From Proteiniphilum sp. (GTDB lineage: Bacteria; Bacteroidota; Bacteroidia; Bacteroidales; Dysgonomonadaceae), in NCBI GenBank assembly GCA_015478855.1, contig JADMKJ010000161.1, forward strand, positions 14,523 to 72,735: a DNA stretch of 58,213 nucleotides, read 5' to 3'. The notes beneath the pieces were generated by a model. It was not told the origin of the DNA. It saw nothing but the letters and a program-made list of their open reading frames with translations, and did not search any database. The translations under genes were made by a program, and so were the position numbers. Numbering within the stretch: the stretch's first letter is position 1; every line of letters begins with the position of its first letter. Below, one piece after another: positions 1 through 58,213 of this stretch.

Positions 1-1396
1 TGCCGGAGTCATGGGAACGTCTCTCCCCTGTTTTATCGGCATCAAATGAGCGTTCACGCTGAGTGAAAGGTCTCTCTCCTCTCCTGTCTGACTTCTCCTC
101 TCCTCTGTTACGGTTGTAATCACCACGCGGTGCATCCTCACCGGTGCTTTCGCTCCTGTTGGAACGGCGATAGCCCTCTTTTGAGTTTCGTTCCTGCTGC
201 GCCTCTTTTCTTCTGCTATTCTCGCGGGAGTCATCACTCCTCGGGAGCTCTTTCCGTTTCCCGGAGAAGATCTCATACTCCCGCATCTCACACTCCAGGG
301 CGCCGTTGTAAAGGAAAAAACGATTGGAATGCTTCAGGCCGATCGCATCGAACGACTCTTTCCTGTAACTCAGGACATAGGCATTGAATCCCAGGAAGAC
401 ATGTTTCAGCCGTTCACCGATCATCGCATAGAGCGCTTCCAGCTCTTCCACTTTGATGCGTTCACCATAAGGAGGGTTGGTGATCAGCACACCTCCACCG
501 GCAGGCGCTTCGGTGTATTGCTGCAGAGGCAGCACACTCAGATCGATATATTTTTTTAATCCGGCACTCTTGATATTTTTCTCCGCGATGGCGATGGCCA
601 TGGGTGAGATATCGGAACCAATGATGCGATGAGTGAACTCGCGAGCACCGGAATCATCATTGTAAATTGTGCTGAAGAGCTCCTCATCGAAATCTTTCCA
701 TTTCTCAAACGCGAAGTGAGGACGGTGTATGCCGGGAGGAATGCCCAGCGCGATCATCGCCGCCTCAATCAACAATGTGCCCGAACCGCACATAGGATCA
801 ACAAAGGTGCTCTCACCATGCCATCCCGACTTGAGAATCATGCCTGCTGCAAGCACCTCACTCAGCGGTGCTTCTGTTTGTGCCACACGGTAACCCCGTT
901 TATGCAGCGACTCACCTGAGCTGTCGAGTGAAAGCGTACATTTGTTGTGCGCCACATGGATATTGAAGACGATATCAGGGTTGGAGACACTGACAGAGGG
1001 TCGTTTATCATACTTCTCGTTAAACCAGTCGGCAATAGCATCCTTCACCCGGTAAGCGACGAACTTTGAATGATGAAATATGTGTGAAAAGACTACGGCA
1101 TCAATTGAAAAAGTGGTGTCCAGTGTCAGAAATTGTTCCCAATCAAGCTGCTTCAGTGCCTCATATACCTCGTCGGCATTCTCTGCCTTGAATGAATAGA
1201 CCGGTTTTAAAATCCGCAACGCCGTGCGACAATGCAGGTTGGCTTTGTACATCAGTGCCTTGTCGCCGGTAAAGGAGACCATCCGCGTACCAATCTCCAC
1301 ATTGTCTGCACCCAGGGCAATCAATTCTTCAGCCAGCACATCTTCCAGTTCCGCCATGGTCTTCGCAATAAGCGGAAATTGTTGGGTTTCAATCAT
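1..1396 (-). CDS. THUMP-domain class I SAM-dependent RNA methyltransferase (RlmL-like), 3' end outside window
   Basis: The reading frame opens at the ATG at 1396 and stays open to the left edge, so at least 465 codons are present and the stop is not seen. The N-terminal part (about residues 1-160) fits the ferredoxin-like/THUMP RNA-binding region of the YcbY/RlmL family. It is followed by the SAM motif DPMCGSGT (about 779-805) and the target-base motif NPPYGER (about 460-480), which are typical of N2-guanine or N6-adenine methyltransferases acting on 23S rRNA. After the catalytic domain ends near 245, the protein continues into a charged Arg/Glu/Ser/Gly-rich tail with no predicted fold. Family relatives are cytoplasmic. 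The exact rRNA target cannot be fixed from sequence. A TATCTTTG -7 box sits 24 bp upstream of the start. Confidence 0.85.
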   Translation of the reverse strand, partial: MIETQQFPLIAKTMAELEDVLAEELIALGADNVEIGTRMVSFTGDKALMYKANLHCRTALRILKPVYSFKAENADEVYEALKQLDWEQFLTLDTTFSIDAVVFSHIFHHSKFVAYRVKDAIADWFNEKYDKRPSVSVSNPDIVFNIHVAHNKCTLSLDSSGESLHKRGYRVAQTEAPLSEVLAAGMILKSGWHGESTFVDPMCGSGTLLIEAAMIALGIPPGIHRPHFAFEKWKDFDEELFSTIYNDDSGAREFTHRIIGSDISPMAIAIAEKNIKSAGLKKYIDLSVLPLQQYTEAPAGGGVLITNPPYGERIKVEELEALYAMIGERLKHVFLGFNAYVLSYRKESFDAIGLKHSNRFFLYNGALECEMREYEIFSGKRKELPRSDDSRENSRRKEAQQERNSKEGYRRSNRSESTGEDAPRGDYNRNRGEEKSDRRGERPFTQRERSFDADKTGERRSHDSG

Positions 1397-1419
1397 CTTT
1401 TCTGTCAATTATATGGGTA

Positions 1420-1427
1420 CAAAGATA
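1420..1427 (-). promoter_or_regulatory. Bacteroidota -7 element (TATCTTTG)
   Basis: On the minus strand this matches the consensus TAnnTTTG exactly, 24 bp upstream of the RNA methyltransferase start. No clear TTTG -33 box is visible at the usual spacing. Confidence 0.5.
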
Positions 1428-1440
1428 GTCATTTTATACT

Positions 1441-2961
1441 TCACTGTTTTACCTTTATCTTCTTCACTTTCGATTCGTTTCCAAATGCATCCAGTGCCGT
1501 CACCACATAAGTGTATCTCTTTTCCCCTCCCTCGTAAGGGAGCACGAAAAAATTATCAGGTGTCACCGTGACTATATTCTCTGCCCTGTGGATGTCTGCT
1601 TTCTGCTTGTGCTGAAAACGATACACGACAAATTTCCGGGCTGTTTCAGGATTCAACGGCTCTTTCATATGTGCCCATGTAAGAAAATGCATGTCCTCCG
1701 TGAACACCTCTGTAAGCTTCTTCACAGCGTCGGGCCGTCCCTCATGCATATGGGTGTAGGCCGGGATTAACGCTTTTGTGCGATGAATATCTGTTTTCAG
1801 CATCTCTGCAACGCCGGCAAAATTATCAAGGATCTGGTAGCCATACCAGTAGCAGTTACCATGCACGAACGACATCTCACGGGTCATCTCTATTTTTGTG
1901 TCAAGCTCATTCTTATCGATGCTGCGCTTCAGATCCTGTCCGATATAGAGATGTTGCCCGAAATTGTTGGCGTTCCACCAGTGCAACAGCGTGGTGTAAT
2001 CGGCTGCAGGGTGCCCTCTCTCCCAGTATAGTTGCGGCAGGTTGTAATCGATCCATCCTTTCTCCACCCACAAACGGATGTCGGCATAGAGATCGTCATA
2101 ATTCTGCAGGCCGTTGGTCTCACTCCCACCGGGATCACTGCGTTTGTTGCGGTATATCCCGAAGGGACTGATGCCGAAGCGTACCCACGGCTTAGTGCCG
2201 GCGATGGTGTATTTAATCTGCTGAATGAGCAGGTTCACGTTGTTACGGCGCCAGTCGCCCCGTTGTGAAGATGAGAAGCCCTGTGAAGCAGAAAACTCAC
2301 TGAAACTGTGGTCATCGGGGAAAGGAGTGCCGGCAATGGGATAGGGGTAGAAATAATCATCCATGTGGATGGCATCCACATCATAGCGTGTGACGATATC
2401 ACGCACCACCTCACAGATGAAGCTTCTGTTCTCCGGCAGGCCGGGATCAAAAAAGAGCTGGTTGCCGTACTGCACAAACCGCCCGGGATAACGATTGTAG
2501 ATATGCCCGGGTGCCAGCTCGTTGCTGATATTCGTTTTCACCCTGTAGGGATTCATCCAGGCATGCAGCTCCATCCCCCGCTGGTGGCATTCATCAATGA
2601 TAAAAGCCAGCGGGTCGAACGTCGCATCATCGGGTGCTTTACCCTGCTCACCCGTTAAAAACCGGCTCCAGGGCTCCAGCTCCGATTGGTAGAACGCATC
2701 TGCTTCGGGACGGATCTGAAAAATAACCGCATTGATGCCCGCCTCATCGAGCTGTCGTACCATATCGGCAAGATAGTGCTTCATGGCGGCACTGTTCATC
2801 TGCCGGTAGCGTGACTGTCCCACCGTCTGAATCCATGCCCCCCTGAACTCCCGCTTGGGTGTGGGATCTGCTTTTTGCGTAAGGGCATTTTTGGAGGTGC
2901 CGCAGGCCGCCACCAGGACGGTCAGAAGAAGAAAGAACAACTGACGGGGTAACTTATTCAT
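1441..2961 (-). CDS. GH10-like (GHL10/DUF187, YngK-type) glycosyl hydrolase lipoprotein
   Basis: A 506-residue protein with a lipoprotein signal peptide (hydrophobic stretch, then LVAAC with the lipid-bearing Cys near residue 20). The body (about 35-370) has features of the GHL10 family: an opening with REFRGAWIQT, then RPEADAFY, HAWMNPYR and FDPGLPENR, and an acidic DAIHMDDYF segment. These form a TIM-barrel hydrolase with an acidic active site. The C-terminal 90 residues look like a fibronectin type III domain. Family members are thought to act on cell-wall or other glycans, but the substrate is not known. It lies 22 bp after the antiporter gene, so the two are probably co-transcribed. It should be anchored in the periplasm or on the surface. 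Confidence 0.85.
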   Translation of the reverse strand: MNKLPRQLFFLLLTVLVAACGTSKNALTQKADPTPKREFRGAWIQTVGQSRYRQMNSAAMKHYLADMVRQLDEAGINAVIFQIRPEADAFYQSELEPWSRFLTGEQGKAPDDATFDPLAFIIDECHQRGMELHAWMNPYRVKTNISNELAPGHIYNRYPGRFVQYGNQLFFDPGLPENRSFICEVVRDIVTRYDVDAIHMDDYFYPYPIAGTPFPDDHSFSEFSASQGFSSSQRGDWRRNNVNLLIQQIKYTIAGTKPWVRFGISPFGIYRNKRSDPGGSETNGLQNYDDLYADIRLWVEKGWIDYNLPQLYWERGHPAADYTTLLHWWNANNFGQHLYIGQDLKRSIDKNELDTKIEMTREMSFVHGNCYWYGYQILDNFAGVAEMLKTDIHRTKALIPAYTHMHEGRPDAVKKLTEVFTEDMHFLTWAHMKEPLNPETARKFVVYRFQHKQKADIHRAENIVTVTPDNFFVLPYEGGEKRYTYVVTALDAFGNESKVKKIKVKQ

Positions 2962-2983
2962 AATAAAGGTCTATCGGAATATA

Positions 2984-5053
2984 TCAGGGGATAAAAATAT
3001 AATCATCGTTCTCCAGCAGATGATCCGCCAGATGCTTCTTGGGATAAACAACTATGCGGCTGTGATCGGGGAACCTGTTCTCCATACGGGTAGGCATACT
3101 CTCCATCACCGGAAGGTGGGAGACATAACCCACGTGGGCTGAGATCATAATGATCAGATCATCTTTCCTGATCTGGTCGCCGCAGGACAAGGGATTGTCC
3201 CAGTCGACAAAAGGCTGGAATATAAAGTTTCCTGTTTTCTTTTGTACTGCAATGATCTTCTGTGTATCAGGGTGACCCAGATGGAGCACCGGCACAGAGA
3301 GTTCGGAAGAGAGGGTGGATACTTTGTCTACCCACATGCTGAACCCATCTTCCTTCTCCACCGATGGTGGAGAGATAAGCACGATCCGTTTATGTGTGAT
3401 CAGCTTCTGTTCCACATGGCATACAAAGAGATTCTTATCCATGTTCTTAATGATCAGATCAATCTTCTCACCCAGCAGCTTATCCCATAAGCCTGCCTTG
3501 CCCGGCCATCCCAGGATGACGATATCTGACATTGTCTCACGTGCCGTCCTTACGATGCCGTCCGCAGGATTATGATCGATGGTAGTGATAATATCCACAT
3601 TCACCTCAGCCGCTTTTGCCGTGGCGACAAACTCCTGCAGCCTTTTCCGGAAACTGACTATATTTTTTTCTGCCTCCCGGTTATTGGGCACCACCCCCAG
3701 GAGTGAGATCGGGTTGACCGATTTCTTATCTTTCAGCAGCAGGGCCAGCTGCACGTGGTAACCAATATGGGAGGGGTTGGCAATAGGCACCAGTATCTTC
3801 TCCTGCGCGAACTCACCCATGGCGGAGGGTGTCAGCGGTGCATTCTCTTCGCTCAGGGCTATCTTCTTTGCCGATCGCTGTGTAAAGACGGATGCTACAA
3901 TACAGGTGAGCAGAATGAGGATGATGGTCCCGTTCAGGATATACTCATCCAGTATGCCTGCCCTGTATCCTACAATGATAATGGCCAGGGTGGCAGCAGC
4001 GTGGGAGCTGCTCAACCCGAAGATAAGTGTTCTTTGCGTGGCGGTATAACTGAAAGTTTTTTGTGTGACGAAGGCAGCGATCCATTTCCCTATTAAAGCT
4101 ACTATCGTAAGTGTCAACGCCACAATAATGGTCCGGGGACCATCGAATACCACCGAAATATCCACAAGCATACCCACAGAAATCAGAAAGATCGGAATAA
4201 AAAGGGCATTACCGAAAAACTCAATCCGGTTCATCAGTGCAGATGAGTGAGGGATAAGCTTGTTCAGTGCAAGTCCTGCGGCGAATGCACCAATAATGGG
4301 TTCAATACCCCCCAGCTCCACCAGAAACCCGGCGGAGAAGACGATGAACAGCACAAAAATAAAGTTGGTATATTTTTCCGATTCAGCCTTCTGAAAGAAC
4401 CATTTGGCTATGCGCGGGACAATGAGGAAAATAATAAGAGAGAAGAGAACAAGAGAGATAAGCAGCTTCAGCAAAAAACTCAGATCCAGTCCCCCGTCAC
4501 TGCCGGAGAGGACCATCGCCAGTATGATCAGCACTGCTGTATCGGTGAGGATGGTCCCCCCAACGGTGATGGCTACCGCCTGATTTCTGGCGACACCCAT
4601 ACGGCTGACAATGGGATATGCCACCAGCGTGTGGGTAGAGAACATGCTGGCCGTGAGAAAGCTGGCATTGGCATCGTAACCCAGCAGATAAAAACATACG
4701 GGATAACCGATGAGCAAGGGGATGATAAAAGTGTAAAAACCAAACGTAAGACTTTTGTTCCGGTTCTGCTTAAACTCACCCAGATCGAGTTCCAGACCAA
4801 CAATAAACATGATATACAGCAGTCCTATGGTGGAGAATATCTCCACCCCCCCCTGGGTATGATCAATAAAGTTAAGCCCATAAGGGCCCACGATCACACC
4901 TGCCACGATCAATCCGATAATACTGGGGACATTAAAACGTTTAAGAAGTATGGGAGCCAGCAAAACAATCAGCAAAAGAATGGAGAATATCAATACCGGA
5001 TTGGTGAACGGTAGAGTAAACTCATGTTGTAATTCAGTAAGAAAATCTGCCAT
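2984..5053 (-). CDS. CPA2-family cation/proton antiporter with C-terminal USP-like domain (KefB/NapA type)
   Basis: A 689-residue inner-membrane protein. About residues 18-400 contain a dozen hydrophobic helices of the Na+/H+ exchanger fold, including the early VPSIIGLIVAGVIVGPYGLN region and a conserved helix with GGIEPIIGAFAAGLALN. Residues about 420-689 form a soluble portion resembling a universal-stress-protein pair instead of the TrkA-N domain of KefB/KefC. The protein should exchange Na+ or K+ for protons; which ion cannot be read from sequence. A minus-strand TAATTTTG box at 5115-5122 is a likely promoter. The gene is divergent from uvrA, and the GH10-like gene follows closely. Confidence 0.87.
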   Translation of the reverse strand: MADFLTELQHEFTLPFTNPVLIFSILLLIVLLAPILLKRFNVPSIIGLIVAGVIVGPYGLNFIDHTQGGVEIFSTIGLLYIMFIVGLELDLGEFKQNRNKSLTFGFYTFIIPLLIGYPVCFYLLGYDANASFLTASMFSTHTLVAYPIVSRMGVARNQAVAITVGGTILTDTAVLIILAMVLSGSDGGLDLSFLLKLLISLVLFSLIIFLIVPRIAKWFFQKAESEKYTNFIFVLFIVFSAGFLVELGGIEPIIGAFAAGLALNKLIPHSSALMNRIEFFGNALFIPIFLISVGMLVDISVVFDGPRTIIVALTLTIVALIGKWIAAFVTQKTFSYTATQRTLIFGLSSSHAAATLAIIIVGYRAGILDEYILNGTIILILLTCIVASVFTQRSAKKIALSEENAPLTPSAMGEFAQEKILVPIANPSHIGYHVQLALLLKDKKSVNPISLLGVVPNNREAEKNIVSFRKRLQEFVATAKAAEVNVDIITTIDHNPADGIVRTARETMSDIVILGWPGKAGLWDKLLGEKIDLIIKNMDKNLFVCHVEQKLITHKRIVLISPPSVEKEDGFSMWVDKVSTLSSELSVPVLHLGHPDTQKIIAVQKKTGNFIFQPFVDWDNPLSCGDQIRKDDLIIMISAHVGYVSHLPVMESMPTRMENRFPDHSRIVVYPKKHLADHLLENDDYIFIP

Positions 5054-5114
5054 TGCAATTACTATGTTGATGTGAATTTAGAGGTTACGTTCAGGCAATA
5101 ACCTCCCTCATCTA

Positions 5115-5122
5115 CAAAATTA
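5115..5122 (-). promoter_or_regulatory. Bacteroidota -7 element (TAATTTTG) for the antiporter gene
   Basis: Exact TAnnTTTG match on the minus strand, 62 bp upstream of the antiporter ATG in the 153-bp divergent gap. The -33 box is not evident. Confidence 0.4.
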
Positions 5123-5159
5123 AAAAAATATTTTGATTTATTCGACACACTCATCCTTT

Positions 5160-5187
5160 TTTGGAGTCTCGAAAGTGATTATCTTTG
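5160..5187 (+). promoter_or_regulatory. uvrA promoter (-7 TATCTTTG at 5180-5187)
   Basis: The -7 box matches TAnnTTTG exactly and lies 20 bp before the uvrA ATG. A TTTG at 5160-5163 could be the -33 box, but the 16-bp spacer is shorter than the usual 19-21. Confidence 0.5.
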
Positions 5188-5206
5188 TGGGTTATTTATT
5201 CACGCT

Positions 5207-8002
5207 ATGGACAATCAAAAACAGATAGAAATAAAGGGTGCACGGGTCAATAATCTCAAAAATATTGACGTTACCATCCCCCGCAACACCTTCACGGTGA
5301 TCACAGGCCTCTCGGGATCAGGGAAGTCTTCACTGGCTTTCGACACCCTCTATGCTGAGGGTCAACGGCGTTATGTGGAGAGCCTCTCCTCCTATGCACG
5401 ACAGTTCCTGGGGCGCATGAACAAACCGGAATGTGACTATATAAAGGGTATTCCGCCTGCAATCGCCATTGAACAGAAGACAACCTCCCGCAACCCACGT
5501 TCAACTGTAGGCACCTCCACTGAGATTTACGAATACCTGCGTCTTCTCTACGCACGTATAGGCAAAACCCTTTCACCCGTCACGGGTAAAGAGGTAAAAC
5601 GTCACTATGTCAATGATGTGGTGGAGAAAATGCATGAATATCGCCAGGGTACACGTCTGGCAGTGCTCTCTTCCGTGCAGTTACGGAATAACCGTAACTT
5701 ACGTGAGCAGCTGGAGATTCTGATGAAAGAAGGATTCACCCGTGTGGATGTGGGGGAACAGTTCTACCGCATTGATGAGTTGCTTGAACAAAAGAACCTC
5801 CCACCCGATGAAGAGGTGCTGCTGGTGATCGACCGTCTCTCCTGCTCTTCCGACAAAGCGAGTGTAAACAGGTTGAGCGACTCAGTGGAGACAGCCTTCC
5901 TTGAAGGGAACGGTGAATGTATTATCCGCTTCTGGGGCGAGAACGGCATGGAGAGCTTCCTGTTTTCAAATCGTTTTGAGGCCGACGGCATCATATTCGA
6001 GGAGCCCTCGGAAATGATGTTCAACTTTAACAGTCCCGCCGGTGCCTGTCCGAAATGTGAAGGGTTCGGCAAGATCATGGGTATCGATGAGAACCTGGTC
6101 ATCCCCGACAAAAGCCTCTCGCTCCAGGAGGAGTGCGTACAGTGCTGGAGAGGGGAAAAGATGAGTGAATGGCGGCGGGAGTTCGTTCAGAATGCCTACA
6201 AGGCCGATTTCCCGATCCATCGCGCTTATATAGATCTGACCGACGAGGAGAAGGAGATCCTCTGGAACGGACGTCACGAACTGGAGATCTATGGCATCAA
6301 TGATTTTTTCGGGATGCTCGAGAAAAATCTCTATAAGATCCAATACCGTGTGATGCTGGCACGTTATCGCGGTAAGACAGAATGCCCCCTCTGCAAGGGT
6401 GCACGCCTTAAGCCGGAAGCCCTCTACGTGAAGATCGGAGGCCTGTCGGTCTCGGAGCTGGTGCTGATGCCGGTGACAGAGCTGAAACTTTTTTTCAGTC
6501 AGCTGCAGCTGGATGATACCGATGCTGCCATTGCCGAGCGGCTGCTCACGGAGATCAACAACCGCCTGCAGTTCCTCTTGAATGTGGGACTGGGCTATCT
6601 CACCCTCAACCGTCTCTCCAACACCCTGTCGGGAGGTGAGAGCCAGCGCATCAACCTTGTCTCCTCACTGGGGAGCAGCCTTGTGGGATCACTCTATATC
6701 CTTGATGAACCGAGCATAGGTCTTCACTCCCGCGACACGCACCTGCTCATCGGGGTACTGAAGGAGCTGCAGCGTCTGGGCAACACGGTTGTGGTGGTTG
6801 AACATGATGAAGAGATCATCCGTGCAGCGGATTATATTATCGATATAGGCCCCAAGGCGGGACGACTGGGAGGAGAAGTGATGTATCAGGGTAATGTGGC
6901 GGAACTGGAGAAGGAGAGTGAGAGCTATACCGTCAGGTATCTTACCGGGGAAGAGCAGATTGAGGTCCCGGGTTCACGCCGCAAATGGAACAACTACATC
7001 GAGGTAAAAGGAGCACGTCAGAACAACCTGAAGAACATCGATGTGATGTTTCCACTGAACGTGATGACCGTAGTGACAGGTGTGAGCGGATCGGGCAAAT
7101 CCTCGCTGGTGAACGATGTGTTTTACAACGCACTGCAGCATCATTACAAGGGTACGGCGCTTGAACGTGCTGAGTTCAACACCATCTCCGGCGATATCAA
7201 GCTTATGAAAGGAGTGGAGTATGTGGACCAGAACCCCATAGGCAAATCATCCCGCTCCAATCCGGTGACCTACCTGAAGGCATTCGATGAGATCCGCAAG
7301 CTCTTCGCGGCACAACCGCTTGCAAAACAGATGGATTTCACACCGGCCTACTTCTCGTTTAATGTGGAGGGAGGACGTTGTGAGGAGTGCAAGGGTGAAG
7401 GCACCATCACCGTGGAGATGCAGTTTATGGCAGACATAAAGCTTGAGTGTGAATCATGTCACGGTAAACGTTTCTCGCCCGAGGTGATGGAGATTGAATA
7501 CCAGGGGCAGACCATCTACGATGTACTCGAGATGACCGTAAATCAGGCCATCGAGTTCTTCGGTGAACAGAAAGGAACCACAGAGAAGAAAATCACAAAG
7601 AAGATGCAACCACTGCAGGATGTGGGCCTGGGATATCTAAAGCTGGGACAATCTTCCTCAACCCTTTCGGGTGGTGAGAACCAACGGGTGAAACTGGCCT
7701 TTTATCTTGGTGAGGAGAAATCAAAACCGACCATTTTCATTTTCGATGAACCGACCACGGGTTTGCACTTTCACGATATCAAAACGCTCCTGAAAGCATT
7801 CAATGCGCTGATAGAGCGGGGACATACGGTGATCATCATTGAACACAATATGGAGGTGATCAAGTGTGCCGATCATATTATCGATATCGGACCGGAAGGC
7901 GGGAAAGAGGGGGGTTATGTGGTATGCTTCGGCACACCTGAGCAGATTACCGCCTGCGGAGAGTCACATACAGGTAAATTTTTAAAGGAGAAGCTGCCTT
8001 AA
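5207..8002 (+). CDS. uvrA: UvrA excinuclease ABC subunit A (variant with incomplete first zinc finger)
   Basis: At 931 residues this is close to the usual 940. UvrA is the damage-recognition ATPase of nucleotide excision repair and loads UvrB. Both ABC modules are intact: Walker [10 protein letters not shown] at 34-42 and GVSGSGKSS at 625-633, signature motifs [10 protein letters not shown] and [10 protein letters not shown], and Walker B with LDEPSIGL and FDEPTTGL. The C-terminal zinc finger has its four Cys (725, 728, 748, 751). The first zinc finger is not complete: CPKC at 281-284 is present, but the preceding CPxC pair found in E. coli UvrA is replaced by a Cys-free stretch. Bacteroidota often carry two UvrA copies, so this may be the divergent one. 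The gene is convergent with the DUF2752 gene, only 13 bp away. Confidence 0.92.
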
Positions 8003-8015
8003 GAGGTATCACATT

Positions 8016-8399
8016 TTAGAACAGGTTTCTTCCTATCCAGAAAGCAATGATCACCGACAGCACCACGACAGCTGACCACCTCCCGAAGAAGATCTTCTCC
8101 AGCCGGGGATGGCGTTTTTTCCCGCCGAGATATTCCAGGTAAATACCCATAAAGATGTATGGCAGCGCCATCACCATAAAAGCGTTCTGCTTCAATGCAC
8201 CCAGGATGTTGAGATGCAACAGATGATGAATGGCTCTTTGCGAACCGCACCCGGGACATTCAAAACCGGTGGTGAGGAGAAAGGGACATTTGGGGAAGAA
8301 TGAATGGGTGTCGGGATCAAAAATGAAAAATAAGTACAACGCTGCCACAAGCATGATACTTATGGCAGCCGTTAATCCTATTTTAGTTACTCTGTTCAC
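8016..8399 (-). CDS. DUF2752 small membrane protein
   Basis: A 127-residue protein with three hydrophobic helices. It carries the family hallmark: a Cys-Pro pair, then TGFECPGCGSQRA followed by HHLLHLN (about residues 45-65). The role of DUF2752 is not known. The paired CxxC-like cysteines suggest metal binding or redox chemistry at the membrane surface, which is inference. It is the last gene of a four-gene leftward run with gaps of only 10-17 bp, next to two CD225 proteins. Association of DUF2752 with CD225 or TM2 proteins is, as far as I recall, a recurrent Bacteroidota arrangement. Confidence 0.8.
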   Translation of the reverse strand: MNRVTKIGLTAAISIMLVAALYLFFIFDPDTHSFFPKCPFLLTTGFECPGCGSQRAIHHLLHLNILGALKQNAFMVMALPYIFMGIYLEYLGGKKRHPRLEKIFFGRWSAVVVLSVIIAFWIGRNLF

Positions 8400-8416
8400 A
8401 ATGGATGCAAGCGTTC

Positions 8417-8860
8417 TCAGAAGTTATACCCGCTTGCACTCTCTTCAATGATGCTCTCCATATATCCCGGCATATCACCGGTTGCAAACAGAATGATCGA
8501 TACGATCCAATAAACAAGTCCAAACGAGAAAGCAATGATCGTCCACAGTCGCGCTTTCTTCGCCGCCCTCTCCGACTCATCGTACTGTCCGTTAAAGTAG
8601 AGTGAATCCACCTTTGCTGCATAGACAATCCCCACAATCCCCAGTGGGATACAGCAGAGTATCGTAGACACGATTGACTGCCATAGCCAGTTGTTGGGTT
8701 TCAGGGGTGGGATATCAACTGCCGGAGGATCCTGACGGGGAGGCTCATGATGGCGGGGTTCCTGAAGTGATGGATCCTGGAGTAGCGGTGCCTGTTGTGG
8801 CGGTACCGGGGGTGGCATCGAAGACTGATCCTCTGAGGATCGCTCTGTTTGATCTTCCAT
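8417..8860 (-). CDS. CD225/dispanin-family membrane protein
   Basis: A 147-residue protein. Residues 1-50 are Pro/Gln/Glu-rich and unfolded-looking. Residues about 55-147 have the two-helix CD225 (dispanin/IFITM-like) layout: NWLWQSIVSTILCCIPLGI, the short loop GIVYAAKVDSLYFNGQY with an Ala-rich helix after it, and a second membrane helix. Animal relatives (IFITM, PRRT2) act on membrane curvature or fusion; the bacterial role is unknown. It sits between DUF2752 and a GYF-CD225 paralogue, which suggests a small membrane complex. No catalytic motif is visible. Confidence 0.82.
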   Translation of the reverse strand: MEDQTERSSEDQSSMPPPVPPQQAPLLQDPSLQEPRHHEPPRQDPPAVDIPPLKPNNWLWQSIVSTILCCIPLGIVGIVYAAKVDSLYFNGQYDESERAAKKARLWTIIAFSFGLVYWIVSIILFATGDMPGYMESIIEESASGYNF

Positions 8861-8870
8861 ATTTTTTGTT

Positions 8871-9431
8871 TTATGTGTTCAACAATTCACCTATCCCTGC
8901 TACAGAACCCACAAAGACAAAGAGCAGTATGATCGTGACGATAATCAGCAACACCCATCCTATGGCAATCCACAATGCAATTTTGGTCCATTTGGCGGCT
9001 GAACGGGATGCTTCGGCTGAAGCAACATAATCACCCCTGTTAAAGAAAGACTCTACCTGGGCGGCATAGACAATACCTATGATCCCCAAAAGGCTAAGGA
9101 AGCTGCTGCAAAGAACGAATGGGAGGATGGTCACCAGAATAGATTCCACAAGCCATGTCTTCGGCATTGGCTGATGATCCTGTGACCCGTAGGGTGCAGC
9201 AGGCCTGTTGAATTGTGATTGCGGCATCTCTCCTGCCTGCACTGCTTCATGGGCAACGGATGAACCTGTAAAAAGAAAGCTTAACTCAGCCACCTCCTCA
9301 GCGCGCTTCCATTGTTCCATACCTTGTGTCCATACAAGTGTTTCATGCTTCACGTTCTCCTGTCTGAGTTCGTCGGGGGAGAAAGTGCCTTTCTGTTTAC
9401 CTTCGGCGTCGATGTAAAAATAGCGATTCAT
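8871..9431 (-). CDS. GYF_2 (DUF4339) plus CD225 domain membrane protein
   Basis: A 186-residue protein with two recognisable parts. Residues 1-55 match the GYF_2/DUF4339 pattern (YFYIDAEGKQKGTFSPDEL, then W at WTQGMEQW), a small domain proposed to bind proline-rich peptides. Residues about 90-186 are a CD225 module with two membrane helices and the GIVYAAQVESFFNRGDY loop, clearly paralogous to the next gene. One attractive reading is that the GYF domain binds the Pro-rich N-terminus of the neighbouring CD225 protein, but that is inference. The start codon is 11 bp after the upstream lipoprotein gene. Confidence 0.82.
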   Translation of the reverse strand: MNRYFYIDAEGKQKGTFSPDELRQENVKHETLVWTQGMEQWKRAEEVAELSFLFTGSSVAHEAVQAGEMPQSQFNRPAAPYGSQDHQPMPKTWLVESILVTILPFVLCSSFLSLLGIIGIVYAAQVESFFNRGDYVASAEASRSAAKWTKIALWIAIGWVLLIIVTIILLFVFVGSVAGIGELLNT

Positions 9432-9442
9432 AGTTTTTGATA

Positions 9443-9844
9443 TTATTTATAATCTTCCGGGTTAATTCTTAAGGTACGTATATTATTGTTATTTTCATCA
9501 GTATAGATATATTCAATCACTACATTGTTTTCTGTAAATATTCGCAGATCGGCATTGGTGGAAAACGCTGTTTTCATATTTTTCACTAGAGCCTGTGACA
9601 TGTTCTCAAGTAATGAATCGGGATTATTAGTGTTCACCACACTGTAATGATAGCGGAATACATTATCGGGAGTAACGGTGGCTTCCTCAAGACGTGTGTA
9701 CTGATCGAGCATCACCGGTGTAGACGCATTAAGTCCCGTTGCTATCTGCACAAGTTTCTTATGCAACTCCTTGTCACCTCTGTTACACTGTATGATCAGC
9801 AATGAAATGAAAATCACTGAGAGAATAAAGAAAGTTTTTCGCAT
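9443..9844 (-). CDS. Hypothetical lipoprotein
   Basis: 133 residues. The N-terminus is a hydrophobic signal with LLIIQCNRG, so Cys at about 20 is the likely lipidation site. The mature part is about 110 residues of mixed alpha/beta composition ending in EDYK, and I do not recognise a family. It is the first gene of the leftward run that continues with GYF-CD225, CD225 and DUF2752, and a TATTTTTG -7 box (9863-9870) lies 19 bp upstream. Its place in the operon suggests it works with the CD225 proteins in the envelope. Confidence 0.7.
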   Translation of the reverse strand: MRKTFFILSVIFISLLIIQCNRGDKELHKKLVQIATGLNASTPVMLDQYTRLEEATVTPDNVFRYHYSVVNTNNPDSLLENMSQALVKNMKTAFSTNADLRIFTENNVVIEYIYTDENNNNIRTLRINPEDYK

Positions 9845-9862
9845 ACGTAAAGAATTGTTCTA

Positions 9863-9870
9863 CAAAAATA
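9863..9870 (-). promoter_or_regulatory. Bacteroidota -7 element (TATTTTTG)
   Basis: Exact TAnnTTTG match on the minus strand, 19 bp upstream of the lipoprotein that opens the CD225 operon. No matching -33 box was found. Confidence 0.4.
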
Positions 9871-10037
9871 AAAAAAGTTTTGACCATATTAAGCATATAC
9901 CTGGTTATTTTTAATTTATGAGGCAAAGAGGCTGCTTAAATGCACTATTTTTCATTGGATCTGCTGCAAAGCCTGCTCACCAGCTCCAGTTAAATGTTCA
10001 AGAAGGTGAAAACAGTGGCATAGGTTATAAATGAGCC

Positions 10038-10065
10038 TGGCAGAATGTCTCTCGACATTCTGCCA
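10038..10065. repeat. Perfect 12-bp inverted repeat, 4-nt loop
   Basis: TGGCAGAATGTC and its exact complement are separated by TCTC. There is no T-tract on either side, so it is not a standard terminator. It could be the 3'-end stabilising hairpin of dgt (minus strand) or an operator. Confidence 0.55.
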
Positions 10066-10196
10066 AACATGTTAACCTTAAATCTAATACTATTATGAAA
10101 AAACCACGAGACAAATGTAAAAAAGAAATTAAAACCCACCAAATTATTTCAATAAAAAATCAAAAAATATCTGTTTTAATCAATTTGTAAGTAAAA

Positions 10197-11531
10197 TCAG
10201 ACTACAGGTAACCCCATTCCTGTGATTTTTCGATACAAATCGAGTGCATAGACATCGGTCATACCCGAAACATAATCGATAATAGACTGTATTTTCCCGT
10301 ACATGGTGGGTGAATCGGTCTCATACTGTTCAGGAATTCTGTCAAGGAGCAATTTTGAATAAGCATGATCCGGTTTCCGGATGGCATCGGTGAAGACATC
10401 CAGCAGAAAGCCAATAATACGATAGCCTGCCAGCTCAATATCCAGCACATCCTTTGAACGGTAAATATGTTGAAAAGCATATGAAGCACATCTACTGTAA
10501 GCTGTTGCCACTTCCGGGGAAACATGTTTTATAAGTGAACCGGTAAACGCACACGACAGAATACTTTCCTCGTTCGAAATAAATGTATCGGCACACTCTT
10601 CAACCAACAGTCCTATCACTCCGGCGCGAAGGTAAGCTATCTGTTCATTCACATCTTTCACCAGTGAGAGTGTCCTCTCACGTCTTTGACGCTGTTCACT
10701 GTCGAAGAAACCCAGCAGCAGCTCCATAGCTTTTTCGGTGGTGATCACATGTAATTTATGTGCATCCTCAATATCCATCACCTGATAACAGATATCATCT
10801 GCTGCTTCCACCAGGTAAACCAACGGATAACGGGCAAACTTCAGAGGGTGTTCATTTAGCTGTGTAATCCCCAGCGTACCTGCAATACGTTGATAATCGC
10901 TCTCCTCGGATGCGAAAAACCCGAACTTGTTCTTTCCGCCGCTCAACTCCGACGCATAGGGATACTTCACCACTGAGGCAAGCGTGGAGTAAGTCATCGC
11001 AAAACCGCCCTTACGTCTCCCTCTGAATTGATGCATCAACAACCGTATGGCATTGGCATTTCCCTCAAAAGAGGTGAAATCGGCCCATCGTCCTCCCTCC
11101 TCCTCCACCGCTTTCTTCAAATAGGCTCCTTTGCCTTCAGAAAAAAAAGTGGAGATGGCTTTCTCACCCGAATGTCCAAAGGGTGGATTTCCGAGATCAT
11201 GTGCCAGACATGCTGCAGAGACTATCGCCCCGATCTCTTCGAAGTGCGCTTCAGAGGTGGGGTGTTTACGGCGCAGCTGGCGTGATATATTCTCACCCAA
11301 TGAACGACCCACGCTCGCAACCTCAAGGCTGTGTGTCAGTCGGTTATGCACGAACACACTCCCGGGGAGTGGAAACACCTGCGTTTTGTTCTGCAACCGG
11401 CGGAAGGGTGATGAAAATATAAGCCTGTCGTAATCTCGCTGGTACTCTGTCCGTTCATGTTTATTCACATCTTCATAATGCTCCATGCCAAACCGTGTCG
11501 CTGATAGTAACTGTTCCCAATTCATATTCAA
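10197..11531 (-). CDS. dgt: Deoxyguanosinetriphosphate triphosphohydrolase (dGTPase, HD domain)
   Basis: A 444-residue cytoplasmic HD-superfamily hydrolase that removes triphosphate from dGTP. The metal ligands are visible: H in LTHSLEVASVGR (about residue 66), the HD pair in CLAHDLGNPPFGHSGE (about 113-128), and a later D in VEAADDICYQ. The early RRLQNKTQVFPL segment is typical of the family. Length agrees with bacterial Dgt proteins. Translation could start at either of two close Met codons (MNMN). A TATCTTTG -7 box at 11547-11554 leaves a very short leader. It is divergent from the PurF-like gene. Confidence 0.9.
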   Translation of the reverse strand: MNMNWEQLLSATRFGMEHYEDVNKHERTEYQRDYDRLIFSSPFRRLQNKTQVFPLPGSVFVHNRLTHSLEVASVGRSLGENISRQLRRKHPTSEAHFEEIGAIVSAACLAHDLGNPPFGHSGEKAISTFFSEGKGAYLKKAVEEEGGRWADFTSFEGNANAIRLLMHQFRGRRKGGFAMTYSTLASVVKYPYASELSGGKNKFGFFASEESDYQRIAGTLGITQLNEHPLKFARYPLVYLVEAADDICYQVMDIEDAHKLHVITTEKAMELLLGFFDSEQRQRRERTLSLVKDVNEQIAYLRAGVIGLLVEECADTFISNEESILSCAFTGSLIKHVSPEVATAYSRCASYAFQHIYRSKDVLDIELAGYRIIGFLLDVFTDAIRKPDHAYSKLLLDRIPEQYETDSPTMYGKIQSIIDYVSGMTDVYALDLYRKITGMGLPVV

Positions 11532-11546
11532 TCCTTCTTAGTGTAA

Positions 11547-11554
11547 CAAAGATA
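11547..11554 (-). promoter_or_regulatory. dgt -7 element (TATCTTTG)
   Basis: Exact TAnnTTTG match on the minus strand, 16 bp upstream of the dgt start. Confidence 0.45.
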
Positions 11555-11677
11555 GAACAAACTTTTATAAAACCTCCCTACTACCTGACACACCCGGCAG
11601 CAGATCATCAAAAGCGTCTTCGATATTTTTTGGAAAGATTATAAGTCCAAAACTGATAGAATCTCCACAAATAAGCG

Positions 11678-11685
11678 TAAATTTG
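11678..11685 (+). promoter_or_regulatory. -7 element (TAAATTTG) for the PurF-like gene and operon
   Basis: Exact TAnnTTTG match, 27 bp before the ATG at 11712. It is the probable start of the rightward run PurF-like, PhoH and following genes. The -33 box is weak. Confidence 0.45.
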
Positions 11686-11711
11686 TATCAAAATTTCAGA
11701 AAGGTTTATCA

Positions 11712-13643
11712 ATGACTGACATCATCAAACATGAGTGCGGTATCGCAGTAATCCGCCTTCTCAAACCACTCGACTACTATTATCAAAAATATGGATCATG
11801 GCAATATGGGCTGGATAAGCTCTACCTGCTCATGGAAAAGCAACATAATCGCGGGCAGGAAGGTGCCGGATTGGGTGCGGTGAAGCTGGAAGCCTCTCCG
11901 GGCAATGAGTATATCTTCCGGGAGAGGGCTGTTGGATCGGGTGCCATTGCAGATATCTTCTCCAAAGTACACTCGTCATTCCGGCAGTTCAGCGAAGAGC
12001 AGTTAAAGGATATTGATTTTGTGAAAAGTGCAGTACCCTTTGCCTCAGAACTCTTTATAGGACATCTGCGTTACAGCACTACCGGCAAAAGCGGGCTTAC
12101 TTATGTCCATCCCCTGTTGCGAAGAAACAACTGGGCTTCAAGGAGTCTGGCCCTGGCCGGAAATTTCAATATGACCAATGTAGATGAGATGTTCCACCAG
12201 CTTATCGAGGAGGGGCAACACCCTCGCGAATTTGCCGATACGTTTGTCATGCTGGAATCTATTGGTCATTACCTCGACAGGGAGGTGCAATACCAGTACG
12301 ATCATCTGCAGGAAAGCCACCTGAGTGGGCAACGGTTGAGTCATCAGATTGAGGAGAAGCTGGATATCCCCTTCCTTTTAAAAAGAGCCTCCAAAATATG
12401 GGACGGTGGTTATGCCCTCTGTGGGTTAATTGGCAGTGGTGATGCTTTTGCACTACGTGATCCCTGGGGCATCCGATCTGCATTTTATTACTACGACGAT
12501 GAAGTGGCTGTTGTAGCCTCGGAACGTCCGGTCATACAAACGGCGTTCAACCTGAAGAAAGAAGAGGTGCATGAGCTGCAGCCGGGAGAAGCGTTTGTGG
12601 TGAAGCGCAACGGTTCCATCTCTCTACACCAGATACAGGCGAAGAAAGAGAAGATCACCCCCTGTTCATTTGAGCGGATTTACTTTTCACGCGGTTCAGA
12701 CTACGACATTTACCGTGAACGGAAAAAGCTGGGAGAGCTGCTTGTACCTAAAATCATTGATACCATTGATGATGACTTCGAAAATACAGTCTTCTCATTT
12801 ATCCCCAACACTGCAGAGGTTGCTTATTACGGCATGCAGCAGGGGCTGGAGGATCATTTCAACCACCAGAAAGCACAGGTCATCCTCGAAAAAAGAGACA
12901 GTTTAAGTAAAGAGGAGATTGATTGCATTCTTTCAAAGCGTGTACGGTCTGAAAAGGTGGCCATCAAAGATATCAAACTGCGTACTTTCATTGCGCAGGG
13001 TAATGCCAGAAATGACCTCGCCGCACACGTCTATGATGTGACATACGGATCGCTACGGCGGGGGGTGGATAACCTGGTGATCATCGATGACAGCATCGTC
13101 CGCGGTACCACACTCAAACAGAGTATCATCAAGATACTTGACCGGCTGGACCCGAAGAAGATTGTCATTGTCTCCTCCTCTCCACAAATACGCTACCCCG
13201 ACTGTTACGGTATTGACATGTCGCGCATGAGTGAATTCATTGCTTTCAAGGCAGCTATTGAGCTGCTGAAAGAGCGGGGTTTGCAGCATATCATCGAAGC
13301 GGTATACAAAAAATCGGTGGCGCAGAAGGATAAGAACAAAGAGGAGATCATCAATCATGTGAAAGAGATATATGCTCCTTTCAGCGATGAGGAGATCTCA
13401 GCGAAAATAGCACAGATGCTCACCTCGAAAGATATCAAAGCAGAAGTCCAGATAGTCTTTCAAAGCATTGAAGATCTGCACAAAGCATGCCCCGACAACA
13501 ATGGTGACTGGTATTTCTCAGGCAACTATCCCACTCCCGGAGGTAACAGGCTTGTTAACAGCGCCTTCATCAATTATATTGAGGGACACGAGAATATACC
13601 CCGTCAGTATGCATTGAATTTCAACAAAACAAAGAATGATTGA
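11712..13643 (+). CDS. Amidophosphoribosyltransferase-like protein, long form (PurF family)
   Basis: At 643 residues it is far longer than ordinary PurF (about 470-500). It keeps the two functional halves. The Ntn-type class II glutamine amidotransferase has its nucleophile at Cys9 (HECGI, preceded by a short propeptide) and includes HNRGQEGAG and GHLRYSTTG. The phosphoribosyltransferase has the PRPP loop VIIDDSIVRGTT near residues 453-465. The family reaction is PRPP plus glutamine to phosphoribosylamine, the first step of purine synthesis. Extra length is spread between the domains and at the C-terminus (about 540-643). Bacteroidota carry this long form in addition to a standard PurF, so the exact role is uncertain. 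It overlaps the PhoH gene by 8 bp and lies upstream of purC. Confidence 0.8.
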   Translation: MTDIIKHECGIAVIRLLKPLDYYYQKYGSWQYGLDKLYLLMEKQHNRGQEGAGLGAVKLEASPGNEYIFRERAVGSGAIADIFSKVHSSFRQFSEEQLKDIDFVKSAVPFASELFIGHLRYSTTGKSGLTYVHPLLRRNNWASRSLALAGNFNMTNVDEMFHQLIEEGQHPREFADTFVMLESIGHYLDREVQYQYDHLQESHLSGQRLSHQIEEKLDIPFLLKRASKIWDGGYALCGLIGSGDAFALRDPWGIRSAFYYYDDEVAVVASERPVIQTAFNLKKEEVHELQPGEAFVVKRNGSISLHQIQAKKEKITPCSFERIYFSRGSDYDIYRERKKLGELLVPKIIDTIDDDFENTVFSFIPNTAEVAYYGMQQGLEDHFNHQKAQVILEKRDSLSKEEIDCILSKRVRSEKVAIKDIKLRTFIAQGNARNDLAAHVYDVTYGSLRRGVDNLVIIDDSIVRGTTLKQSIIKILDRLDPKKIVIVSSSPQIRYPDCYGIDMSRMSEFIAFKAAIELLKERGLQHIIEAVYKKSVAQKDKNKEEIINHVKEIYAPFSDEEISAKIAQMLTSKDIKAEVQIVFQSIEDLHKACPDNNGDWYFSGNYPTPGGNRLVNSAFINYIEGHENIPRQYALNFNKTKND

Positions 13644-14595
13644 ACGTATTATCATCCTGGAGAATGTTGATCCGCTGGTTTTCTTTGGCATCAACAACAG
13701 CAATACTCAGTTACTGAAGACACTCTTCCCAAAGCTACGTATAGTAGCAAGAGGCAATGTGATTAAAGTGATTGGTGAAGAAGAGGAGCTCACACTGTTT
13801 GAGGAGAAAATTCATGAACTGGAGAAGTTCAGCATTGAGATGAATGTGCTGAAAGAGGAAGATATCCTGGATATTGTCAAAGGAAAAGCACCTGCGATTA
13901 TCAATGTGGACAATCTCATCATTCACGGGATGAATGGCAAACCGATACTCGCCCGTACTGCCAATCAGAAGAAACTGGTGGATGCATTCGATGTGAATGA
14001 CATGGTCTTTGCCATCGGTCCAGCCGGTTCAGGAAAAACCTATACAGCCATTGCCCTGGCTGTCCGTGCACTGAAAACAAAACAGATACGCAAGATCATC
14101 CTGAGCCGTCCAGCTGTGGAAGCAGGCGAGAAGCTGGGATTTCTGCCGGGAGACATGAAAGAGAAGATCGATCCCTATCTGCAACCGCTATATGATGCAC
14201 TGGAGGATATGATTCCGCCGATGAAGCTGAAAGAATACATTGAAAGCAAGGTCATCCAGATTGCACCGCTTGCATTCATGCGCGGACGTACGCTCAATGA
14301 TGCAGTGATCATTCTTGATGAAGCACAGAACACCACAAAACCACAGATAAAAATGTTCCTCACGCGACTGGGTATCAACGGGAAGATGATTATCACAGGT
14401 GATATCACACAGATTGATCTGCCTCACTCACAGCAGTCTGGGTTAATTCATTCAATGAAGTTACTCCATAATATCAAGGGTATCGCCACGGTTGAGTTCA
14501 ACAAGAAGGATATCGTCCGTCACAGGCTGGTGCAACGCATTGTGGAAGCTTATGAGGGAGAGGAGCATGATCACCAAAACAGGGAGATCCGGTGA
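13636..14595 (+). CDS. PhoH family ATPase
   Basis: 319 residues, the usual PhoH/YbeZ size. An N-terminal KH-like RNA-binding region (about 20-100) is followed by the PhoH P-loop domain: Walker A GPAGSGKT at about 128-135, the SRPAVEAGEKLGFLPGD block, Walker B VIILDEAQNTT near 224-234, and GDITQIDLP near 256. PhoH proteins are cytoplasmic ATPases or helicases tied to RNA processing and, with YbeY, to ribosome quality. The start overlaps the end of the PurF-like gene by 8 bp, so translation is probably coupled. The next gene, purC, begins 64 bp on. Confidence 0.9.
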   Translation: MIERIIILENVDPLVFFGINNSNTQLLKTLFPKLRIVARGNVIKVIGEEEELTLFEEKIHELEKFSIEMNVLKEEDILDIVKGKAPAIINVDNLIIHGMNGKPILARTANQKKLVDAFDVNDMVFAIGPAGSGKTYTAIALAVRALKTKQIRKIILSRPAVEAGEKLGFLPGDMKEKIDPYLQPLYDALEDMIPPMKLKEYIESKVIQIAPLAFMRGRTLNDAVIILDEAQNTTKPQIKMFLTRLGINGKMIITGDITQIDLPHSQQSGLIHSMKLLHNIKGIATVEFNKKDIVRHRLVQRIVEAYEGEEHDHQNREIR

Positions 14596-14659
14596 ACAAT
14601 AGTACGATGTAATCATTCATATAGAAATCGTTCATCTAACACATAAATAAATCAACAAT

Positions 14660-15601
14660 ATGGATACACTCACAAAAACGAATTACCACTTTCCGGGACA
14701 AACGAATGTTTATAACGGTAAAGTGCGCGATGTTTACAGCATCGGAGAGGACAGCCTGGTGATGATCGCCACCGACAGAATATCTGCTTTTGATGTTGTC
14801 CTGCCAAGAGGAATACCATACAAAGGACAGGTACTCAACCAGATTGCATCCAGGTTTCTGGATGCCACCTCAGACATCGTCCCCAACTGGAAGCAAGCCT
14901 CACCAGACCCTATGGTAACGGTGGGTGTACGTTGTGAACCATACAAGGTGGAGATGGTGATTCGCGGTTATATCACCGGCAGTGCCTGGCGTGAGTACAG
15001 GAAAGGTGCCCGCACCCTTTGCGGACTGCCACTGCCGGAAGGATTGCGTGAAAATCAGAAGTTTGAAACACCTCTCATCACACCCACCACAAAAGCCGAG
15101 GAGGGTCACGACGAAAACATCTCGAAAGAGGAGATCATTGCCCAGGGGCTGGTGAGCAGAGAGGAATATGAGCAACTGGAACAATACACTTATGAACTCT
15201 TCAAACGTGGCACTGAGATGGCTGCCGAGAAGGGATTGATCCTGGTAGATACCAAATATGAGTTCGGCAAAAAAGATGGCATGATCTACCTGATAGATGA
15301 GATTCACACACCCGACTCATCCCGTTATTTTTACAGTGATGGGTATAAGGAACGTTTCGAAAAGGGAGAAGAGCAGAAACAACTATCAAAGGAGTTCGTA
15401 CGCAAATGGCTTATGGATAACGCTTTTCAGGGACAGCAGGGACAGCAGGTCCCGGAAATGAGCGATGCATATTGTCAGAGTGTCTCGGAACGATATATCG
15501 AGCTGTACGAGAAAATTGTCGGGGAACAATTTGTGAAAGCAGACGCCGGCAATCTGGAAGCACGCATTGAGAAGAACGTAACTGAATACTTAAAAAGATG
15601 A
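14660..15601 (+). CDS. purC: Phosphoribosylaminoimidazole-succinocarboxamide synthase
   Basis: 313 residues. It catalyses ATP-dependent joining of CAIR with aspartate to give SAICAR in purine synthesis. Family features are visible: [20 protein letters not shown] (about 20-40), [17 protein letters not shown], the [13 protein letters not shown] segment and [14 protein letters not shown] near residues 215-228. The length matches the eukaryote-like and Bacteroidota PurC class of about 310 rather than the short E. coli form. It overlaps the methyltransferase start by 4 bp (ATGA), so they are co-translated. The PurF-like gene two genes upstream fits the same pathway. Confidence 0.95.
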
Positions 15602-16335
15602 GCTACAAGGTAGAGAAGGTTAATCCCTATAATGCAGACCAAAGGAAGAATGAGCAGGTTATCAGGATGTTCAATGACATCGCACCCAGTTATGACCGGC
15701 TGAATGGTACCCTCTCACTGGGGATAGATGATTACTGGCGCAGTGACTCACTGAAGGAACTGAGAAAATACAACCCCAAACATATGCTGGATATAGCCAC
15801 CGGCACAGGTGATTTTGCAATACTGGCACAAAAGATACTGCAACCGGAAACGATCACTGCCGTGGATATTTCAGAGGGCATGATGGAGGTGGGCAGAAAG
15901 AAAGTTGCCAGGAAAGGTATTGCTGACATCATCCACTTTGAGTATCAGGACTGTGCTGAGATGACCTTTGCCGACAACAGCTTTGATGCAGCGACGGTCT
16001 CCTTTGGCGTTCGCAATTTCGAAGATATTGACAAAAGCTTTCAGGAGGTGTTGCGTGTGCTTAAACCAGGAGGTGTATTCCTTTTTATTGAGCTGACCAC
16101 TCCCTCCACATCACCGGTGAAAGAGTTGTATGGCACCTATACGAAGTATGTGATGCCTTTTCTCTCGGGGCTCTTTGACACCGAACAGCGGGCGTACCGG
16201 TATCTGCCTGAATCCATTGCTGCATTTCCGCAGGGAAGAGAGATGATGCTGATATTGAAAAAGAACGGGTTCAGAAACATCCGTTTGAGACGATACACCC
16301 TGGGCATCACAACCTTGTATATCGCAGAAAAATAG
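15598..16335 (+). CDS. ubiE: Demethylmenaquinone methyltransferase (UbiE/MenG family)
   Basis: 245 residues, normal for the family. It is a SAM-dependent C-methyltransferase that makes menaquinone from demethylmenaquinone; Bacteroidales respire with menaquinone, so MenG activity is expected. Motifs: [20 protein letters not shown] near the start, SAM motif [12 protein letters not shown] (about 62-72), [13 protein letters not shown], and [13 protein letters not shown] (about 131-143), diagnostic of UbiE. The ATG overlaps the purC stop. aroE follows 4 bp after its stop. Confidence 0.93.
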
Positions 16336-16339
16336 AGGC

Positions 16340-17101
16340 ATGGACACCTACGGACTTATCGGTTTTCCTCTCAGGCACTCCTATTCATCCCGTTTCTTCA
16401 CAGAGAAATTTGAGAGGGAGCATATCGATGCCGAGTATCTGAACTTTGAAATCGGGGATATCCTGGAGATCCGTCATGTGATTCTCTTCAACCAGCATTT
16501 GAAAGGATTAAATGTAACCATCCCCTACAAGGAGAGAGTGATCCCTTTTCTGGACGATATCTCACCGGAAGCAGAAAAAATTGGTGCTGTCAACGTGATC
16601 AGGGTGGAACGGAAAACCGGTGATATGTATTTCTACAGGCTGACAGGGTACAATACCGATTATATTGGATTCAAAGCGTCTCTCACACCCCTCCTTAACA
16701 GAACGATCCACAGAAAAGCACTTATACTGGGGACAGGAGGTGCTTCAAAAGCGGTAAGCCAGGCACTCACCGATCTGGGAATTGAATGGAAATATGTTTC
16801 CCGCTCCCCGGGAGTCAACAGATTCAGTTATGATGCACTATCGCAGGAGATCATCTCCGACTACACGCTCATCGTAAACGCATCACCTGTGGGGACCTTT
16901 CCAGATGTGAATGAATCTCCCGCCATACCCTATCCATATCTTACTCCGGAACATCTGCTGTATGACCTGATATATAACCCGGAGGAGACACTTTTCCTGC
17001 AAAAAGGAAAAGCAGCAGGTGCCATCACCATAAACGGGGAGGAGATGCTCCGGAGACAGGCTTTGGCGGCATGGGAGATATGGAACAATGCAGCACAATA
17101 A
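16340..17101 (+). CDS. aroE: Shikimate dehydrogenase
   Basis: 253 residues, slightly short but normal for Bacteroidota. It reduces 3-dehydroshikimate with NADPH in aromatic amino-acid synthesis. The substrate site is visible in GFPLRHSYSSRFF (Ser pair) and NVTIPYKE with the catalytic Lys near residue 65. The nucleotide loop GTGGASKAV is near 130, and the C-terminal NGEEMLRRQA segment is typical. It is the last gene of the rightward run; a hairpin follows at 17143-17176. Confidence 0.93.
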   Translation: MDTYGLIGFPLRHSYSSRFFTEKFEREHIDAEYLNFEIGDILEIRHVILFNQHLKGLNVTIPYKERVIPFLDDISPEAEKIGAVNVIRVERKTGDMYFYRLTGYNTDYIGFKASLTPLLNRTIHRKALILGTGGASKAVSQALTDLGIEWKYVSRSPGVNRFSYDALSQEIISDYTLIVNASPVGTFPDVNESPAIPYPYLTPEHLLYDLIYNPEETLFLQKGKAAGAITINGEEMLRRQALAAWEIWNNAAQ

Positions 17102-17142
17102 AAACCTTTCCGTGCGAATGGAAAGGTAGGGTCAATAAAAAT

Positions 17143-17176
17143 ATCGCCCTCTTAGATATCACATTAAGAGGGCGAT
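17143..17176. terminator. Bidirectional hairpin between aroE and the PepSY-like gene
   Basis: A perfect 12-bp stem (ATCGCCCTCTTA and its complement) with a 10-nt loop. On the minus strand it is followed by ATTTTTATT, which suits termination of the convergent PepSY-like gene. A smaller 7-bp stem (CCTTTCC / GGAAAGG) sits just before it after the aroE stop. Confidence 0.65.
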
Positions 17177-17254
17177 GGGATTCCTTAGCTATTTCATGAA
17201 GAATGTGTTAACTAAGAAAATAAAAATAGAGGTGCGAGAATGTAGTTTGTCTTT

Positions 17255-17920
17255 TTATAACAGCCTGGGAACTTCAGTTACTTCTTGCTCTGCAGGAGCA
17301 GCGTCAGGTTTTACCTCTTCACCGTTTTCATTCAGGATGAATGTTTTTTCTGACTTGTCTTCCTTGCTGGTGGCAACCACCTTTGTCAGTTGCTTCTCTG
17401 CATTGCTTTTCAGAGCAGTGATGTCATACTCACCTGCGATCTTACGTACAGCTTCCTGCACTTTTTCGTTTAACGCATCAAACTGGATGTCGGCATAACC
17501 GTCGTCCTGCATGCCATAAGATACCAAAGCAGATGGCTTCTCCTGTTCTATCTTCTCTGCTTCTGTCGCAGCTTCTTTTGTTGCTTTCATGGACGGATTT
17601 CTAACTTCCTGTCCCTCCGCATCAAAATAAACCGTCTTCTGTGATTGATCTTCCTTCTTTATCAGCTTAACCTTCGTAAGTTGTTTTTCAGCATTGTACT
17701 TCAATGCTTTCACATCATACTCCTGTGTCAATGCATTGACCGCTACCTGTACTGCGGGACTGAGCTCTTCCAGTTTCACTTCAATAAAACCATCTTCACC
17801 TGTGATGTCACCTGATATAATAGTTGCAGTCGGTTGAAGGTCCATTGCATTCATCTCCTGCACATTGCTCACTGTGATCATACTTGTTGCAAGCGCAATT
17901 GTTAAAATAACTTTTTTCAT
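17255..17920 (-). CDS. Secreted protein with two PepSY-like repeats
   Basis: 221 residues with an N-terminal signal peptide (about 1-25) and no lipobox. The mature chain holds two copies of a module of about 60 residues (roughly 46-107 and 142-202). Both copies contain EYDxxALKxNAEKQLTKV followed by KEDxSxKT and a final Gly-x-EV. This is the PepSY-like / DUF2874 pattern of Bacteroidota, small periplasmic domains sometimes thought to inhibit or bind. The repeats are joined by a Lys/Glu/Ala-rich linker. The gene is divergent from the hybrid kinase, and the 463-bp gap holds TGTGGAA boxes, so it is a plausible target of that signalling system (inference). Confidence 0.75.
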   Translation of the reverse strand: MKKVILTIALATSMITVSNVQEMNAMDLQPTATIISGDITGEDGFIEVKLEELSPAVQVAVNALTQEYDVKALKYNAEKQLTKVKLIKKEDQSQKTVYFDAEGQEVRNPSMKATKEAATEAEKIEQEKPSALVSYGMQDDGYADIQFDALNEKVQEAVRKIAGEYDITALKSNAEKQLTKVVATSKEDKSEKTFILNENGEEVKPDAAPAEQEVTEVPRLL

Positions 17921-18383
17921 AATGCTAAAATTTTAAAAATGATTACACATTGAATTTTATTTCTTTTTTAATCTCTCTACACCATCTATATATCAAACTC
18001 CATGCTAAAACGAATAAAACAATTGCCCACAATCCCATATTGCTTTGTATATCTTCATGTTACCACATATCAATGAGCAACCACCCCAACGATAACACTG
18101 TGGAACAGATGTGGAAATTGTAGAATATTTCCACATCTGGACCTGACCATTCCACATCTTTCCTGTTCTACTGCCACTAGACGTGAGTTCACGTAATTCA
18201 AATTTATCCTGTATATTTGAAACATCAATTATACATTCAAGTTTCGCATGCTATGTATACAGCTATATTCTCGACTAACAATGTTTTGTGATCCATGGTT
18301 GACCTCGTTCACTAAAAGAGCAGAACAATTTCGTAGCTGTATCTACCCTATTATAAACATGCGAAAGTTCAACATATATATAT
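17921..18383. promoter_or_regulatory. 463-bp regulatory gap with TGTGGAA boxes
   Basis: No gene is visible. Four TGTGGAA boxes occur, two direct (18099-18105, 18110-18116) and two inverted (18129-18135, 18150-18156). The inner pair forms a perfect 13-bp palindrome, CAGATGTGGAAAT with its complement (18106-18139). A second palindrome, ACGTGA-gt-TCACGT, is at 18181-18194, and a TATATTTG -7 box on the plus strand is at 18212-18219. The boxes lie about 180-235 bp before the PepSY-like start, an enhancer-like distance. No convincing sigma-54 -24/-12 site was found. Confidence 0.6.
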
Positions 18384-20807
18384 ATGGGATCAAAAAGAAC
18401 ACCTGAACAACGGATAAGGATAAAAATCGGGTTGATACTGATTGTCATCATCCTCTATTTTACGGGATTATTCATCTATACCTATATTTTCAAGCAGCAC
18501 ATTGACAAGCAGAAGCAGGAGATGATCAATGCCAACAATGTCTTGACCTACAGCAATCAGTTGATTGTATCAGTACAGCAGGCTCAGGATATGCTAAACA
18601 ATTACCTGGTCTCACCGCAAAGAATATTTCAACAGCAATATGATTCCATCCGAACCGATATATCCGGGCAAATAGCGCAAATCAAGCGTGTCTCAAAAGA
18701 AAATGAGAAGGATATTTTGCTGGAAGATATCGATTCACTGCTCCGGGAGAAGAACAGAATTGTGAATAAGCTCGTAAGGCAGTTCCGGTCGCAGAATCCC
18801 CTGATTGAACTCGACAGGAAAATTGAGAACTACGATACTATCATCCAGGACTCGATCGTGGTGACCACAAGCAAGGATACCACAATGGTTTCAAAACAGC
18901 GGAAGGATTTCTGGAGTCGTCTTAAGAATTTAATTGATCCGAAATATGCTCCCGACACGACGTTAACCATTTCACGTACGGAACAGGAGGCAAGATCCAC
19001 ATCAAGAGTTGACACGGTGATGTATGCCGATCTGAAGAACATCACACAGGAGGCATCAAAGACCTATTCCACACAAATAGAGGGCATAGAAAGACAGGTG
19101 CGCGAACTGATTCTCGCAGAACAAAACATCTCTCTGGGCATATCCAGGCTCATCACCCGTTACTATAACGAGGCGATAGAAACCTCAAAGGAGGGAACAG
19201 AGAACAGTGAATCACTTACACAGAGGATCTTTTCTTTTGCACTTACCGTGGGAGCAGTCTCACTGCTGTTGATCCTGGTTATCATCTTCCTGATCATTGA
19301 TGATCTTAACAAGGGACAAAAAGCACGCATCGACCTGGCAAAAGAGAAGCAACACACCGAAGAGTTGATTGAGAGCCGCCATAAGCTCCTGTTGTCCGTA
19401 TCACATGATATCAAAACACCACTCAGCTCCATCATGGGCTATATGGAGATGTGGGATACGGACGATGTCCCGGAAGAGAGACAACGACAGCTCACATCGG
19501 CACGGAACTCAGGCAGGCACATACTGAGCATGCTTGGCAACCTGCTTGAGTTCTCCCGCCTGGAGCGCAACAAGGGTGAGATGCATTACAGCCGGTTCGA
19601 GCTGATGGAACTGATCAATGATGTGATCAATATGTTCAGGCCCTTCACAGAGGAGAAAGAGCTACACCTGGAATTGGAGAACATGACCTCATCTCCGTTT
19701 TTCGTTGAGACAGATTACACCCTTCTCAAACAGATACTTGTCAACGTCACCTCCAATGCGGTCAAATACACGCTTCAGGGAAGTGTACGTATCCGGCTGG
19801 AGTACGCCCAGCAGCTCATCTTTACTATCACTGACACAGGGATAGGTATTGACCGGGAGGATCTGGAGAAAATATTCAGACCGTTCTCCCGCATCAAGAA
19901 CCCGTTGAAAGCGGAAGGTAACGGTTTCGGCCTGTATGTGACCAGGGGACTTGTAGACTCACTGAAGGGTGAGATTACAATTACCTCGGAAAAAGGAAAA
20001 GGCACCAGCGTGACAATCAGGTTGCCTTTGTCACGACTTGATCCTCAGCAATATGCGGCAAATGAGCTGCAGCCTATGATGAACAGCAGCCTCATTGAGA
20101 AGGTTCTACTCTTTGAAGATGATGCCTCACTGGGGAACATGTTGAAAGAATTCCTTCTTCAAAAAGGATATAAGGTGAAACTGTGTAGCAATACGCGTGA
20201 TGTAAAAGGTTTCCTGCGACTCATCTCCTCTTTCGATATTGTGTTCACCGATATGCAGATGATGCAAATCACCGGGATTGATATTCTCCGTGAGATAAGA
20301 AAAAGTGATATGGCTATTCCTGTCTGGCTCATGACAGCCTATGATGAGTATACTTCGGAGAAGGCGGTGGAGGAAGGATTCACGGGACTGATCACCAAAC
20401 CAATCAGGATGAGCAGGCTCACTGAGATCCTTTCCATCTCTGCACACCAGGAAGAGAGGGAGGAGGTTTTCAATGGGAGATTTCCCAAACTGACCACATT
20501 ATTTCACAACGACGTGCAGGTGATCAAAGATATATTGGCAACATTTGTTGAGACATCGGAGAAAGACAGGGAGGCATTGACTGAGCTGATCAACAGAAAC
20601 GACTTTAAAAATGCACAGGCGCTCTGCCACAGGATATATCCGTTTTTCAGTCAGCTTGATGCTGATCATCTTTGCGGACCATTACGTAAAATGGATAGAT
20701 TAAGAGGCAGCGAGGAGGACTCCTATCCTGCATGGGCAGAGGAGTTAAGGGAATCAATAGAACAGATCGGCGAGTTCGCAGAGCAAATCAGGAAAGAGTA
20801 TTTATAA
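18384..20807 (+). CDS. Hybrid histidine kinase (sensor, HisKA, HATPase, receiver, HPt)
   Basis: 807 residues. A membrane helix near 13-34, a mostly helical periplasmic region (about 35-280, coiled-coil-like and without a recognised ligand domain) and a second helix at about 283-305 form the sensor. The kinase core has the phospho-acceptor His341 in SVSHDIKTPLS and the ATP lid DTGIGIDREDLEKIFRPF. A receiver domain follows with Asp623 (FTDMQM) and the conserved TAYDEY and KPI ends. The last 100 residues resemble an HPt with His749 (ALCHRIY). So the whole His-Asp-His relay lies in one chain. A final separate receiver is expected, and the NtrC-class regulator encoded convergently next door is the obvious candidate partner. 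Confidence 0.9.
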   Translation: MGSKRTPEQRIRIKIGLILIVIILYFTGLFIYTYIFKQHIDKQKQEMINANNVLTYSNQLIVSVQQAQDMLNNYLVSPQRIFQQQYDSIRTDISGQIAQIKRVSKENEKDILLEDIDSLLREKNRIVNKLVRQFRSQNPLIELDRKIENYDTIIQDSIVVTTSKDTTMVSKQRKDFWSRLKNLIDPKYAPDTTLTISRTEQEARSTSRVDTVMYADLKNITQEASKTYSTQIEGIERQVRELILAEQNISLGISRLITRYYNEAIETSKEGTENSESLTQRIFSFALTVGAVSLLLILVIIFLIIDDLNKGQKARIDLAKEKQHTEELIESRHKLLLSVSHDIKTPLSSIMGYMEMWDTDDVPEERQRQLTSARNSGRHILSMLGNLLEFSRLERNKGEMHYSRFELMELINDVINMFRPFTEEKELHLELENMTSSPFFVETDYTLLKQILVNVTSNAVKYTLQGSVRIRLEYAQQLIFTITDTGIGIDREDLEKIFRPFSRIKNPLKAEGNGFGLYVTRGLVDSLKGEITITSEKGKGTSVTIRLPLSRLDPQQYAANELQPMMNSSLIEKVLLFEDDASLGNMLKEFLLQKGYKVKLCSNTRDVKGFLRLISSFDIVFTDMQMMQITGIDILREIRKSDMAIPVWLMTAYDEYTSEKAVEEGFTGLITKPIRMSRLTEILSISAHQEEREEVFNGRFPKLTTLFHNDVQVIKDILATFVETSEKDREALTELINRNDFKNAQALCHRIYPFFSQLDADHLCGPLRKMDRLRGSEEDSYPAWAEELRESIEQIGEFAEQIRKEYL

Positions 20808-20863
20808 ACTTTCGCTTTTCATTAGAATAGTCCTGCCACTGCAGTGGTCACCGGCAAAGTGCA

Positions 20864-22219
20864 TTACAGACTGATGTTGTAGAGGTGAATCTTATTGTAG
20901 AGCGTTTTCCGGTCTATGTGAAGCAACCGGGCGGCTTTCGTCTTGTTACCGTTCACCCTCTCCAGTGCCCTGATTATCTTCTCCTTCTCTTTCTCAGGTT
21001 CGGGATAAAGTGTTTCCTCGATCACATTTTCATGCTTTTCCTTCTTTTCGGCTAACAGGGGCAGACTGTCCAATGTAATGGATTCACCTGCCGAAAAGAG
21101 GACTGCACGACGGATCACATTGCGCAACTCTCTCAGATTTCCTGGCCATGCGTAACTCTGCAACTGCAAGAGCGCTTCCGGTGAAACTGATTGCACCTTT
21201 TTATTAAGCTCTCTGTTTGCCTCTTCCCTGAAATGATCGGCATACAACGAAATATCCTCCCGGCAGGATCGTAATGGAGGGACACTGATCATAAACTCAT
21301 TCAGCCGGTGATACAGGTCTTCCCTGAAGCGTCCTTCTTCTATGGCTTTCTCCAGATCTTCATTTGTCGCGGTAATGATTCGCACATCCACAGGTATATC
21401 GGATGAGGTGCCCACGGGCCTTACTTTTTTCTCCTGCAAAGCACGCAGCATCTGCATCTGCACACCGTAGGGCAGATTACCCACTTCATCAAGGAAGAGT
21501 GTCCCACCGCTGGCAGCTGAGAAAAACCCTGTTTTATTCTCTATGGCAGAAGTGAAAGATCCTTTCTTATGACCGAAAAGTTCACTCGGAGCGAGTTCCA
21601 TCGACAGGCTGCCACAGTCTACAGCCACAAAAGGACTGTCGGCACGTACGCTTCTGTTATGGATCAGTTGCGCTACATGCTCCTTGCCCGTGCCGCTTTC
21701 TCCCGCGATCATCACAGCCAGCTGTGTGGGTGCTACCAGGTCAATATATGAATACATCTGGGTTGAAAGGGGACTGCTCCCAAAAACGATCGTTTCTTCG
21801 CCGAGACGCTCACTGTTTTCAGATGACTGTTTTTGCCGTGGAGGAGTTGCTTCATTTGCCGATTCAAAAGCCGCTTCAATCTTCTGCGTGAGGAGTGAGG
21901 GGTTGATCGGTTTTTCCAGGTAATCAAAAGCACCCAGTTTGATAGCCGATACAGCGGTCTGTATCTCACCGTAGCCCGTCATGATGATAACAGGTGTCGA
22001 CAGACCACTTTCGTTCAGCCAGGTCAGCAGCATGATACCGTCACCATCAGGCAGGCGCAGATCAGACAGGATGACCCTGTATGCTGTTTTGGCCAGTTCC
22101 TCCTGTGCTGCCACCATGCCGGCGCATAAAGTAACTGAAAAACCGTTCCTCTCGAACCACTTCTGAAGCATGGCACCGAAAGAACGATCATCTTCTACTA
22201 TTAATATTCTCTCGTTCAC
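20864..22219 (-). CDS. NtrC-family sigma-54-dependent response regulator
   Basis: 451 residues with the canonical order. Receiver 1-118 has phospho-acceptor Asp53 (LSDLRLPDGDG). The AAA+ domain (about 146-370) has Walker A GESGTGKE and Walker B GGTLFLDEVGN. A Fis-type helix-turn-helix is at the C-terminus (NKTKAARLLHIDRKTLY). The sigma-54 contact loop reads GSFTSA at 220-225 instead of GAFTGA, keeping the key Phe-Thr. Such proteins bind enhancer DNA and activate RpoN promoters. It is convergent with the hybrid kinase (57 bp apart), the likely phosphodonor. The near-consensus TATCTTTA at 22242-22249 may be its promoter. Confidence 0.9.
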   Translation of the reverse strand: MNERILIVEDDRSFGAMLQKWFERNGFSVTLCAGMVAAQEELAKTAYRVILSDLRLPDGDGIMLLTWLNESGLSTPVIIMTGYGEIQTAVSAIKLGAFDYLEKPINPSLLTQKIEAAFESANEATPPRQKQSSENSERLGEETIVFGSSPLSTQMYSYIDLVAPTQLAVMIAGESGTGKEHVAQLIHNRSVRADSPFVAVDCGSLSMELAPSELFGHKKGSFTSAIENKTGFFSAASGGTLFLDEVGNLPYGVQMQMLRALQEKKVRPVGTSSDIPVDVRIITATNEDLEKAIEEGRFREDLYHRLNEFMISVPPLRSCREDISLYADHFREEANRELNKKVQSVSPEALLQLQSYAWPGNLRELRNVIRRAVLFSAGESITLDSLPLLAEKKEKHENVIEETLYPEPEKEKEKIIRALERVNGNKTKAARLLHIDRKTLYNKIHLYNISL

Positions 22220-22387
22220 CTGTTATAAAAATGAGATGGCGTAAAGATAGCTTTTTTATTTATTTCCCAAAAAAACCTTCAATCTGATTGATGAAAGGTA
22301 ACATTTTTATATGCCTGATTAAGTTTTTTTAGCGGTTCAGAACCATTAAATCTATATTCCACATCCCTCAGGATGCAGAGAATGTAG

Positions 22388-22395
22388 TATATTTG
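22388..22395 (+). promoter_or_regulatory. -7 element (TATATTTG) for the M24 peptidase gene
   Basis: Exact TAnnTTTG match, 18 bp before the ATG at 22413, giving a very short leader. Confidence 0.45.
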
Positions 22396-22412
22396 AAAGA
22401 AACTTTCGTTCA

Positions 22413-23585
22413 ATGAACAATCTTCTTAAGAAAGAGACAGACACCAGGCTGAGAAAGCTGCAACAAACAATAAGTGTTGCGAATGCCGATGCATGCATCA
22501 TCACATCATCAGTCAACCAGTTTTGGCTTTGCGGTTTTATCTTTGACGGATACTTGTTGCTGTTTCCGGAAGGTGATCCGGTACTGTTTGTGAAACGTCC
22601 TGCCGGCATCACTGATGAGAGAGTGCAACAGATCCGTAAGCCGGAACAGATTCCTGATATGCTTCGTGAGGCTGATCTGTCTTTACCTAAACGTGTTCTG
22701 ATAGAGAGCGACCTGCTCAGCTACAGCAGCGTCATGCGTCTGCAGGCAGCACTGGAGATGCCTGAAGTGATCAATGTCTCGGGAGAGTTACGGCGATTAC
22801 GTGCGGTGAAATCGGAATATGAACTGAATCAGATACGTGAAAGCTCCCGGATTCATACCAAAGTGTATGAGCTGATCCCGTCATTGTACCGCAGGGGGAT
22901 GACCGACCTGGAACTGCAGATCGAGATCGAGCGGGAGATGCGTCGCCATGGTTCGGTGGGCATCTTCCGGTCATTCGGTGAGAACATGGATATCTTTATG
23001 GGCAGCATGCTTGCCGGCGACAATGCCCAGGCAGTCTCTCCTTTCGACTACGCACTGGGGGGTGCCGGCATCTCACCGTTGCTGCCGTTAGGTGCCAATG
23101 GCACGAAGATGCAGCCGGGGATGACGTTGATGGTAGATATGGCGGGCAACTACCGCCCATGGATGGACGACATGAGCCGCACCTATGCCATTGAGGAGGC
23201 TCCCCTTCTCGCCCGGGAGGCGCATCAGCTCTCCATTGATATTGTCCGTACCATAGAACAGACCACGATGGCAGGCACTCACTGTGCCGCCCTCTACCTC
23301 CTGGCGGAGGAGATGGTGCAGGCGAAGGGAATGCAACGCTATTTCATGGGCACCAGCCAGCAGGCGAAATTTATCGGTCACGGTGTAGGGCTTGAGATCA
23401 ACGAGCCACCAGTGCTGACACCCCGCTCAAAGGAGATTCTCGTATCGGGTATGGCGATTGCCCTGGAGCCCAAGTTCGTGCTTCCCGGTATCGGTCCCGT
23501 GGGAATCGAAAACAGCTATATCGTCCATGAGAATGGGCTGGAGAAGATCACTCTCTGTGACGAATCACTCATGCTGTTATCATAA
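22413..23585 (+). CDS. M24-family peptidase, Xaa-Pro aminopeptidase type
   Basis: 390 residues. Residues about 10-130 form the creatinase-like N-terminal domain, and about 140-390 the pita-bread metallopeptidase. The five metal ligands can be placed: Asp in MVDMAGNYRPW, Asp in MDDMSRTY, His in KFIGHGVGLEINE, Glu in IALEPKF, and Glu in PVGIENSYI. The protein should remove N-terminal residues preceding proline from peptides in the cytoplasm. No signal peptide is seen. It stands alone between two leftward units and ends 33 bp before the stop of the convergent GH76 gene. Confidence 0.88.
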   Translation: MNNLLKKETDTRLRKLQQTISVANADACIITSSVNQFWLCGFIFDGYLLLFPEGDPVLFVKRPAGITDERVQQIRKPEQIPDMLREADLSLPKRVLIESDLLSYSSVMRLQAALEMPEVINVSGELRRLRAVKSEYELNQIRESSRIHTKVYELIPSLYRRGMTDLELQIEIEREMRRHGSVGIFRSFGENMDIFMGSMLAGDNAQAVSPFDYALGGAGISPLLPLGANGTKMQPGMTLMVDMAGNYRPWMDDMSRTYAIEEAPLLAREAHQLSIDIVRTIEQTTMAGTHCAALYLLAEEMVQAKGMQRYFMGTSQQAKFIGHGVGLEINEPPVLTPRSKEILVSGMAIALEPKFVLPGIGPVGIENSYIVHENGLEKITLCDESLMLLS

Positions 23586-23618
23586 AGGCAGGTTGCGTGG
23601 ATCAAAAACAGTTGGGGC

Positions 23619-25073
23619 TTACGATCTTTTATTTGTCAGTTCGTATCGTGATAACAAAGCATACTCCGCCGCGAATGTAAAGGTAAACATCCCTTCTGTC
23701 TTGTTGTTGCTATTGTCGTGACTCCATCCCCTCAGCAGGTTTGTGGGAAGAAATCCTTCAAAGAGAAAGTGCTGATATCCATAATCCAGATTCTGCTGAA
23801 AAGTATCGATATAAATTGCCACATTCTTGCAGTAGGGGTAAAAATCAACATATCCCCGCATAAGCACACCATTGAACCAGTTTCTGAAACCGCTTATATC
23901 ATAGGTAAAATAACCCGGAAGCATTGTACTCTCCGTCGCAAAGTAGGTGAAGCTTGCATCAGACAATTCTGTTCCTTCATGTGAATACATTTCATCTCCC
24001 GTAACCCTGTAGAGATCTGCTGCCCCTGACAGCATTGTACCACTGTTGTAGCTGATGGCCGGACCTACCCTATCGTGGCATTTGATTCCTTGACGGTATG
24101 AAATGCCATCAATTGTTTCTGTCTGCGGACTACCAGGTGTGCATCCACCCATCATATCATCATAGACACCATCACTACGCAGCAGTGCCTTTTTTTGCCA
24201 TTCATAAATTTTCCTGGCAAAGGATAGATAATAGTCACTTTTCCTGCTCTTTACCGTTCTCCTGCTCTTCTTATCTGAAGGATCTATAAAACGATGCTCA
24301 ATCTCATCATTTTTATCCTGATAGTGTTCATGAAGCCAAACAAGGGGACTCACCATAGGTCCGTTACTGCAGGCATGTTTGGTAACATAACCGGGTCCCC
24401 AGGTGATGCCGCCGTTTTCGTTCCCGTTTTCATCAATAGTAGCATCCCATCCATCCAGCACGTATTCGGTCAGGTATTCCGCTTTTTCTAGATATTGTTT
24501 TTCGTTTGTCAGCTTATAAGACTCCAACAGTTCGCGCGCCAGCCACATCTGGTCATCATACACATTTTCAACCCCCTCCACTTTGGCATTACCTTTTGAT
24601 GCACCCCGGTTGACACCATACACTGTCCACTCTTTTGTCTGGGTATAAGAGGTCAACACAAATGTTCCCAAATAAAAATCAGCATTTTCATACAATTCTC
24701 TTAGCTGGTCCGCATAACGGTTAAAATGCAGATTATACAATGTCTCATTACCCACCTCTTTCCCTGCTTGTAAAGCGTGCAGGATGGCATTGACAGCCTC
24801 AATGGCACTTGTATACATCCATACACTTCCCACTTCATCCGAAAGGGTATCGGTATAAGGATTATAATACCGGGACAGAACCATTCCATCACCCGAAAAA
24901 TGAACTTTCATTGCAATATCAACCAGTTCCATGGCACGGCTAAGGTTTCTTTCGGCTAAACTTTCCACTGGCAAAGATAAGTGTGGATTACTACTTTGTG
25001 CCACTTTCATACCAAAGGATACTGGTTTAAAAAGGCATAGGATAGTTATTATAAGAAACAGATTTTTTCGCAT
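23619..25073 (-). CDS. GH76 alpha-1,6-mannanase (first copy), secreted
   Basis: 484 residues with an N-terminal signal peptide (about 1-20, no clear lipobox). The (alpha/alpha)6 GH76 domain covers nearly the whole chain. The catalytic Asp pair is visible as VYDDQMW near residue 170, with supporting blocks GGITWGPGYVTKHACSN, SGTMLSGAADLYRVTG and GFRNWFNGVLMRGYVDFYP. GH76 enzymes cut the alpha-1,6 backbone of fungal-type mannan. It is closely related to the second GH76 gene at 35.5 kb, which looks like a lipoprotein. A terminator (25178-25209) and a promoter (25123-25130) separate it from the GH92 gene, so it is probably its own transcription unit. Its location is periplasm or exterior. Confidence 0.92.
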   Translation of the reverse strand: MRKNLFLIITILCLFKPVSFGMKVAQSSNPHLSLPVESLAERNLSRAMELVDIAMKVHFSGDGMVLSRYYNPYTDTLSDEVGSVWMYTSAIEAVNAILHALQAGKEVGNETLYNLHFNRYADQLRELYENADFYLGTFVLTSYTQTKEWTVYGVNRGASKGNAKVEGVENVYDDQMWLARELLESYKLTNEKQYLEKAEYLTEYVLDGWDATIDENGNENGGITWGPGYVTKHACSNGPMVSPLVWLHEHYQDKNDEIEHRFIDPSDKKSRRTVKSRKSDYYLSFARKIYEWQKKALLRSDGVYDDMMGGCTPGSPQTETIDGISYRQGIKCHDRVGPAISYNSGTMLSGAADLYRVTGDEMYSHEGTELSDASFTYFATESTMLPGYFTYDISGFRNWFNGVLMRGYVDFYPYCKNVAIYIDTFQQNLDYGYQHFLFEGFLPTNLLRGWSHDNSNNKTEGMFTFTFAAEYALLSRYELTNKRS

Positions 25074-25122
25074 ACAATTGCTTTATTTTCTATCGATAGT
25101 TCATATATTATCTAACGGAGTA

Positions 25123-25154
25123 CAAAATTACCTATTTAAAAAAACAAACACAAG
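25123..25154 (-). promoter_or_regulatory. Promoter of the first GH76 gene (-7 TAATTTTG)
   Basis: Minus-strand TAnnTTTG match at 25123-25130 with a near -33 box (CTTG, 25151-25154) exactly 20 bp away. It lies between the terminator and the GH76 start. Confidence 0.5.
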
Positions 25155-25177
25155 ACATTTGGATTCACAGTGACAAA

Positions 25178-25209
25178 AAAAAGCCCCATGGATTTCTCCG
25201 GGGCTTTTT
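25178..25209 (-). terminator. Rho-independent terminator after GH92
   Basis: A 10-bp stem (AAAAAGCCCC with GGGGCTTTTT) and a 12-nt loop, followed on the minus strand by a run of T. It ends the leftward PUL transcript after GH92. It closely resembles the hairpin at 58159-58188, including the TAAAGAAC that follows both on the plus strand. Confidence 0.85.
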
Positions 25210-25217
25210 CTAAAGAA

Positions 25218-25310
25218 CTGGTGTCTCGTCCTGAAATAGCATTACACAAAAAAGAACGCTATGAAAGAGACGGAAGTATTGTGTTACATTAAGCACACTC
25301 AAAGGGATGA
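25218..25310. other. Gap sequence between GH92 stop and terminator, possible IS-end relic
   Basis: A plus-strand frame of only 17 codons (from ATG at 25260, MKETEV...) is preceded by GGTGTCTCGTCCTGAAATAG and an imperfect inverted repeat (ATAGCATT ... AACGCTAT). The layout resembles the left end of an insertion sequence with the first codons of a transposase, but nothing more is present. Confidence 0.25.
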
Positions 25311-27599
25311 CTAGTCTCTCCTCTCTTTGCGTGAAAATGAATAGGGGAGATCTTCCTCTTCTGTTCCTCTCACCATGTTGGGAGTGGAATCCATCCTGAA
25401 CATAATCTCACCGCCATTCATAAACTCCTCGTGACTAAGGTAGTTTTTGGTATATTTCTTACCGTTATGTTGCATCTCTTCAATATAACGGTTCTCCTTC
25501 ATATTATTATCTGCCTTGATCGTAAGTGTCTTCCCGTTCTCCAGATAGATCTCTGTAGATTGAAACAGCGGTGAACCAAGAATATATTGATCGCTCCCCG
25601 GGCATACCGGATAGAACCCCAGGGCAGAAAAAACGTACCATGCTGAGGTCTGTCCGTTATCCTCATCACCACAGTAGCCGTCGGGGTTGGCTGAATAGAG
25701 TTTATCCATGATCTCTCTGGACCAGTATTGTGCTTTCCATGGTTCACCTGCATAATTGTAAAGGTAAACCATATGCTGTATGGGTTGGTTACCATGAGCA
25801 TACTGCCCCATATCCATCACCTGCATCTCTCTCATTTCGTGTATCATGGAGCGACTCTTCATCCCCTCCGACCCGGGAATAAGAAAGACAGAGTCGAGCA
25901 TCTCCACAAATGTCTTCCTTCCTCCCATAAGGTCTATCAGACCCTGCGGATCATGAAAGACGGACCATGAGTAGTGCCAGCTGTTACCCTCTGTAAAATC
26001 GCGGCTCCAGTCAGTAGGATTAAACTCTGCTGAAAAAGAGCCCTCCTCGGTACGACCTGCCATCAGTTTGTTGGCAGGGTTATAGAGATTCTTATAGTTC
26101 ATTGCCCTTCTGGCATAAACAGCTATCTCTTTCTCCGGTTTCCCCAGGGCTTTACCCAGACGGTAAATGGTCCAGTCATTATACGCATACTCAAGCGTGC
26201 GGGCCACATTCTGACTGACACCTACATTGTTGGGAATATATCCATATTTGTTGTAATACGCATATCCTGTTCTGCCTGATGCAGCCACAGTCGGATGCAC
26301 ATTGTTGGCTCCATGATTTACAGCTTCCCACAATGTTTCAATGTCATAGCCTCTTAACCCCTTGAGCCATGCATCAGCTACCACCGAAGCTGAGTTATTG
26401 CCTATCATTGTGTTGCGGTGGCCGGGGCTGGCCCATTCAGGTAGAAAACCGCTCTCTTTGTAGGCATTTACCAGTCCCTCCTGCATCTTCACATTCTGTG
26501 AAGGATAGACAAGGTTCAGGAAGGGAAACAGGCTTCTGAAGGTATCCCAGAAACCAGTGTCGGTAAACATGTAACCAGGCAGCACCTTGCCATTATAGGG
26601 ACTGTAGTGGTATACATTTCCTTCTGAATCGATCTCCGAGAGATTACGGGGAAAGAGCACCGTGCGATAGAGATTGGAATAAAATGTTCTGATATTGTCG
26701 ATATTGTCATCTTCCACCCTGATTCTCCCGAGCACTTCATTCCAGATGGCTTCACCCTTCTCCACGATAGTATCGAAAGAATCATCGCCCAGCTCCAGCA
26801 GGTTGAGCAACGACTGTTCTTCACTGATGAATGAAGAGGCAACGCTGGCAAGAATCTGTTCATTATTGGTTGTGTGAAAGCCTATAACAGCGCCGGCATG
26901 ATTGCCTGTGTACATTGTCTTATCACCGGTTATCACACCCTCCTTCACAGCCGCGTAATAGGTGAAGGGCTTATCAAAACGAATCACAAAATAGTTCCTG
27001 AAGTTTTCCGGAACACCACCGCTGTTACGGGTTGTATATCCTACAATCATCTGTTCCTCCGGAATGATCCGGATATGGGACCCTTTATCGAAGGCATCGA
27101 CAATGATAAAAGAGCTGTCACTCTCAGGAAATGTGAATCGGAACATGGCTGCCCGCTCGGTGGGAGTGATCTCGGTAGTCACATCATGATCGGCAAGATA
27201 AACACGGTAATAGTGGGGTTTGGCCACCTCCGTCTTGTGTGAGAACCAACTGGCCCTCTCATCCTCATTGAATACAGCCGCTCCCGTGACAGGCATCAAT
27301 GAGAACTGGCCGTAATCGTTCATCCATGGACTGGGCTGATGTGTCTGCTTGAATCCCCTGATCTTATCGGCATGGTAGGTATACATCCATCCGTTACCCA
27401 TCTTTCCGGTCTGTGGGGACCAGAAATTCATTCCCCACGGCAGGGCAATGGCGGGATAGGTATTTCCCGTGGAGAGTTCATACTTGGAATCGGTGCCCAC
27501 AAGTGTGTTCACATAATTGACAGGATTGAAATCCCGGGCATTTAGTGTGAGGATGATCCCTGTGAAAAAGAGCATACCCAACAAGAGAATTTTTTTCAT
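25311..27599 (-). CDS. GH92 exo-alpha-mannosidase
   Basis: 762 residues, the normal GH92 length, with an N-terminal signal peptide (about 1-21). GH92 enzymes are calcium-dependent, inverting alpha-mannosidases that remove mannose from side chains, most often alpha-1,2 and also alpha-1,3 links. Family blocks are visible: VNTLVGTDS near the start, GNTYPAIALPWGMNFWSPQTG, ASPGHRNTMIGNNSASVVADAW, EGNSWHYSWSVFHD, HGNQPIQHMVYLYNYAG and the acidic GDEDNGQTSAWYVFSALGFYP. It probably finishes the digestion started by GH76. The gene is the last of the leftward PUL transcript, 86 bp after the DUF1735 gene, and is followed by a terminator. Confidence 0.95.
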   Translation of the reverse strand: MKKILLLGMLFFTGIILTLNARDFNPVNYVNTLVGTDSKYELSTGNTYPAIALPWGMNFWSPQTGKMGNGWMYTYHADKIRGFKQTHQPSPWMNDYGQFSLMPVTGAAVFNEDERASWFSHKTEVAKPHYYRVYLADHDVTTEITPTERAAMFRFTFPESDSSFIIVDAFDKGSHIRIIPEEQMIVGYTTRNSGGVPENFRNYFVIRFDKPFTYYAAVKEGVITGDKTMYTGNHAGAVIGFHTTNNEQILASVASSFISEEQSLLNLLELGDDSFDTIVEKGEAIWNEVLGRIRVEDDNIDNIRTFYSNLYRTVLFPRNLSEIDSEGNVYHYSPYNGKVLPGYMFTDTGFWDTFRSLFPFLNLVYPSQNVKMQEGLVNAYKESGFLPEWASPGHRNTMIGNNSASVVADAWLKGLRGYDIETLWEAVNHGANNVHPTVAASGRTGYAYYNKYGYIPNNVGVSQNVARTLEYAYNDWTIYRLGKALGKPEKEIAVYARRAMNYKNLYNPANKLMAGRTEEGSFSAEFNPTDWSRDFTEGNSWHYSWSVFHDPQGLIDLMGGRKTFVEMLDSVFLIPGSEGMKSRSMIHEMREMQVMDMGQYAHGNQPIQHMVYLYNYAGEPWKAQYWSREIMDKLYSANPDGYCGDEDNGQTSAWYVFSALGFYPVCPGSDQYILGSPLFQSTEIYLENGKTLTIKADNNMKENRYIEEMQHNGKKYTKNYLSHEEFMNGGEIMFRMDSTPNMVRGTEEEDLPYSFSRKERRD

Positions 27600-27685
27600 C
27601 AGTCAGTTTTGATTATTGTTGTTTTATTTATTGTTTATTATCACTGTTACCGGCAGTTAATGTGTAAATACTACATATCATTGTT

Positions 27686-28672
27686 TCAATCCCATATTAT
27701 GGCCTGATCCTCATCAGGTACCTGGGTATTTATTCTTCGTTGTAATGCCAACGAACCCACGACATGGTAATCGATCTGAAGGCCTTCCACTGTTGTATAA
27801 TCGGTATATTCATATTCTATTTCAAGGATGATATTCCTGTTCATCAGATAAGGCAGGGTTTCATCCATGCTCTCGGTGATCGAATAAATAGGCGTACCAA
27901 TTACATTCAGGTTAATATCAGGATTATCGGCATAGATGGTCAATGTTTGCCCTTCATCATCGTTGAACCGAACAAAGATCTTATAGTGTCTCCGATCTGA
28001 CCGGTCTTCATCAATAAGTCCTGCATAGAAGAAAACAGTGTTTTCATCCACCACGTAGGCCACCTTGGTATCGGTTGAGATACCTCCGGAGGTACTTCCT
28101 TTGAAAAACACCATGAACGCGGTGGAACTGTAATTCCCCGAGTAATCGTTGAATGGAAAAACACGCAACAATGCTTTCCTGTAATTTTTACGCATATTCA
28201 CCAGGTAACTACCACTCGAAGAGTCAAGTATGGTGACAGGAAGAACCCATTTCTCCACCAAATCCAACTCAGCAAATGAGAACGTAATCGGCAATAATCC
28301 TTTGTTCTCTCCGGCCATAATATCGGCTGTTTGTGGCATTGAATAAAATTGTGATGTCAGTTCCTTGAAATATAATTCGGTACGGGTACTGAAGCGTTCT
28401 TCATTCAATGCAATCAAAGTATCGGAGTCTATTGCTACACTTACTGACATCTGCTTATCATTCTTTGTTGATCCGCTGACAATCAACGGAAGCTGATACG
28501 TTACCTCGCCATTCTCCTTGTAACGCAAGTAGATGGGTGTAACACCTTGCGCATTGGGAGTAGCTTTTAAAGAGACCAGATTCATAAATTGTTCATCTTC
28601 CCAATCGCTGCTGCATGACACACACACTAGAAGTGCGGTCATAATTGCAAATATAATGTTTATTTTTTTCAT
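27686..28672 (-). CDS. DUF1735/BT_3987-type surface lipoprotein (candidate glycan-binding protein)
   Basis: I place the start at the internal Met encoded at 28670-28672 because it opens a lipoprotein signal peptide (hydrophobic run, then LVCVSCSS), giving 328 residues. An upstream in-frame Met at 28723 would add 17 residues that do not fit a signal. The N-terminal 150 residues match the DUF1735 (BT_3987-like) domain, a beta-sandwich found in lipoproteins of glycan-uptake loci, and the C-terminal half looks like the DUF4361-type domain often paired with it. The protein is probably exposed on the outer membrane and holds mannan for SusC/SusD. It follows SusD with a 124-bp gap that contains a relic of a start region. 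Confidence 0.78.
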   Translation of the reverse strand: MKKINIIFAIMTALLVCVSCSSDWEDEQFMNLVSLKATPNAQGVTPIYLRYKENGEVTYQLPLIVSGSTKNDKQMSVSVAIDSDTLIALNEERFSTRTELYFKELTSQFYSMPQTADIMAGENKGLLPITFSFAELDLVEKWVLPVTILDSSSGSYLVNMRKNYRKALLRVFPFNDYSGNYSSTAFMVFFKGSTSGGISTDTKVAYVVDENTVFFYAGLIDEDRSDRRHYKIFVRFNDDEGQTLTIYADNPDINLNVIGTPIYSITESMDETLPYLMNRNIILEIEYEYTDYTTVEGLQIDYHVVGSLALQRRINTQVPDEDQAIIWD

Positions 28673-28770
28673 ACGATTAAAATATTTATTTACATCAATG
28701 TGTATTGAACTCGCTTTAATCATGTTCTTGTGTGAGAATGATCCTCAGGCTCGTTTCATACGATTAAAAT
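28667..28770. repeat. 17-bp direct repeat flanking the SusD-DUF1735 gap
   Basis: TTTCATACGATTAAAAT occurs at 28667-28683 and again at 28754-28770, and four of the next five bases also agree. On the minus strand each copy reads ATTTTAATCGTATGAAA, a gene start. The first copy is the start of the DUF1735 gene; the second gives only four codons before a stop. Confidence 0.75.
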
Positions 28771-28796
28771 CTTTAATTTTTTTCAATGGTCTGCAT

Positions 28797-30872
28797 CTAG
28801 TCCCCATACGTCCAGCCCGGATTCTGGGTGAGCCGTTTATTTCTTTTCAGTTCTGTATGACTGAGAGGCCAGAACCACATCTTCTTGGAGAAAGTTGTAG
28901 GTAACGAGGTTACAACTACCGGCGTATGGAAGATATCCCGTTGTTCAACTGTTGCATATACATTGTATCCGTAAATAGGCTGAGATTCTTCCTGAGGAGC
29001 ATCCATCCAGCGACGTAAATCGAAATAGCGATGACCTTCACCCATGAGTTCAATCTGACGTTCACGTTTCAGTGTGGCACGGAATTCATCCTGATTACCA
29101 TATACCTGAGCATTATAGTCAGGAAGTCCGGCTCTTATACGTACCGGGCGGATACCCTTCTTCATTTCATCTGCACTGCGACTGATGGTATATGTTTGAC
29201 TACCATCCCACGAGGCGATGCTATGGTTTTCACTCAGCTCGTTTAGTGCCTCGGCATATATAAGCAGTATATCGGCATAGCGGATAGCCGGTTCAGTTTT
29301 GCTAACGAAGTTACCGGTAGTCTGATTCAGGTAGGTATCTTCAGGGTGAATGTATTTCATGATACCTATACCTGTACGAAGCCAGGCCGTACCATTGGAG
29401 TAGCCGCTGGCAGAGCCGCGATAATAAAATACCTGCTGGTTTCTCTTTGTTTCCAGTGTTTCATTCAACAAGTACCAAAATGCACCATTGTAAGCTACTG
29501 ACGCGTAAAAACGCGGCTCACGATCGGCAAATTGCAGGGAAACACCCTCTTTCAACGGTTTGTATCTCTCGAGACTGGCTGCATCGCTACCGACATATCC
29601 CATTAGTCGTTCACTACCATCACCACGACCAATTTCGCGGTCTTTGCCCGGCACATCAGTACCGTTGTTCATATAATAGGCATCGGCTTGTTTCAATGTC
29701 AACCCGTGTGTATTGTTACCAGATCCTTCAACCGGCAACTGGTGTATGATCATACGATTCATGCCGGGATTAACTACATTTTGTCCACGGGTAAAGATCA
29801 GTTCTACATTCCCATACAGCGATATAGAGCCATTAAAAAGCGTGCGATAGGATTCGAAAGGATCGATATTTTTCCAGCCATTAGGCCAGTTTGCATTGGC
29901 GAACGCCTCATTTTCAGGAGTAACGGGAGGATGAATGGTAACGGGATACCCTTCCACTTCACTGTTTCGTACACCTGTAGTATAAAGGTCATACACACCC
30001 AGTTCCATCACATCGCGGGCTGCCGCCGCTGCTTTAGCCCATTTCGATTCATCGTAGGTAGCTGACAATAATTGCCGTCCCTCATCATCAAGCAGTTCTG
30101 AAACAAGAGTACCTGCCTTTCCGTTCGCCAGGGGACTGGCAGCAAATAATAATACTCTGGCACGCAAAGCCAGCGCTGCTCCACGAGAGGGACGAGCCGT
30201 ACTCAACTGGTCCTGGTGCAATGGAAGGTCTTTAGCTGCAAGCACCAATTCATTTGTAATAAAATCAGCACATTCGTCATACGTATTACGCGGCATCGCC
30301 ACTTCATCATAATCCAGGGTATAATCGATACCCTCATCCGGTAAAATGGGTACAGGACCGAATAAACGGAGCAGATGCCAGTAGAAATATGCCCTAAGGA
30401 AGCGTGCTTCGGCTTTTGTTGTTGCTATTTCATGCAGTGACATCTCCTCATTCATGTAGATATTCTGTAAATAGATAGAAGCTTGCCGGATACCCTTGTA
30501 CGCATCTGTCCACACATTGGTGGTGATATTGCTTATATTGTCGCTTGAGCTGGTTGATGTACCTAAAGTCCCCTGTTCGGAATATTCACCGTTTTTCCAC
30601 ATTTTATATGCGTCGGTACGGTCGCCAAAATACATATCATCGGCAAAGTTGAATGGAATCCATTCTTTGCTGGCCACATCGGAGAGGTATCCATGCCCAA
30701 GATAATAGTAGGTGTTAGCCAGCCATTCCCTTGAGTAATCCTCACTTTTGAACACATCTTCAATGGATATACGATCCTGAAACAGGTAATCGGAATCCAG
30801 ATAATCGGAACAAGAATTAAATATAAGCATCGTTCCAATCGCGATTGATATAATAATATATTTACATTTCAT
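28797..30872 (-). CDS. SusD/RagB-family outer-membrane lipoprotein
   Basis: 691 residues. A signal peptide ends in IFNSCSDYLD, with the lipidated Cys near residue 21. The SusD fold is supported by the TPR-like helical opening (ASIYLQNIYMN, then KAEARFLRAYFYWHLLRLFGPVPILP), a family hallmark. Late blocks are EPAIRYADILLIYAEALNEL and LKRERQIELMGEGHRYFDLRRW, and the chain ends in NPGWTYG. SusD proteins cap the SusC barrel as a lid and bind the glycan. The length is somewhat above the usual 550-650. The SusC gene is 7 bp upstream, so the two are translated together. Substrate is inferred as alpha-mannan from GH76 and GH92. Confidence 0.95.
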   Translation of the reverse strand: MKCKYIIISIAIGTMLIFNSCSDYLDSDYLFQDRISIEDVFKSEDYSREWLANTYYYLGHGYLSDVASKEWIPFNFADDMYFGDRTDAYKMWKNGEYSEQGTLGTSTSSSDNISNITTNVWTDAYKGIRQASIYLQNIYMNEEMSLHEIATTKAEARFLRAYFYWHLLRLFGPVPILPDEGIDYTLDYDEVAMPRNTYDECADFITNELVLAAKDLPLHQDQLSTARPSRGAALALRARVLLFAASPLANGKAGTLVSELLDDEGRQLLSATYDESKWAKAAAAARDVMELGVYDLYTTGVRNSEVEGYPVTIHPPVTPENEAFANANWPNGWKNIDPFESYRTLFNGSISLYGNVELIFTRGQNVVNPGMNRMIIHQLPVEGSGNNTHGLTLKQADAYYMNNGTDVPGKDREIGRGDGSERLMGYVGSDAASLERYKPLKEGVSLQFADREPRFYASVAYNGAFWYLLNETLETKRNQQVFYYRGSASGYSNGTAWLRTGIGIMKYIHPEDTYLNQTTGNFVSKTEPAIRYADILLIYAEALNELSENHSIASWDGSQTYTISRSADEMKKGIRPVRIRAGLPDYNAQVYGNQDEFRATLKRERQIELMGEGHRYFDLRRWMDAPQEESQPIYGYNVYATVEQRDIFHTPVVVTSLPTTFSKKMWFWPLSHTELKRNKRLTQNPGWTYGD

Positions 30873-30879
30873 AATGTTC

Positions 30880-33800
30880 TTAAATATTAATTGTTAAACC
30901 TAATGTCAGAATTTTGGATAAAGGATATTTTATACCATCGGAACTACCCATTTCCGGGTCCCATAATTTGAAACTCGAAAATGTGACCAGGTTTGTACCG
31001 GTTAAGAATACCCTTACATTATTCGTTCTGATCCTATTGGTAAACTGTTTAGGTACAGTATACCCTATTTCTAAGGTTTTCAGACGAAGATATGCCCCAT
31101 TTCGCAACCAGTATGTAGAAGCCCGATAATTATTGGCATTGCCTCCGTAGCTCAGACGCGGGTATTCAGCATTTGGATCTTCGGTGGAAGGATCTCCTGA
31201 TATATCGGCTGATATCCAACGGTTAGCGTTTGCCATCTCGGTGAATACGTTACCCCAACCTGTGGTTGACCTGAACATATATACATTTGAACCGTTGATG
31301 AAGAATGAGGAATTTCCTGATCCCTGGAACAGAACGCTTACATCGAATCCTTTCCATTGAGCAGATAAACCCATTCCGTATATAAGGCCCGGTTTTGTGG
31401 TAGTTCCGATTGCAACAATATCGCTATTGTCTATCACGCCGTCGCCATTCACATCCTGATATTTTATGTCACCGGGCATTACCTGAAAATTATCGAACGA
31501 TTGAGTGGGGCTATTGCGGATATCATCGTAATCTTTGAACAAACCCTGAGCGATCAATCCTTTGGCTTGATCCATCATATAACCTTTCTCCATCAGGTAA
31601 GTGTAATAGTTGTTCTCTTCGTCTTTCTCCAACACCTTATTTCTCGCATATGTTGCATTACCGCGCATAGTAAGGTGTACATTACCCACTCTATGCTGTA
31701 GCTTAAAATTACCATCGAAGCCACTGTTTCTTGTTCTCCCCACATTTGCATAGGGACTGTTGCTCAATCCCAACATCGAGGGAAGATAATTTCGTCTGAT
31801 GAAGATTCCCTCCACATAATCATCAAAATAGTCGGCCGTAAGAGATAGCTTGTCGTTGAATAATGATAAGTCAACCCCGATATCTTTTTTGGTGGAGACC
31901 TCCCACGATATGGTTGGTGAGGCCAGTTCGGATATAAATAAACCGTTATAATTATTCACCCCACCATTCACATCAGCATACCTGTATCCATCTGTATCAG
32001 AGATTGTATAGAGGTAAGGAAAACGTGTATTCAGATTGTCATTTCCTACTTGTCCATAAGAAAAACGCAGCTTAAACATATCGAGCCATTCAACATTCTC
32101 TTTAATGAATGATTCTTCTGCTATATTCCAGCCTCCCGAGTAAGCGGGAAAGAATCCATAACGGTGCCCTGTGGCGAAATTTTCCGATCCGGTATATCCA
32201 AAGTTAAACTCGAGGAAGTAACGGTACTGGTAGCGATAAGTAAAACGTCCGGCCAGACTCTGGTTACGGAGTGCAATACCGTTTTTAAAGTCACTCCCGA
32301 TATCCACAGTCTGTGTTTTTGCCGATTGACTATATCTTGCTGTTGCGCCTACATTGTGATCTCCGAAACCGCGATCATAATAGAGGTTTGCCTCAAGAAA
32401 TTCGTTACGTTTCCCTTTTGAAGCACTCCTCTGAGACATCTCCTGCACTGTTGTTTGACGGGTGTATATGATCTCTCCATTATTACGGAAACGCTCAGCC
32501 TTCCATTGCTCCGGCAGTTTTTCACGAATGATCTCACTTTCATTTTCTGTATCGTACCCAAATTTACCTGTAAAACGCATGCCTTTGGTTATAAAATCCA
32601 GCTCTTGTTCAATGGTAATATTTGTTTGGATATTATTTCTCCAGGTCTCCTGATAACCGGTCATGGTTGCCAAAACCCAGGGGTTTGTACGATCGCCCGT
32701 GCCGAAAGCCGGCACATATCCGTTTGAGTAAAGCACCGGACTGGAGACGGGATTATATCCCATCAGCGAGTTCCAGATATAGTCACTACCAAGTCCGGCA
32801 TCATTGAATTTCTCCAATGAACCAGCAACACCAACTTTCAAAACAGTGGTCTTCGTAATGTCAACATCGGTATTCAAGCGATAGTTCCATTTTTTGTAGT
32901 TTGCATTGGTATCATAATCTTTCAGCGCATCATCGACCTTATACATTCCTCCCTGATCGATGTAGCTCCCTGAGACATAATAACGTGCTGTATTACCCCC
33001 TCCACTTAAATTCATCGATGCACGGTAGGTGAGTGCTCCATCTTTTAACAATACATTCTTCCAGTCCACATTCGGATATAGATCCGGGTCTAAGCCCATA
33101 CGCATAAGGTCTAACTCATCAGGCTGATAAAGTAATACCTGATTTCGGGTAAGCCTGGCTTCGTTTGCCATCGTAGCATAATCTACACCATCGATGAAAT
33201 CAGGCATTTGAGTAAGCTGACTGTACATTGTCTCGATCTTACCGTTTATATTTATTTTCCCTGTTTTACCACGTTTGGTATTTACCAGGATTACACCATT
33301 TGCTCCTTTCGAACCGTAGATGGCGGTTGCCGAGGCATCTTTTAACACTGAGAATGATTCCACATCTTCCACGTTGATCTCGTTCAGGTCTCTTTCGAAT
33401 CCATCTACCAACACGAGAGCCGCAGAATTACCCCCAAAAGTGGAAATACCTCGTATCCAAAACTCGGCTGTGCTTCCCGGTTTTCCCGATGTTTGCATGG
33501 CGATGATGCCCGGCACGTTCCCTGCAAGGGAATTCGCTATATTAGCCGATGGGTTCGACGTCAGGGTTTGCACATCCACGTTGGCAATTGCTCCGGTCAC
33601 AGTCAGCTTTTCCTGTGCACCGGTAGCTGTAATCACAATCTCCGACAACAAGCTGCCTTCTGATTCGAGCATGGTAATATTAATAACTCTATCTATTACG
33701 ATCGCTTCTTGTTTCTCGAAACCCAAATAGGAGAAAATCAAATGCTGATAGGTGTTTACCCTGACTTTATATCTTCCGTCAATATCTGTAACTGTTCCCA

Positions 33801-33951
33801 GACCCGGAGCATCTTTGATCGAGATATTAACCCCGATCAAGGGCTCATTGGTGTTATCTACTACTATACCTGTCACTTCGATGGCTTCCTGCGAGAGAAC
33901 AGATATGGAGAATCCGAGAAACAGGAAACAAACGATTAAAAATCTTTTCAT
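30880..33951 (-). CDS. SusC/RagA-family TonB-dependent transporter
   Basis: I start at the Met encoded at 33949-33951, which begins a signal peptide (MKRFLIVCFLFLGF, ending in VLSQ). The open frame continues 20 codons upstream without such a signal. The product of about 1023 residues has a CarboxypepD_reg-like domain (about 20-105), a plug with GISTFGGNSAALVLVDGFER and SFSVLKDASATAIYGSKGANG, and a long beta-barrel ending in LTLGLTINI. It imports oligosaccharides across the outer membrane, driven by TonB. No N-terminal STN domain is seen, so it is unlikely to signal to an anti-sigma factor; regulation by the divergent SARP-type protein is more likely. Confidence 0.95.
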   Translation of the reverse strand: MKRFLIVCFLFLGFSISVLSQEAIEVTGIVVDNTNEPLIGVNISIKDAPGLGTVTDIDGRYKVRVNTYQHLIFSYLGFEKQEAIVIDRVINITMLESEGSLLSEIVITATGAQEKLTVTGAIANVDVQTLTSNPSANIANSLAGNVPGIIAMQTSGKPGSTAEFWIRGISTFGGNSAALVLVDGFERDLNEINVEDVESFSVLKDASATAIYGSKGANGVILVNTKRGKTGKININGKIETMYSQLTQMPDFIDGVDYATMANEARLTRNQVLLYQPDELDLMRMGLDPDLYPNVDWKNVLLKDGALTYRASMNLSGGGNTARYYVSGSYIDQGGMYKVDDALKDYDTNANYKKWNYRLNTDVDITKTTVLKVGVAGSLEKFNDAGLGSDYIWNSLMGYNPVSSPVLYSNGYVPAFGTGDRTNPWVLATMTGYQETWRNNIQTNITIEQELDFITKGMRFTGKFGYDTENESEIIREKLPEQWKAERFRNNGEIIYTRQTTVQEMSQRSASKGKRNEFLEANLYYDRGFGDHNVGATARYSQSAKTQTVDIGSDFKNGIALRNQSLAGRFTYRYQYRYFLEFNFGYTGSENFATGHRYGFFPAYSGGWNIAEESFIKENVEWLDMFKLRFSYGQVGNDNLNTRFPYLYTISDTDGYRYADVNGGVNNYNGLFISELASPTISWEVSTKKDIGVDLSLFNDKLSLTADYFDDYVEGIFIRRNYLPSMLGLSNSPYANVGRTRNSGFDGNFKLQHRVGNVHLTMRGNATYARNKVLEKDEENNYYTYLMEKGYMMDQAKGLIAQGLFKDYDDIRNSPTQSFDNFQVMPGDIKYQDVNGDGVIDNSDIVAIGTTTKPGLIYGMGLSAQWKGFDVSVLFQGSGNSSFFINGSNVYMFRSTTGWGNVFTEMANANRWISADISGDPSTEDPNAEYPRLSYGGNANNYRASTYWLRNGAYLRLKTLEIGYTVPKQFTNRIRTNNVRVFLTGTNLVTFSSFKLWDPEMGSSDGIKYPLSKILTLGLTINI

Positions 33952-34014
33952 AATGCGTGTATATTTGTTTAAATAGTGAACACTTAATTGTTTTATCATG
34001 GCATTTGTCATTCA

Positions 34015-35415
34015 TTAATCTTCCCATGCTATTTTACGAACGCGATGATTTCCTGTATCCCCGATATAGAAGATGTCGTTAACCTCATCATATGCAATAC
34101 CCTCAGGATTGTAGAAACGAGCCTCTTCACGCAGGTCACCATCCACATATCCATCTACCGCATTGTCAGCACTCACGCTTCCGCGTCCGGCAAATGTGGA
34201 AACGATCCCTTCGGGAGTTACCTTTCTTATACAATGATTCTCCCGATCACAGAAATAAAAATCATATTCATCCGCTTTACCGGCATAATCGGGATTTTTC
34301 ACAAATACCCCCTGAAAAGGTGCCTCCAGTCGGGCTCTTTTACCTACGCCATCAGCCCAGCCATTGTTGCCCGGATCTCCACAAAACACGTATGGTGTTG
34401 TTAACCTTTTAGTTGTCCAGTCATAGTCTGTCCTCATAATGGTACCCTTGTCGGCAAGGCACAGATAGGCATAGTTGCCACTCGGATGTATCACAATCTT
34501 GAAGTCTGTATTGGTGGACTGAACCTGGAATAATGCCGGGCTCGTTACTTGTGTGTCTATGTCGTAATGATATATGCTCCCACTTTCTGAGTCACCCAGG
34601 TATAACTCACCGTTCACAGGATGAATTGCCGATCCGGAACATCTTCTTGTCCCGGTTATAAGAAACGGTGAAGTCTTGAATTCATTATTCCTGGTAAGAA
34701 TGGCATTACTTTGGGGAGTGCTGCTGCGCCACGTGGAAACAATCATGGTATCGGCGGTCAGTGTCCAGGAAATTGAACGCATACGATACATCACACCTCC
34801 TAGTCCCCCATCCACGTAGAGCGTGCTCAGGTACTTATTCTTCAGGTCGATCAAACGTGCCGCCGTTTGGTCTCCCACCAGGTAGAGGTGGCTGGCGTTC
34901 TTAGGATCGAACGACAGCCATCCGATTTTAGCTATCCCCCCCGCATTACCAAAAGGCCCATCTTTTATTTCATATTCACCTTTCTCGTCTACGTGCCCCA
35001 CCAGGGTAGTAACAAGTCTTTTCGTTACATAGTCGAACCTGGTACTGGCAGTTGTTCTGGCCTGCTCCATCCCGTTGTCATCATAAACAATGACTTCAAT
35101 GGTTCCTTCGCCGGCTTTTTTGGGAACCACCACGTACAGGTAAGAGCCATTGGCCCCTACAACAGTAGCCCTGGCACCTCCGATGGTAACGACTATGTTC
35201 TCGGCATTGGTTCCAAAATTCTGGCCTGTCAACATCAGGCGGGTATTTGCCCCCCCGGTTTCGGGCGAAAAGGAAGAGATGGATATCGGTTTATCCGGAT
35301 TGAAAACCACTTCATTGTCACTATCACTACAGCTTCCGAAGAAAAAGAGGGTCAGTACCAGCGAGATCCAGTGGACACGCCAGTTTTTGATATTCATGAT
35401 ACTTTTCGATTTCAT
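34015..35415 (-). CDS. IPT/TIG plus NHL-repeat lipoprotein (candidate surface glycan-binding protein)
   Basis: 466 residues from the first Met, but the signal peptide is better read from the Met seven codons in (MNIKNW...), ending in FFFGSCSDSD. Residues about 40-130 form an IPT/TIG immunoglobulin-like domain (SISSFSPETGGANTRLMLTGQNFG). The rest is a beta-propeller of NHL-type repeats, most clearly ENHCIRKVTPEGIVSTFAG and GNHRVRKI near the end. This architecture recurs in glycan-uptake loci of Bacteroidota, where such proteins are surface binding partners of SusCD. No catalytic residues are recognised. It ends 63 bp before the chosen SusC start. Confidence 0.82.
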   Translation of the reverse strand: MKSKSIMNIKNWRVHWISLVLTLFFFGSCSDSDNEVVFNPDKPISISSFSPETGGANTRLMLTGQNFGTNAENIVVTIGGARATVVGANGSYLYVVVPKKAGEGTIEVIVYDDNGMEQARTTASTRFDYVTKRLVTTLVGHVDEKGEYEIKDGPFGNAGGIAKIGWLSFDPKNASHLYLVGDQTAARLIDLKNKYLSTLYVDGGLGGVMYRMRSISWTLTADTMIVSTWRSSTPQSNAILTRNNEFKTSPFLITGTRRCSGSAIHPVNGELYLGDSESGSIYHYDIDTQVTSPALFQVQSTNTDFKIVIHPSGNYAYLCLADKGTIMRTDYDWTTKRLTTPYVFCGDPGNNGWADGVGKRARLEAPFQGVFVKNPDYAGKADEYDFYFCDRENHCIRKVTPEGIVSTFAGRGSVSADNAVDGYVDGDLREEARFYNPEGIAYDEVNDIFYIGDTGNHRVRKIAWED

Positions 35416-35466
35416 AATGAATCTATTTTAATACTATTTATACTTGAACCTATTTACTTGAACTTA

Positions 35467-36984
35467 TCAATCTCCTCTACCCAATTCATATTTTGCAAGG
35501 AGCGCATACTCTGAGGCAAAGGCAAGGGCAAACATTCCTCTGACATTATTCTCACTTTCGGTATTCTGCCAGCCCAACAATAAATCAGATGGCAAAAAGC
35601 CCTTATACAGGAATCTTTCATATCCATAATCGAGATTCCGCTGGAAACTTTCCAGGTAATCATCCACCCCTTTATAAGTGGGATAAACATCGAGATAGCC
35701 CCGCATCAATACGCCGTTGAACCAATTGCGATGCCCACTGAGATCGTAAGTGTAGTACCCGGGCACCTTTGATCCTAGCTCCGCAAAATAATGGAAACTG
35801 GCATCCGATAAAGTCACGGCATCATCGAGGTATACCTGTGCACCGGTAACACGATACAGATCAGCGGCTCCTGAGAGCATTGTGCCGCTGTTGTAGGTGA
35901 TTGGCGGGCCTGCATTCTCAGGCAGAGGTGCATGTTTGCGATATTCCACTCCGTTGATCGTTTCATAGGATACTTTTCCGCCGCCACCCCGCATATCGTT
36001 ATATACCCCCCGGGCGGTCAACAGGTTGCTCTTTTGCCAGTGGTAAATCTTCTGAGCGAATGTAAGGTAGTAGTCACTCTTCTTCATGGTCGCTTTTACA
36101 CGGCGCTTGTCGGTATCGATATACAGGTATTCTATCTCATCGTTTTTGTCTTTGTAGAGCTCCGACAGCCATACCAAAGGACTGATAAACGGGCTATTGC
36201 TGCACGCATGCTTCGAGGTATAGCCGGGGCCCCAGGTAATGCCCCCCTGTTCATTCCCTTCACCGTCTAGTGTACTATCCCAACCATCCAGAACATAACG
36301 GGTAAGATACTCTGCTTCATGCAGGTACTCAACATAACCTGTCAGGTTGTACGCCTTTAACAATTCACGCACAAGCCATTGCTGATCGTCATATACGTTC
36401 TTTTTATTATCGGTACCGGCAACATTTGCCTTTCCTTTCTCTTCTCCCCGCGGAACAGCATACACCGCCCAATTGCGGGTTTGCGTGTAGGATGTCAGGG
36501 TGAAAGAGCCTTTATAATAGGCTGCATTGCTATAGAGCCTGGCCAATAAGTCGGAATAGCGACTGTAATGCGTGTCATACAACTCCGGGTTGCCATACTC
36601 CTTAAAGGCTTCCAGCCCTTCCATCACTACGTTTACGGCTTCAATGGCACTGGTATACCCCCAAATGCTTTCCGTACCGCTGCTGATTTCAGTAAATGGA
36701 TTGTAATTCTTGGCCATACGCATGCCATCACCGATAAAAAAGTGGACCATGATGTGATCCAGCAGCTCGATGGAGCGTGTTAGGTTCCTTTCAGCCAATT
36801 CCGGTACGATTGTGACAGAATCGGGATTGATTTCTGAATGGGGATCAGGGTCAGGAGTCTCCGGCAGTTCCGCTGCAGGGGTGATATGATCTCCCGTATG
36901 GCTGCAAGCGCCCAGCATTGGGAGAGTGCAAAGAATGGTAACCAGCATGGATAACATTATTTTCATTATTATCATCATTTTCAC
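35467..36984 (-). CDS. GH76 alpha-1,6-mannanase (second copy), lipoprotein
   Basis: 505 residues. The signal ends in LPMLGACSH, so Cys at about 27 should carry lipid, and a Pro/Asp/Glu-rich spacer follows. The GH76 domain is collinear with the copy at 23.6 kb: VYDDQQW carries the catalytic Asp pair, with GGITWGPGYTSKHACSN and SGTMLSGAADLYRVTG downstream. The lipid anchor suggests it starts digestion at the cell surface, while the other copy, without a lipobox, may act in the periplasm. That division of labour is inference from known mannan loci. It starts 10 bp after the 704-aa lipoprotein gene. Confidence 0.93.
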   Translation of the reverse strand: MKMMIIMKIMLSMLVTILCTLPMLGACSHTGDHITPAAELPETPDPDPHSEINPDSVTIVPELAERNLTRSIELLDHIMVHFFIGDGMRMAKNYNPFTEISSGTESIWGYTSAIEAVNVVMEGLEAFKEYGNPELYDTHYSRYSDLLARLYSNAAYYKGSFTLTSYTQTRNWAVYAVPRGEEKGKANVAGTDNKKNVYDDQQWLVRELLKAYNLTGYVEYLHEAEYLTRYVLDGWDSTLDGEGNEQGGITWGPGYTSKHACSNSPFISPLVWLSELYKDKNDEIEYLYIDTDKRRVKATMKKSDYYLTFAQKIYHWQKSNLLTARGVYNDMRGGGGKVSYETINGVEYRKHAPLPENAGPPITYNSGTMLSGAADLYRVTGAQVYLDDAVTLSDASFHYFAELGSKVPGYYTYDLSGHRNWFNGVLMRGYLDVYPTYKGVDDYLESFQRNLDYGYERFLYKGFLPSDLLLGWQNTESENNVRGMFALAFASEYALLAKYELGRGD

Positions 36985-36994
36985 GTTATTTCAA

Positions 36995-39109
36995 TTAATC
37001 CAGGTCAATACTGTATATCTGTATTTTGTTTTCACTTGTATCCGGAATCACATTGTATACGCCAATGACAATCACTACGTTATCACCTACGTACGGCGAC
37101 AGGTCATATTCAAACACGGCATATTTCTCCGGTTCAGATGAACTACCATCCATATTACTGAACCTGACACAGCCATTGATGTTGCCACCGGATCTGTCTG
37201 TTGTAGAATAGACGGCTGCTTCATCCGTCGCGTTAATCGTGGCATTTGAGGGAACAATGTGCGTAACCGTTCCATCTTCCCTGACGACCGACAGTTTAAA
37301 GTATGTTTCACGATCGGGCCTGCTGCCGCTTCTGTCGTTGCGCGCCTTTAACGTTAATTGATTGGCTGAGGGTGTAATGGCAAACTTCGAATAGATATAT
37401 GCATGCGGCACGATCGAGGCATCGTAATTCTCCATTGACGAATTGCCGCTGTTGGTTTTGAGGGTATAGCCACTGGAGTTAAATACATCCGGTTCTTTGT
37501 ATAAAGCTACCGGGGTCCATTCACCTCCCAAATGATTCGTTCCTCGCCATGCACGATAAGCATCTATATAGTTGCTACTGCTTCCATTTTCAATTCTCAT
37601 ACCGCTGAACGAAGTATGGCGATTCACCATGGTTGAACGTACCATCTCTTTTGTCAGCTTCCATCCCTCAACAACCTCTGTCCCCGGCATCCAGTCAACA
37701 CCCATGACAGGCTGATGTGCAAACCGTACAGAACGAAGCACCAGCTGTTTGTAATAATCCCCTGTCCCGGCGCGATAGATGCCAATGGCAATGATCACTT
37801 CTTTGCCTACATAATCGCTCAGATCGAAAACAAAATCAGCATATTCGGAAGAACCGTATGTCTGAACCTCCCCTATTTTCACAGCAGTAGGTTTCACTGC
37901 TGAAAGATCGACAACCTGCACACCGAAATGAGCCGGAGCCTCGGCGTCTGCATTATGGGTACGCACTCTCAGTGAAAGAACCTTATTCTCGTTGGTTATC
38001 GCTTTACTTCCATATACAAACGAATCGAATTTGTCCAGATTAGCCGGATTTGTCCGGTCGGATTCATCATTTCGAATACGCAATGTTGTACCCTCATTCT
38101 GTTCTGCAAGATTGCCGTAATAATCCGAAATACACAGTGTGTTGACCGACCAATACCAATGATAGTCGTCATCTCTTGTTTTTCCTCCCTGTAGCACATT
38201 ATAATTCCATACGCGGGTCATTGCAAGATCATCCAGGGTCAGGTTACCCAGAACCATTCCATCATTGACCTCCATTGCAATGGATAACGACACCAACTTA
38301 TCCTGAAAATCAGTGGGAGAAACCTCTGTAGTAACGTCATGATAACCCTCTTTTGAGAAGGAAAGGATATAATCCTTTTCATCAAGTCCTGTAAATGCAA
38401 AAGTCCCATCCCCGTCGGTGCTCGTTATCTTCTCATCCAGGGTGACAGTTACACCCGCCATCACCTGGTTGGTTTCAGAATCAGTAACAGTACCTTCAAT
38501 GACCGACTTAGGTTCCAGTTGCATGTTCAGCGTAGCAATCCGGTCAACAAAATCGCCGATAGCAACAGAACCTGTATCCGGGAAATAGCCTTCTATATTG
38601 AACTCAAGCGTATAATCACCTCTTTCAAAACCTTCAAAGACGTATATTCCGTTTGCATCGCTGGTCACCGTTTCGTCGTTTGAAACAATACTGACCCCCT
38701 CGAGAGGCAGACCTGTTTCGACATCGGTGATCGTGCCTGTGATCGTACCAATATCTCGTAACATGGATACATCAAGTTCAAGATTATTTCTTATATCGAA
38801 ATTGCCTGTTTCTACCTCCTTGATCACAGTAACATACCCAATTAAACTGTAGGTAATCGTTTGTTCAGCCACAGTAACGTTATTCAGACTGTAATTACCG
38901 TTTTCCTTTGTAACAGCGGTCCTGTCCATTCCTTCCACAGATACGACAACATCTGGAAGAGAGATTCCCTGCTCATCGGTTACAACACCGTGAAGTGTTC
39001 CTGTCCGTATAGCTGACGGGGCATCATCATCGCAGGAACTTACCATGGATACTATAATACCAAGCATGGCCGTGAACAAAAACGTTCTTAAAAATTTGAA
39101 TTGTCTCAT
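36995..39109 (-). CDS. Lipoprotein with three carboxypeptidase-regulatory-like repeats and two tandem beta-sandwich domains
   Basis: 704 residues. The signal peptide ends in VSMVSSCDDD. Three carboxypeptidase-regulatory-like modules of about 75 residues occupy roughly 38-285; each begins with GTxxGxVTD or similar and has a GYSL-type core. The C-terminal 420 residues hold two related segments, each ending in a matching motif: FDLSDYVGKEVIIAIGIY near 425 and YDLSPYVGDNVVIVIGVY near 671. They look like tandem jelly-roll carbohydrate-binding domains, but I recognise no named family. As first gene of the leftward PUL transcript it is probably a surface glycan-binding protein. A -7 box lies at 39201-39208. 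Confidence 0.72.
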   Translation of the reverse strand: MRQFKFLRTFLFTAMLGIIVSMVSSCDDDAPSAIRTGTLHGVVTDEQGISLPDVVVSVEGMDRTAVTKENGNYSLNNVTVAEQTITYSLIGYVTVIKEVETGNFDIRNNLELDVSMLRDIGTITGTITDVETGLPLEGVSIVSNDETVTSDANGIYVFEGFERGDYTLEFNIEGYFPDTGSVAIGDFVDRIATLNMQLEPKSVIEGTVTDSETNQVMAGVTVTLDEKITSTDGDGTFAFTGLDEKDYILSFSKEGYHDVTTEVSPTDFQDKLVSLSIAMEVNDGMVLGNLTLDDLAMTRVWNYNVLQGGKTRDDDYHWYWSVNTLCISDYYGNLAEQNEGTTLRIRNDESDRTNPANLDKFDSFVYGSKAITNENKVLSLRVRTHNADAEAPAHFGVQVVDLSAVKPTAVKIGEVQTYGSSEYADFVFDLSDYVGKEVIIAIGIYRAGTGDYYKQLVLRSVRFAHQPVMGVDWMPGTEVVEGWKLTKEMVRSTMVNRHTSFSGMRIENGSSSNYIDAYRAWRGTNHLGGEWTPVALYKEPDVFNSSGYTLKTNSGNSSMENYDASIVPHAYIYSKFAITPSANQLTLKARNDRSGSRPDRETYFKLSVVREDGTVTHIVPSNATINATDEAAVYSTTDRSGGNINGCVRFSNMDGSSSEPEKYAVFEYDLSPYVGDNVVIVIGVYNVIPDTSENKIQIYSIDLD

Positions 39110-39200
39110 TGTTATTATTTTTAGGGAAAAATATTAATTTTATCTTTTTTTACTTATTATGATATCAACTAAAATTAACCATACATTCGCAATGCATATC

Positions 39201-39208
39201 CAAAGATA
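39201..39208 (-). promoter_or_regulatory. PUL -7 element (TATCTTTG)
   Basis: Exact minus-strand TAnnTTTG match 92 bp upstream of the first PUL gene. A good TTTG -33 box is missing; the tandem repeats occupy its place, as expected for an activator-dependent promoter. Confidence 0.5.
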
Positions 39209-39229
39209 AAGCGGGTGAGGTTAATGAAT

Positions 39230-39251
39230 GGATTACATCTGGATTACATTT
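39230..39251. repeat. Two tandem 11-bp direct repeats, candidate activator site
   Basis: GGATTACATCT directly followed by GGATTACATTT: 10 of 11 bases agree and the period is one helical turn. The preceding 11 bases (39219-39229) begin GGTTA and are only weakly similar. Confidence 0.6.
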
Positions 39252-39351
39252 CAAATACAAGCAGTAACCCGGTAAGTAAATAGTCTCCAATCACACCTTT
39301 TAACAGTTCGTTAAAAAAAACCGACTTGTACTATATTACTGGTTATTATAT

Positions 39352-39359
39352 TATCTTTG
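39352..39359 (+). promoter_or_regulatory. -7 element (TATCTTTG) for the SARP-type regulator gene
   Basis: Exact TAnnTTTG match, 65 bp before the ATG. Only a weak TTG (39326-39328) lies upstream at longer than usual spacing. Confidence 0.45.
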
Positions 39360-39424
39360 CATAAAGCGTATTAAAAACGTGTTTCCAATTTTGTGTTGTA
39401 ATCCGGATCAAGTAACTTCCTCTC

Positions 39425-41935
39425 ATGCGTGCATTCAATAAAAAAATTCTTTTTGCTTTATTTATTTTTTATTCGCTGAATCTGCAGGGAATCTATGCTG
39501 AGGGGCTTCGCTTTTTCGGAAAAGAGAACCCGATAGATGAAAGAACATCCTACAATGTTTTCAATGAGAAATCCGTCTCATTCTCAGAATATTGTGAAAT
39601 AAAATTTGATCTTACCCTATACGAGACACCCCATATAGGCAATATATTGCGGATTAAGACCAACAGTGATGACCATATATTCAACCTGTTCTATAACGGC
39701 CATGAAGAGAATTATCTTTTTTGGTTGAATGAGGAGGGAAGAAGTAATTTAATAAGTATCCCTATAGACAAATCAGACTATCCTCCGGGGCAATGGCTTA
39801 CCATCCATATCGGATTTGACCTTAAAGATGGAACAATCACACTTACCGTCGGCGATCAGACCTCAAAGGCTGAGAATATCCCTCTTCCTGAGAAATTCAC
39901 CCCAACACTCATATTTGGTAAGAGCGATCATATCATCGATGTACCACCATTTGCCATCAGGGACCTTTCCGTGGGCAACAGTGAAAAATATAGGTTTCGG
40001 TTGAATGAATCCCAGGGAAACAGAGTGCATGATGCCCGGGGAAAGGAGATAGGGAGCGTAACCAATCCCTATTGGCTGATTAATGATTCATATCACTGGA
40101 AATCGGAAGCTCATTTCAATTTTTCCACCGTTTCGGGGACTAGTTACCATAAAGGGCGACATGAACTCTATTATTTCAACCGTGATTCGATAGTAATATA
40201 CAACATAAGATCGAAAAGCTCCGAAACAATCGTATTCAATACACCTTGTCCTCTTGAAATCAGGCTGGGGACAAATTTTATTGATCAGGATAACAACCGG
40301 TTATATTGTTACGAGGTATATCGCAGCTCTTATCAGGAACCAACAGTAGTTAGTCTCGATTTGAATTCTTTCGAGTGGCGGATCGAAAGCTACGACCGCC
40401 TGACTGTGCAACTGCATCACCATGCTTCTTTTTTCGACTCCTCATCGGGAATGTACCTGATTTTCGGGGGCTTCGGAGACAGACGTTTCAGCGATGAATT
40501 TCACCAATATGACCTTGAAAGACAGGAATGGAGTAAATACCCTGTAGACAACAGGGGAGGTATTACTCCCAGGTATTTTACCTCATTGGGACATGACGAA
40601 GAAAACCACCAGCTATATCTTTTCGGTGGTACAGGAAATCTATCGGGCAACCAGCTACTGGGTAGGGAGTATTTTTATGATCTCTACCGGCTGGATCTAC
40701 AGACCAAAGAGATCACAAAAGTATGGGAGATCCCATGGTATAAGGATAATGCCGTACCGGTAAGAGGAATGGTCATCACGAATGAGTCGTTTTTTTATAC
40801 ATTATGTTATCCGGAACATTTCACAGAGTCGTTTCTGAAATTATACCGTTTTTCGTTCAAAGATGGAGACTATACTATATTGGGCGATTCCATTCCCATC
40901 TATTCTGATAAGATAAATACCAATGCCAATCTTTACTACGACAATGAAGTGAGTACCCTCTATGCTGTGGTGCATGAATTTGATGACGACATTCAATCAG
41001 AATTGCATATTTATTCACTCGCATCTCCCCCTATTACAAAGAATGAACTGTCCAACCATCCACCGACGGGAAAGCAGAGTGAAGGCTGGATTAACTATTT
41101 AATGATTGGTGTGATAGCGCTGGGGGGAGGGCTCCTTTTAATTCTGTTCGTCAGAAAGAACGGAAGAAATACCCCTGTTCCTGATGTCGGGAAGACTTCC
41201 TATGAAAAGCTCGTTGCGTCCAAACCGGCACCAAGAGCCAATACAATATTTCTTTTCGGTGAGTTTACTGTCTGTGACCGTGACGGAAGAGATATCACTT
41301 ATATGCTCAGTAAAAAACTGAAAGAGACATTCTGTCTTTTATTGCAATACAGCCAGGAAAGGGAGGGTATCGCATCTCAGCAACTGAGCAGGCAACTATG
41401 GCCACAGAAACTTTCTCAGGAGGTTAAGAATATAAGAAATGTGACTTTAAACAGACTCAGAAAAATATTAGAGGAACTGGATGGAATAGAACTTCTGTAT
41501 GAAAGGGGAATATTCTTCCTTGTACAGAGAGATCCGTTCTATTGTGACTACACTGGATGTATGCAGATCCTATCAGAGAGAAAGTGGGAAGCCGAGTACC
41601 AGGAGCTGTTGGACATTGTGAGCAGGGGTAAATTCTTAGAGAATGAAGATTTACCATCTTACGACTCATTCAAAGAGAAAACGGAGAAACAGATTGAGCC
41701 GCTCATCCTGAGTGCAATGAAGGAGAACTATGACAAAGAGGCCTGGCAGACGGTTATAGACCTCGCACAAGCAGCTTTTCATATTGACCCTATGAATGAG
41801 GCAGCACTCAGTCATATGATCAATGCGATGCAAAGATTGGGAATGAATGAAGATGCAAAGATGAAATATCTTTCATTCCTTATAGAATACAAAAGAATTA
41901 TGGGAAAAGAATATCCTAATCCTATAAAACTATAA
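39425..41935 (+). CDS. Membrane-spanning regulator: LamG-like and Kelch sensor, winged helix plus BTAD output (SARP-type)
   Basis: 836 residues. Order: signal peptide (1-25); concanavalin/LamG-like beta-sandwich (about 28-205); Kelch-type propeller (about 210-545, with SGMYLIFGGFGD and HQLYLFGGTGN); one membrane helix (about 556-577) followed by a basic Arg/Lys stop; an OmpR-like winged helix (about 603-705, FGEFTVCDRDGRDITY and RNVTLNRLRKIL); and a helical BTAD-like end (about 706-836). Known SARPs are cytoplasmic actinobacterial activators. Here the sensor should be periplasmic and the DNA-binding part cytoplasmic, all in one chain. It is divergent from the mannan locus, so it is the obvious candidate regulator. 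No kinase or receiver motif is present, so it is not an HTCS or SusR type. Confidence 0.82.
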   Translation: MRAFNKKILFALFIFYSLNLQGIYAEGLRFFGKENPIDERTSYNVFNEKSVSFSEYCEIKFDLTLYETPHIGNILRIKTNSDDHIFNLFYNGHEENYLFWLNEEGRSNLISIPIDKSDYPPGQWLTIHIGFDLKDGTITLTVGDQTSKAENIPLPEKFTPTLIFGKSDHIIDVPPFAIRDLSVGNSEKYRFRLNESQGNRVHDARGKEIGSVTNPYWLINDSYHWKSEAHFNFSTVSGTSYHKGRHELYYFNRDSIVIYNIRSKSSETIVFNTPCPLEIRLGTNFIDQDNNRLYCYEVYRSSYQEPTVVSLDLNSFEWRIESYDRLTVQLHHHASFFDSSSGMYLIFGGFGDRRFSDEFHQYDLERQEWSKYPVDNRGGITPRYFTSLGHDEENHQLYLFGGTGNLSGNQLLGREYFYDLYRLDLQTKEITKVWEIPWYKDNAVPVRGMVITNESFFYTLCYPEHFTESFLKLYRFSFKDGDYTILGDSIPIYSDKINTNANLYYDNEVSTLYAVVHEFDDDIQSELHIYSLASPPITKNELSNHPPTGKQSEGWINYLMIGVIALGGGLLLILFVRKNGRNTPVPDVGKTSYEKLVASKPAPRANTIFLFGEFTVCDRDGRDITYMLSKKLKETFCLLLQYSQEREGIASQQLSRQLWPQKLSQEVKNIRNVTLNRLRKILEELDGIELLYERGIFFLVQRDPFYCDYTGCMQILSERKWEAEYQELLDIVSRGKFLENEDLPSYDSFKEKTEKQIEPLILSAMKENYDKEAWQTVIDLAQAAFHIDPMNEAALSHMINAMQRLGMNEDAKMKYLSFLIEYKRIMGKEYPNPIKL

Positions 41936-42019
41936 GAACAAAAGTCAGCGACAGTATGATTTCACCCATGCAGGAAACCCTGCTGATTGTTCCGAAACAT
42001 TAACCCCATGGCTGATTTA

Positions 42020-42736
42020 CTACACAAACTTCTCCCGTTTCTGAAGGTTAAGGAAGCCGATCATCAACCATACAACAGCGCCGATTACAAGGAATAGCCG
42101 GTTCTTGAGGATGGTGTTCTGCCAGATCATGGGATGGATGTCGGAAGGAATAGAAAACGGATTCAGGAAGACATTCCAAAAAGACTGAGCAATTTGTCTG
42201 TTGGCATTCAGGAAGATATAAAATATAAGACCGAAGACGATCATGATGACGGCGGTACCGTTGCCGCTTCTGGTGGTTGTGGAAAACATAAAAGCCAGAT
42301 TGCCGAAAAAAAACATCGGGAAAAGCAGCTGAAAGGCCATTTCAAAGATGTTAACAGGGTATAGCATTAGACGAGCGACATAAGCAAAAATAACCAGGAT
42401 GAAATAGTTTGACACATAAATCATCAGCATCCGCACACCCCATACTTTGTATCGGTAATTGGGTATACCGAAAATAATTTCCAGTATCCGGTTGTCTTCA
42501 TCATTCTGAATACCGAAAACGACCGGATAGAATATAAGCAGCAAACAAGGGAACATCAATAAGCTGTAGATCGAACCCTCATTTATATCGGCCCTGTTCC
42601 ATGCTTGTTGAAACATGAAAAAGGCAAAAAAGGCAAAAGCAGCCAACAGGAACCAGAGGAACTTACCGGCAAATATAATCTTCAGATTATACCGCACAAT
42701 ACTGGTTGTCAAGTCAAAATATTTATTTACTTTCAT
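42020..42736 (-). CDS. ABC-2 type permease
   Basis: 238 residues with about six membrane helices (among them FLWFLLAAFAFFAFFMF near 28-45 and LMFPCLLLIFYPVVFGIQ near 80) and short loops, the ABC-2 permease layout with one half-size subunit. The motif NDEDNRILEIIFGIPNYRYK between helices 2 and 3 resembles the coupling region that meets an ATPase. It ends the seven-gene leftward operon and starts 4 bp after the RND-ABC fusion, so it is the natural membrane partner of the ABC ATPase domain at the fusion's C-terminus. Substrate unknown. Confidence 0.82.
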   Translation of the reverse strand: MKVNKYFDLTTSIVRYNLKIIFAGKFLWFLLAAFAFFAFFMFQQAWNRADINEGSIYSLLMFPCLLLIFYPVVFGIQNDEDNRILEIIFGIPNYRYKVWGVRMLMIYVSNYFILVIFAYVARLMLYPVNIFEMAFQLLFPMFFFGNLAFMFSTTTRSGNGTAVIMIVFGLIFYIFLNANRQIAQSFWNVFLNPFSIPSDIHPMIWQNTILKNRLFLVIGAVVWLMIGFLNLQKREKFV

Positions 42737-42740
42737 TGCA

Positions 42741-45700
42741 TCAGATATTTTTCAATAAACAGAGGTAGGCATCTTCAAGGTTGGCTTCTACCTGAACAGC
42801 ACCGGGATATGGCTCGGTATCTGAGATATACCTTACCTGAATCCTGTCTCCATCCTGTATATTATGTACCACCAGTGACTTGTCCAGTTTTTCCTCAAAC
42901 GACTCCTTATCAATCAGGAACTGCCAGACATTCCCAAAAGCCATGTCGACCATCTTCTCCGGTACCCCGAAATACTTCAACTCCCCTTTGTCTACCACCG
43001 CCACCTGATTGCATGAGCTGGATATATCTTCAATGATATGGGTAGAGAAGATGACTATGCGATCTTTGCTCAACTCTACCAACAGGTTGCGGAAACGGAT
43101 ACGTTCACGTGGGTCAAGGCCGGCAGTGGGTTCATCCACCACAAGTATACGCGGCAGGTTCAGCAGTATCATCGCAATACCGATACGTTGCTTCATTCCG
43201 CCTGAGAAGGAACCGATCTGATCATCCTTGCGCTCATCCATATGTACCGACTTCAAGACGTATCCGATACGTTCATCCCGCACACTGCTGTCGGTCAACC
43301 CTTTCAGGATCGCCTGATAATCGAGGAATTCCCATGCAGTCATATTCTCATACATCCCGAACTCCTGCGGAAGGAAGCCGATCAGACTCTGCAGCTCTTC
43401 CCGGTAGAGACGGGTATCCAGGCCGTTGATCCAGATGCTCCCGTAACTCTGTTCCAAAATACCGGTGATGATACGCATCAGGGTCGATTTACCGGCACCG
43501 TTGGGTCCCAGTAATCCGAACATACCTGTTTTTATTTCAAACGAGACACCACGCAATGCTTTAAACGGACGACGACGCCTGCCAAGCAGCGGGATGCTCA
43601 TGACCATACGGAAATAGGAACGTTTCAACCCGGCATAGCGGCCTGTGACTCTCTCGATATTGACATTCCTCCTGTACAGAAATTGTGACGAGATATAGAT
43701 GGCGATACCCACCCCCCACAAAGCACCAATTATCAACACCATCGGCAGATTATCCAGCATCCTGTAAAGACCCCACAGGATCAATGGAGGCATGCTCCAG
43801 AAGAGGATGCGGTTGATGGTTCTCACGATCTTGCTCCCTTCATAACGATAAAACAGGTATGCCCGCATCTTACGCCATAAATAGAGTGTGGCAGCATACA
43901 TCACAAATGAGAAGAGAAAACCCCACAACCTGCTTTCGAGATAAAAGTAAGTGAAATAGAAGCCAAACCCCCACAAGATAAACTGCCAGGCAACAGGGAT
44001 AAAATCTTTCAGCGAATGGTATTCACCACTCAGCCCCATACGTCTCCTTATTTCCAGGCCGCTGTTCCATTCACGCGTAAAACGACCGGAACGATCATAG
44101 ATCTTCACCAGGCTGCGTACGACTATCTCTACCTCCTGATCCGGATCAACGACATCTGCTCTGGCACGACGCAGGCTGGTCTGCGCAAAAAAGGTAACTC
44201 CCGGGATCAGCACTGCAAGCACCGTAAGGTATAACACCTGATACAACATACCCTCTCCATAGAGATAGATGGCTGCCACACCGGTCACAAAAAGCAGGAG
44301 ATGGATGATCTTTGTTCTTACCGTCAGCGTCTGATACCATTCCAACGCATTCTCCAGTCCCATATATACTGTCGGGATAATCAGCAGTGTCAACAAGGTT
44401 GAAAAAGCCAGACCGCCGATGACAGTAATGGCAAACGGTGCACCGATAGCTCCTGCATACTCAGTATTGCCCATGGCTAGCGGCAACATGGCAATAATCG
44501 TAGTGATGGCCGTAATCAGTATGGGTCTGATACGGGATATCCCTGCTGTCATCAATGCTCGTTCACGCCGGTATCCACGTTTACGCAACAGTTTTGAATA
44601 GTCGATCAGGATGATGCCATTGTTCACCACCACACCCAGCAGGATAAGGAATCCCATTAACGTATTTGCGTTGAGCAGGCTGTTGCCGGTAAGGAACAAT
44701 GCGATCAGTGAGCCGATGGCCGCCAGGGGTATCGAGAAGAGGATGACCAGTGGGGTCGTGACCGACTCAAACACCATTGCCAGGATCATAAATATCAACA
44801 AAAAGGCGGCGAGGATAAGAAATTTAAAATCAGCAAACTGATCCTCCTCGTGGATCACTTCGATGGCCACACCGGCAGGCAGATTGTAGCCGGTGATCAG
44901 CTGGTCGATGTCTGCACGATACCCTTCAAGCAACGTTTTGGATTGTTCGATGCCAGGCAAGAACCCGTAACGCACATCCAGTTGTTTATCCTGATTCACA
45001 CGGATGATGCGGGAGCGTCCGTATCCTTTGTTGACCGAGGCAATATCCTTCAGGTTGTGCAACCCGCCGCTGCTGTTCATGATCTGCACCGCATGGAGAT
45101 CATCGATGGTTTTTTGCTTATTCTGCTGCTCCTCCTCCTCTTCGGTCATTTCATCCCGAATGATGATATCATATGATTCATCACCCACCTTGAACGTGGT
45201 TCCTGAAGAAAACTCACTGTCAAGCTCCGATAAGCCAGTCAGAATATTGGTGCGTGTAATGCCATATGAAGTGAGCAGTATCTGATCAAAATCAAGCATG
45301 ATTTCCGGCTGACGACGCATGAAAGAGACGCGGGTATTTTGTATGTACTCCTGTTGCTCCAGTTGATACCGGATATCTTCGGCAACCAGCTGCATCATTT
45401 CATAATCCGAACCTTTGACAATGATCCTTTCCTGGTTGTCACCGATACCCAGCAGGCTCATGAAGCCGACCATGCCACTCATCCCTCCTGCATTGTCCTG
45501 ACCACCTCCCGTGGCATCGGCCACAGTGATCTCTGCTCCTCCTACATTGGGTATTCTGGACTGCAGGTCTGCTTTGATCTCGGAGATCGTACGCTTCCCT
45601 ATTTTTTGAAAGTTCTCCTGCAATATCAGTGTCAGCATAGCCTCTTCCTCATTTACACGACTAATCAGCTCTTTCTTTTCGGGGATCACCTCCAGGCTTT

Positions 45701-47435
45701 CTTCCATCACCTTTACTACATTATCTGTACTCTCTATTGTACTTCCTGCAGGCATCGTAACATAGATATTGAAACGGTCTGAGTTCACCTCCCTGTTTTG
45801 TTGCACTGCCGTGGTGAGCGATAGGATCAGCACCACAAAAAGCAGGATGAGGGAGCCGAAGATGGTCTTTCCCGGATTTCGCAGGCATGATTTTAACAAC
45901 ACAAGGTATACCTGTATCGGACGTTGTGTCAGGGTCACCTTTTCGTAAAAGACCGTTTTACTTTTTTTACTGCGTAGAACCAGATAGGCAGCCATAGGGA
46001 CGAATAACAACGCCACGGCGAGCGACACAAGAAGAGTAGAGATAATCGATACGCCGATATGGGAACCCATAAGTTTCAGCAGGAAGTTATCGGAGAAGAT
46101 AAATGGCAGGAAGATAATGACCGTGGTAAGTGTTGCTGCTACTATGGAACGCAACACCTCTTTTGTCCCACGACTGACCGATTTGCCGGCAGTGAGCCCC
46201 ATGCCTGACAACCGATAGATATTCTCCAGGACCACGATACTGTTATCCAGCAGCATACCTACCGCCAAAGCCATTCCGACCAGTGTGAGGCTATTCACTG
46301 AAATGCCCGCATAATAGAAGAAGCTAAAAGCGGTGAAGACTGAAATAGGGATGGAGAGAGCAATAAAAAATACCAACCTTACATTCTTCAGGAAAAACCA
46401 GAGTACCAGGATCGCGAGCAACCCACCCATCAAAGCAAGGTTGATGATCTGATTGATGTTGTTCTCCATTACTTCTGCCGTGTTGGAGTCAACCACGATC
46501 TCCACGTCATGCAGCACCAGTCGTTCGTTCAGTTGTTCAACGGCATCCAACGTGCGATGTGACAGGTCAATCAGGTTGGCTTGTGCATCGCTGACAAGTG
46601 AAACAGAGATTGCTTCTTTTCCATTGACCCGGCTATAGGAGGTCTCTTCTTTCAGATCGAAGAAAATTGTGGCAATATCTTTCAGCAACACCGGTCCGGG
46701 AGCAACCACAATGTTTTCCAGATCTGACACTTTGGTATAGGAGGAATGTACATGGACGAAATACTGGCTCTCCTTTTCTTTCACGGTGCCGACAAACACC
46801 TTCTCACGTGCGTTGTTGTTCAGCAGGCTGCTGACGGCGGAAGGCGTGATATTCAGCGCCTTGCCGGCCTCCTTATTCAGCTGTACCTCAATGGCCCGCT
46901 CACGTCCGCCGAACACCTGAACAGCAGCGATCCCGTCAATATTCTCCAGCTCCGTCACCACCTCCTCTTCCACAATGTTGCGCACACGGTCGACTCCTCC
47001 GGAGCCTCTCACCTGGAGAGAGATGAACGTGTTGTTCATCATCGAGACATCCATCTTCTGCACGCGCACGTTAAAACCTGCCGGTAGCGATGCCGATACT
47101 TCCTTCATCTTCTCCTCCAGCCGCAGCGAGGTGGTATTAAAATTCACATTGCTCTTAAAGTCGACACGTATGGATGACTGGCGGCTGCTGATCTCCGATT
47201 GTATCCTGTCCACCCCACCCACGGAGCTGATGGCACCTTCAAGCGGTATGATCACTTCCGACTCCACAAAAGCAGGATCCATCTCCTGTTGTGAGGTAAC
47301 GGAAACATACAGCATGGGCAACTCCGCATTGGGAAGCAATTCTACCGGTAGTTGTTTATAGGAGACATACCCCAAAAGGGTAGATGCTATAAACAACATA
47401 CTGATTGTTACTCTTCTGTTTAAAAGAAAGTCCAT
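42741..47435 (-). CDS. RND-family efflux pump fused to an ABC ATPase domain
   Basis: 1564 residues in one uninterrupted frame. Residues 1 to about 1020 are a full RND (AcrB/HAE) transporter: N-terminal helix, two porter loops, and membrane blocks including GMLLDNSIVVLENIYRL and GVVVNNGIILIDYSKLL. About 1020-1285 adds roughly six more membrane helices with short soluble stretches. About 1285-1520 is a complete ABC nucleotide-binding domain: Walker A GPNGAGKST at 1310-1318, Q-loop GFLPQEFG, signature SFSGGMKQR, Walker B ILVVDEPTAGLD and H-loop FSTHIIEDI. Proton-driven and ATP-driven modules in one polypeptide are highly unusual. It lies between a separate RND gene and an ABC-2 permease. A sequencing join is unlikely because the frame is intact throughout. 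Confidence 0.88.
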   Translation of the reverse strand: MDFLLNRRVTISMLFIASTLLGYVSYKQLPVELLPNAELPMLYVSVTSQQEMDPAFVESEVIIPLEGAISSVGGVDRIQSEISSRQSSIRVDFKSNVNFNTTSLRLEEKMKEVSASLPAGFNVRVQKMDVSMMNNTFISLQVRGSGGVDRVRNIVEEEVVTELENIDGIAAVQVFGGRERAIEVQLNKEAGKALNITPSAVSSLLNNNAREKVFVGTVKEKESQYFVHVHSSYTKVSDLENIVVAPGPVLLKDIATIFFDLKEETSYSRVNGKEAISVSLVSDAQANLIDLSHRTLDAVEQLNERLVLHDVEIVVDSNTAEVMENNINQIINLALMGGLLAILVLWFFLKNVRLVFFIALSIPISVFTAFSFFYYAGISVNSLTLVGMALAVGMLLDNSIVVLENIYRLSGMGLTAGKSVSRGTKEVLRSIVAATLTTVIIFLPFIFSDNFLLKLMGSHIGVSIISTLLVSLAVALLFVPMAAYLVLRSKKSKTVFYEKVTLTQRPIQVYLVLLKSCLRNPGKTIFGSLILLFVVLILSLTTAVQQNREVNSDRFNIYVTMPAGSTIESTDNVVKVMEESLEVIPEKKELISRVNEEEAMLTLILQENFQKIGKRTISEIKADLQSRIPNVGGAEITVADATGGGQDNAGGMSGMVGFMSLLGIGDNQERIIVKGSDYEMMQLVAEDIRYQLEQQEYIQNTRVSFMRRQPEIMLDFDQILLTSYGITRTNILTGLSELDSEFSSGTTFKVGDESYDIIIRDEMTEEEEEQQNKQKTIDDLHAVQIMNSSGGLHNLKDIASVNKGYGRSRIIRVNQDKQLDVRYGFLPGIEQSKTLLEGYRADIDQLITGYNLPAGVAIEVIHEEDQFADFKFLILAAFLLIFMILAMVFESVTTPLVILFSIPLAAIGSLIALFLTGNSLLNANTLMGFLILLGVVVNNGIILIDYSKLLRKRGYRRERALMTAGISRIRPILITAITTIIAMLPLAMGNTEYAGAIGAPFAITVIGGLAFSTLLTLLIIPTVYMGLENALEWYQTLTVRTKIIHLLLFVTGVAAIYLYGEGMLYQVLYLTVLAVLIPGVTFFAQTSLRRARADVVDPDQEVEIVVRSLVKIYDRSGRFTREWNSGLEIRRRMGLSGEYHSLKDFIPVAWQFILWGFGFYFTYFYLESRLWGFLFSFVMYAATLYLWRKMRAYLFYRYEGSKIVRTINRILFWSMPPLILWGLYRMLDNLPMVLIIGALWGVGIAIYISSQFLYRRNVNIERVTGRYAGLKRSYFRMVMSIPLLGRRRRPFKALRGVSFEIKTGMFGLLGPNGAGKSTLMRIITGILEQSYGSIWINGLDTRLYREELQSLIGFLPQEFGMYENMTAWEFLDYQAILKGLTDSSVRDERIGYVLKSVHMDERKDDQIGSFSGGMKQRIGIAMILLNLPRILVVDEPTAGLDPRERIRFRNLLVELSKDRIVIFSTHIIEDISSSCNQVAVVDKGELKYFGVPEKMVDMAFGNVWQFLIDKESFEEKLDKSLVVHNIQDGDRIQVRYISDTEPYPGAVQVEANLEDAYLCLLKNI

Positions 47436-47461
47436 TCTCTATATTTAATCTGTAAATATCT

Positions 47462-50400
47462 CTACACCTCCTCAGCATCAGCTGAAGCATCTACACCTGC
47501 CCTTTTATTGACCGTTCGCTTCATTTGCTCAAACAGGTAATAGACACAGGGGATCACAACCAGGCTCATCAGCGTGGAGGTAACGAGTCCACCGATGACT
47601 GCCACAGCCATGGAGGAACGCATCGCGACACCCTCACCGAAATTGAACGTCATTGGCAGCAACACCAGAATCGTGGTGAGGCTTGTCATGATGATAGGCC
47701 TTATACGCTGTTGTCCCGCCTGTACGATTGCATCTGTCAGCGGCATCAACCTCTTCAGCTGATTGATGCGCCCCACCAGGAGGATCGAGTTATTGATCGC
47801 TATCCCTGCCAGCATGATGATGCCCATCGCACCCATGATGTTCAATGGTGTCCCTGTGATCAGGAAGAACATGATGGCACCTACCAGACCAAACGGTGTA
47901 GTTAACAATATCGTAAAGGGGTGCAACAATGATTCAAACTGAGATGCCAGCACCATATATACTAACACTACGGAAAGCAGCAAAGCAAAAAGAAGACTAT
48001 CCATCGATTCTCTGCGTCGCTCTTCTTCTCCCGTTACCGTGATGGAATAATTTGTGGATAGATCGATATCCGCAACCGCCGCACGAATTTCGCGTGCAAC
48101 CTTGTCAAGCGATTTATATGCTTCCATATCGGACACAATCTTGTTGAGGCGACTTTGGTTCCTGCGGAAAATCTCTTTTGGTGCCTGCGAAGAGGTGATG
48201 GTGGCTAATTCACTCAGTCTGAATTCCTGGTTACCGCTTGTGATAACCAGCTCCTCCAGTTGCCTGCTGGTCATGTCCGGCACTTTGATAACGATATCAC
48301 GCATCTCACCCTTGAAATCCATTTTTCCGACGTCGTGTCCCTGCAGTTGTTGTCCGATCTGCTGAATCACGGCAGCTACCGAGATGTTATGGATTCCCGC
48401 GATGGTACGGTTGATATTGATATTGAGTTCGGGTGCACCGTCGGCCATGGACGATTTTATATTGTATAGTCCCTCCACGGATGACATGCGTGACACCACT
48501 TCGTCCGTTAAGGAAGCAATCTCCTCGAGATGATCGCCCTTGACTTCCACCACAATGGGTGCCTCCTCGTCACCTAAAAACTCACTCAACGAATTGTCAT
48601 CCTGCCTGAACGCAAGCTCCAACCCGTCAATATCAGTTGTTGCCTCAGAGAAACGTGCGATCAGATATGCCGGTGATATCTTACTCTGATCGGATAATAT
48701 AACTTTTATCATAGCTGTATGTTCTCCTTCAAAGATCTGATGCTCAGAAGAGCCTTTGCCAACATGGCTATAGATCACCGTCAGGCTGTCTCCGGTGATG
48801 CTGTGCAGCAGGTATTCCAGATTATTCACCACCGCATCGGTACGTTCCAGCCGGGTACCTTCCGGCAATTTGACCGAAATCGTAAAGTCTTTCCCTTCCG
48901 TACGTGGTAAAAATTCGGTACCTACATAAGGTACAAGAAGTATGGAGACGACCAGTATAGCTGCCGAAACAGCGATCACCCACCAGCGATGGGTGAGCAG
49001 CCTGCGAAGATGATGGCTGTATCCTTTGAACTGCACCGCCTTTGACGCTGTTTTACCCTCTTTCCGTCGCGTCAGCCTGTCATAAAACATGGGGATCACC
49101 AACAGCGCCACAAAAAGCGACGAGAGTAGTGAAAAGGTCACTGTCCACGCCAGGTCCCTGAACAGTTCACCCGATGCACCATGCAGGTAAACGATCGGAA
49201 TAAATACAACGATGGTCGTTACGGTAGAAGCAATGACTGCCCCGGAGACTTCCGTGGTACCGTTGATGATTGCCTCTCTGCGCTCCACTCCCTGTTCCCT
49301 GTTTCTGAATATACTCTCTATCACCACGATCACATTATCGATAAGCATGCCTGCCCCCAGTGCCAGACCACTCAGCGTCATCACATTAAGCGTCAACCCG
49401 TTGAAATACATCATGGTGAACGTGGCGATGATGGAAATCGGTATCGAAACGCTCACGATAAGCGTCATGCCTACCCTTCGAAGAAAGAAGAACAGGACCA
49501 GCACGGCAAGCAGCATACCAAAGAGAGCGCTGTTCATCACCTCGCTGATAGCCTGCTTAATAAAGGTTCCCTGATTGCTGATCACCTGAAACCTGTACCC
49601 GGGCAACGCCTGTTCGATGACTGACAGCTGACTGTTGATAAGATCTACTGCCTTTACCGTATTGAATTGCGTCTCTTTATAGACAGAGAGGCCAATGCAG
49701 CGTTCACCATTTATCCGCACAATATTATCGGGGCGTGCATTCTCGAATTTTACCGTGGCTACTTCACGCAAAAACAGGGGCGCGCTCACACCGGCTCCTC
49801 CATTCTGCATTTCTGATTCACCCGTGGTTACCTCCGTAGGTTTGTAGCTGACGATCAGGTTCTCGAAATCCGCCTCGGAGTTAAACAGCGACGAGCTCTT
49901 CACCAGGTACTGCAAACCCAGCTCGCTCACCCTTCCCCCCGATATGCTTTGATTATTTGCTTCGATTCTCGAGGCGATCTCTTCCATGGTGATACCAAAC
50001 GCACTCAATGTGTATGGATCTGTTTCAATTGTCAGCACCGGGATCTCTTCACCCGACAGGGATACTTCGGCAATGCCCTCCAGCCGTATGAGCTCGTTAC
50101 GAATATAACTGTCCGCCATCTTCCGCAATTCTGCCATGTCGGTTATCGACTGGTGAGACATCGCGATCAGCATGACCGGTGCTGTGTTCGGATCATGTTG
50201 GGTGATGTTGATGGACTCAATATCGGAATTCTGGGATAACGGGGTCATCGCCTTCTGAAGATCAAGAAAGGCTTCATCCATATCTTTCTTTTGCAGGTAT
50301 TCAACCGTAACACGGGCTGATCCGGCCCTGATCACTGAAGAGACCTGCACCACATCACTCTGACGGATGGCCATCGACTCAATGCTTTCGACAAACATTC

Positions 50401-50584
50401 TTTCGATCTCTTCCGGTGGACGCTCACCCGCTTCCAGTTCGATGAAGAGGCGCGGGCTGTTCATATCCGGCAATAGATCCACGCTGAGCCTGTCGTACGA
50501 GATCTTTCCAAGCAGCAGGATCGCTAACACGATCATACTGATGGTGACGGGATTATTTAATGCGAATCGGAGTATGTTCCTCAT
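47462..50584 (-). CDS. RND efflux transporter (AcrB/HAE family)
   Basis: 1040 residues, the normal RND length. It shows the N-terminal helix with NNPVTISMIVLAILLLGKI, two large periplasmic loops, and the membrane blocks GMLIDNVIVVIESIF and GIAINNSILLVGRINQL. A single Asp occupies the site where AcrB has an Asp pair, as in many HAE-type pumps of this kind. It should export hydrophobic or amphipathic compounds using the proton gradient. With the adaptor and TolC-like genes upstream it forms a standard tripartite pump; the RND-ABC fusion follows 26 bp after it, suggesting a heteromeric pair of RND subunits. Confidence 0.93.
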   Translation of the reverse strand: MRNILRFALNNPVTISMIVLAILLLGKISYDRLSVDLLPDMNSPRLFIELEAGERPPEEIERMFVESIESMAIRQSDVVQVSSVIRAGSARVTVEYLQKKDMDEAFLDLQKAMTPLSQNSDIESINITQHDPNTAPVMLIAMSHQSITDMAELRKMADSYIRNELIRLEGIAEVSLSGEEIPVLTIETDPYTLSAFGITMEEIASRIEANNQSISGGRVSELGLQYLVKSSSLFNSEADFENLIVSYKPTEVTTGESEMQNGGAGVSAPLFLREVATVKFENARPDNIVRINGERCIGLSVYKETQFNTVKAVDLINSQLSVIEQALPGYRFQVISNQGTFIKQAISEVMNSALFGMLLAVLVLFFFLRRVGMTLIVSVSIPISIIATFTMMYFNGLTLNVMTLSGLALGAGMLIDNVIVVIESIFRNREQGVERREAIINGTTEVSGAVIASTVTTIVVFIPIVYLHGASGELFRDLAWTVTFSLLSSLFVALLVIPMFYDRLTRRKEGKTASKAVQFKGYSHHLRRLLTHRWWVIAVSAAILVVSILLVPYVGTEFLPRTEGKDFTISVKLPEGTRLERTDAVVNNLEYLLHSITGDSLTVIYSHVGKGSSEHQIFEGEHTAMIKVILSDQSKISPAYLIARFSEATTDIDGLELAFRQDDNSLSEFLGDEEAPIVVEVKGDHLEEIASLTDEVVSRMSSVEGLYNIKSSMADGAPELNININRTIAGIHNISVAAVIQQIGQQLQGHDVGKMDFKGEMRDIVIKVPDMTSRQLEELVITSGNQEFRLSELATITSSQAPKEIFRRNQSRLNKIVSDMEAYKSLDKVAREIRAAVADIDLSTNYSITVTGEEERRRESMDSLLFALLLSVVLVYMVLASQFESLLHPFTILLTTPFGLVGAIMFFLITGTPLNIMGAMGIIMLAGIAINNSILLVGRINQLKRLMPLTDAIVQAGQQRIRPIIMTSLTTILVLLPMTFNFGEGVAMRSSMAVAVIGGLVTSTLMSLVVIPCVYYLFEQMKRTVNKRAGVDASADAEEV

Positions 50585-50628
50585 TTACAATATCATGTTA
50601 AAAGAATGGCAATTCTCTATCTATCAGA

Positions 50629-51681
50629 CTATTTTAACACTTTCACACGGCTGTTCTCACGCAAGGTCTCATATCCCCGGATGATGAGATTGTCATTCTC
50701 ATTCAGCCCCTGGGTAACCTCGATATTATCTTCATCCTCAAGTCCCGTTTGAATATCACGCAGAATCGCTGTATTTCGCTCCACGATGTAGACATACTTC
50801 CGGTTTCTTCGGGAGATGACCACATCTTTCGGAATCACAATGGCGCTATCGGCTCTGTCCACCACAATATCGGCTTTCACAAACATCCCGGGACGTAGTT
50901 TCAGCTGGTTGTTATCGATCAACAACTTCCCTTTAAAAGTACGTGTCTCCGTGCTGATGGCCGGTGACAGTTCACTTATAACGCCACTGAGCGTATCGTG
51001 AGGCATCGTGTAATGCGTGATGTAAACAGGTTGATTTGATCGTACATATTCAATCGCACTTTCCGGCAGGTTGATATCCATGTACATGCGTGCGTAGGCC
51101 ATCAATCCAACCATCTGACTGCCTTGTGTTACCCTGCTCTGCGGTGAGTAGTGCGGCAGGGAGACAATAACACCGCTGAAGGGTGCCCTCACCCTCATTT
51201 TTTCCAGGTTCAGGCCTGCATTTTCAAGATCGTAGCGGGCGTTGGTGACCCGCACTTCGGTATTGCGCATTTCACTTAAGGTGACACCACCTTTTTCATA
51301 CAGGGCATTTTGTTTGCTTTGCTCCTGTTCCGCAATTTCAAGACTCAACTTTTTCGATTCCAGCGCGATCCCATTTTCATATTCTTTATCTTCCAGGCGG
51401 ATGATCAGCTGACCTTTTTTTACGGCATCGCCTAACTTAAAGGGCCTGCCGGTGGAAGGATTGTTCTGCAGGTTATATAACCCACTCATCTCGGCATTCA
51501 GCTCAACACTATAGGTCGCCAGTGCCGTTCCTGTCGTATTGATCAGTCTGCTGATCGAACTTTTCTTCAGCTCCTGCACTGAGACAGGTGTTTCAATCTC
51601 GCTTTGACTGTTTTGTGGTTGATTACCACATGCTGTCAACAATGTAACGAGTACCGTTAGCAATAAAATTCTGTCGTTCAT
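50629..51681 (-). CDS. Periplasmic adaptor lipoprotein of RND exporter (HlyD/AcrA type)
   Basis: 350 residues. The signal ends in LTACGNQPQ with the lipid Cys near 18. The order is typical: barrel-sandwich half, coiled-coil hairpin (about 95-160, SLEIAEQEQSKQNALYEKGG), the second half with MRVRAPFSGVIVSLP, a beta-barrel and a membrane-proximal end. The adaptor bridges the inner-membrane RND pump and the TolC-like channel. Its gene lies between those two, 44 bp before the RND gene and 32 bp after the TolC-like gene. Confidence 0.92.
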   Translation of the reverse strand: MNDRILLLTVLVTLLTACGNQPQNSQSEIETPVSVQELKKSSISRLINTTGTALATYSVELNAEMSGLYNLQNNPSTGRPFKLGDAVKKGQLIIRLEDKEYENGIALESKKLSLEIAEQEQSKQNALYEKGGVTLSEMRNTEVRVTNARYDLENAGLNLEKMRVRAPFSGVIVSLPHYSPQSRVTQGSQMVGLMAYARMYMDINLPESAIEYVRSNQPVYITHYTMPHDTLSGVISELSPAISTETRTFKGKLLIDNNQLKLRPGMFVKADIVVDRADSAIVIPKDVVISRRNRKYVYIVERNTAILRDIQTGLEDEDNIEVTQGLNENDNLIIRGYETLRENSRVKVLK

Positions 51682-51713
51682 CCGGTTATTTCTTTTTATT
51701 TATGTCCGTAAAT

Positions 51714-53216
51714 TCAATGGGTTGTGCCGGTCCATTCCCTGACTGGTACAATGGGCCTATCATTTTCAAAGTCATGCAATGTTAATATCTTCAGGTTAAG
51801 CAACTCAATTTTATAATTGATCTGTGCCTGTGCATAAGTAATCTTCCTGTTCGACAACTGTGTCTGGAACTGACTGATTTCCATCCCCGTAAGATCACCT
51901 TCCCGATACCTTGTCAGGTTAAGATCGTAGGTAAGCTGCGCATTCCGAACACTTTTCTCCGCTATATCAATCTGGGTACGCAGGTTCTCCAGCCTTCTCC
52001 AGGTCTGCCTCACCTCCAGCTCGATATCAGTCCGCAGGTTTTCCTGTTCAAGCCTGGCAAGGGTTTGCGCTACCCGTTGTGCCCGTACCCGCGCTTTTTT
52101 CTCACCCCAGTCAAAGATCGGAACAGTCAGACTCACTGACACACGTGGGTTTTGGGTAGGATTATCATATACATTGTGCAACCTCTCATGGTCACCTATG
52201 ATTCCTATCGACAGGGAGATATCTCCCCTGAACTCATTCAGGCTCTTGGTCTGGATCATCTGAAGTTCCGCCAGTTCAATATCAATCTCGCGTTGCCGAA
52301 GCTCCATTCTCGAGCTCAGGGCTCTTTGTACTGCCTGTACCAGATCAATCGCCACCGCGCTCACCTTTATCACTAACGTCACCTCGATGTCATCATTTAA
52401 TGGTAGGCCTAATGTCTGTTTCAGTTGATCTTTCGCATTTTCAAGCGAAACATTCCGCTCTTCGACCGCTGACTGTGCATTGGCAAGATTCAGCTCGGCC
52501 TGATAGAGCTCCTCTCTTGCCGACAGGTCTGCCTCCACCTTATTTTGAATGATTTCAAAACTTAACCTCGTATTTTCCAGCTCTTCCCTGCTGATAGTGA
52601 GGTTATTCTGCGCCATGAACACTGAGTAAAACTGATTGGTGATGCTACGCTCCGTGTTCAATCGCTGTAAGGCATATCGGATGCCGGCATTCTCATAATC
52701 GAACTCTATCTGCTGCAACTCCATTTTTCGGCGGTTGTAGGTGAAAATCGGCTGTGTCAGCCGCAAGTAGAGATCGTTGCTAAATGCCCTGTTTCTGTTA
52801 TCCATCCCTTCCACAGTTGACTGATTATCCTGCCAGCCAAATGTATTGATCAGTGAGATCTCTCCATCGGTGAACAGGATCGGTTGGGATACCATGAATG
52901 TACCGCTTGTTGCAAGTGTTTCATTGGTATACCATTGTGACAGGCGATTGTCAAAACGTCTTGACCTGCTGTAATTGATCGGATCGAGATCGAGTGAAAA
53001 ACGGGATTTCAACGATGCCTGTTGCGCAACAAGATTATACTGATAACGTTCAAGGCTGAGTTTTGATGCTTTCAGATCAGGGTTATTCTCCTCTGCAATA
53101 TCCAATGCCTGGTCAATGGTCAGGGATGTTTGTGCATGCATGGATGAAAGCACTGATAATCCCGTCAGGAGTAGTAGTACGAAAGAATGTTGTAACCTTA
53201 ACCTATTCATGTCCAT
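51714..53216 (-). CDS. TolC-family outer-membrane efflux protein
   Basis: 500 residues with a signal peptide (about 1-28, ending in SMHAQ). Two outer-membrane efflux repeats, each rich in long helices and coiled coil, cover the chain: LTIDQALDIAEENNPDLKAS near the start of the first and the QRALSSRMELRQREIDIE region in the second. TolC proteins trimerise to a channel across outer membrane and periplasm. It probably serves both the RND and the ABC parts of this operon (inference). Confidence 0.92.
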   Translation of the reverse strand: MDMNRLRLQHSFVLLLLTGLSVLSSMHAQTSLTIDQALDIAEENNPDLKASKLSLERYQYNLVAQQASLKSRFSLDLDPINYSRSRRFDNRLSQWYTNETLATSGTFMVSQPILFTDGEISLINTFGWQDNQSTVEGMDNRNRAFSNDLYLRLTQPIFTYNRRKMELQQIEFDYENAGIRYALQRLNTERSITNQFYSVFMAQNNLTISREELENTRLSFEIIQNKVEADLSAREELYQAELNLANAQSAVEERNVSLENAKDQLKQTLGLPLNDDIEVTLVIKVSAVAIDLVQAVQRALSSRMELRQREIDIELAELQMIQTKSLNEFRGDISLSIGIIGDHERLHNVYDNPTQNPRVSVSLTVPIFDWGEKKARVRAQRVAQTLARLEQENLRTDIELEVRQTWRRLENLRTQIDIAEKSVRNAQLTYDLNLTRYREGDLTGMEISQFQTQLSNRKITYAQAQINYKIELLNLKILTLHDFENDRPIVPVREWTGTTH

Positions 53217-53264
53217 ATTTATTTCATTTTCTGTTCAACTCTGTCTGATTTCTCTCTATGGCTT

Positions 53265-56200
53265 TTATCTCCTGACAATCTTAACGGCATCGGCCGTCAC
53301 TGATCTTATTTTGGTGTCATTGCTTAAAACAACTTCTACTGTATCATTATTGAAGAAGTAAGTTCCCAGTTCACTCCATCCCTCTTCCGATCGTTGCAGA
53401 TTAATATAGGCATCTTCTTCATGCCCGTCATACCGCACCTTAAAGTGATATTCGGCATCACCCCCGCCGCGACCTCCTCTTCTACGGCCCCGGCGCAGTT
53501 CATCCGGTTTGTATACCCAATAATAGAGATCATACTGCCCGTTGTCTGTGACCGGGATCTTCCATGTGGCTGTCTGGTTCCCATTGCCGCTGTTTATCAC
53601 ATAGGCTGAGCGAACATGGGTACCGTAATATTTTTCGTTCGTGGTCAATGTCCACTGTAATGGTGGACGCCAGTCGGAGACACCCGAATAACGAAACGAA
53701 TTATCCTCCACCCTATCGAGCCATTGCGGTAAGAGACCTACCACCTCGGGTGCCGACAACAGGAACAACGTGGAGTCTTCATTGTCGACAATCAACTCAC
53801 CGGGTATCTCATATGATGCGTTCTCCACGACGAAATCGCCTTCCTCCTCAATGGGTTTGTTCCGTTCCCGAATGATATTGTTTACCGGCAGCCTGATGAA
53901 GGCGGGCAGATTTGCAGAGATCAGGGTATTGATATTGATACTACGCGGTACTTCCTCCCATACGGACACCAGTCTCTTCGTTTCTCTCGCTTTTAACGGC
54001 ACTTTCCGTATTGCCCGCGGATCATAGATGGCACCTTGTCCACCTCCGAAAAAGATCTCCACGTTGATGACCCCATCATTATCCGAGTCATTGGTAACCA
54101 GTTGACGTAAGACATAAACCTCTTTATCCCGGTTGGTGATTTGAATAACCTCAGGTGACCACAAGATATAATTGGGGAGGGCTGTAGGATGATACCATGC
54201 TTCCAGTGGCGCGTGCAGATCGACATCAGCAATCATCCCCAGGGTATCCAGCAGCTGTTCAAATCTCAGGTTGGTGAATATATTCCGCTGCAAGACAGCA
54301 CGCAATGAATCACGATACTCCCTGTACCCTACATTTCGCTCAGCATGGGCAAACAGGTAATTGGCTTTCAGGGAGGTGATGTTATCCAGCAGGTCGCGAT
54401 GCGCTATACTGGAAAGTAATTCCTTGAATGGTGATTGTTCCATCAGCAAGTTTGCCTTTTCATTATTGCTGATCCCGTTCATCTGTCTGATCCAACTGTT
54501 ATCATCTGATTTATCCTGCAGGTAGAGCTCGATCAACCGATTGGAGACAGGCCATTCAGATGAAAAAACATTATACCTGAAATTGTATAACTGTGGAAAC
54601 AGGAAATAGGGATTGGGTTTCGTGGAGATATTTACTGAACCTCTGTTCTGTGACCAGTTAAGATTGCTTTCCGTTCGCTCGAAAAGCCGTGTGAATCGAT
54701 TCAGCACACGCATTGCCGCATCTTCATCACTGATCTCCTGTCCGTTTCGCTGTGCCTGCCTCTTCTCATCCCGCACACCTCTCACCACATCCGCTTCATT
54801 GACGAGGCTCCCTTTTTCAGGGAACAAAACCATCTCTGGCTGCATCACTTCCTGTGCCTGGGTCCATGTACGCACATAACTATAAAACTGGACGGGAACC
54901 TCGATAAGAGAAAATCGGCTGAACGAATAATCGAGTGAATAGCTGCTTTCAATTGAGCGCTTTCGTTCTCTGAGTTGTGCAGGAATAGTATCAACAATTG
55001 AATTGAAGAGGGAAGAAAAATAATCATGCCCTTTCAGATGCCATATGCTGTAATGCGTATCATCCACCTCGATGCTTTTCTGTTCGTAATCGCCGATGAT
55101 TAGTGTGATGGAGGGGGTCGGAAAATCAGTCTCATAAATAAATATACTGTCGTACGTAACCTCAGTAAGCACGCTGTCCCTTCTGGCTTCAGTGAGGATC
55201 ACATCTCCCGGCGCAGCGGGAGCCTGCGGACGTGCGAGGGTGTCTCTGCCCGCACGTTGCGCGCCTCTGCCCCTCCCTCTCTCTCCGGCAGGTCTCTCCT
55301 GACCGGCGGAACGTTCTCTTCCTGTACGCCCCTCCCCGGAAGGCCGTGCTCCAGCTGCATCTCTGTCACCTGCAGATGGCACCCTGCGGGGTCTCATGCG
55401 CCGGGCAGCTGTCGAATCGGTTTCGCCGGAGTTGACAGTGCGTCTTGCCGGCCGTCTACCGGCACGTAGAGAATCATCCGGTTCAATGGCGACCCTTTTC
55501 ACGACGGGCCATTTCATGGTTCCCTGTGACAAGGCTTTAAGTCCGTTCAACGTCTTCACTTTCAGGCGGAAGTGACTGAAATAAGCCTGCTGCCAGTCGG
55601 GGTTCTCACTGCTGTAGGAGGTACCGGGACGTGGATACCAATATGTTTCAGGTGTGAAAAGCAGGTAGTTCATATGTTGAAAACTGTATTTTTTATCAAT
55701 CTTAAACATCCCACTGGCATACTCCTCCTCTAGGATCTCTGCAGGTATATCCAAATAAGAAAAGCTTTCATCAATCGCTCCGGCATAATTCATCCTGAAA
55801 CGAACCGAATCTCCCGGTACTATTTCACGTCCAAAATCGATTAACAGGATTTGGTGATCACGTTTGAACGACAACGGGTTATTACTTTCCGTCACCTCAC
55901 TCACTTTCAGTCCCGGATTCAGGGTGAAGCAAAAAAGTGAGGAGCGGTTCAGGGCAACCCCATGCAGTTCCACTTTGGAAGAGATCGTGCGGGGATGTTG
56001 ATCCAGGCTGATATCATAATGGTTGATCACCATCTTCGGACTGTTCACATACCGGTTGTTCACTTCAGTATATAGCTGACGTCTGCTTGCCGTTTTCATG
56101 ATGGAGGCCACATGATTGTATGAAGCCCACATCCCTGCAGTAACAAAAAGCAACGACAGATAAAGCCAGCGATATTTCCCCATTTTCGTGTTGGGAAGCC

Positions 56201-56942
56201 GTCTGAACAGGAAGATTGAGAGACAAATAAATCCCAACCCAAGCAAGAGGTATATCATCCGGTGATTGATCAATGTCGTCCAGTTAGAGAAACCAACAAT
56301 TGAAGATTTCACCAGGGGCAGGTTATACACCATATAGTCAAAGAGATAATAAAACTTATCTCCTACATAGAACAGCGTAAGTGCGATATATCCCAGCAAA
56401 AAGACAAACGTAATTGCCTGACTTTTCAGCAAAAGCATAAGTGCAACGGAGAGGCCGAAAATATAAATCAGGGTGGGGATACAGATGAGCAGAAAATAAA
56501 CCAGATAGGCCATCCAGTCGATGGTCACGCCCGAAATAAGATTGAAAGTGATCACCAACAGGATGATCAGGAGGTCTAAGCGGAGGAATACTGCCATATT
56601 ACCCCAAATCTTACCGGTCACATATTCCGCATTACTCAGGGGATGCACATAGAACACCTCTGAGGTATCGAGCTTTTTATCCGCTTTTAAAAATTCGGAG
56701 GAGAGGAAGACTGCGATGATAGCCTGGCCGGTATTCAGAAACATCAGGTTAATGTAGGGGATATTAGCAGGGATTGCCTTCATCAGCCAGTTTCCGCCGC
56801 TCTGCTCAAAGACCAGTGAGATAAAATTGAATAAACAGAGAAACAGGATCGCCAGTACCAGAAAGATTCGGTAGAACCAGCTCCGCATCAGCAGTTTACT
56901 CTCATACTTTGCGACTGAATGGATATTGTACAATGCGAACAT
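53265..56942 (-). CDS. ABC-2 permease fused to degenerate M1-peptidase-like and golvesin-like domains
   Basis: 1225 residues. About 1-290: ABC-2 permease with some seven helices. About 305-500: beta-sandwich like the N-terminal domain of M1 aminopeptidases. About 495-580: Arg/Pro/Gly/Ala-rich linker. About 585-1090: region resembling the M1 catalytic part and its helical C-domain (SRFSLIEVPVQFYSY matches the usual approach to the active site), but no HExxH is found, so peptidase activity is unlikely. About 1100-1225: golvesin/Xly-type beta-sandwich (VINSGNGNQTATWKIPV). Permease-M1 fusions occur in Bacteroidota; the lost zinc site and extra C-terminal domain are unusual. Its ATPase is probably the gene upstream. 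Confidence 0.78.
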   Translation of the reverse strand: MFALYNIHSVAKYESKLLMRSWFYRIFLVLAILFLCLFNFISLVFEQSGGNWLMKAIPANIPYINLMFLNTGQAIIAVFLSSEFLKADKKLDTSEVFYVHPLSNAEYVTGKIWGNMAVFLRLDLLIILLVITFNLISGVTIDWMAYLVYFLLICIPTLIYIFGLSVALMLLLKSQAITFVFLLGYIALTLFYVGDKFYYLFDYMVYNLPLVKSSIVGFSNWTTLINHRMIYLLLGLGFICLSIFLFRRLPNTKMGKYRWLYLSLLFVTAGMWASYNHVASIMKTASRRQLYTEVNNRYVNSPKMVINHYDISLDQHPRTISSKVELHGVALNRSSLFCFTLNPGLKVSEVTESNNPLSFKRDHQILLIDFGREIVPGDSVRFRMNYAGAIDESFSYLDIPAEILEEEYASGMFKIDKKYSFQHMNYLLFTPETYWYPRPGTSYSSENPDWQQAYFSHFRLKVKTLNGLKALSQGTMKWPVVKRVAIEPDDSLRAGRRPARRTVNSGETDSTAARRMRPRRVPSAGDRDAAGARPSGEGRTGRERSAGQERPAGERGRGRGAQRAGRDTLARPQAPAAPGDVILTEARRDSVLTEVTYDSIFIYETDFPTPSITLIIGDYEQKSIEVDDTHYSIWHLKGHDYFSSLFNSIVDTIPAQLRERKRSIESSYSLDYSFSRFSLIEVPVQFYSYVRTWTQAQEVMQPEMVLFPEKGSLVNEADVVRGVRDEKRQAQRNGQEISDEDAAMRVLNRFTRLFERTESNLNWSQNRGSVNISTKPNPYFLFPQLYNFRYNVFSSEWPVSNRLIELYLQDKSDDNSWIRQMNGISNNEKANLLMEQSPFKELLSSIAHRDLLDNITSLKANYLFAHAERNVGYREYRDSLRAVLQRNIFTNLRFEQLLDTLGMIADVDLHAPLEAWYHPTALPNYILWSPEVIQITNRDKEVYVLRQLVTNDSDNDGVINVEIFFGGGQGAIYDPRAIRKVPLKARETKRLVSVWEEVPRSININTLISANLPAFIRLPVNNIIRERNKPIEEEGDFVVENASYEIPGELIVDNEDSTLFLLSAPEVVGLLPQWLDRVEDNSFRYSGVSDWRPPLQWTLTTNEKYYGTHVRSAYVINSGNGNQTATWKIPVTDNGQYDLYYWVYKPDELRRGRRRGGRGGGDAEYHFKVRYDGHEEDAYINLQRSEEGWSELGTYFFNNDTVEVVLSNDTKIRSVTADAVKIVRR

Positions 56943-56960
56943 ATTTATCGCTCAAATAGT

Positions 56961-57854
56961 TTAGTCTTCAATCCAACGGTTTAACCTGTTCTCCATGAAA
57001 TAGACGTAGGCATGCTCCAGGTTGGGCGGGAAGGGCTCCGCATCATACCCTTCTATCTTATCGGCTACAACCTGAATCTCCCATCCTGTGCCTGAGGGTA
57101 CCGTTGTAATCACCGGATATTTTTTATCTACCAATGGCAGCTCGTCACCACTGATTTTCATGCGCCAGACCTTTCCTTCCGCCTCTTTACGCATCTCTTC
57201 CGGTGAGCCGAAAAAAGCGATCTCACCTTTGTTCATCAACGCCATACTATTGCAGGTACTGGATATGTCGCCTACAATATGCGTTGAGAGAATGATCGTT
57301 ACATCCTGCTCACTTATCGTCGCGAGCAGGTTACGGAAACGGATCCGCTCCTCCGGATCCAGGCCTGTGGTGGGTTCATCCACAATGATCAGTTTAGGAT
57401 TGTGAATCAATGCCTGTGCGATGCCCAAACGGCGTTTCATACCACCCGATAACCTGGATGCATACCGTTCGCGGACATCAAACAACCCCACACTTTCAAG
57501 CATCTCATCCACCGCTTGTCGGCGCTTCTTTCCGTTGTGCATACCAGATAAACGGGCCGCATAGTCTAAAAACTCATGGGTTTTATATTTGGCAAAAAAA
57601 CGAAAATCCTGGGGTAAATAACCAAGGATACCACGCACCTCTTTTCGCTCTTTCAGCAGGTTATGTCCGAATATATCTACTTCACCCGACGTTGGTTCCA
57701 TCAGCGCCACGAGGATGCGCATCAGTGTGGATTTACCGGCTCCGTTGGGTCCCAGCAAGCCGAACATACCAGTTGGAATCTCCATGTTGATATCTTTCAA
57801 TGCATGGTTGCCATTGGGGTATATTTTATTAAGTGAACGTATAGATATACTCAT
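56961..57854 (-). CDS. ABC transporter ATP-binding protein
   Basis: I start at the Met encoded at 57852-57854 (MSISIRSLNKIYPNG), which aligns with the first strand of the ATPase fold; the frame runs nine codons further upstream. The product of 297 residues has Walker A GPNGAGKST, Q-loop GYLPQDFR, signature RLSGGMKRR, Walker B LIIVDEPTTGLD and H-loop LSTHIVGDI, followed by about 80 residues of C-terminal extension. It is a cytoplasmic ATPase and a close paralogue of the ABC domain in the RND-ABC fusion. First gene of the seven-gene operon, 18 bp before its permease partner. Confidence 0.93.
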   Translation of the reverse strand: MSISIRSLNKIYPNGNHALKDINMEIPTGMFGLLGPNGAGKSTLMRILVALMEPTSGEVDIFGHNLLKERKEVRGILGYLPQDFRFFAKYKTHEFLDYAARLSGMHNGKKRRQAVDEMLESVGLFDVRERYASRLSGGMKRRLGIAQALIHNPKLIIVDEPTTGLDPEERIRFRNLLATISEQDVTIILSTHIVGDISSTCNSMALMNKGEIAFFGSPEEMRKEAEGKVWRMKISGDELPLVDKKYPVITTVPSGTGWEIQVVADKIEGYDAEPFPPNLEHAYVYFMENRLNRWIED

Positions 57855-58158
57855 TGTTAATTTTTCAAAAGAATCACACAAAGAAGTTCTCTGTTAAATA
57901 TATCAAACCTTCTGATGCATTGATTCTGTTGATTTGATCATTGAACGGCAGTGTTTGTGTATTTGTTAATAATAATACAACAAATTTAACTCAGTGATTC
58001 CACGAAAACAAATGAAATAGATAAACGAGCCGATTATGTCGACCAAATAGGCAAAAAACAACTGAGATGGGTCTACCCGAGCTAGGAACCTGCGTTCTTC
58101 TACTGTTGTAACGCCATAAAAGTAAGTAATATTTGTCAAACAGAAAGGATTTGAACGC
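57855..58158. other. Leader and promoter gap before the exporter operon
   Basis: It contains the operon promoter at 57981-58012 on the minus strand and a leader of about 120 bases to the ATPase start. A 64-codon minus-strand frame (57966-58160) overlaps the promoter and I do not call it a gene. Confidence 0.5.
57981..58012 (-). promoter_or_regulatory. Exporter operon promoter (TTTG-N20-TAAATTTG)
   Basis: On the minus strand the -33 box TTTG (58009-58012) and the -7 box TAAATTTG (57981-57988) are 20 bp apart, a full match to the Bacteroidota sigma-ABfr consensus. It is the best promoter in the window. Confidence 0.75.
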
Positions 58159-58188
58159 AAAAAGCCCCCGGGATTTCTCCCGGGGGCT
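58159..58188 (-). terminator. Rho-independent terminator after the probable 5S rRNA
   Basis: A 10-11 bp GC-rich stem (AGCCCCCGGG and its complement) with a 4-6 nt loop, followed by TTTTT on the minus strand. Confidence 0.8.
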
Positions 58189-58201
58189 CGTTGTAAAGAA
58201 C

Positions 58202-58213
58202 GGCGGCTACCTA
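58202..58213 (-). rRNA. 3' end of a 5S rRNA (partial)
   Basis: The minus strand enters the window as TAGGTAGCCGCC, which matches the conserved 5S rRNA 3' end of Bacteroidales (GAGAGTAGGTAGCCGCC from memory). A strong terminator follows. Only about 12 bases are visible, so this is tentative. Confidence 0.5.

Follow-up and report, generated by a model that had tools for sequence, protein, structure and literature searches.

The minus strand of the window, the stretch of 58,213 nucleotides of Proteiniphilum sp. DNA analysed here, carries a gene in which an RND permease and an ABC ATPase are joined in one protein, and the seven-gene cluster to which it belongs is proposed, with a probability of about 0.6, to encode a single envelope-spanning exporter that draws on two energy sources (Table 1). 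RND pumps are normally proton-driven, and in TolC systems ATP and protons count as alternative ways of powering the inner-membrane step. The fusion gene is one uninterrupted frame of 1564 residues with no internal stop, in which Pfam ACR_tran matches residues 2-1025 (518 bits, cut-off 28) and ABC_tran matches residues 1294-1438 (96 bits, cut-off 25). An earlier first-pass annotation, made from the letters alone, had described an RND transporter at about residues 1-1020 continuing in frame through extra membrane helices into an ABC ATPase with all motifs. The frame, both domains and the motifs hold up, with Walker A (GPNGAGKST) at residues 1310-1318, the signature (SFSGGMKQR) at residues 1409-1417, and Walker B and the H-loop also found, and the structure model predicts six membrane helices past the RND part, grouped two plus four; the strand had been left unstated, and both the interruption of the ATPase by membrane helices and the conserved seven-gene cluster around the fusion had been overlooked.

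Table 1. Coordinates in the window of the fusion gene, its parts and the other genes of the cluster.
Feature	Position	Strand	Basis
RND-ABC fusion gene, 1564 aa	42741..47435	-	single frame; Pfam ACR_tran + ABC_tran
RND part, residues 1-1030	44346..47435	-	ACR_tran 2-1025; D397, R968, R970, T975 in 113/113
Extra membrane hairpin TM13-14 (predicted), residues 1039-1092	44160..44321	-	model helices 10-30, 34-63
First ABC ATPase strand with A-loop tyrosine (predicted), residues 1104-1113	44097..44126	-	model strand 75-84
Four-helix membrane insert in ABC ATPase (predicted), residues 1142-1255	43671..44012	-	model, between strands 75-84 and 262-272
Remainder of ABC ATPase, residues 1291-1564	42744..43565	-	ABC_tran 1294-1438
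RND partner without ATPase, 1040 aa	47462..50584	-	ACR_tran 670 bits
Stand-alone ABC ATPase, 306 aa	56961..57881	-	ABC_tran 112.6 bits
ABC-2 half-permease with large periplasmic part (M1-peptidase-like, Golvesin_C), 1225 aa	53265..56942	-	
TolC-type outer-membrane channel, 500 aa	51714..53216	-	Pfam OEP
Periplasmic adaptor (MFP), 350 aa	50629..51681	-	NCBIfam RND_mfp 191.6 bits, cut-off 94.9
ABC-2 half-permease, 238 aa	42020..42736	-	4 bases past fusion

In the predicted structure, the ABC domain of the fusion is itself interrupted, with a first strand, four membrane helices and then the rest of the domain. The AlphaFold2 model of residues 1030-1564 (65 sequences, pLDDT 85.1, pTM 0.67) places strand 1104-1113 ahead of four long helices and the next strand from residue 1291, the position of the insert relative to the ATPase being uncertain at this pTM. 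All 50 structural matches listed begin at the first strand (model residues 67-74), the comparison giving first and last aligned residues only, and TM0544 (1vpl) aligns to the model over 234 of its 238 residues with an rmsd of 1.8. Since the matches start at strand 1104-1113, the predicted ATPase fold appears to close across an insert of about 175 residues. In sequence this segment resembles the opening strand of an ABC ATPase together with its A-loop, and the stand-alone ATPase of the cluster begins with a similar pattern. Residues I1104, K1111 and Y1113 are invariant in the 113 full-length fusion frames, as are K1316, Q1357, S1411, G1412, G1413, D1434, E1435 and H1466, so that the A-loop aromatic, Walker A, Q-loop, signature, Walker B and H-loop are all found in every one of them, in a domain predicted to have the ABC ATPase fold.

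The numbers of membrane helices are even throughout, at 12 + 2 + 4 (or 2, as L168 and L103, which shares a contig with L167, lack one helix pair of the insert), and both parts of the ATPase would therefore stay cytoplasmic. The regulatory insertion of CFTR likewise separates the first strand of an ABC ATPase from the second; that insertion is soluble, whereas the one in the fusion is predicted to hold two to four membrane helices, and we know of no described ABC protein with membrane helices between strands one and two. The case suggests that membrane helices can enter an ABC ATPase without costing it a catalytic motif.

By sequence profile, the RND part is AcrB-type and full length, covering positions 3-1018 of the 1021 of the ACR_tran model. 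Residues D397, R968 and T975, which we take to be the counterparts of AcrB D407, R971 and T978, are invariant in the 113 full-length frames along with R970, and D397 aligns with the first aspartate of the MdtB pair. The second aspartate (D408) and the lysine (K940) of AcrB presumably correspond to N398 and N938 of the fusion. Asparagine is found at the former position in 99 of the 113 frames, with T, S or C in the others, and at the latter in all 113, such that neither the AcrB-like second aspartate nor the lysine is present. The best-scoring RND model of the curated NCBIfam set, RND_permease_2, gives 441 bits, compared with a cut-off of 1250; because the second aspartate and the lysine are absent, the fusion is described here as RND-like and is not filed as a standard HAE-1 member. 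Nearly all of 68 rows for the plain RND partner repeat this residue pattern; the aspartate is present in 67 of them and unread in the remaining one. Taken with the intact ABC motifs, the sequence suggests no dead motor on either the RND or the ABC side. Elsewhere in the same genome (L165:3495-7337; G000:C92), a 1281-aa RND protein with four ACR_tran stretches is encoded near a CusB-like adaptor with HMBD and HMA metal-binding domains.

The genome containing the window is a draft of 236 contigs, as would befit an artefact of assembly or annotation, or a decaying chimera; either is extremely improbable given the conservation of the gene. Among 24 same-genus relatives, nine carry the fusion, including G011, where it lies in two contig pieces, and G006, where it is cut at the N-terminus, and seven carry it at 79-88% identity. 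In comparisons with these seven, omega is 0.04-0.08 for the RND part and 0.02-0.05 for the ATPase remainder after the insert; the insert itself has 0.08-0.16 and the junction of 73 residues 0.15-0.49. All these values are rough, as many dS values exceed 1. The whole frame, with no internal stop and with the junction included, is thus kept as protein under purifying selection, which argues against an artefact.

Within the order, 54 of 393 genomes (counting that of the window) carry the fusion, 44 as a single complete frame and 10 as a partial one, and no complete unfused RND was found among these 54 with a profile built from fused proteins. The partial fusions are those of G437, G502, G550, G671 and G689 and of G035, G038, G599, G673 and G693, the last five having been checked and confirmed to lie at contig ends; G038, considered as a relative with the RND part only, was rejected as its contig ends inside the gene. 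Six of 392 genomes drawn from the phylum carry the fusion, again with the window's own counted, and four of these lie outside the order.

Named loci were scanned with the RND part alone, so that unfused close relatives could also have matched. Among the best 80 of 567 matches, 71 loci hold a full-length fusion and seven run off a contig end, while the frame is broken in L104 and split in L115. The loci of named, as opposed to metagenome-titled, strains within these best 80 hold the full fusion in 16 of 16 cases, a count that also speaks against an assembly artefact; carriers include Bacteroides faecis, Parabacteroides faecis, Prolixibacter bellariivorans and Marivirga sericea. The first-pass annotation had allowed that relatives might always keep the two parts as separate genes; they are separate in L115 alone of the same 80 loci. 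Of the 128 frames that match strongly across all fetched loci, 113 are full length; the two collections share some contigs. Queries were built from fused proteins, and the fused share is therefore valid for close relatives, with an RND part of 46% identity and up; more distant RND matches (24-30% identity) stop near residue 1030, unfused, as do the other RNDs of the host genome, which are also unfused. The sequence sets used comprise the window's copy with 64 of 67 (A4) and 56 of 62 (A5) dereplicated homologues, and with 36 of 54 in A6.

Seven genes on the same strand, separated by gaps of 4 to 48 bases, make up the cluster, with the fusion in sixth place: ABC ATPase, large ABC-2 permease, TolC, adaptor, RND, RND-ABC fusion and small permease. 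A script count over loci with enough flank gave the RND partner in 75 of 76, the adaptor in 66 of 67, TolC in 63 of 64, the large permease in 61 of 62, the small permease in 62 of 69 and the stand-alone ATPase in 52 of 59. The small-permease misses include L099, L100, L117, L119 and L135, where it is encoded as longer frames, and L115, where it sits behind the separate ABC gene; none was seen in the 3 kb fetched past the fusion in L071. Among the ATPase misses, the edge of the locus truncates L056, L057, L073, L091 and L134, and no ATPase was seen at the locus in L071 or L099. The single misses of RND partner, adaptor and TolC are likewise L071, and that of the large permease is L099.

The same association is seen genome by genome. 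The small permease is found in 51 of the 393 genomes of the order, every one among the 54 with the fusion, which bears out the link with the 238-aa permease raised in the first-pass annotation. The large permease is found in 53, of which 50 carry the fusion; in the other three (G549, G594 and G687) the cluster reaches the contig end. Genomes with the fusion and no small permease (G038, G599 and G739) or no large permease (G035, G673, G693 and G739) likewise all reach contig ends. The recurrence of the fusion and its partner genes in many Bacteroidota suggests one envelope-crossing machine, since two half-permeases, two ATPases, two RND proteins, an adaptor and TolC are nearly always together.

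The small permease has a predicted ABC-2 (NosY/ABCG-like) fold, and such a six-helix ABC-2 permease is the partner characteristic of type V exporters. Within the large-permease family, 37 members scanned gave Golvesin_C in 37, ABC2_membrane_2 in 19, Peptidase_M1 in 12 and ABC2_membrane_4 in three. An HExxH motif occurs in one of 66 large-permease frames and is lacking in the window's copy, making a working peptidase unlikely. The M1-peptidase-like part and Golvesin_C end of this protein are perhaps those of a substrate-binding pseudo-enzyme.

The stand-alone ATPase is 42% identical to the fused one and is its best other match in the host genome; its signature, Walker B and H-loop are kept in 36 of 36 rows, some of them cut at locus edges. 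Fused and stand-alone ATPases cluster together against 14 other ABC rows of the host genome with support of 99/97, in a tree where the outside rows are long-branched, two of the 14 are identical in sequence, and three of the 17 other host matches are omitted (missed by the script). The stand-alone group by itself is weakly supported (69/77). Across the 46 loci having all parts, distances in the RND part track those in the insert, the ABC part, the stand-alone ATPase, TolC, adaptor, RND partner and small permease (Mantel r 0.84-0.92, the highest of 200 permutations each being 0.27), a correlation that shared descent and linkage alone would also yield.

From this gene content we infer a physical complex in which the exporter would have two ATPases, the ABC domain of the fusion and the stand-alone enzyme, and the two RND proteins would form a mixed trimer docked on the adaptor and the TolC channel. 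The fusion would bind the ABC transporter to this trimer by 18 membrane helices, 12 of the RND part, two of the hairpin and four of the insert. Transport would be outward and in two steps: an ATP-driven step may move the substrate, which might be a lipid, peptide or amphiphile, across the inner membrane or out of it, after which the proton-driven RND trimer would hand it on through the adaptor and TolC. The first-pass annotation had offered two mechanisms, with ATP hydrolysis powering or gating an RND pump, or with an ABC exporter tethered to a TolC route; the tether is favoured here as the more probable of the two, as the two ABC-2 half-permeases and second ATPase of the cluster give the fused ATPase a transporter to drive.

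If two plain RND subunits and a fused one make up the trimer, the single fused ATPase could pair with the stand-alone one, while at the opposite ratio two fused ATPases would pair with each other. In L099 (a metagenome bin) the fusion is intact and neither ATPase nor large permease was seen beside it, an arrangement that would fit the ratio with two fused subunits and that suggests that the fused ATPase may not always need the stand-alone one as its partner. The covalent RND-ABC link offers a handle on this stoichiometry, and if the two motors are joined in one conserved protein, any coupling of the two energy sources becomes directly testable.

FtsEX and MacB are mechanotransmitters, and on their model the fused ABC domain may instead be a regulator, with ATP gating or assembling the RND trimer and no ABC-2 substrate path of its own. 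The covalent attachment of the domain to an RND subunit, and the restriction of the ATPase to one of the two RND proteins of the cluster, are consistent with such a role; however, an ABC-2-fold permease found only in fusion genomes directly follows the fusion, and the cluster holds a second permease half and a second ATPase, and regulation is therefore considered an unlikely explanation.

Alternatively, the cluster may encode an ABC-2 exporter and a functionally separate RND pump, held together for joint expression and position and uncoupled in energy and substrate. In L115, one metagenome contig and the only real-looking split, the RND part and hairpin end together, followed by about 220 bases that carry stops in all three reading frames and then by a new ABC frame that opens just before strand 1104-1113, as expected of a domain boundary. 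In L071, a metagenome bin, the fusion is intact and unrelated genes stand in place of TolC, adaptor and RND. These two loci indicate that covalent and genetic linkage is not absolutely required, as separate transporters would allow, but the fusion is otherwise kept in the great majority of the best-matching named loci (71/80 of the best 80 of 567) down to 45-50% identity, and the selection on the junction also weighs against uncoupled systems, which are decidedly unlikely. The frames of L104 and L116 are broken in the N-terminal third, and L116 also lies at a contig end.

The single exporter that we favour can be set beside known systems. Each of its parts is of a known kind, and the whole is taken as a variant of the tripartite pumps that stands a fair chance of forming a separate class. 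It resembles the HAE-1 tripartite pumps, including the mixed-trimer RND pump MdtBC (PMC8277102), in its ACR_tran fold, its adaptor and TolC in the cluster and its paired RND genes, but differs in that one RND subunit bears a complete ABC ATPase and six additional membrane helices. As in MacAB-TolC (PMC8277102), an ABC ATPase has adaptor and TolC partners, whereas here the permeases are ABC-2-like, an RND pair is present, and Pfam matched no MacB family to either the fusion or the permeases, a result on profile matches only. Unlike in the ABC-2 or type V exporters NosDFY, ABCG, ABCA and PmtCD, the ATPase is fused to an RND pump and is interrupted after its first strand.

The first-pass annotation knew of no described transporter of this kind, and this agrees with the open-access literature (most subscription papers and all bioRxiv preprints lie outside it), where searches turned up no RND permease bearing an ABC ATPase. 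Passages of a review on tripartite pumps (PMC8277102) and of a phylogeny of RND proteins (PMC10872679) likewise mention no such fusion, and the main text of the latter has no word that starts with 'ABC'. A new exporter class, in which an ABC-2 ATPase anchored by membrane helices is part of a proton-driven RND trimer and both energies act on one substrate, is a tentative proposal with odds somewhat short of even.

No frame except ABC ATPases matched more than two others of 20 sampled stretches outside the cluster, and these unshared flanks thus give no clue to the substrate. In the window, an 836-aa Kelch-repeat protein (39425-41935, plus strand) runs towards the end of the cluster and, by our own sequence reading, has a single membrane helix and a C-terminal part like that of a regulator; a homologue lies at the same place in L056 and L148. 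Genes for polysaccharide use (GH92, two GH76, SusD, a TonB-dependent receptor and DUF4973) occupy positions 23619-39109, and a UvrA-like protein of 931 aa is encoded at 5207-8002.
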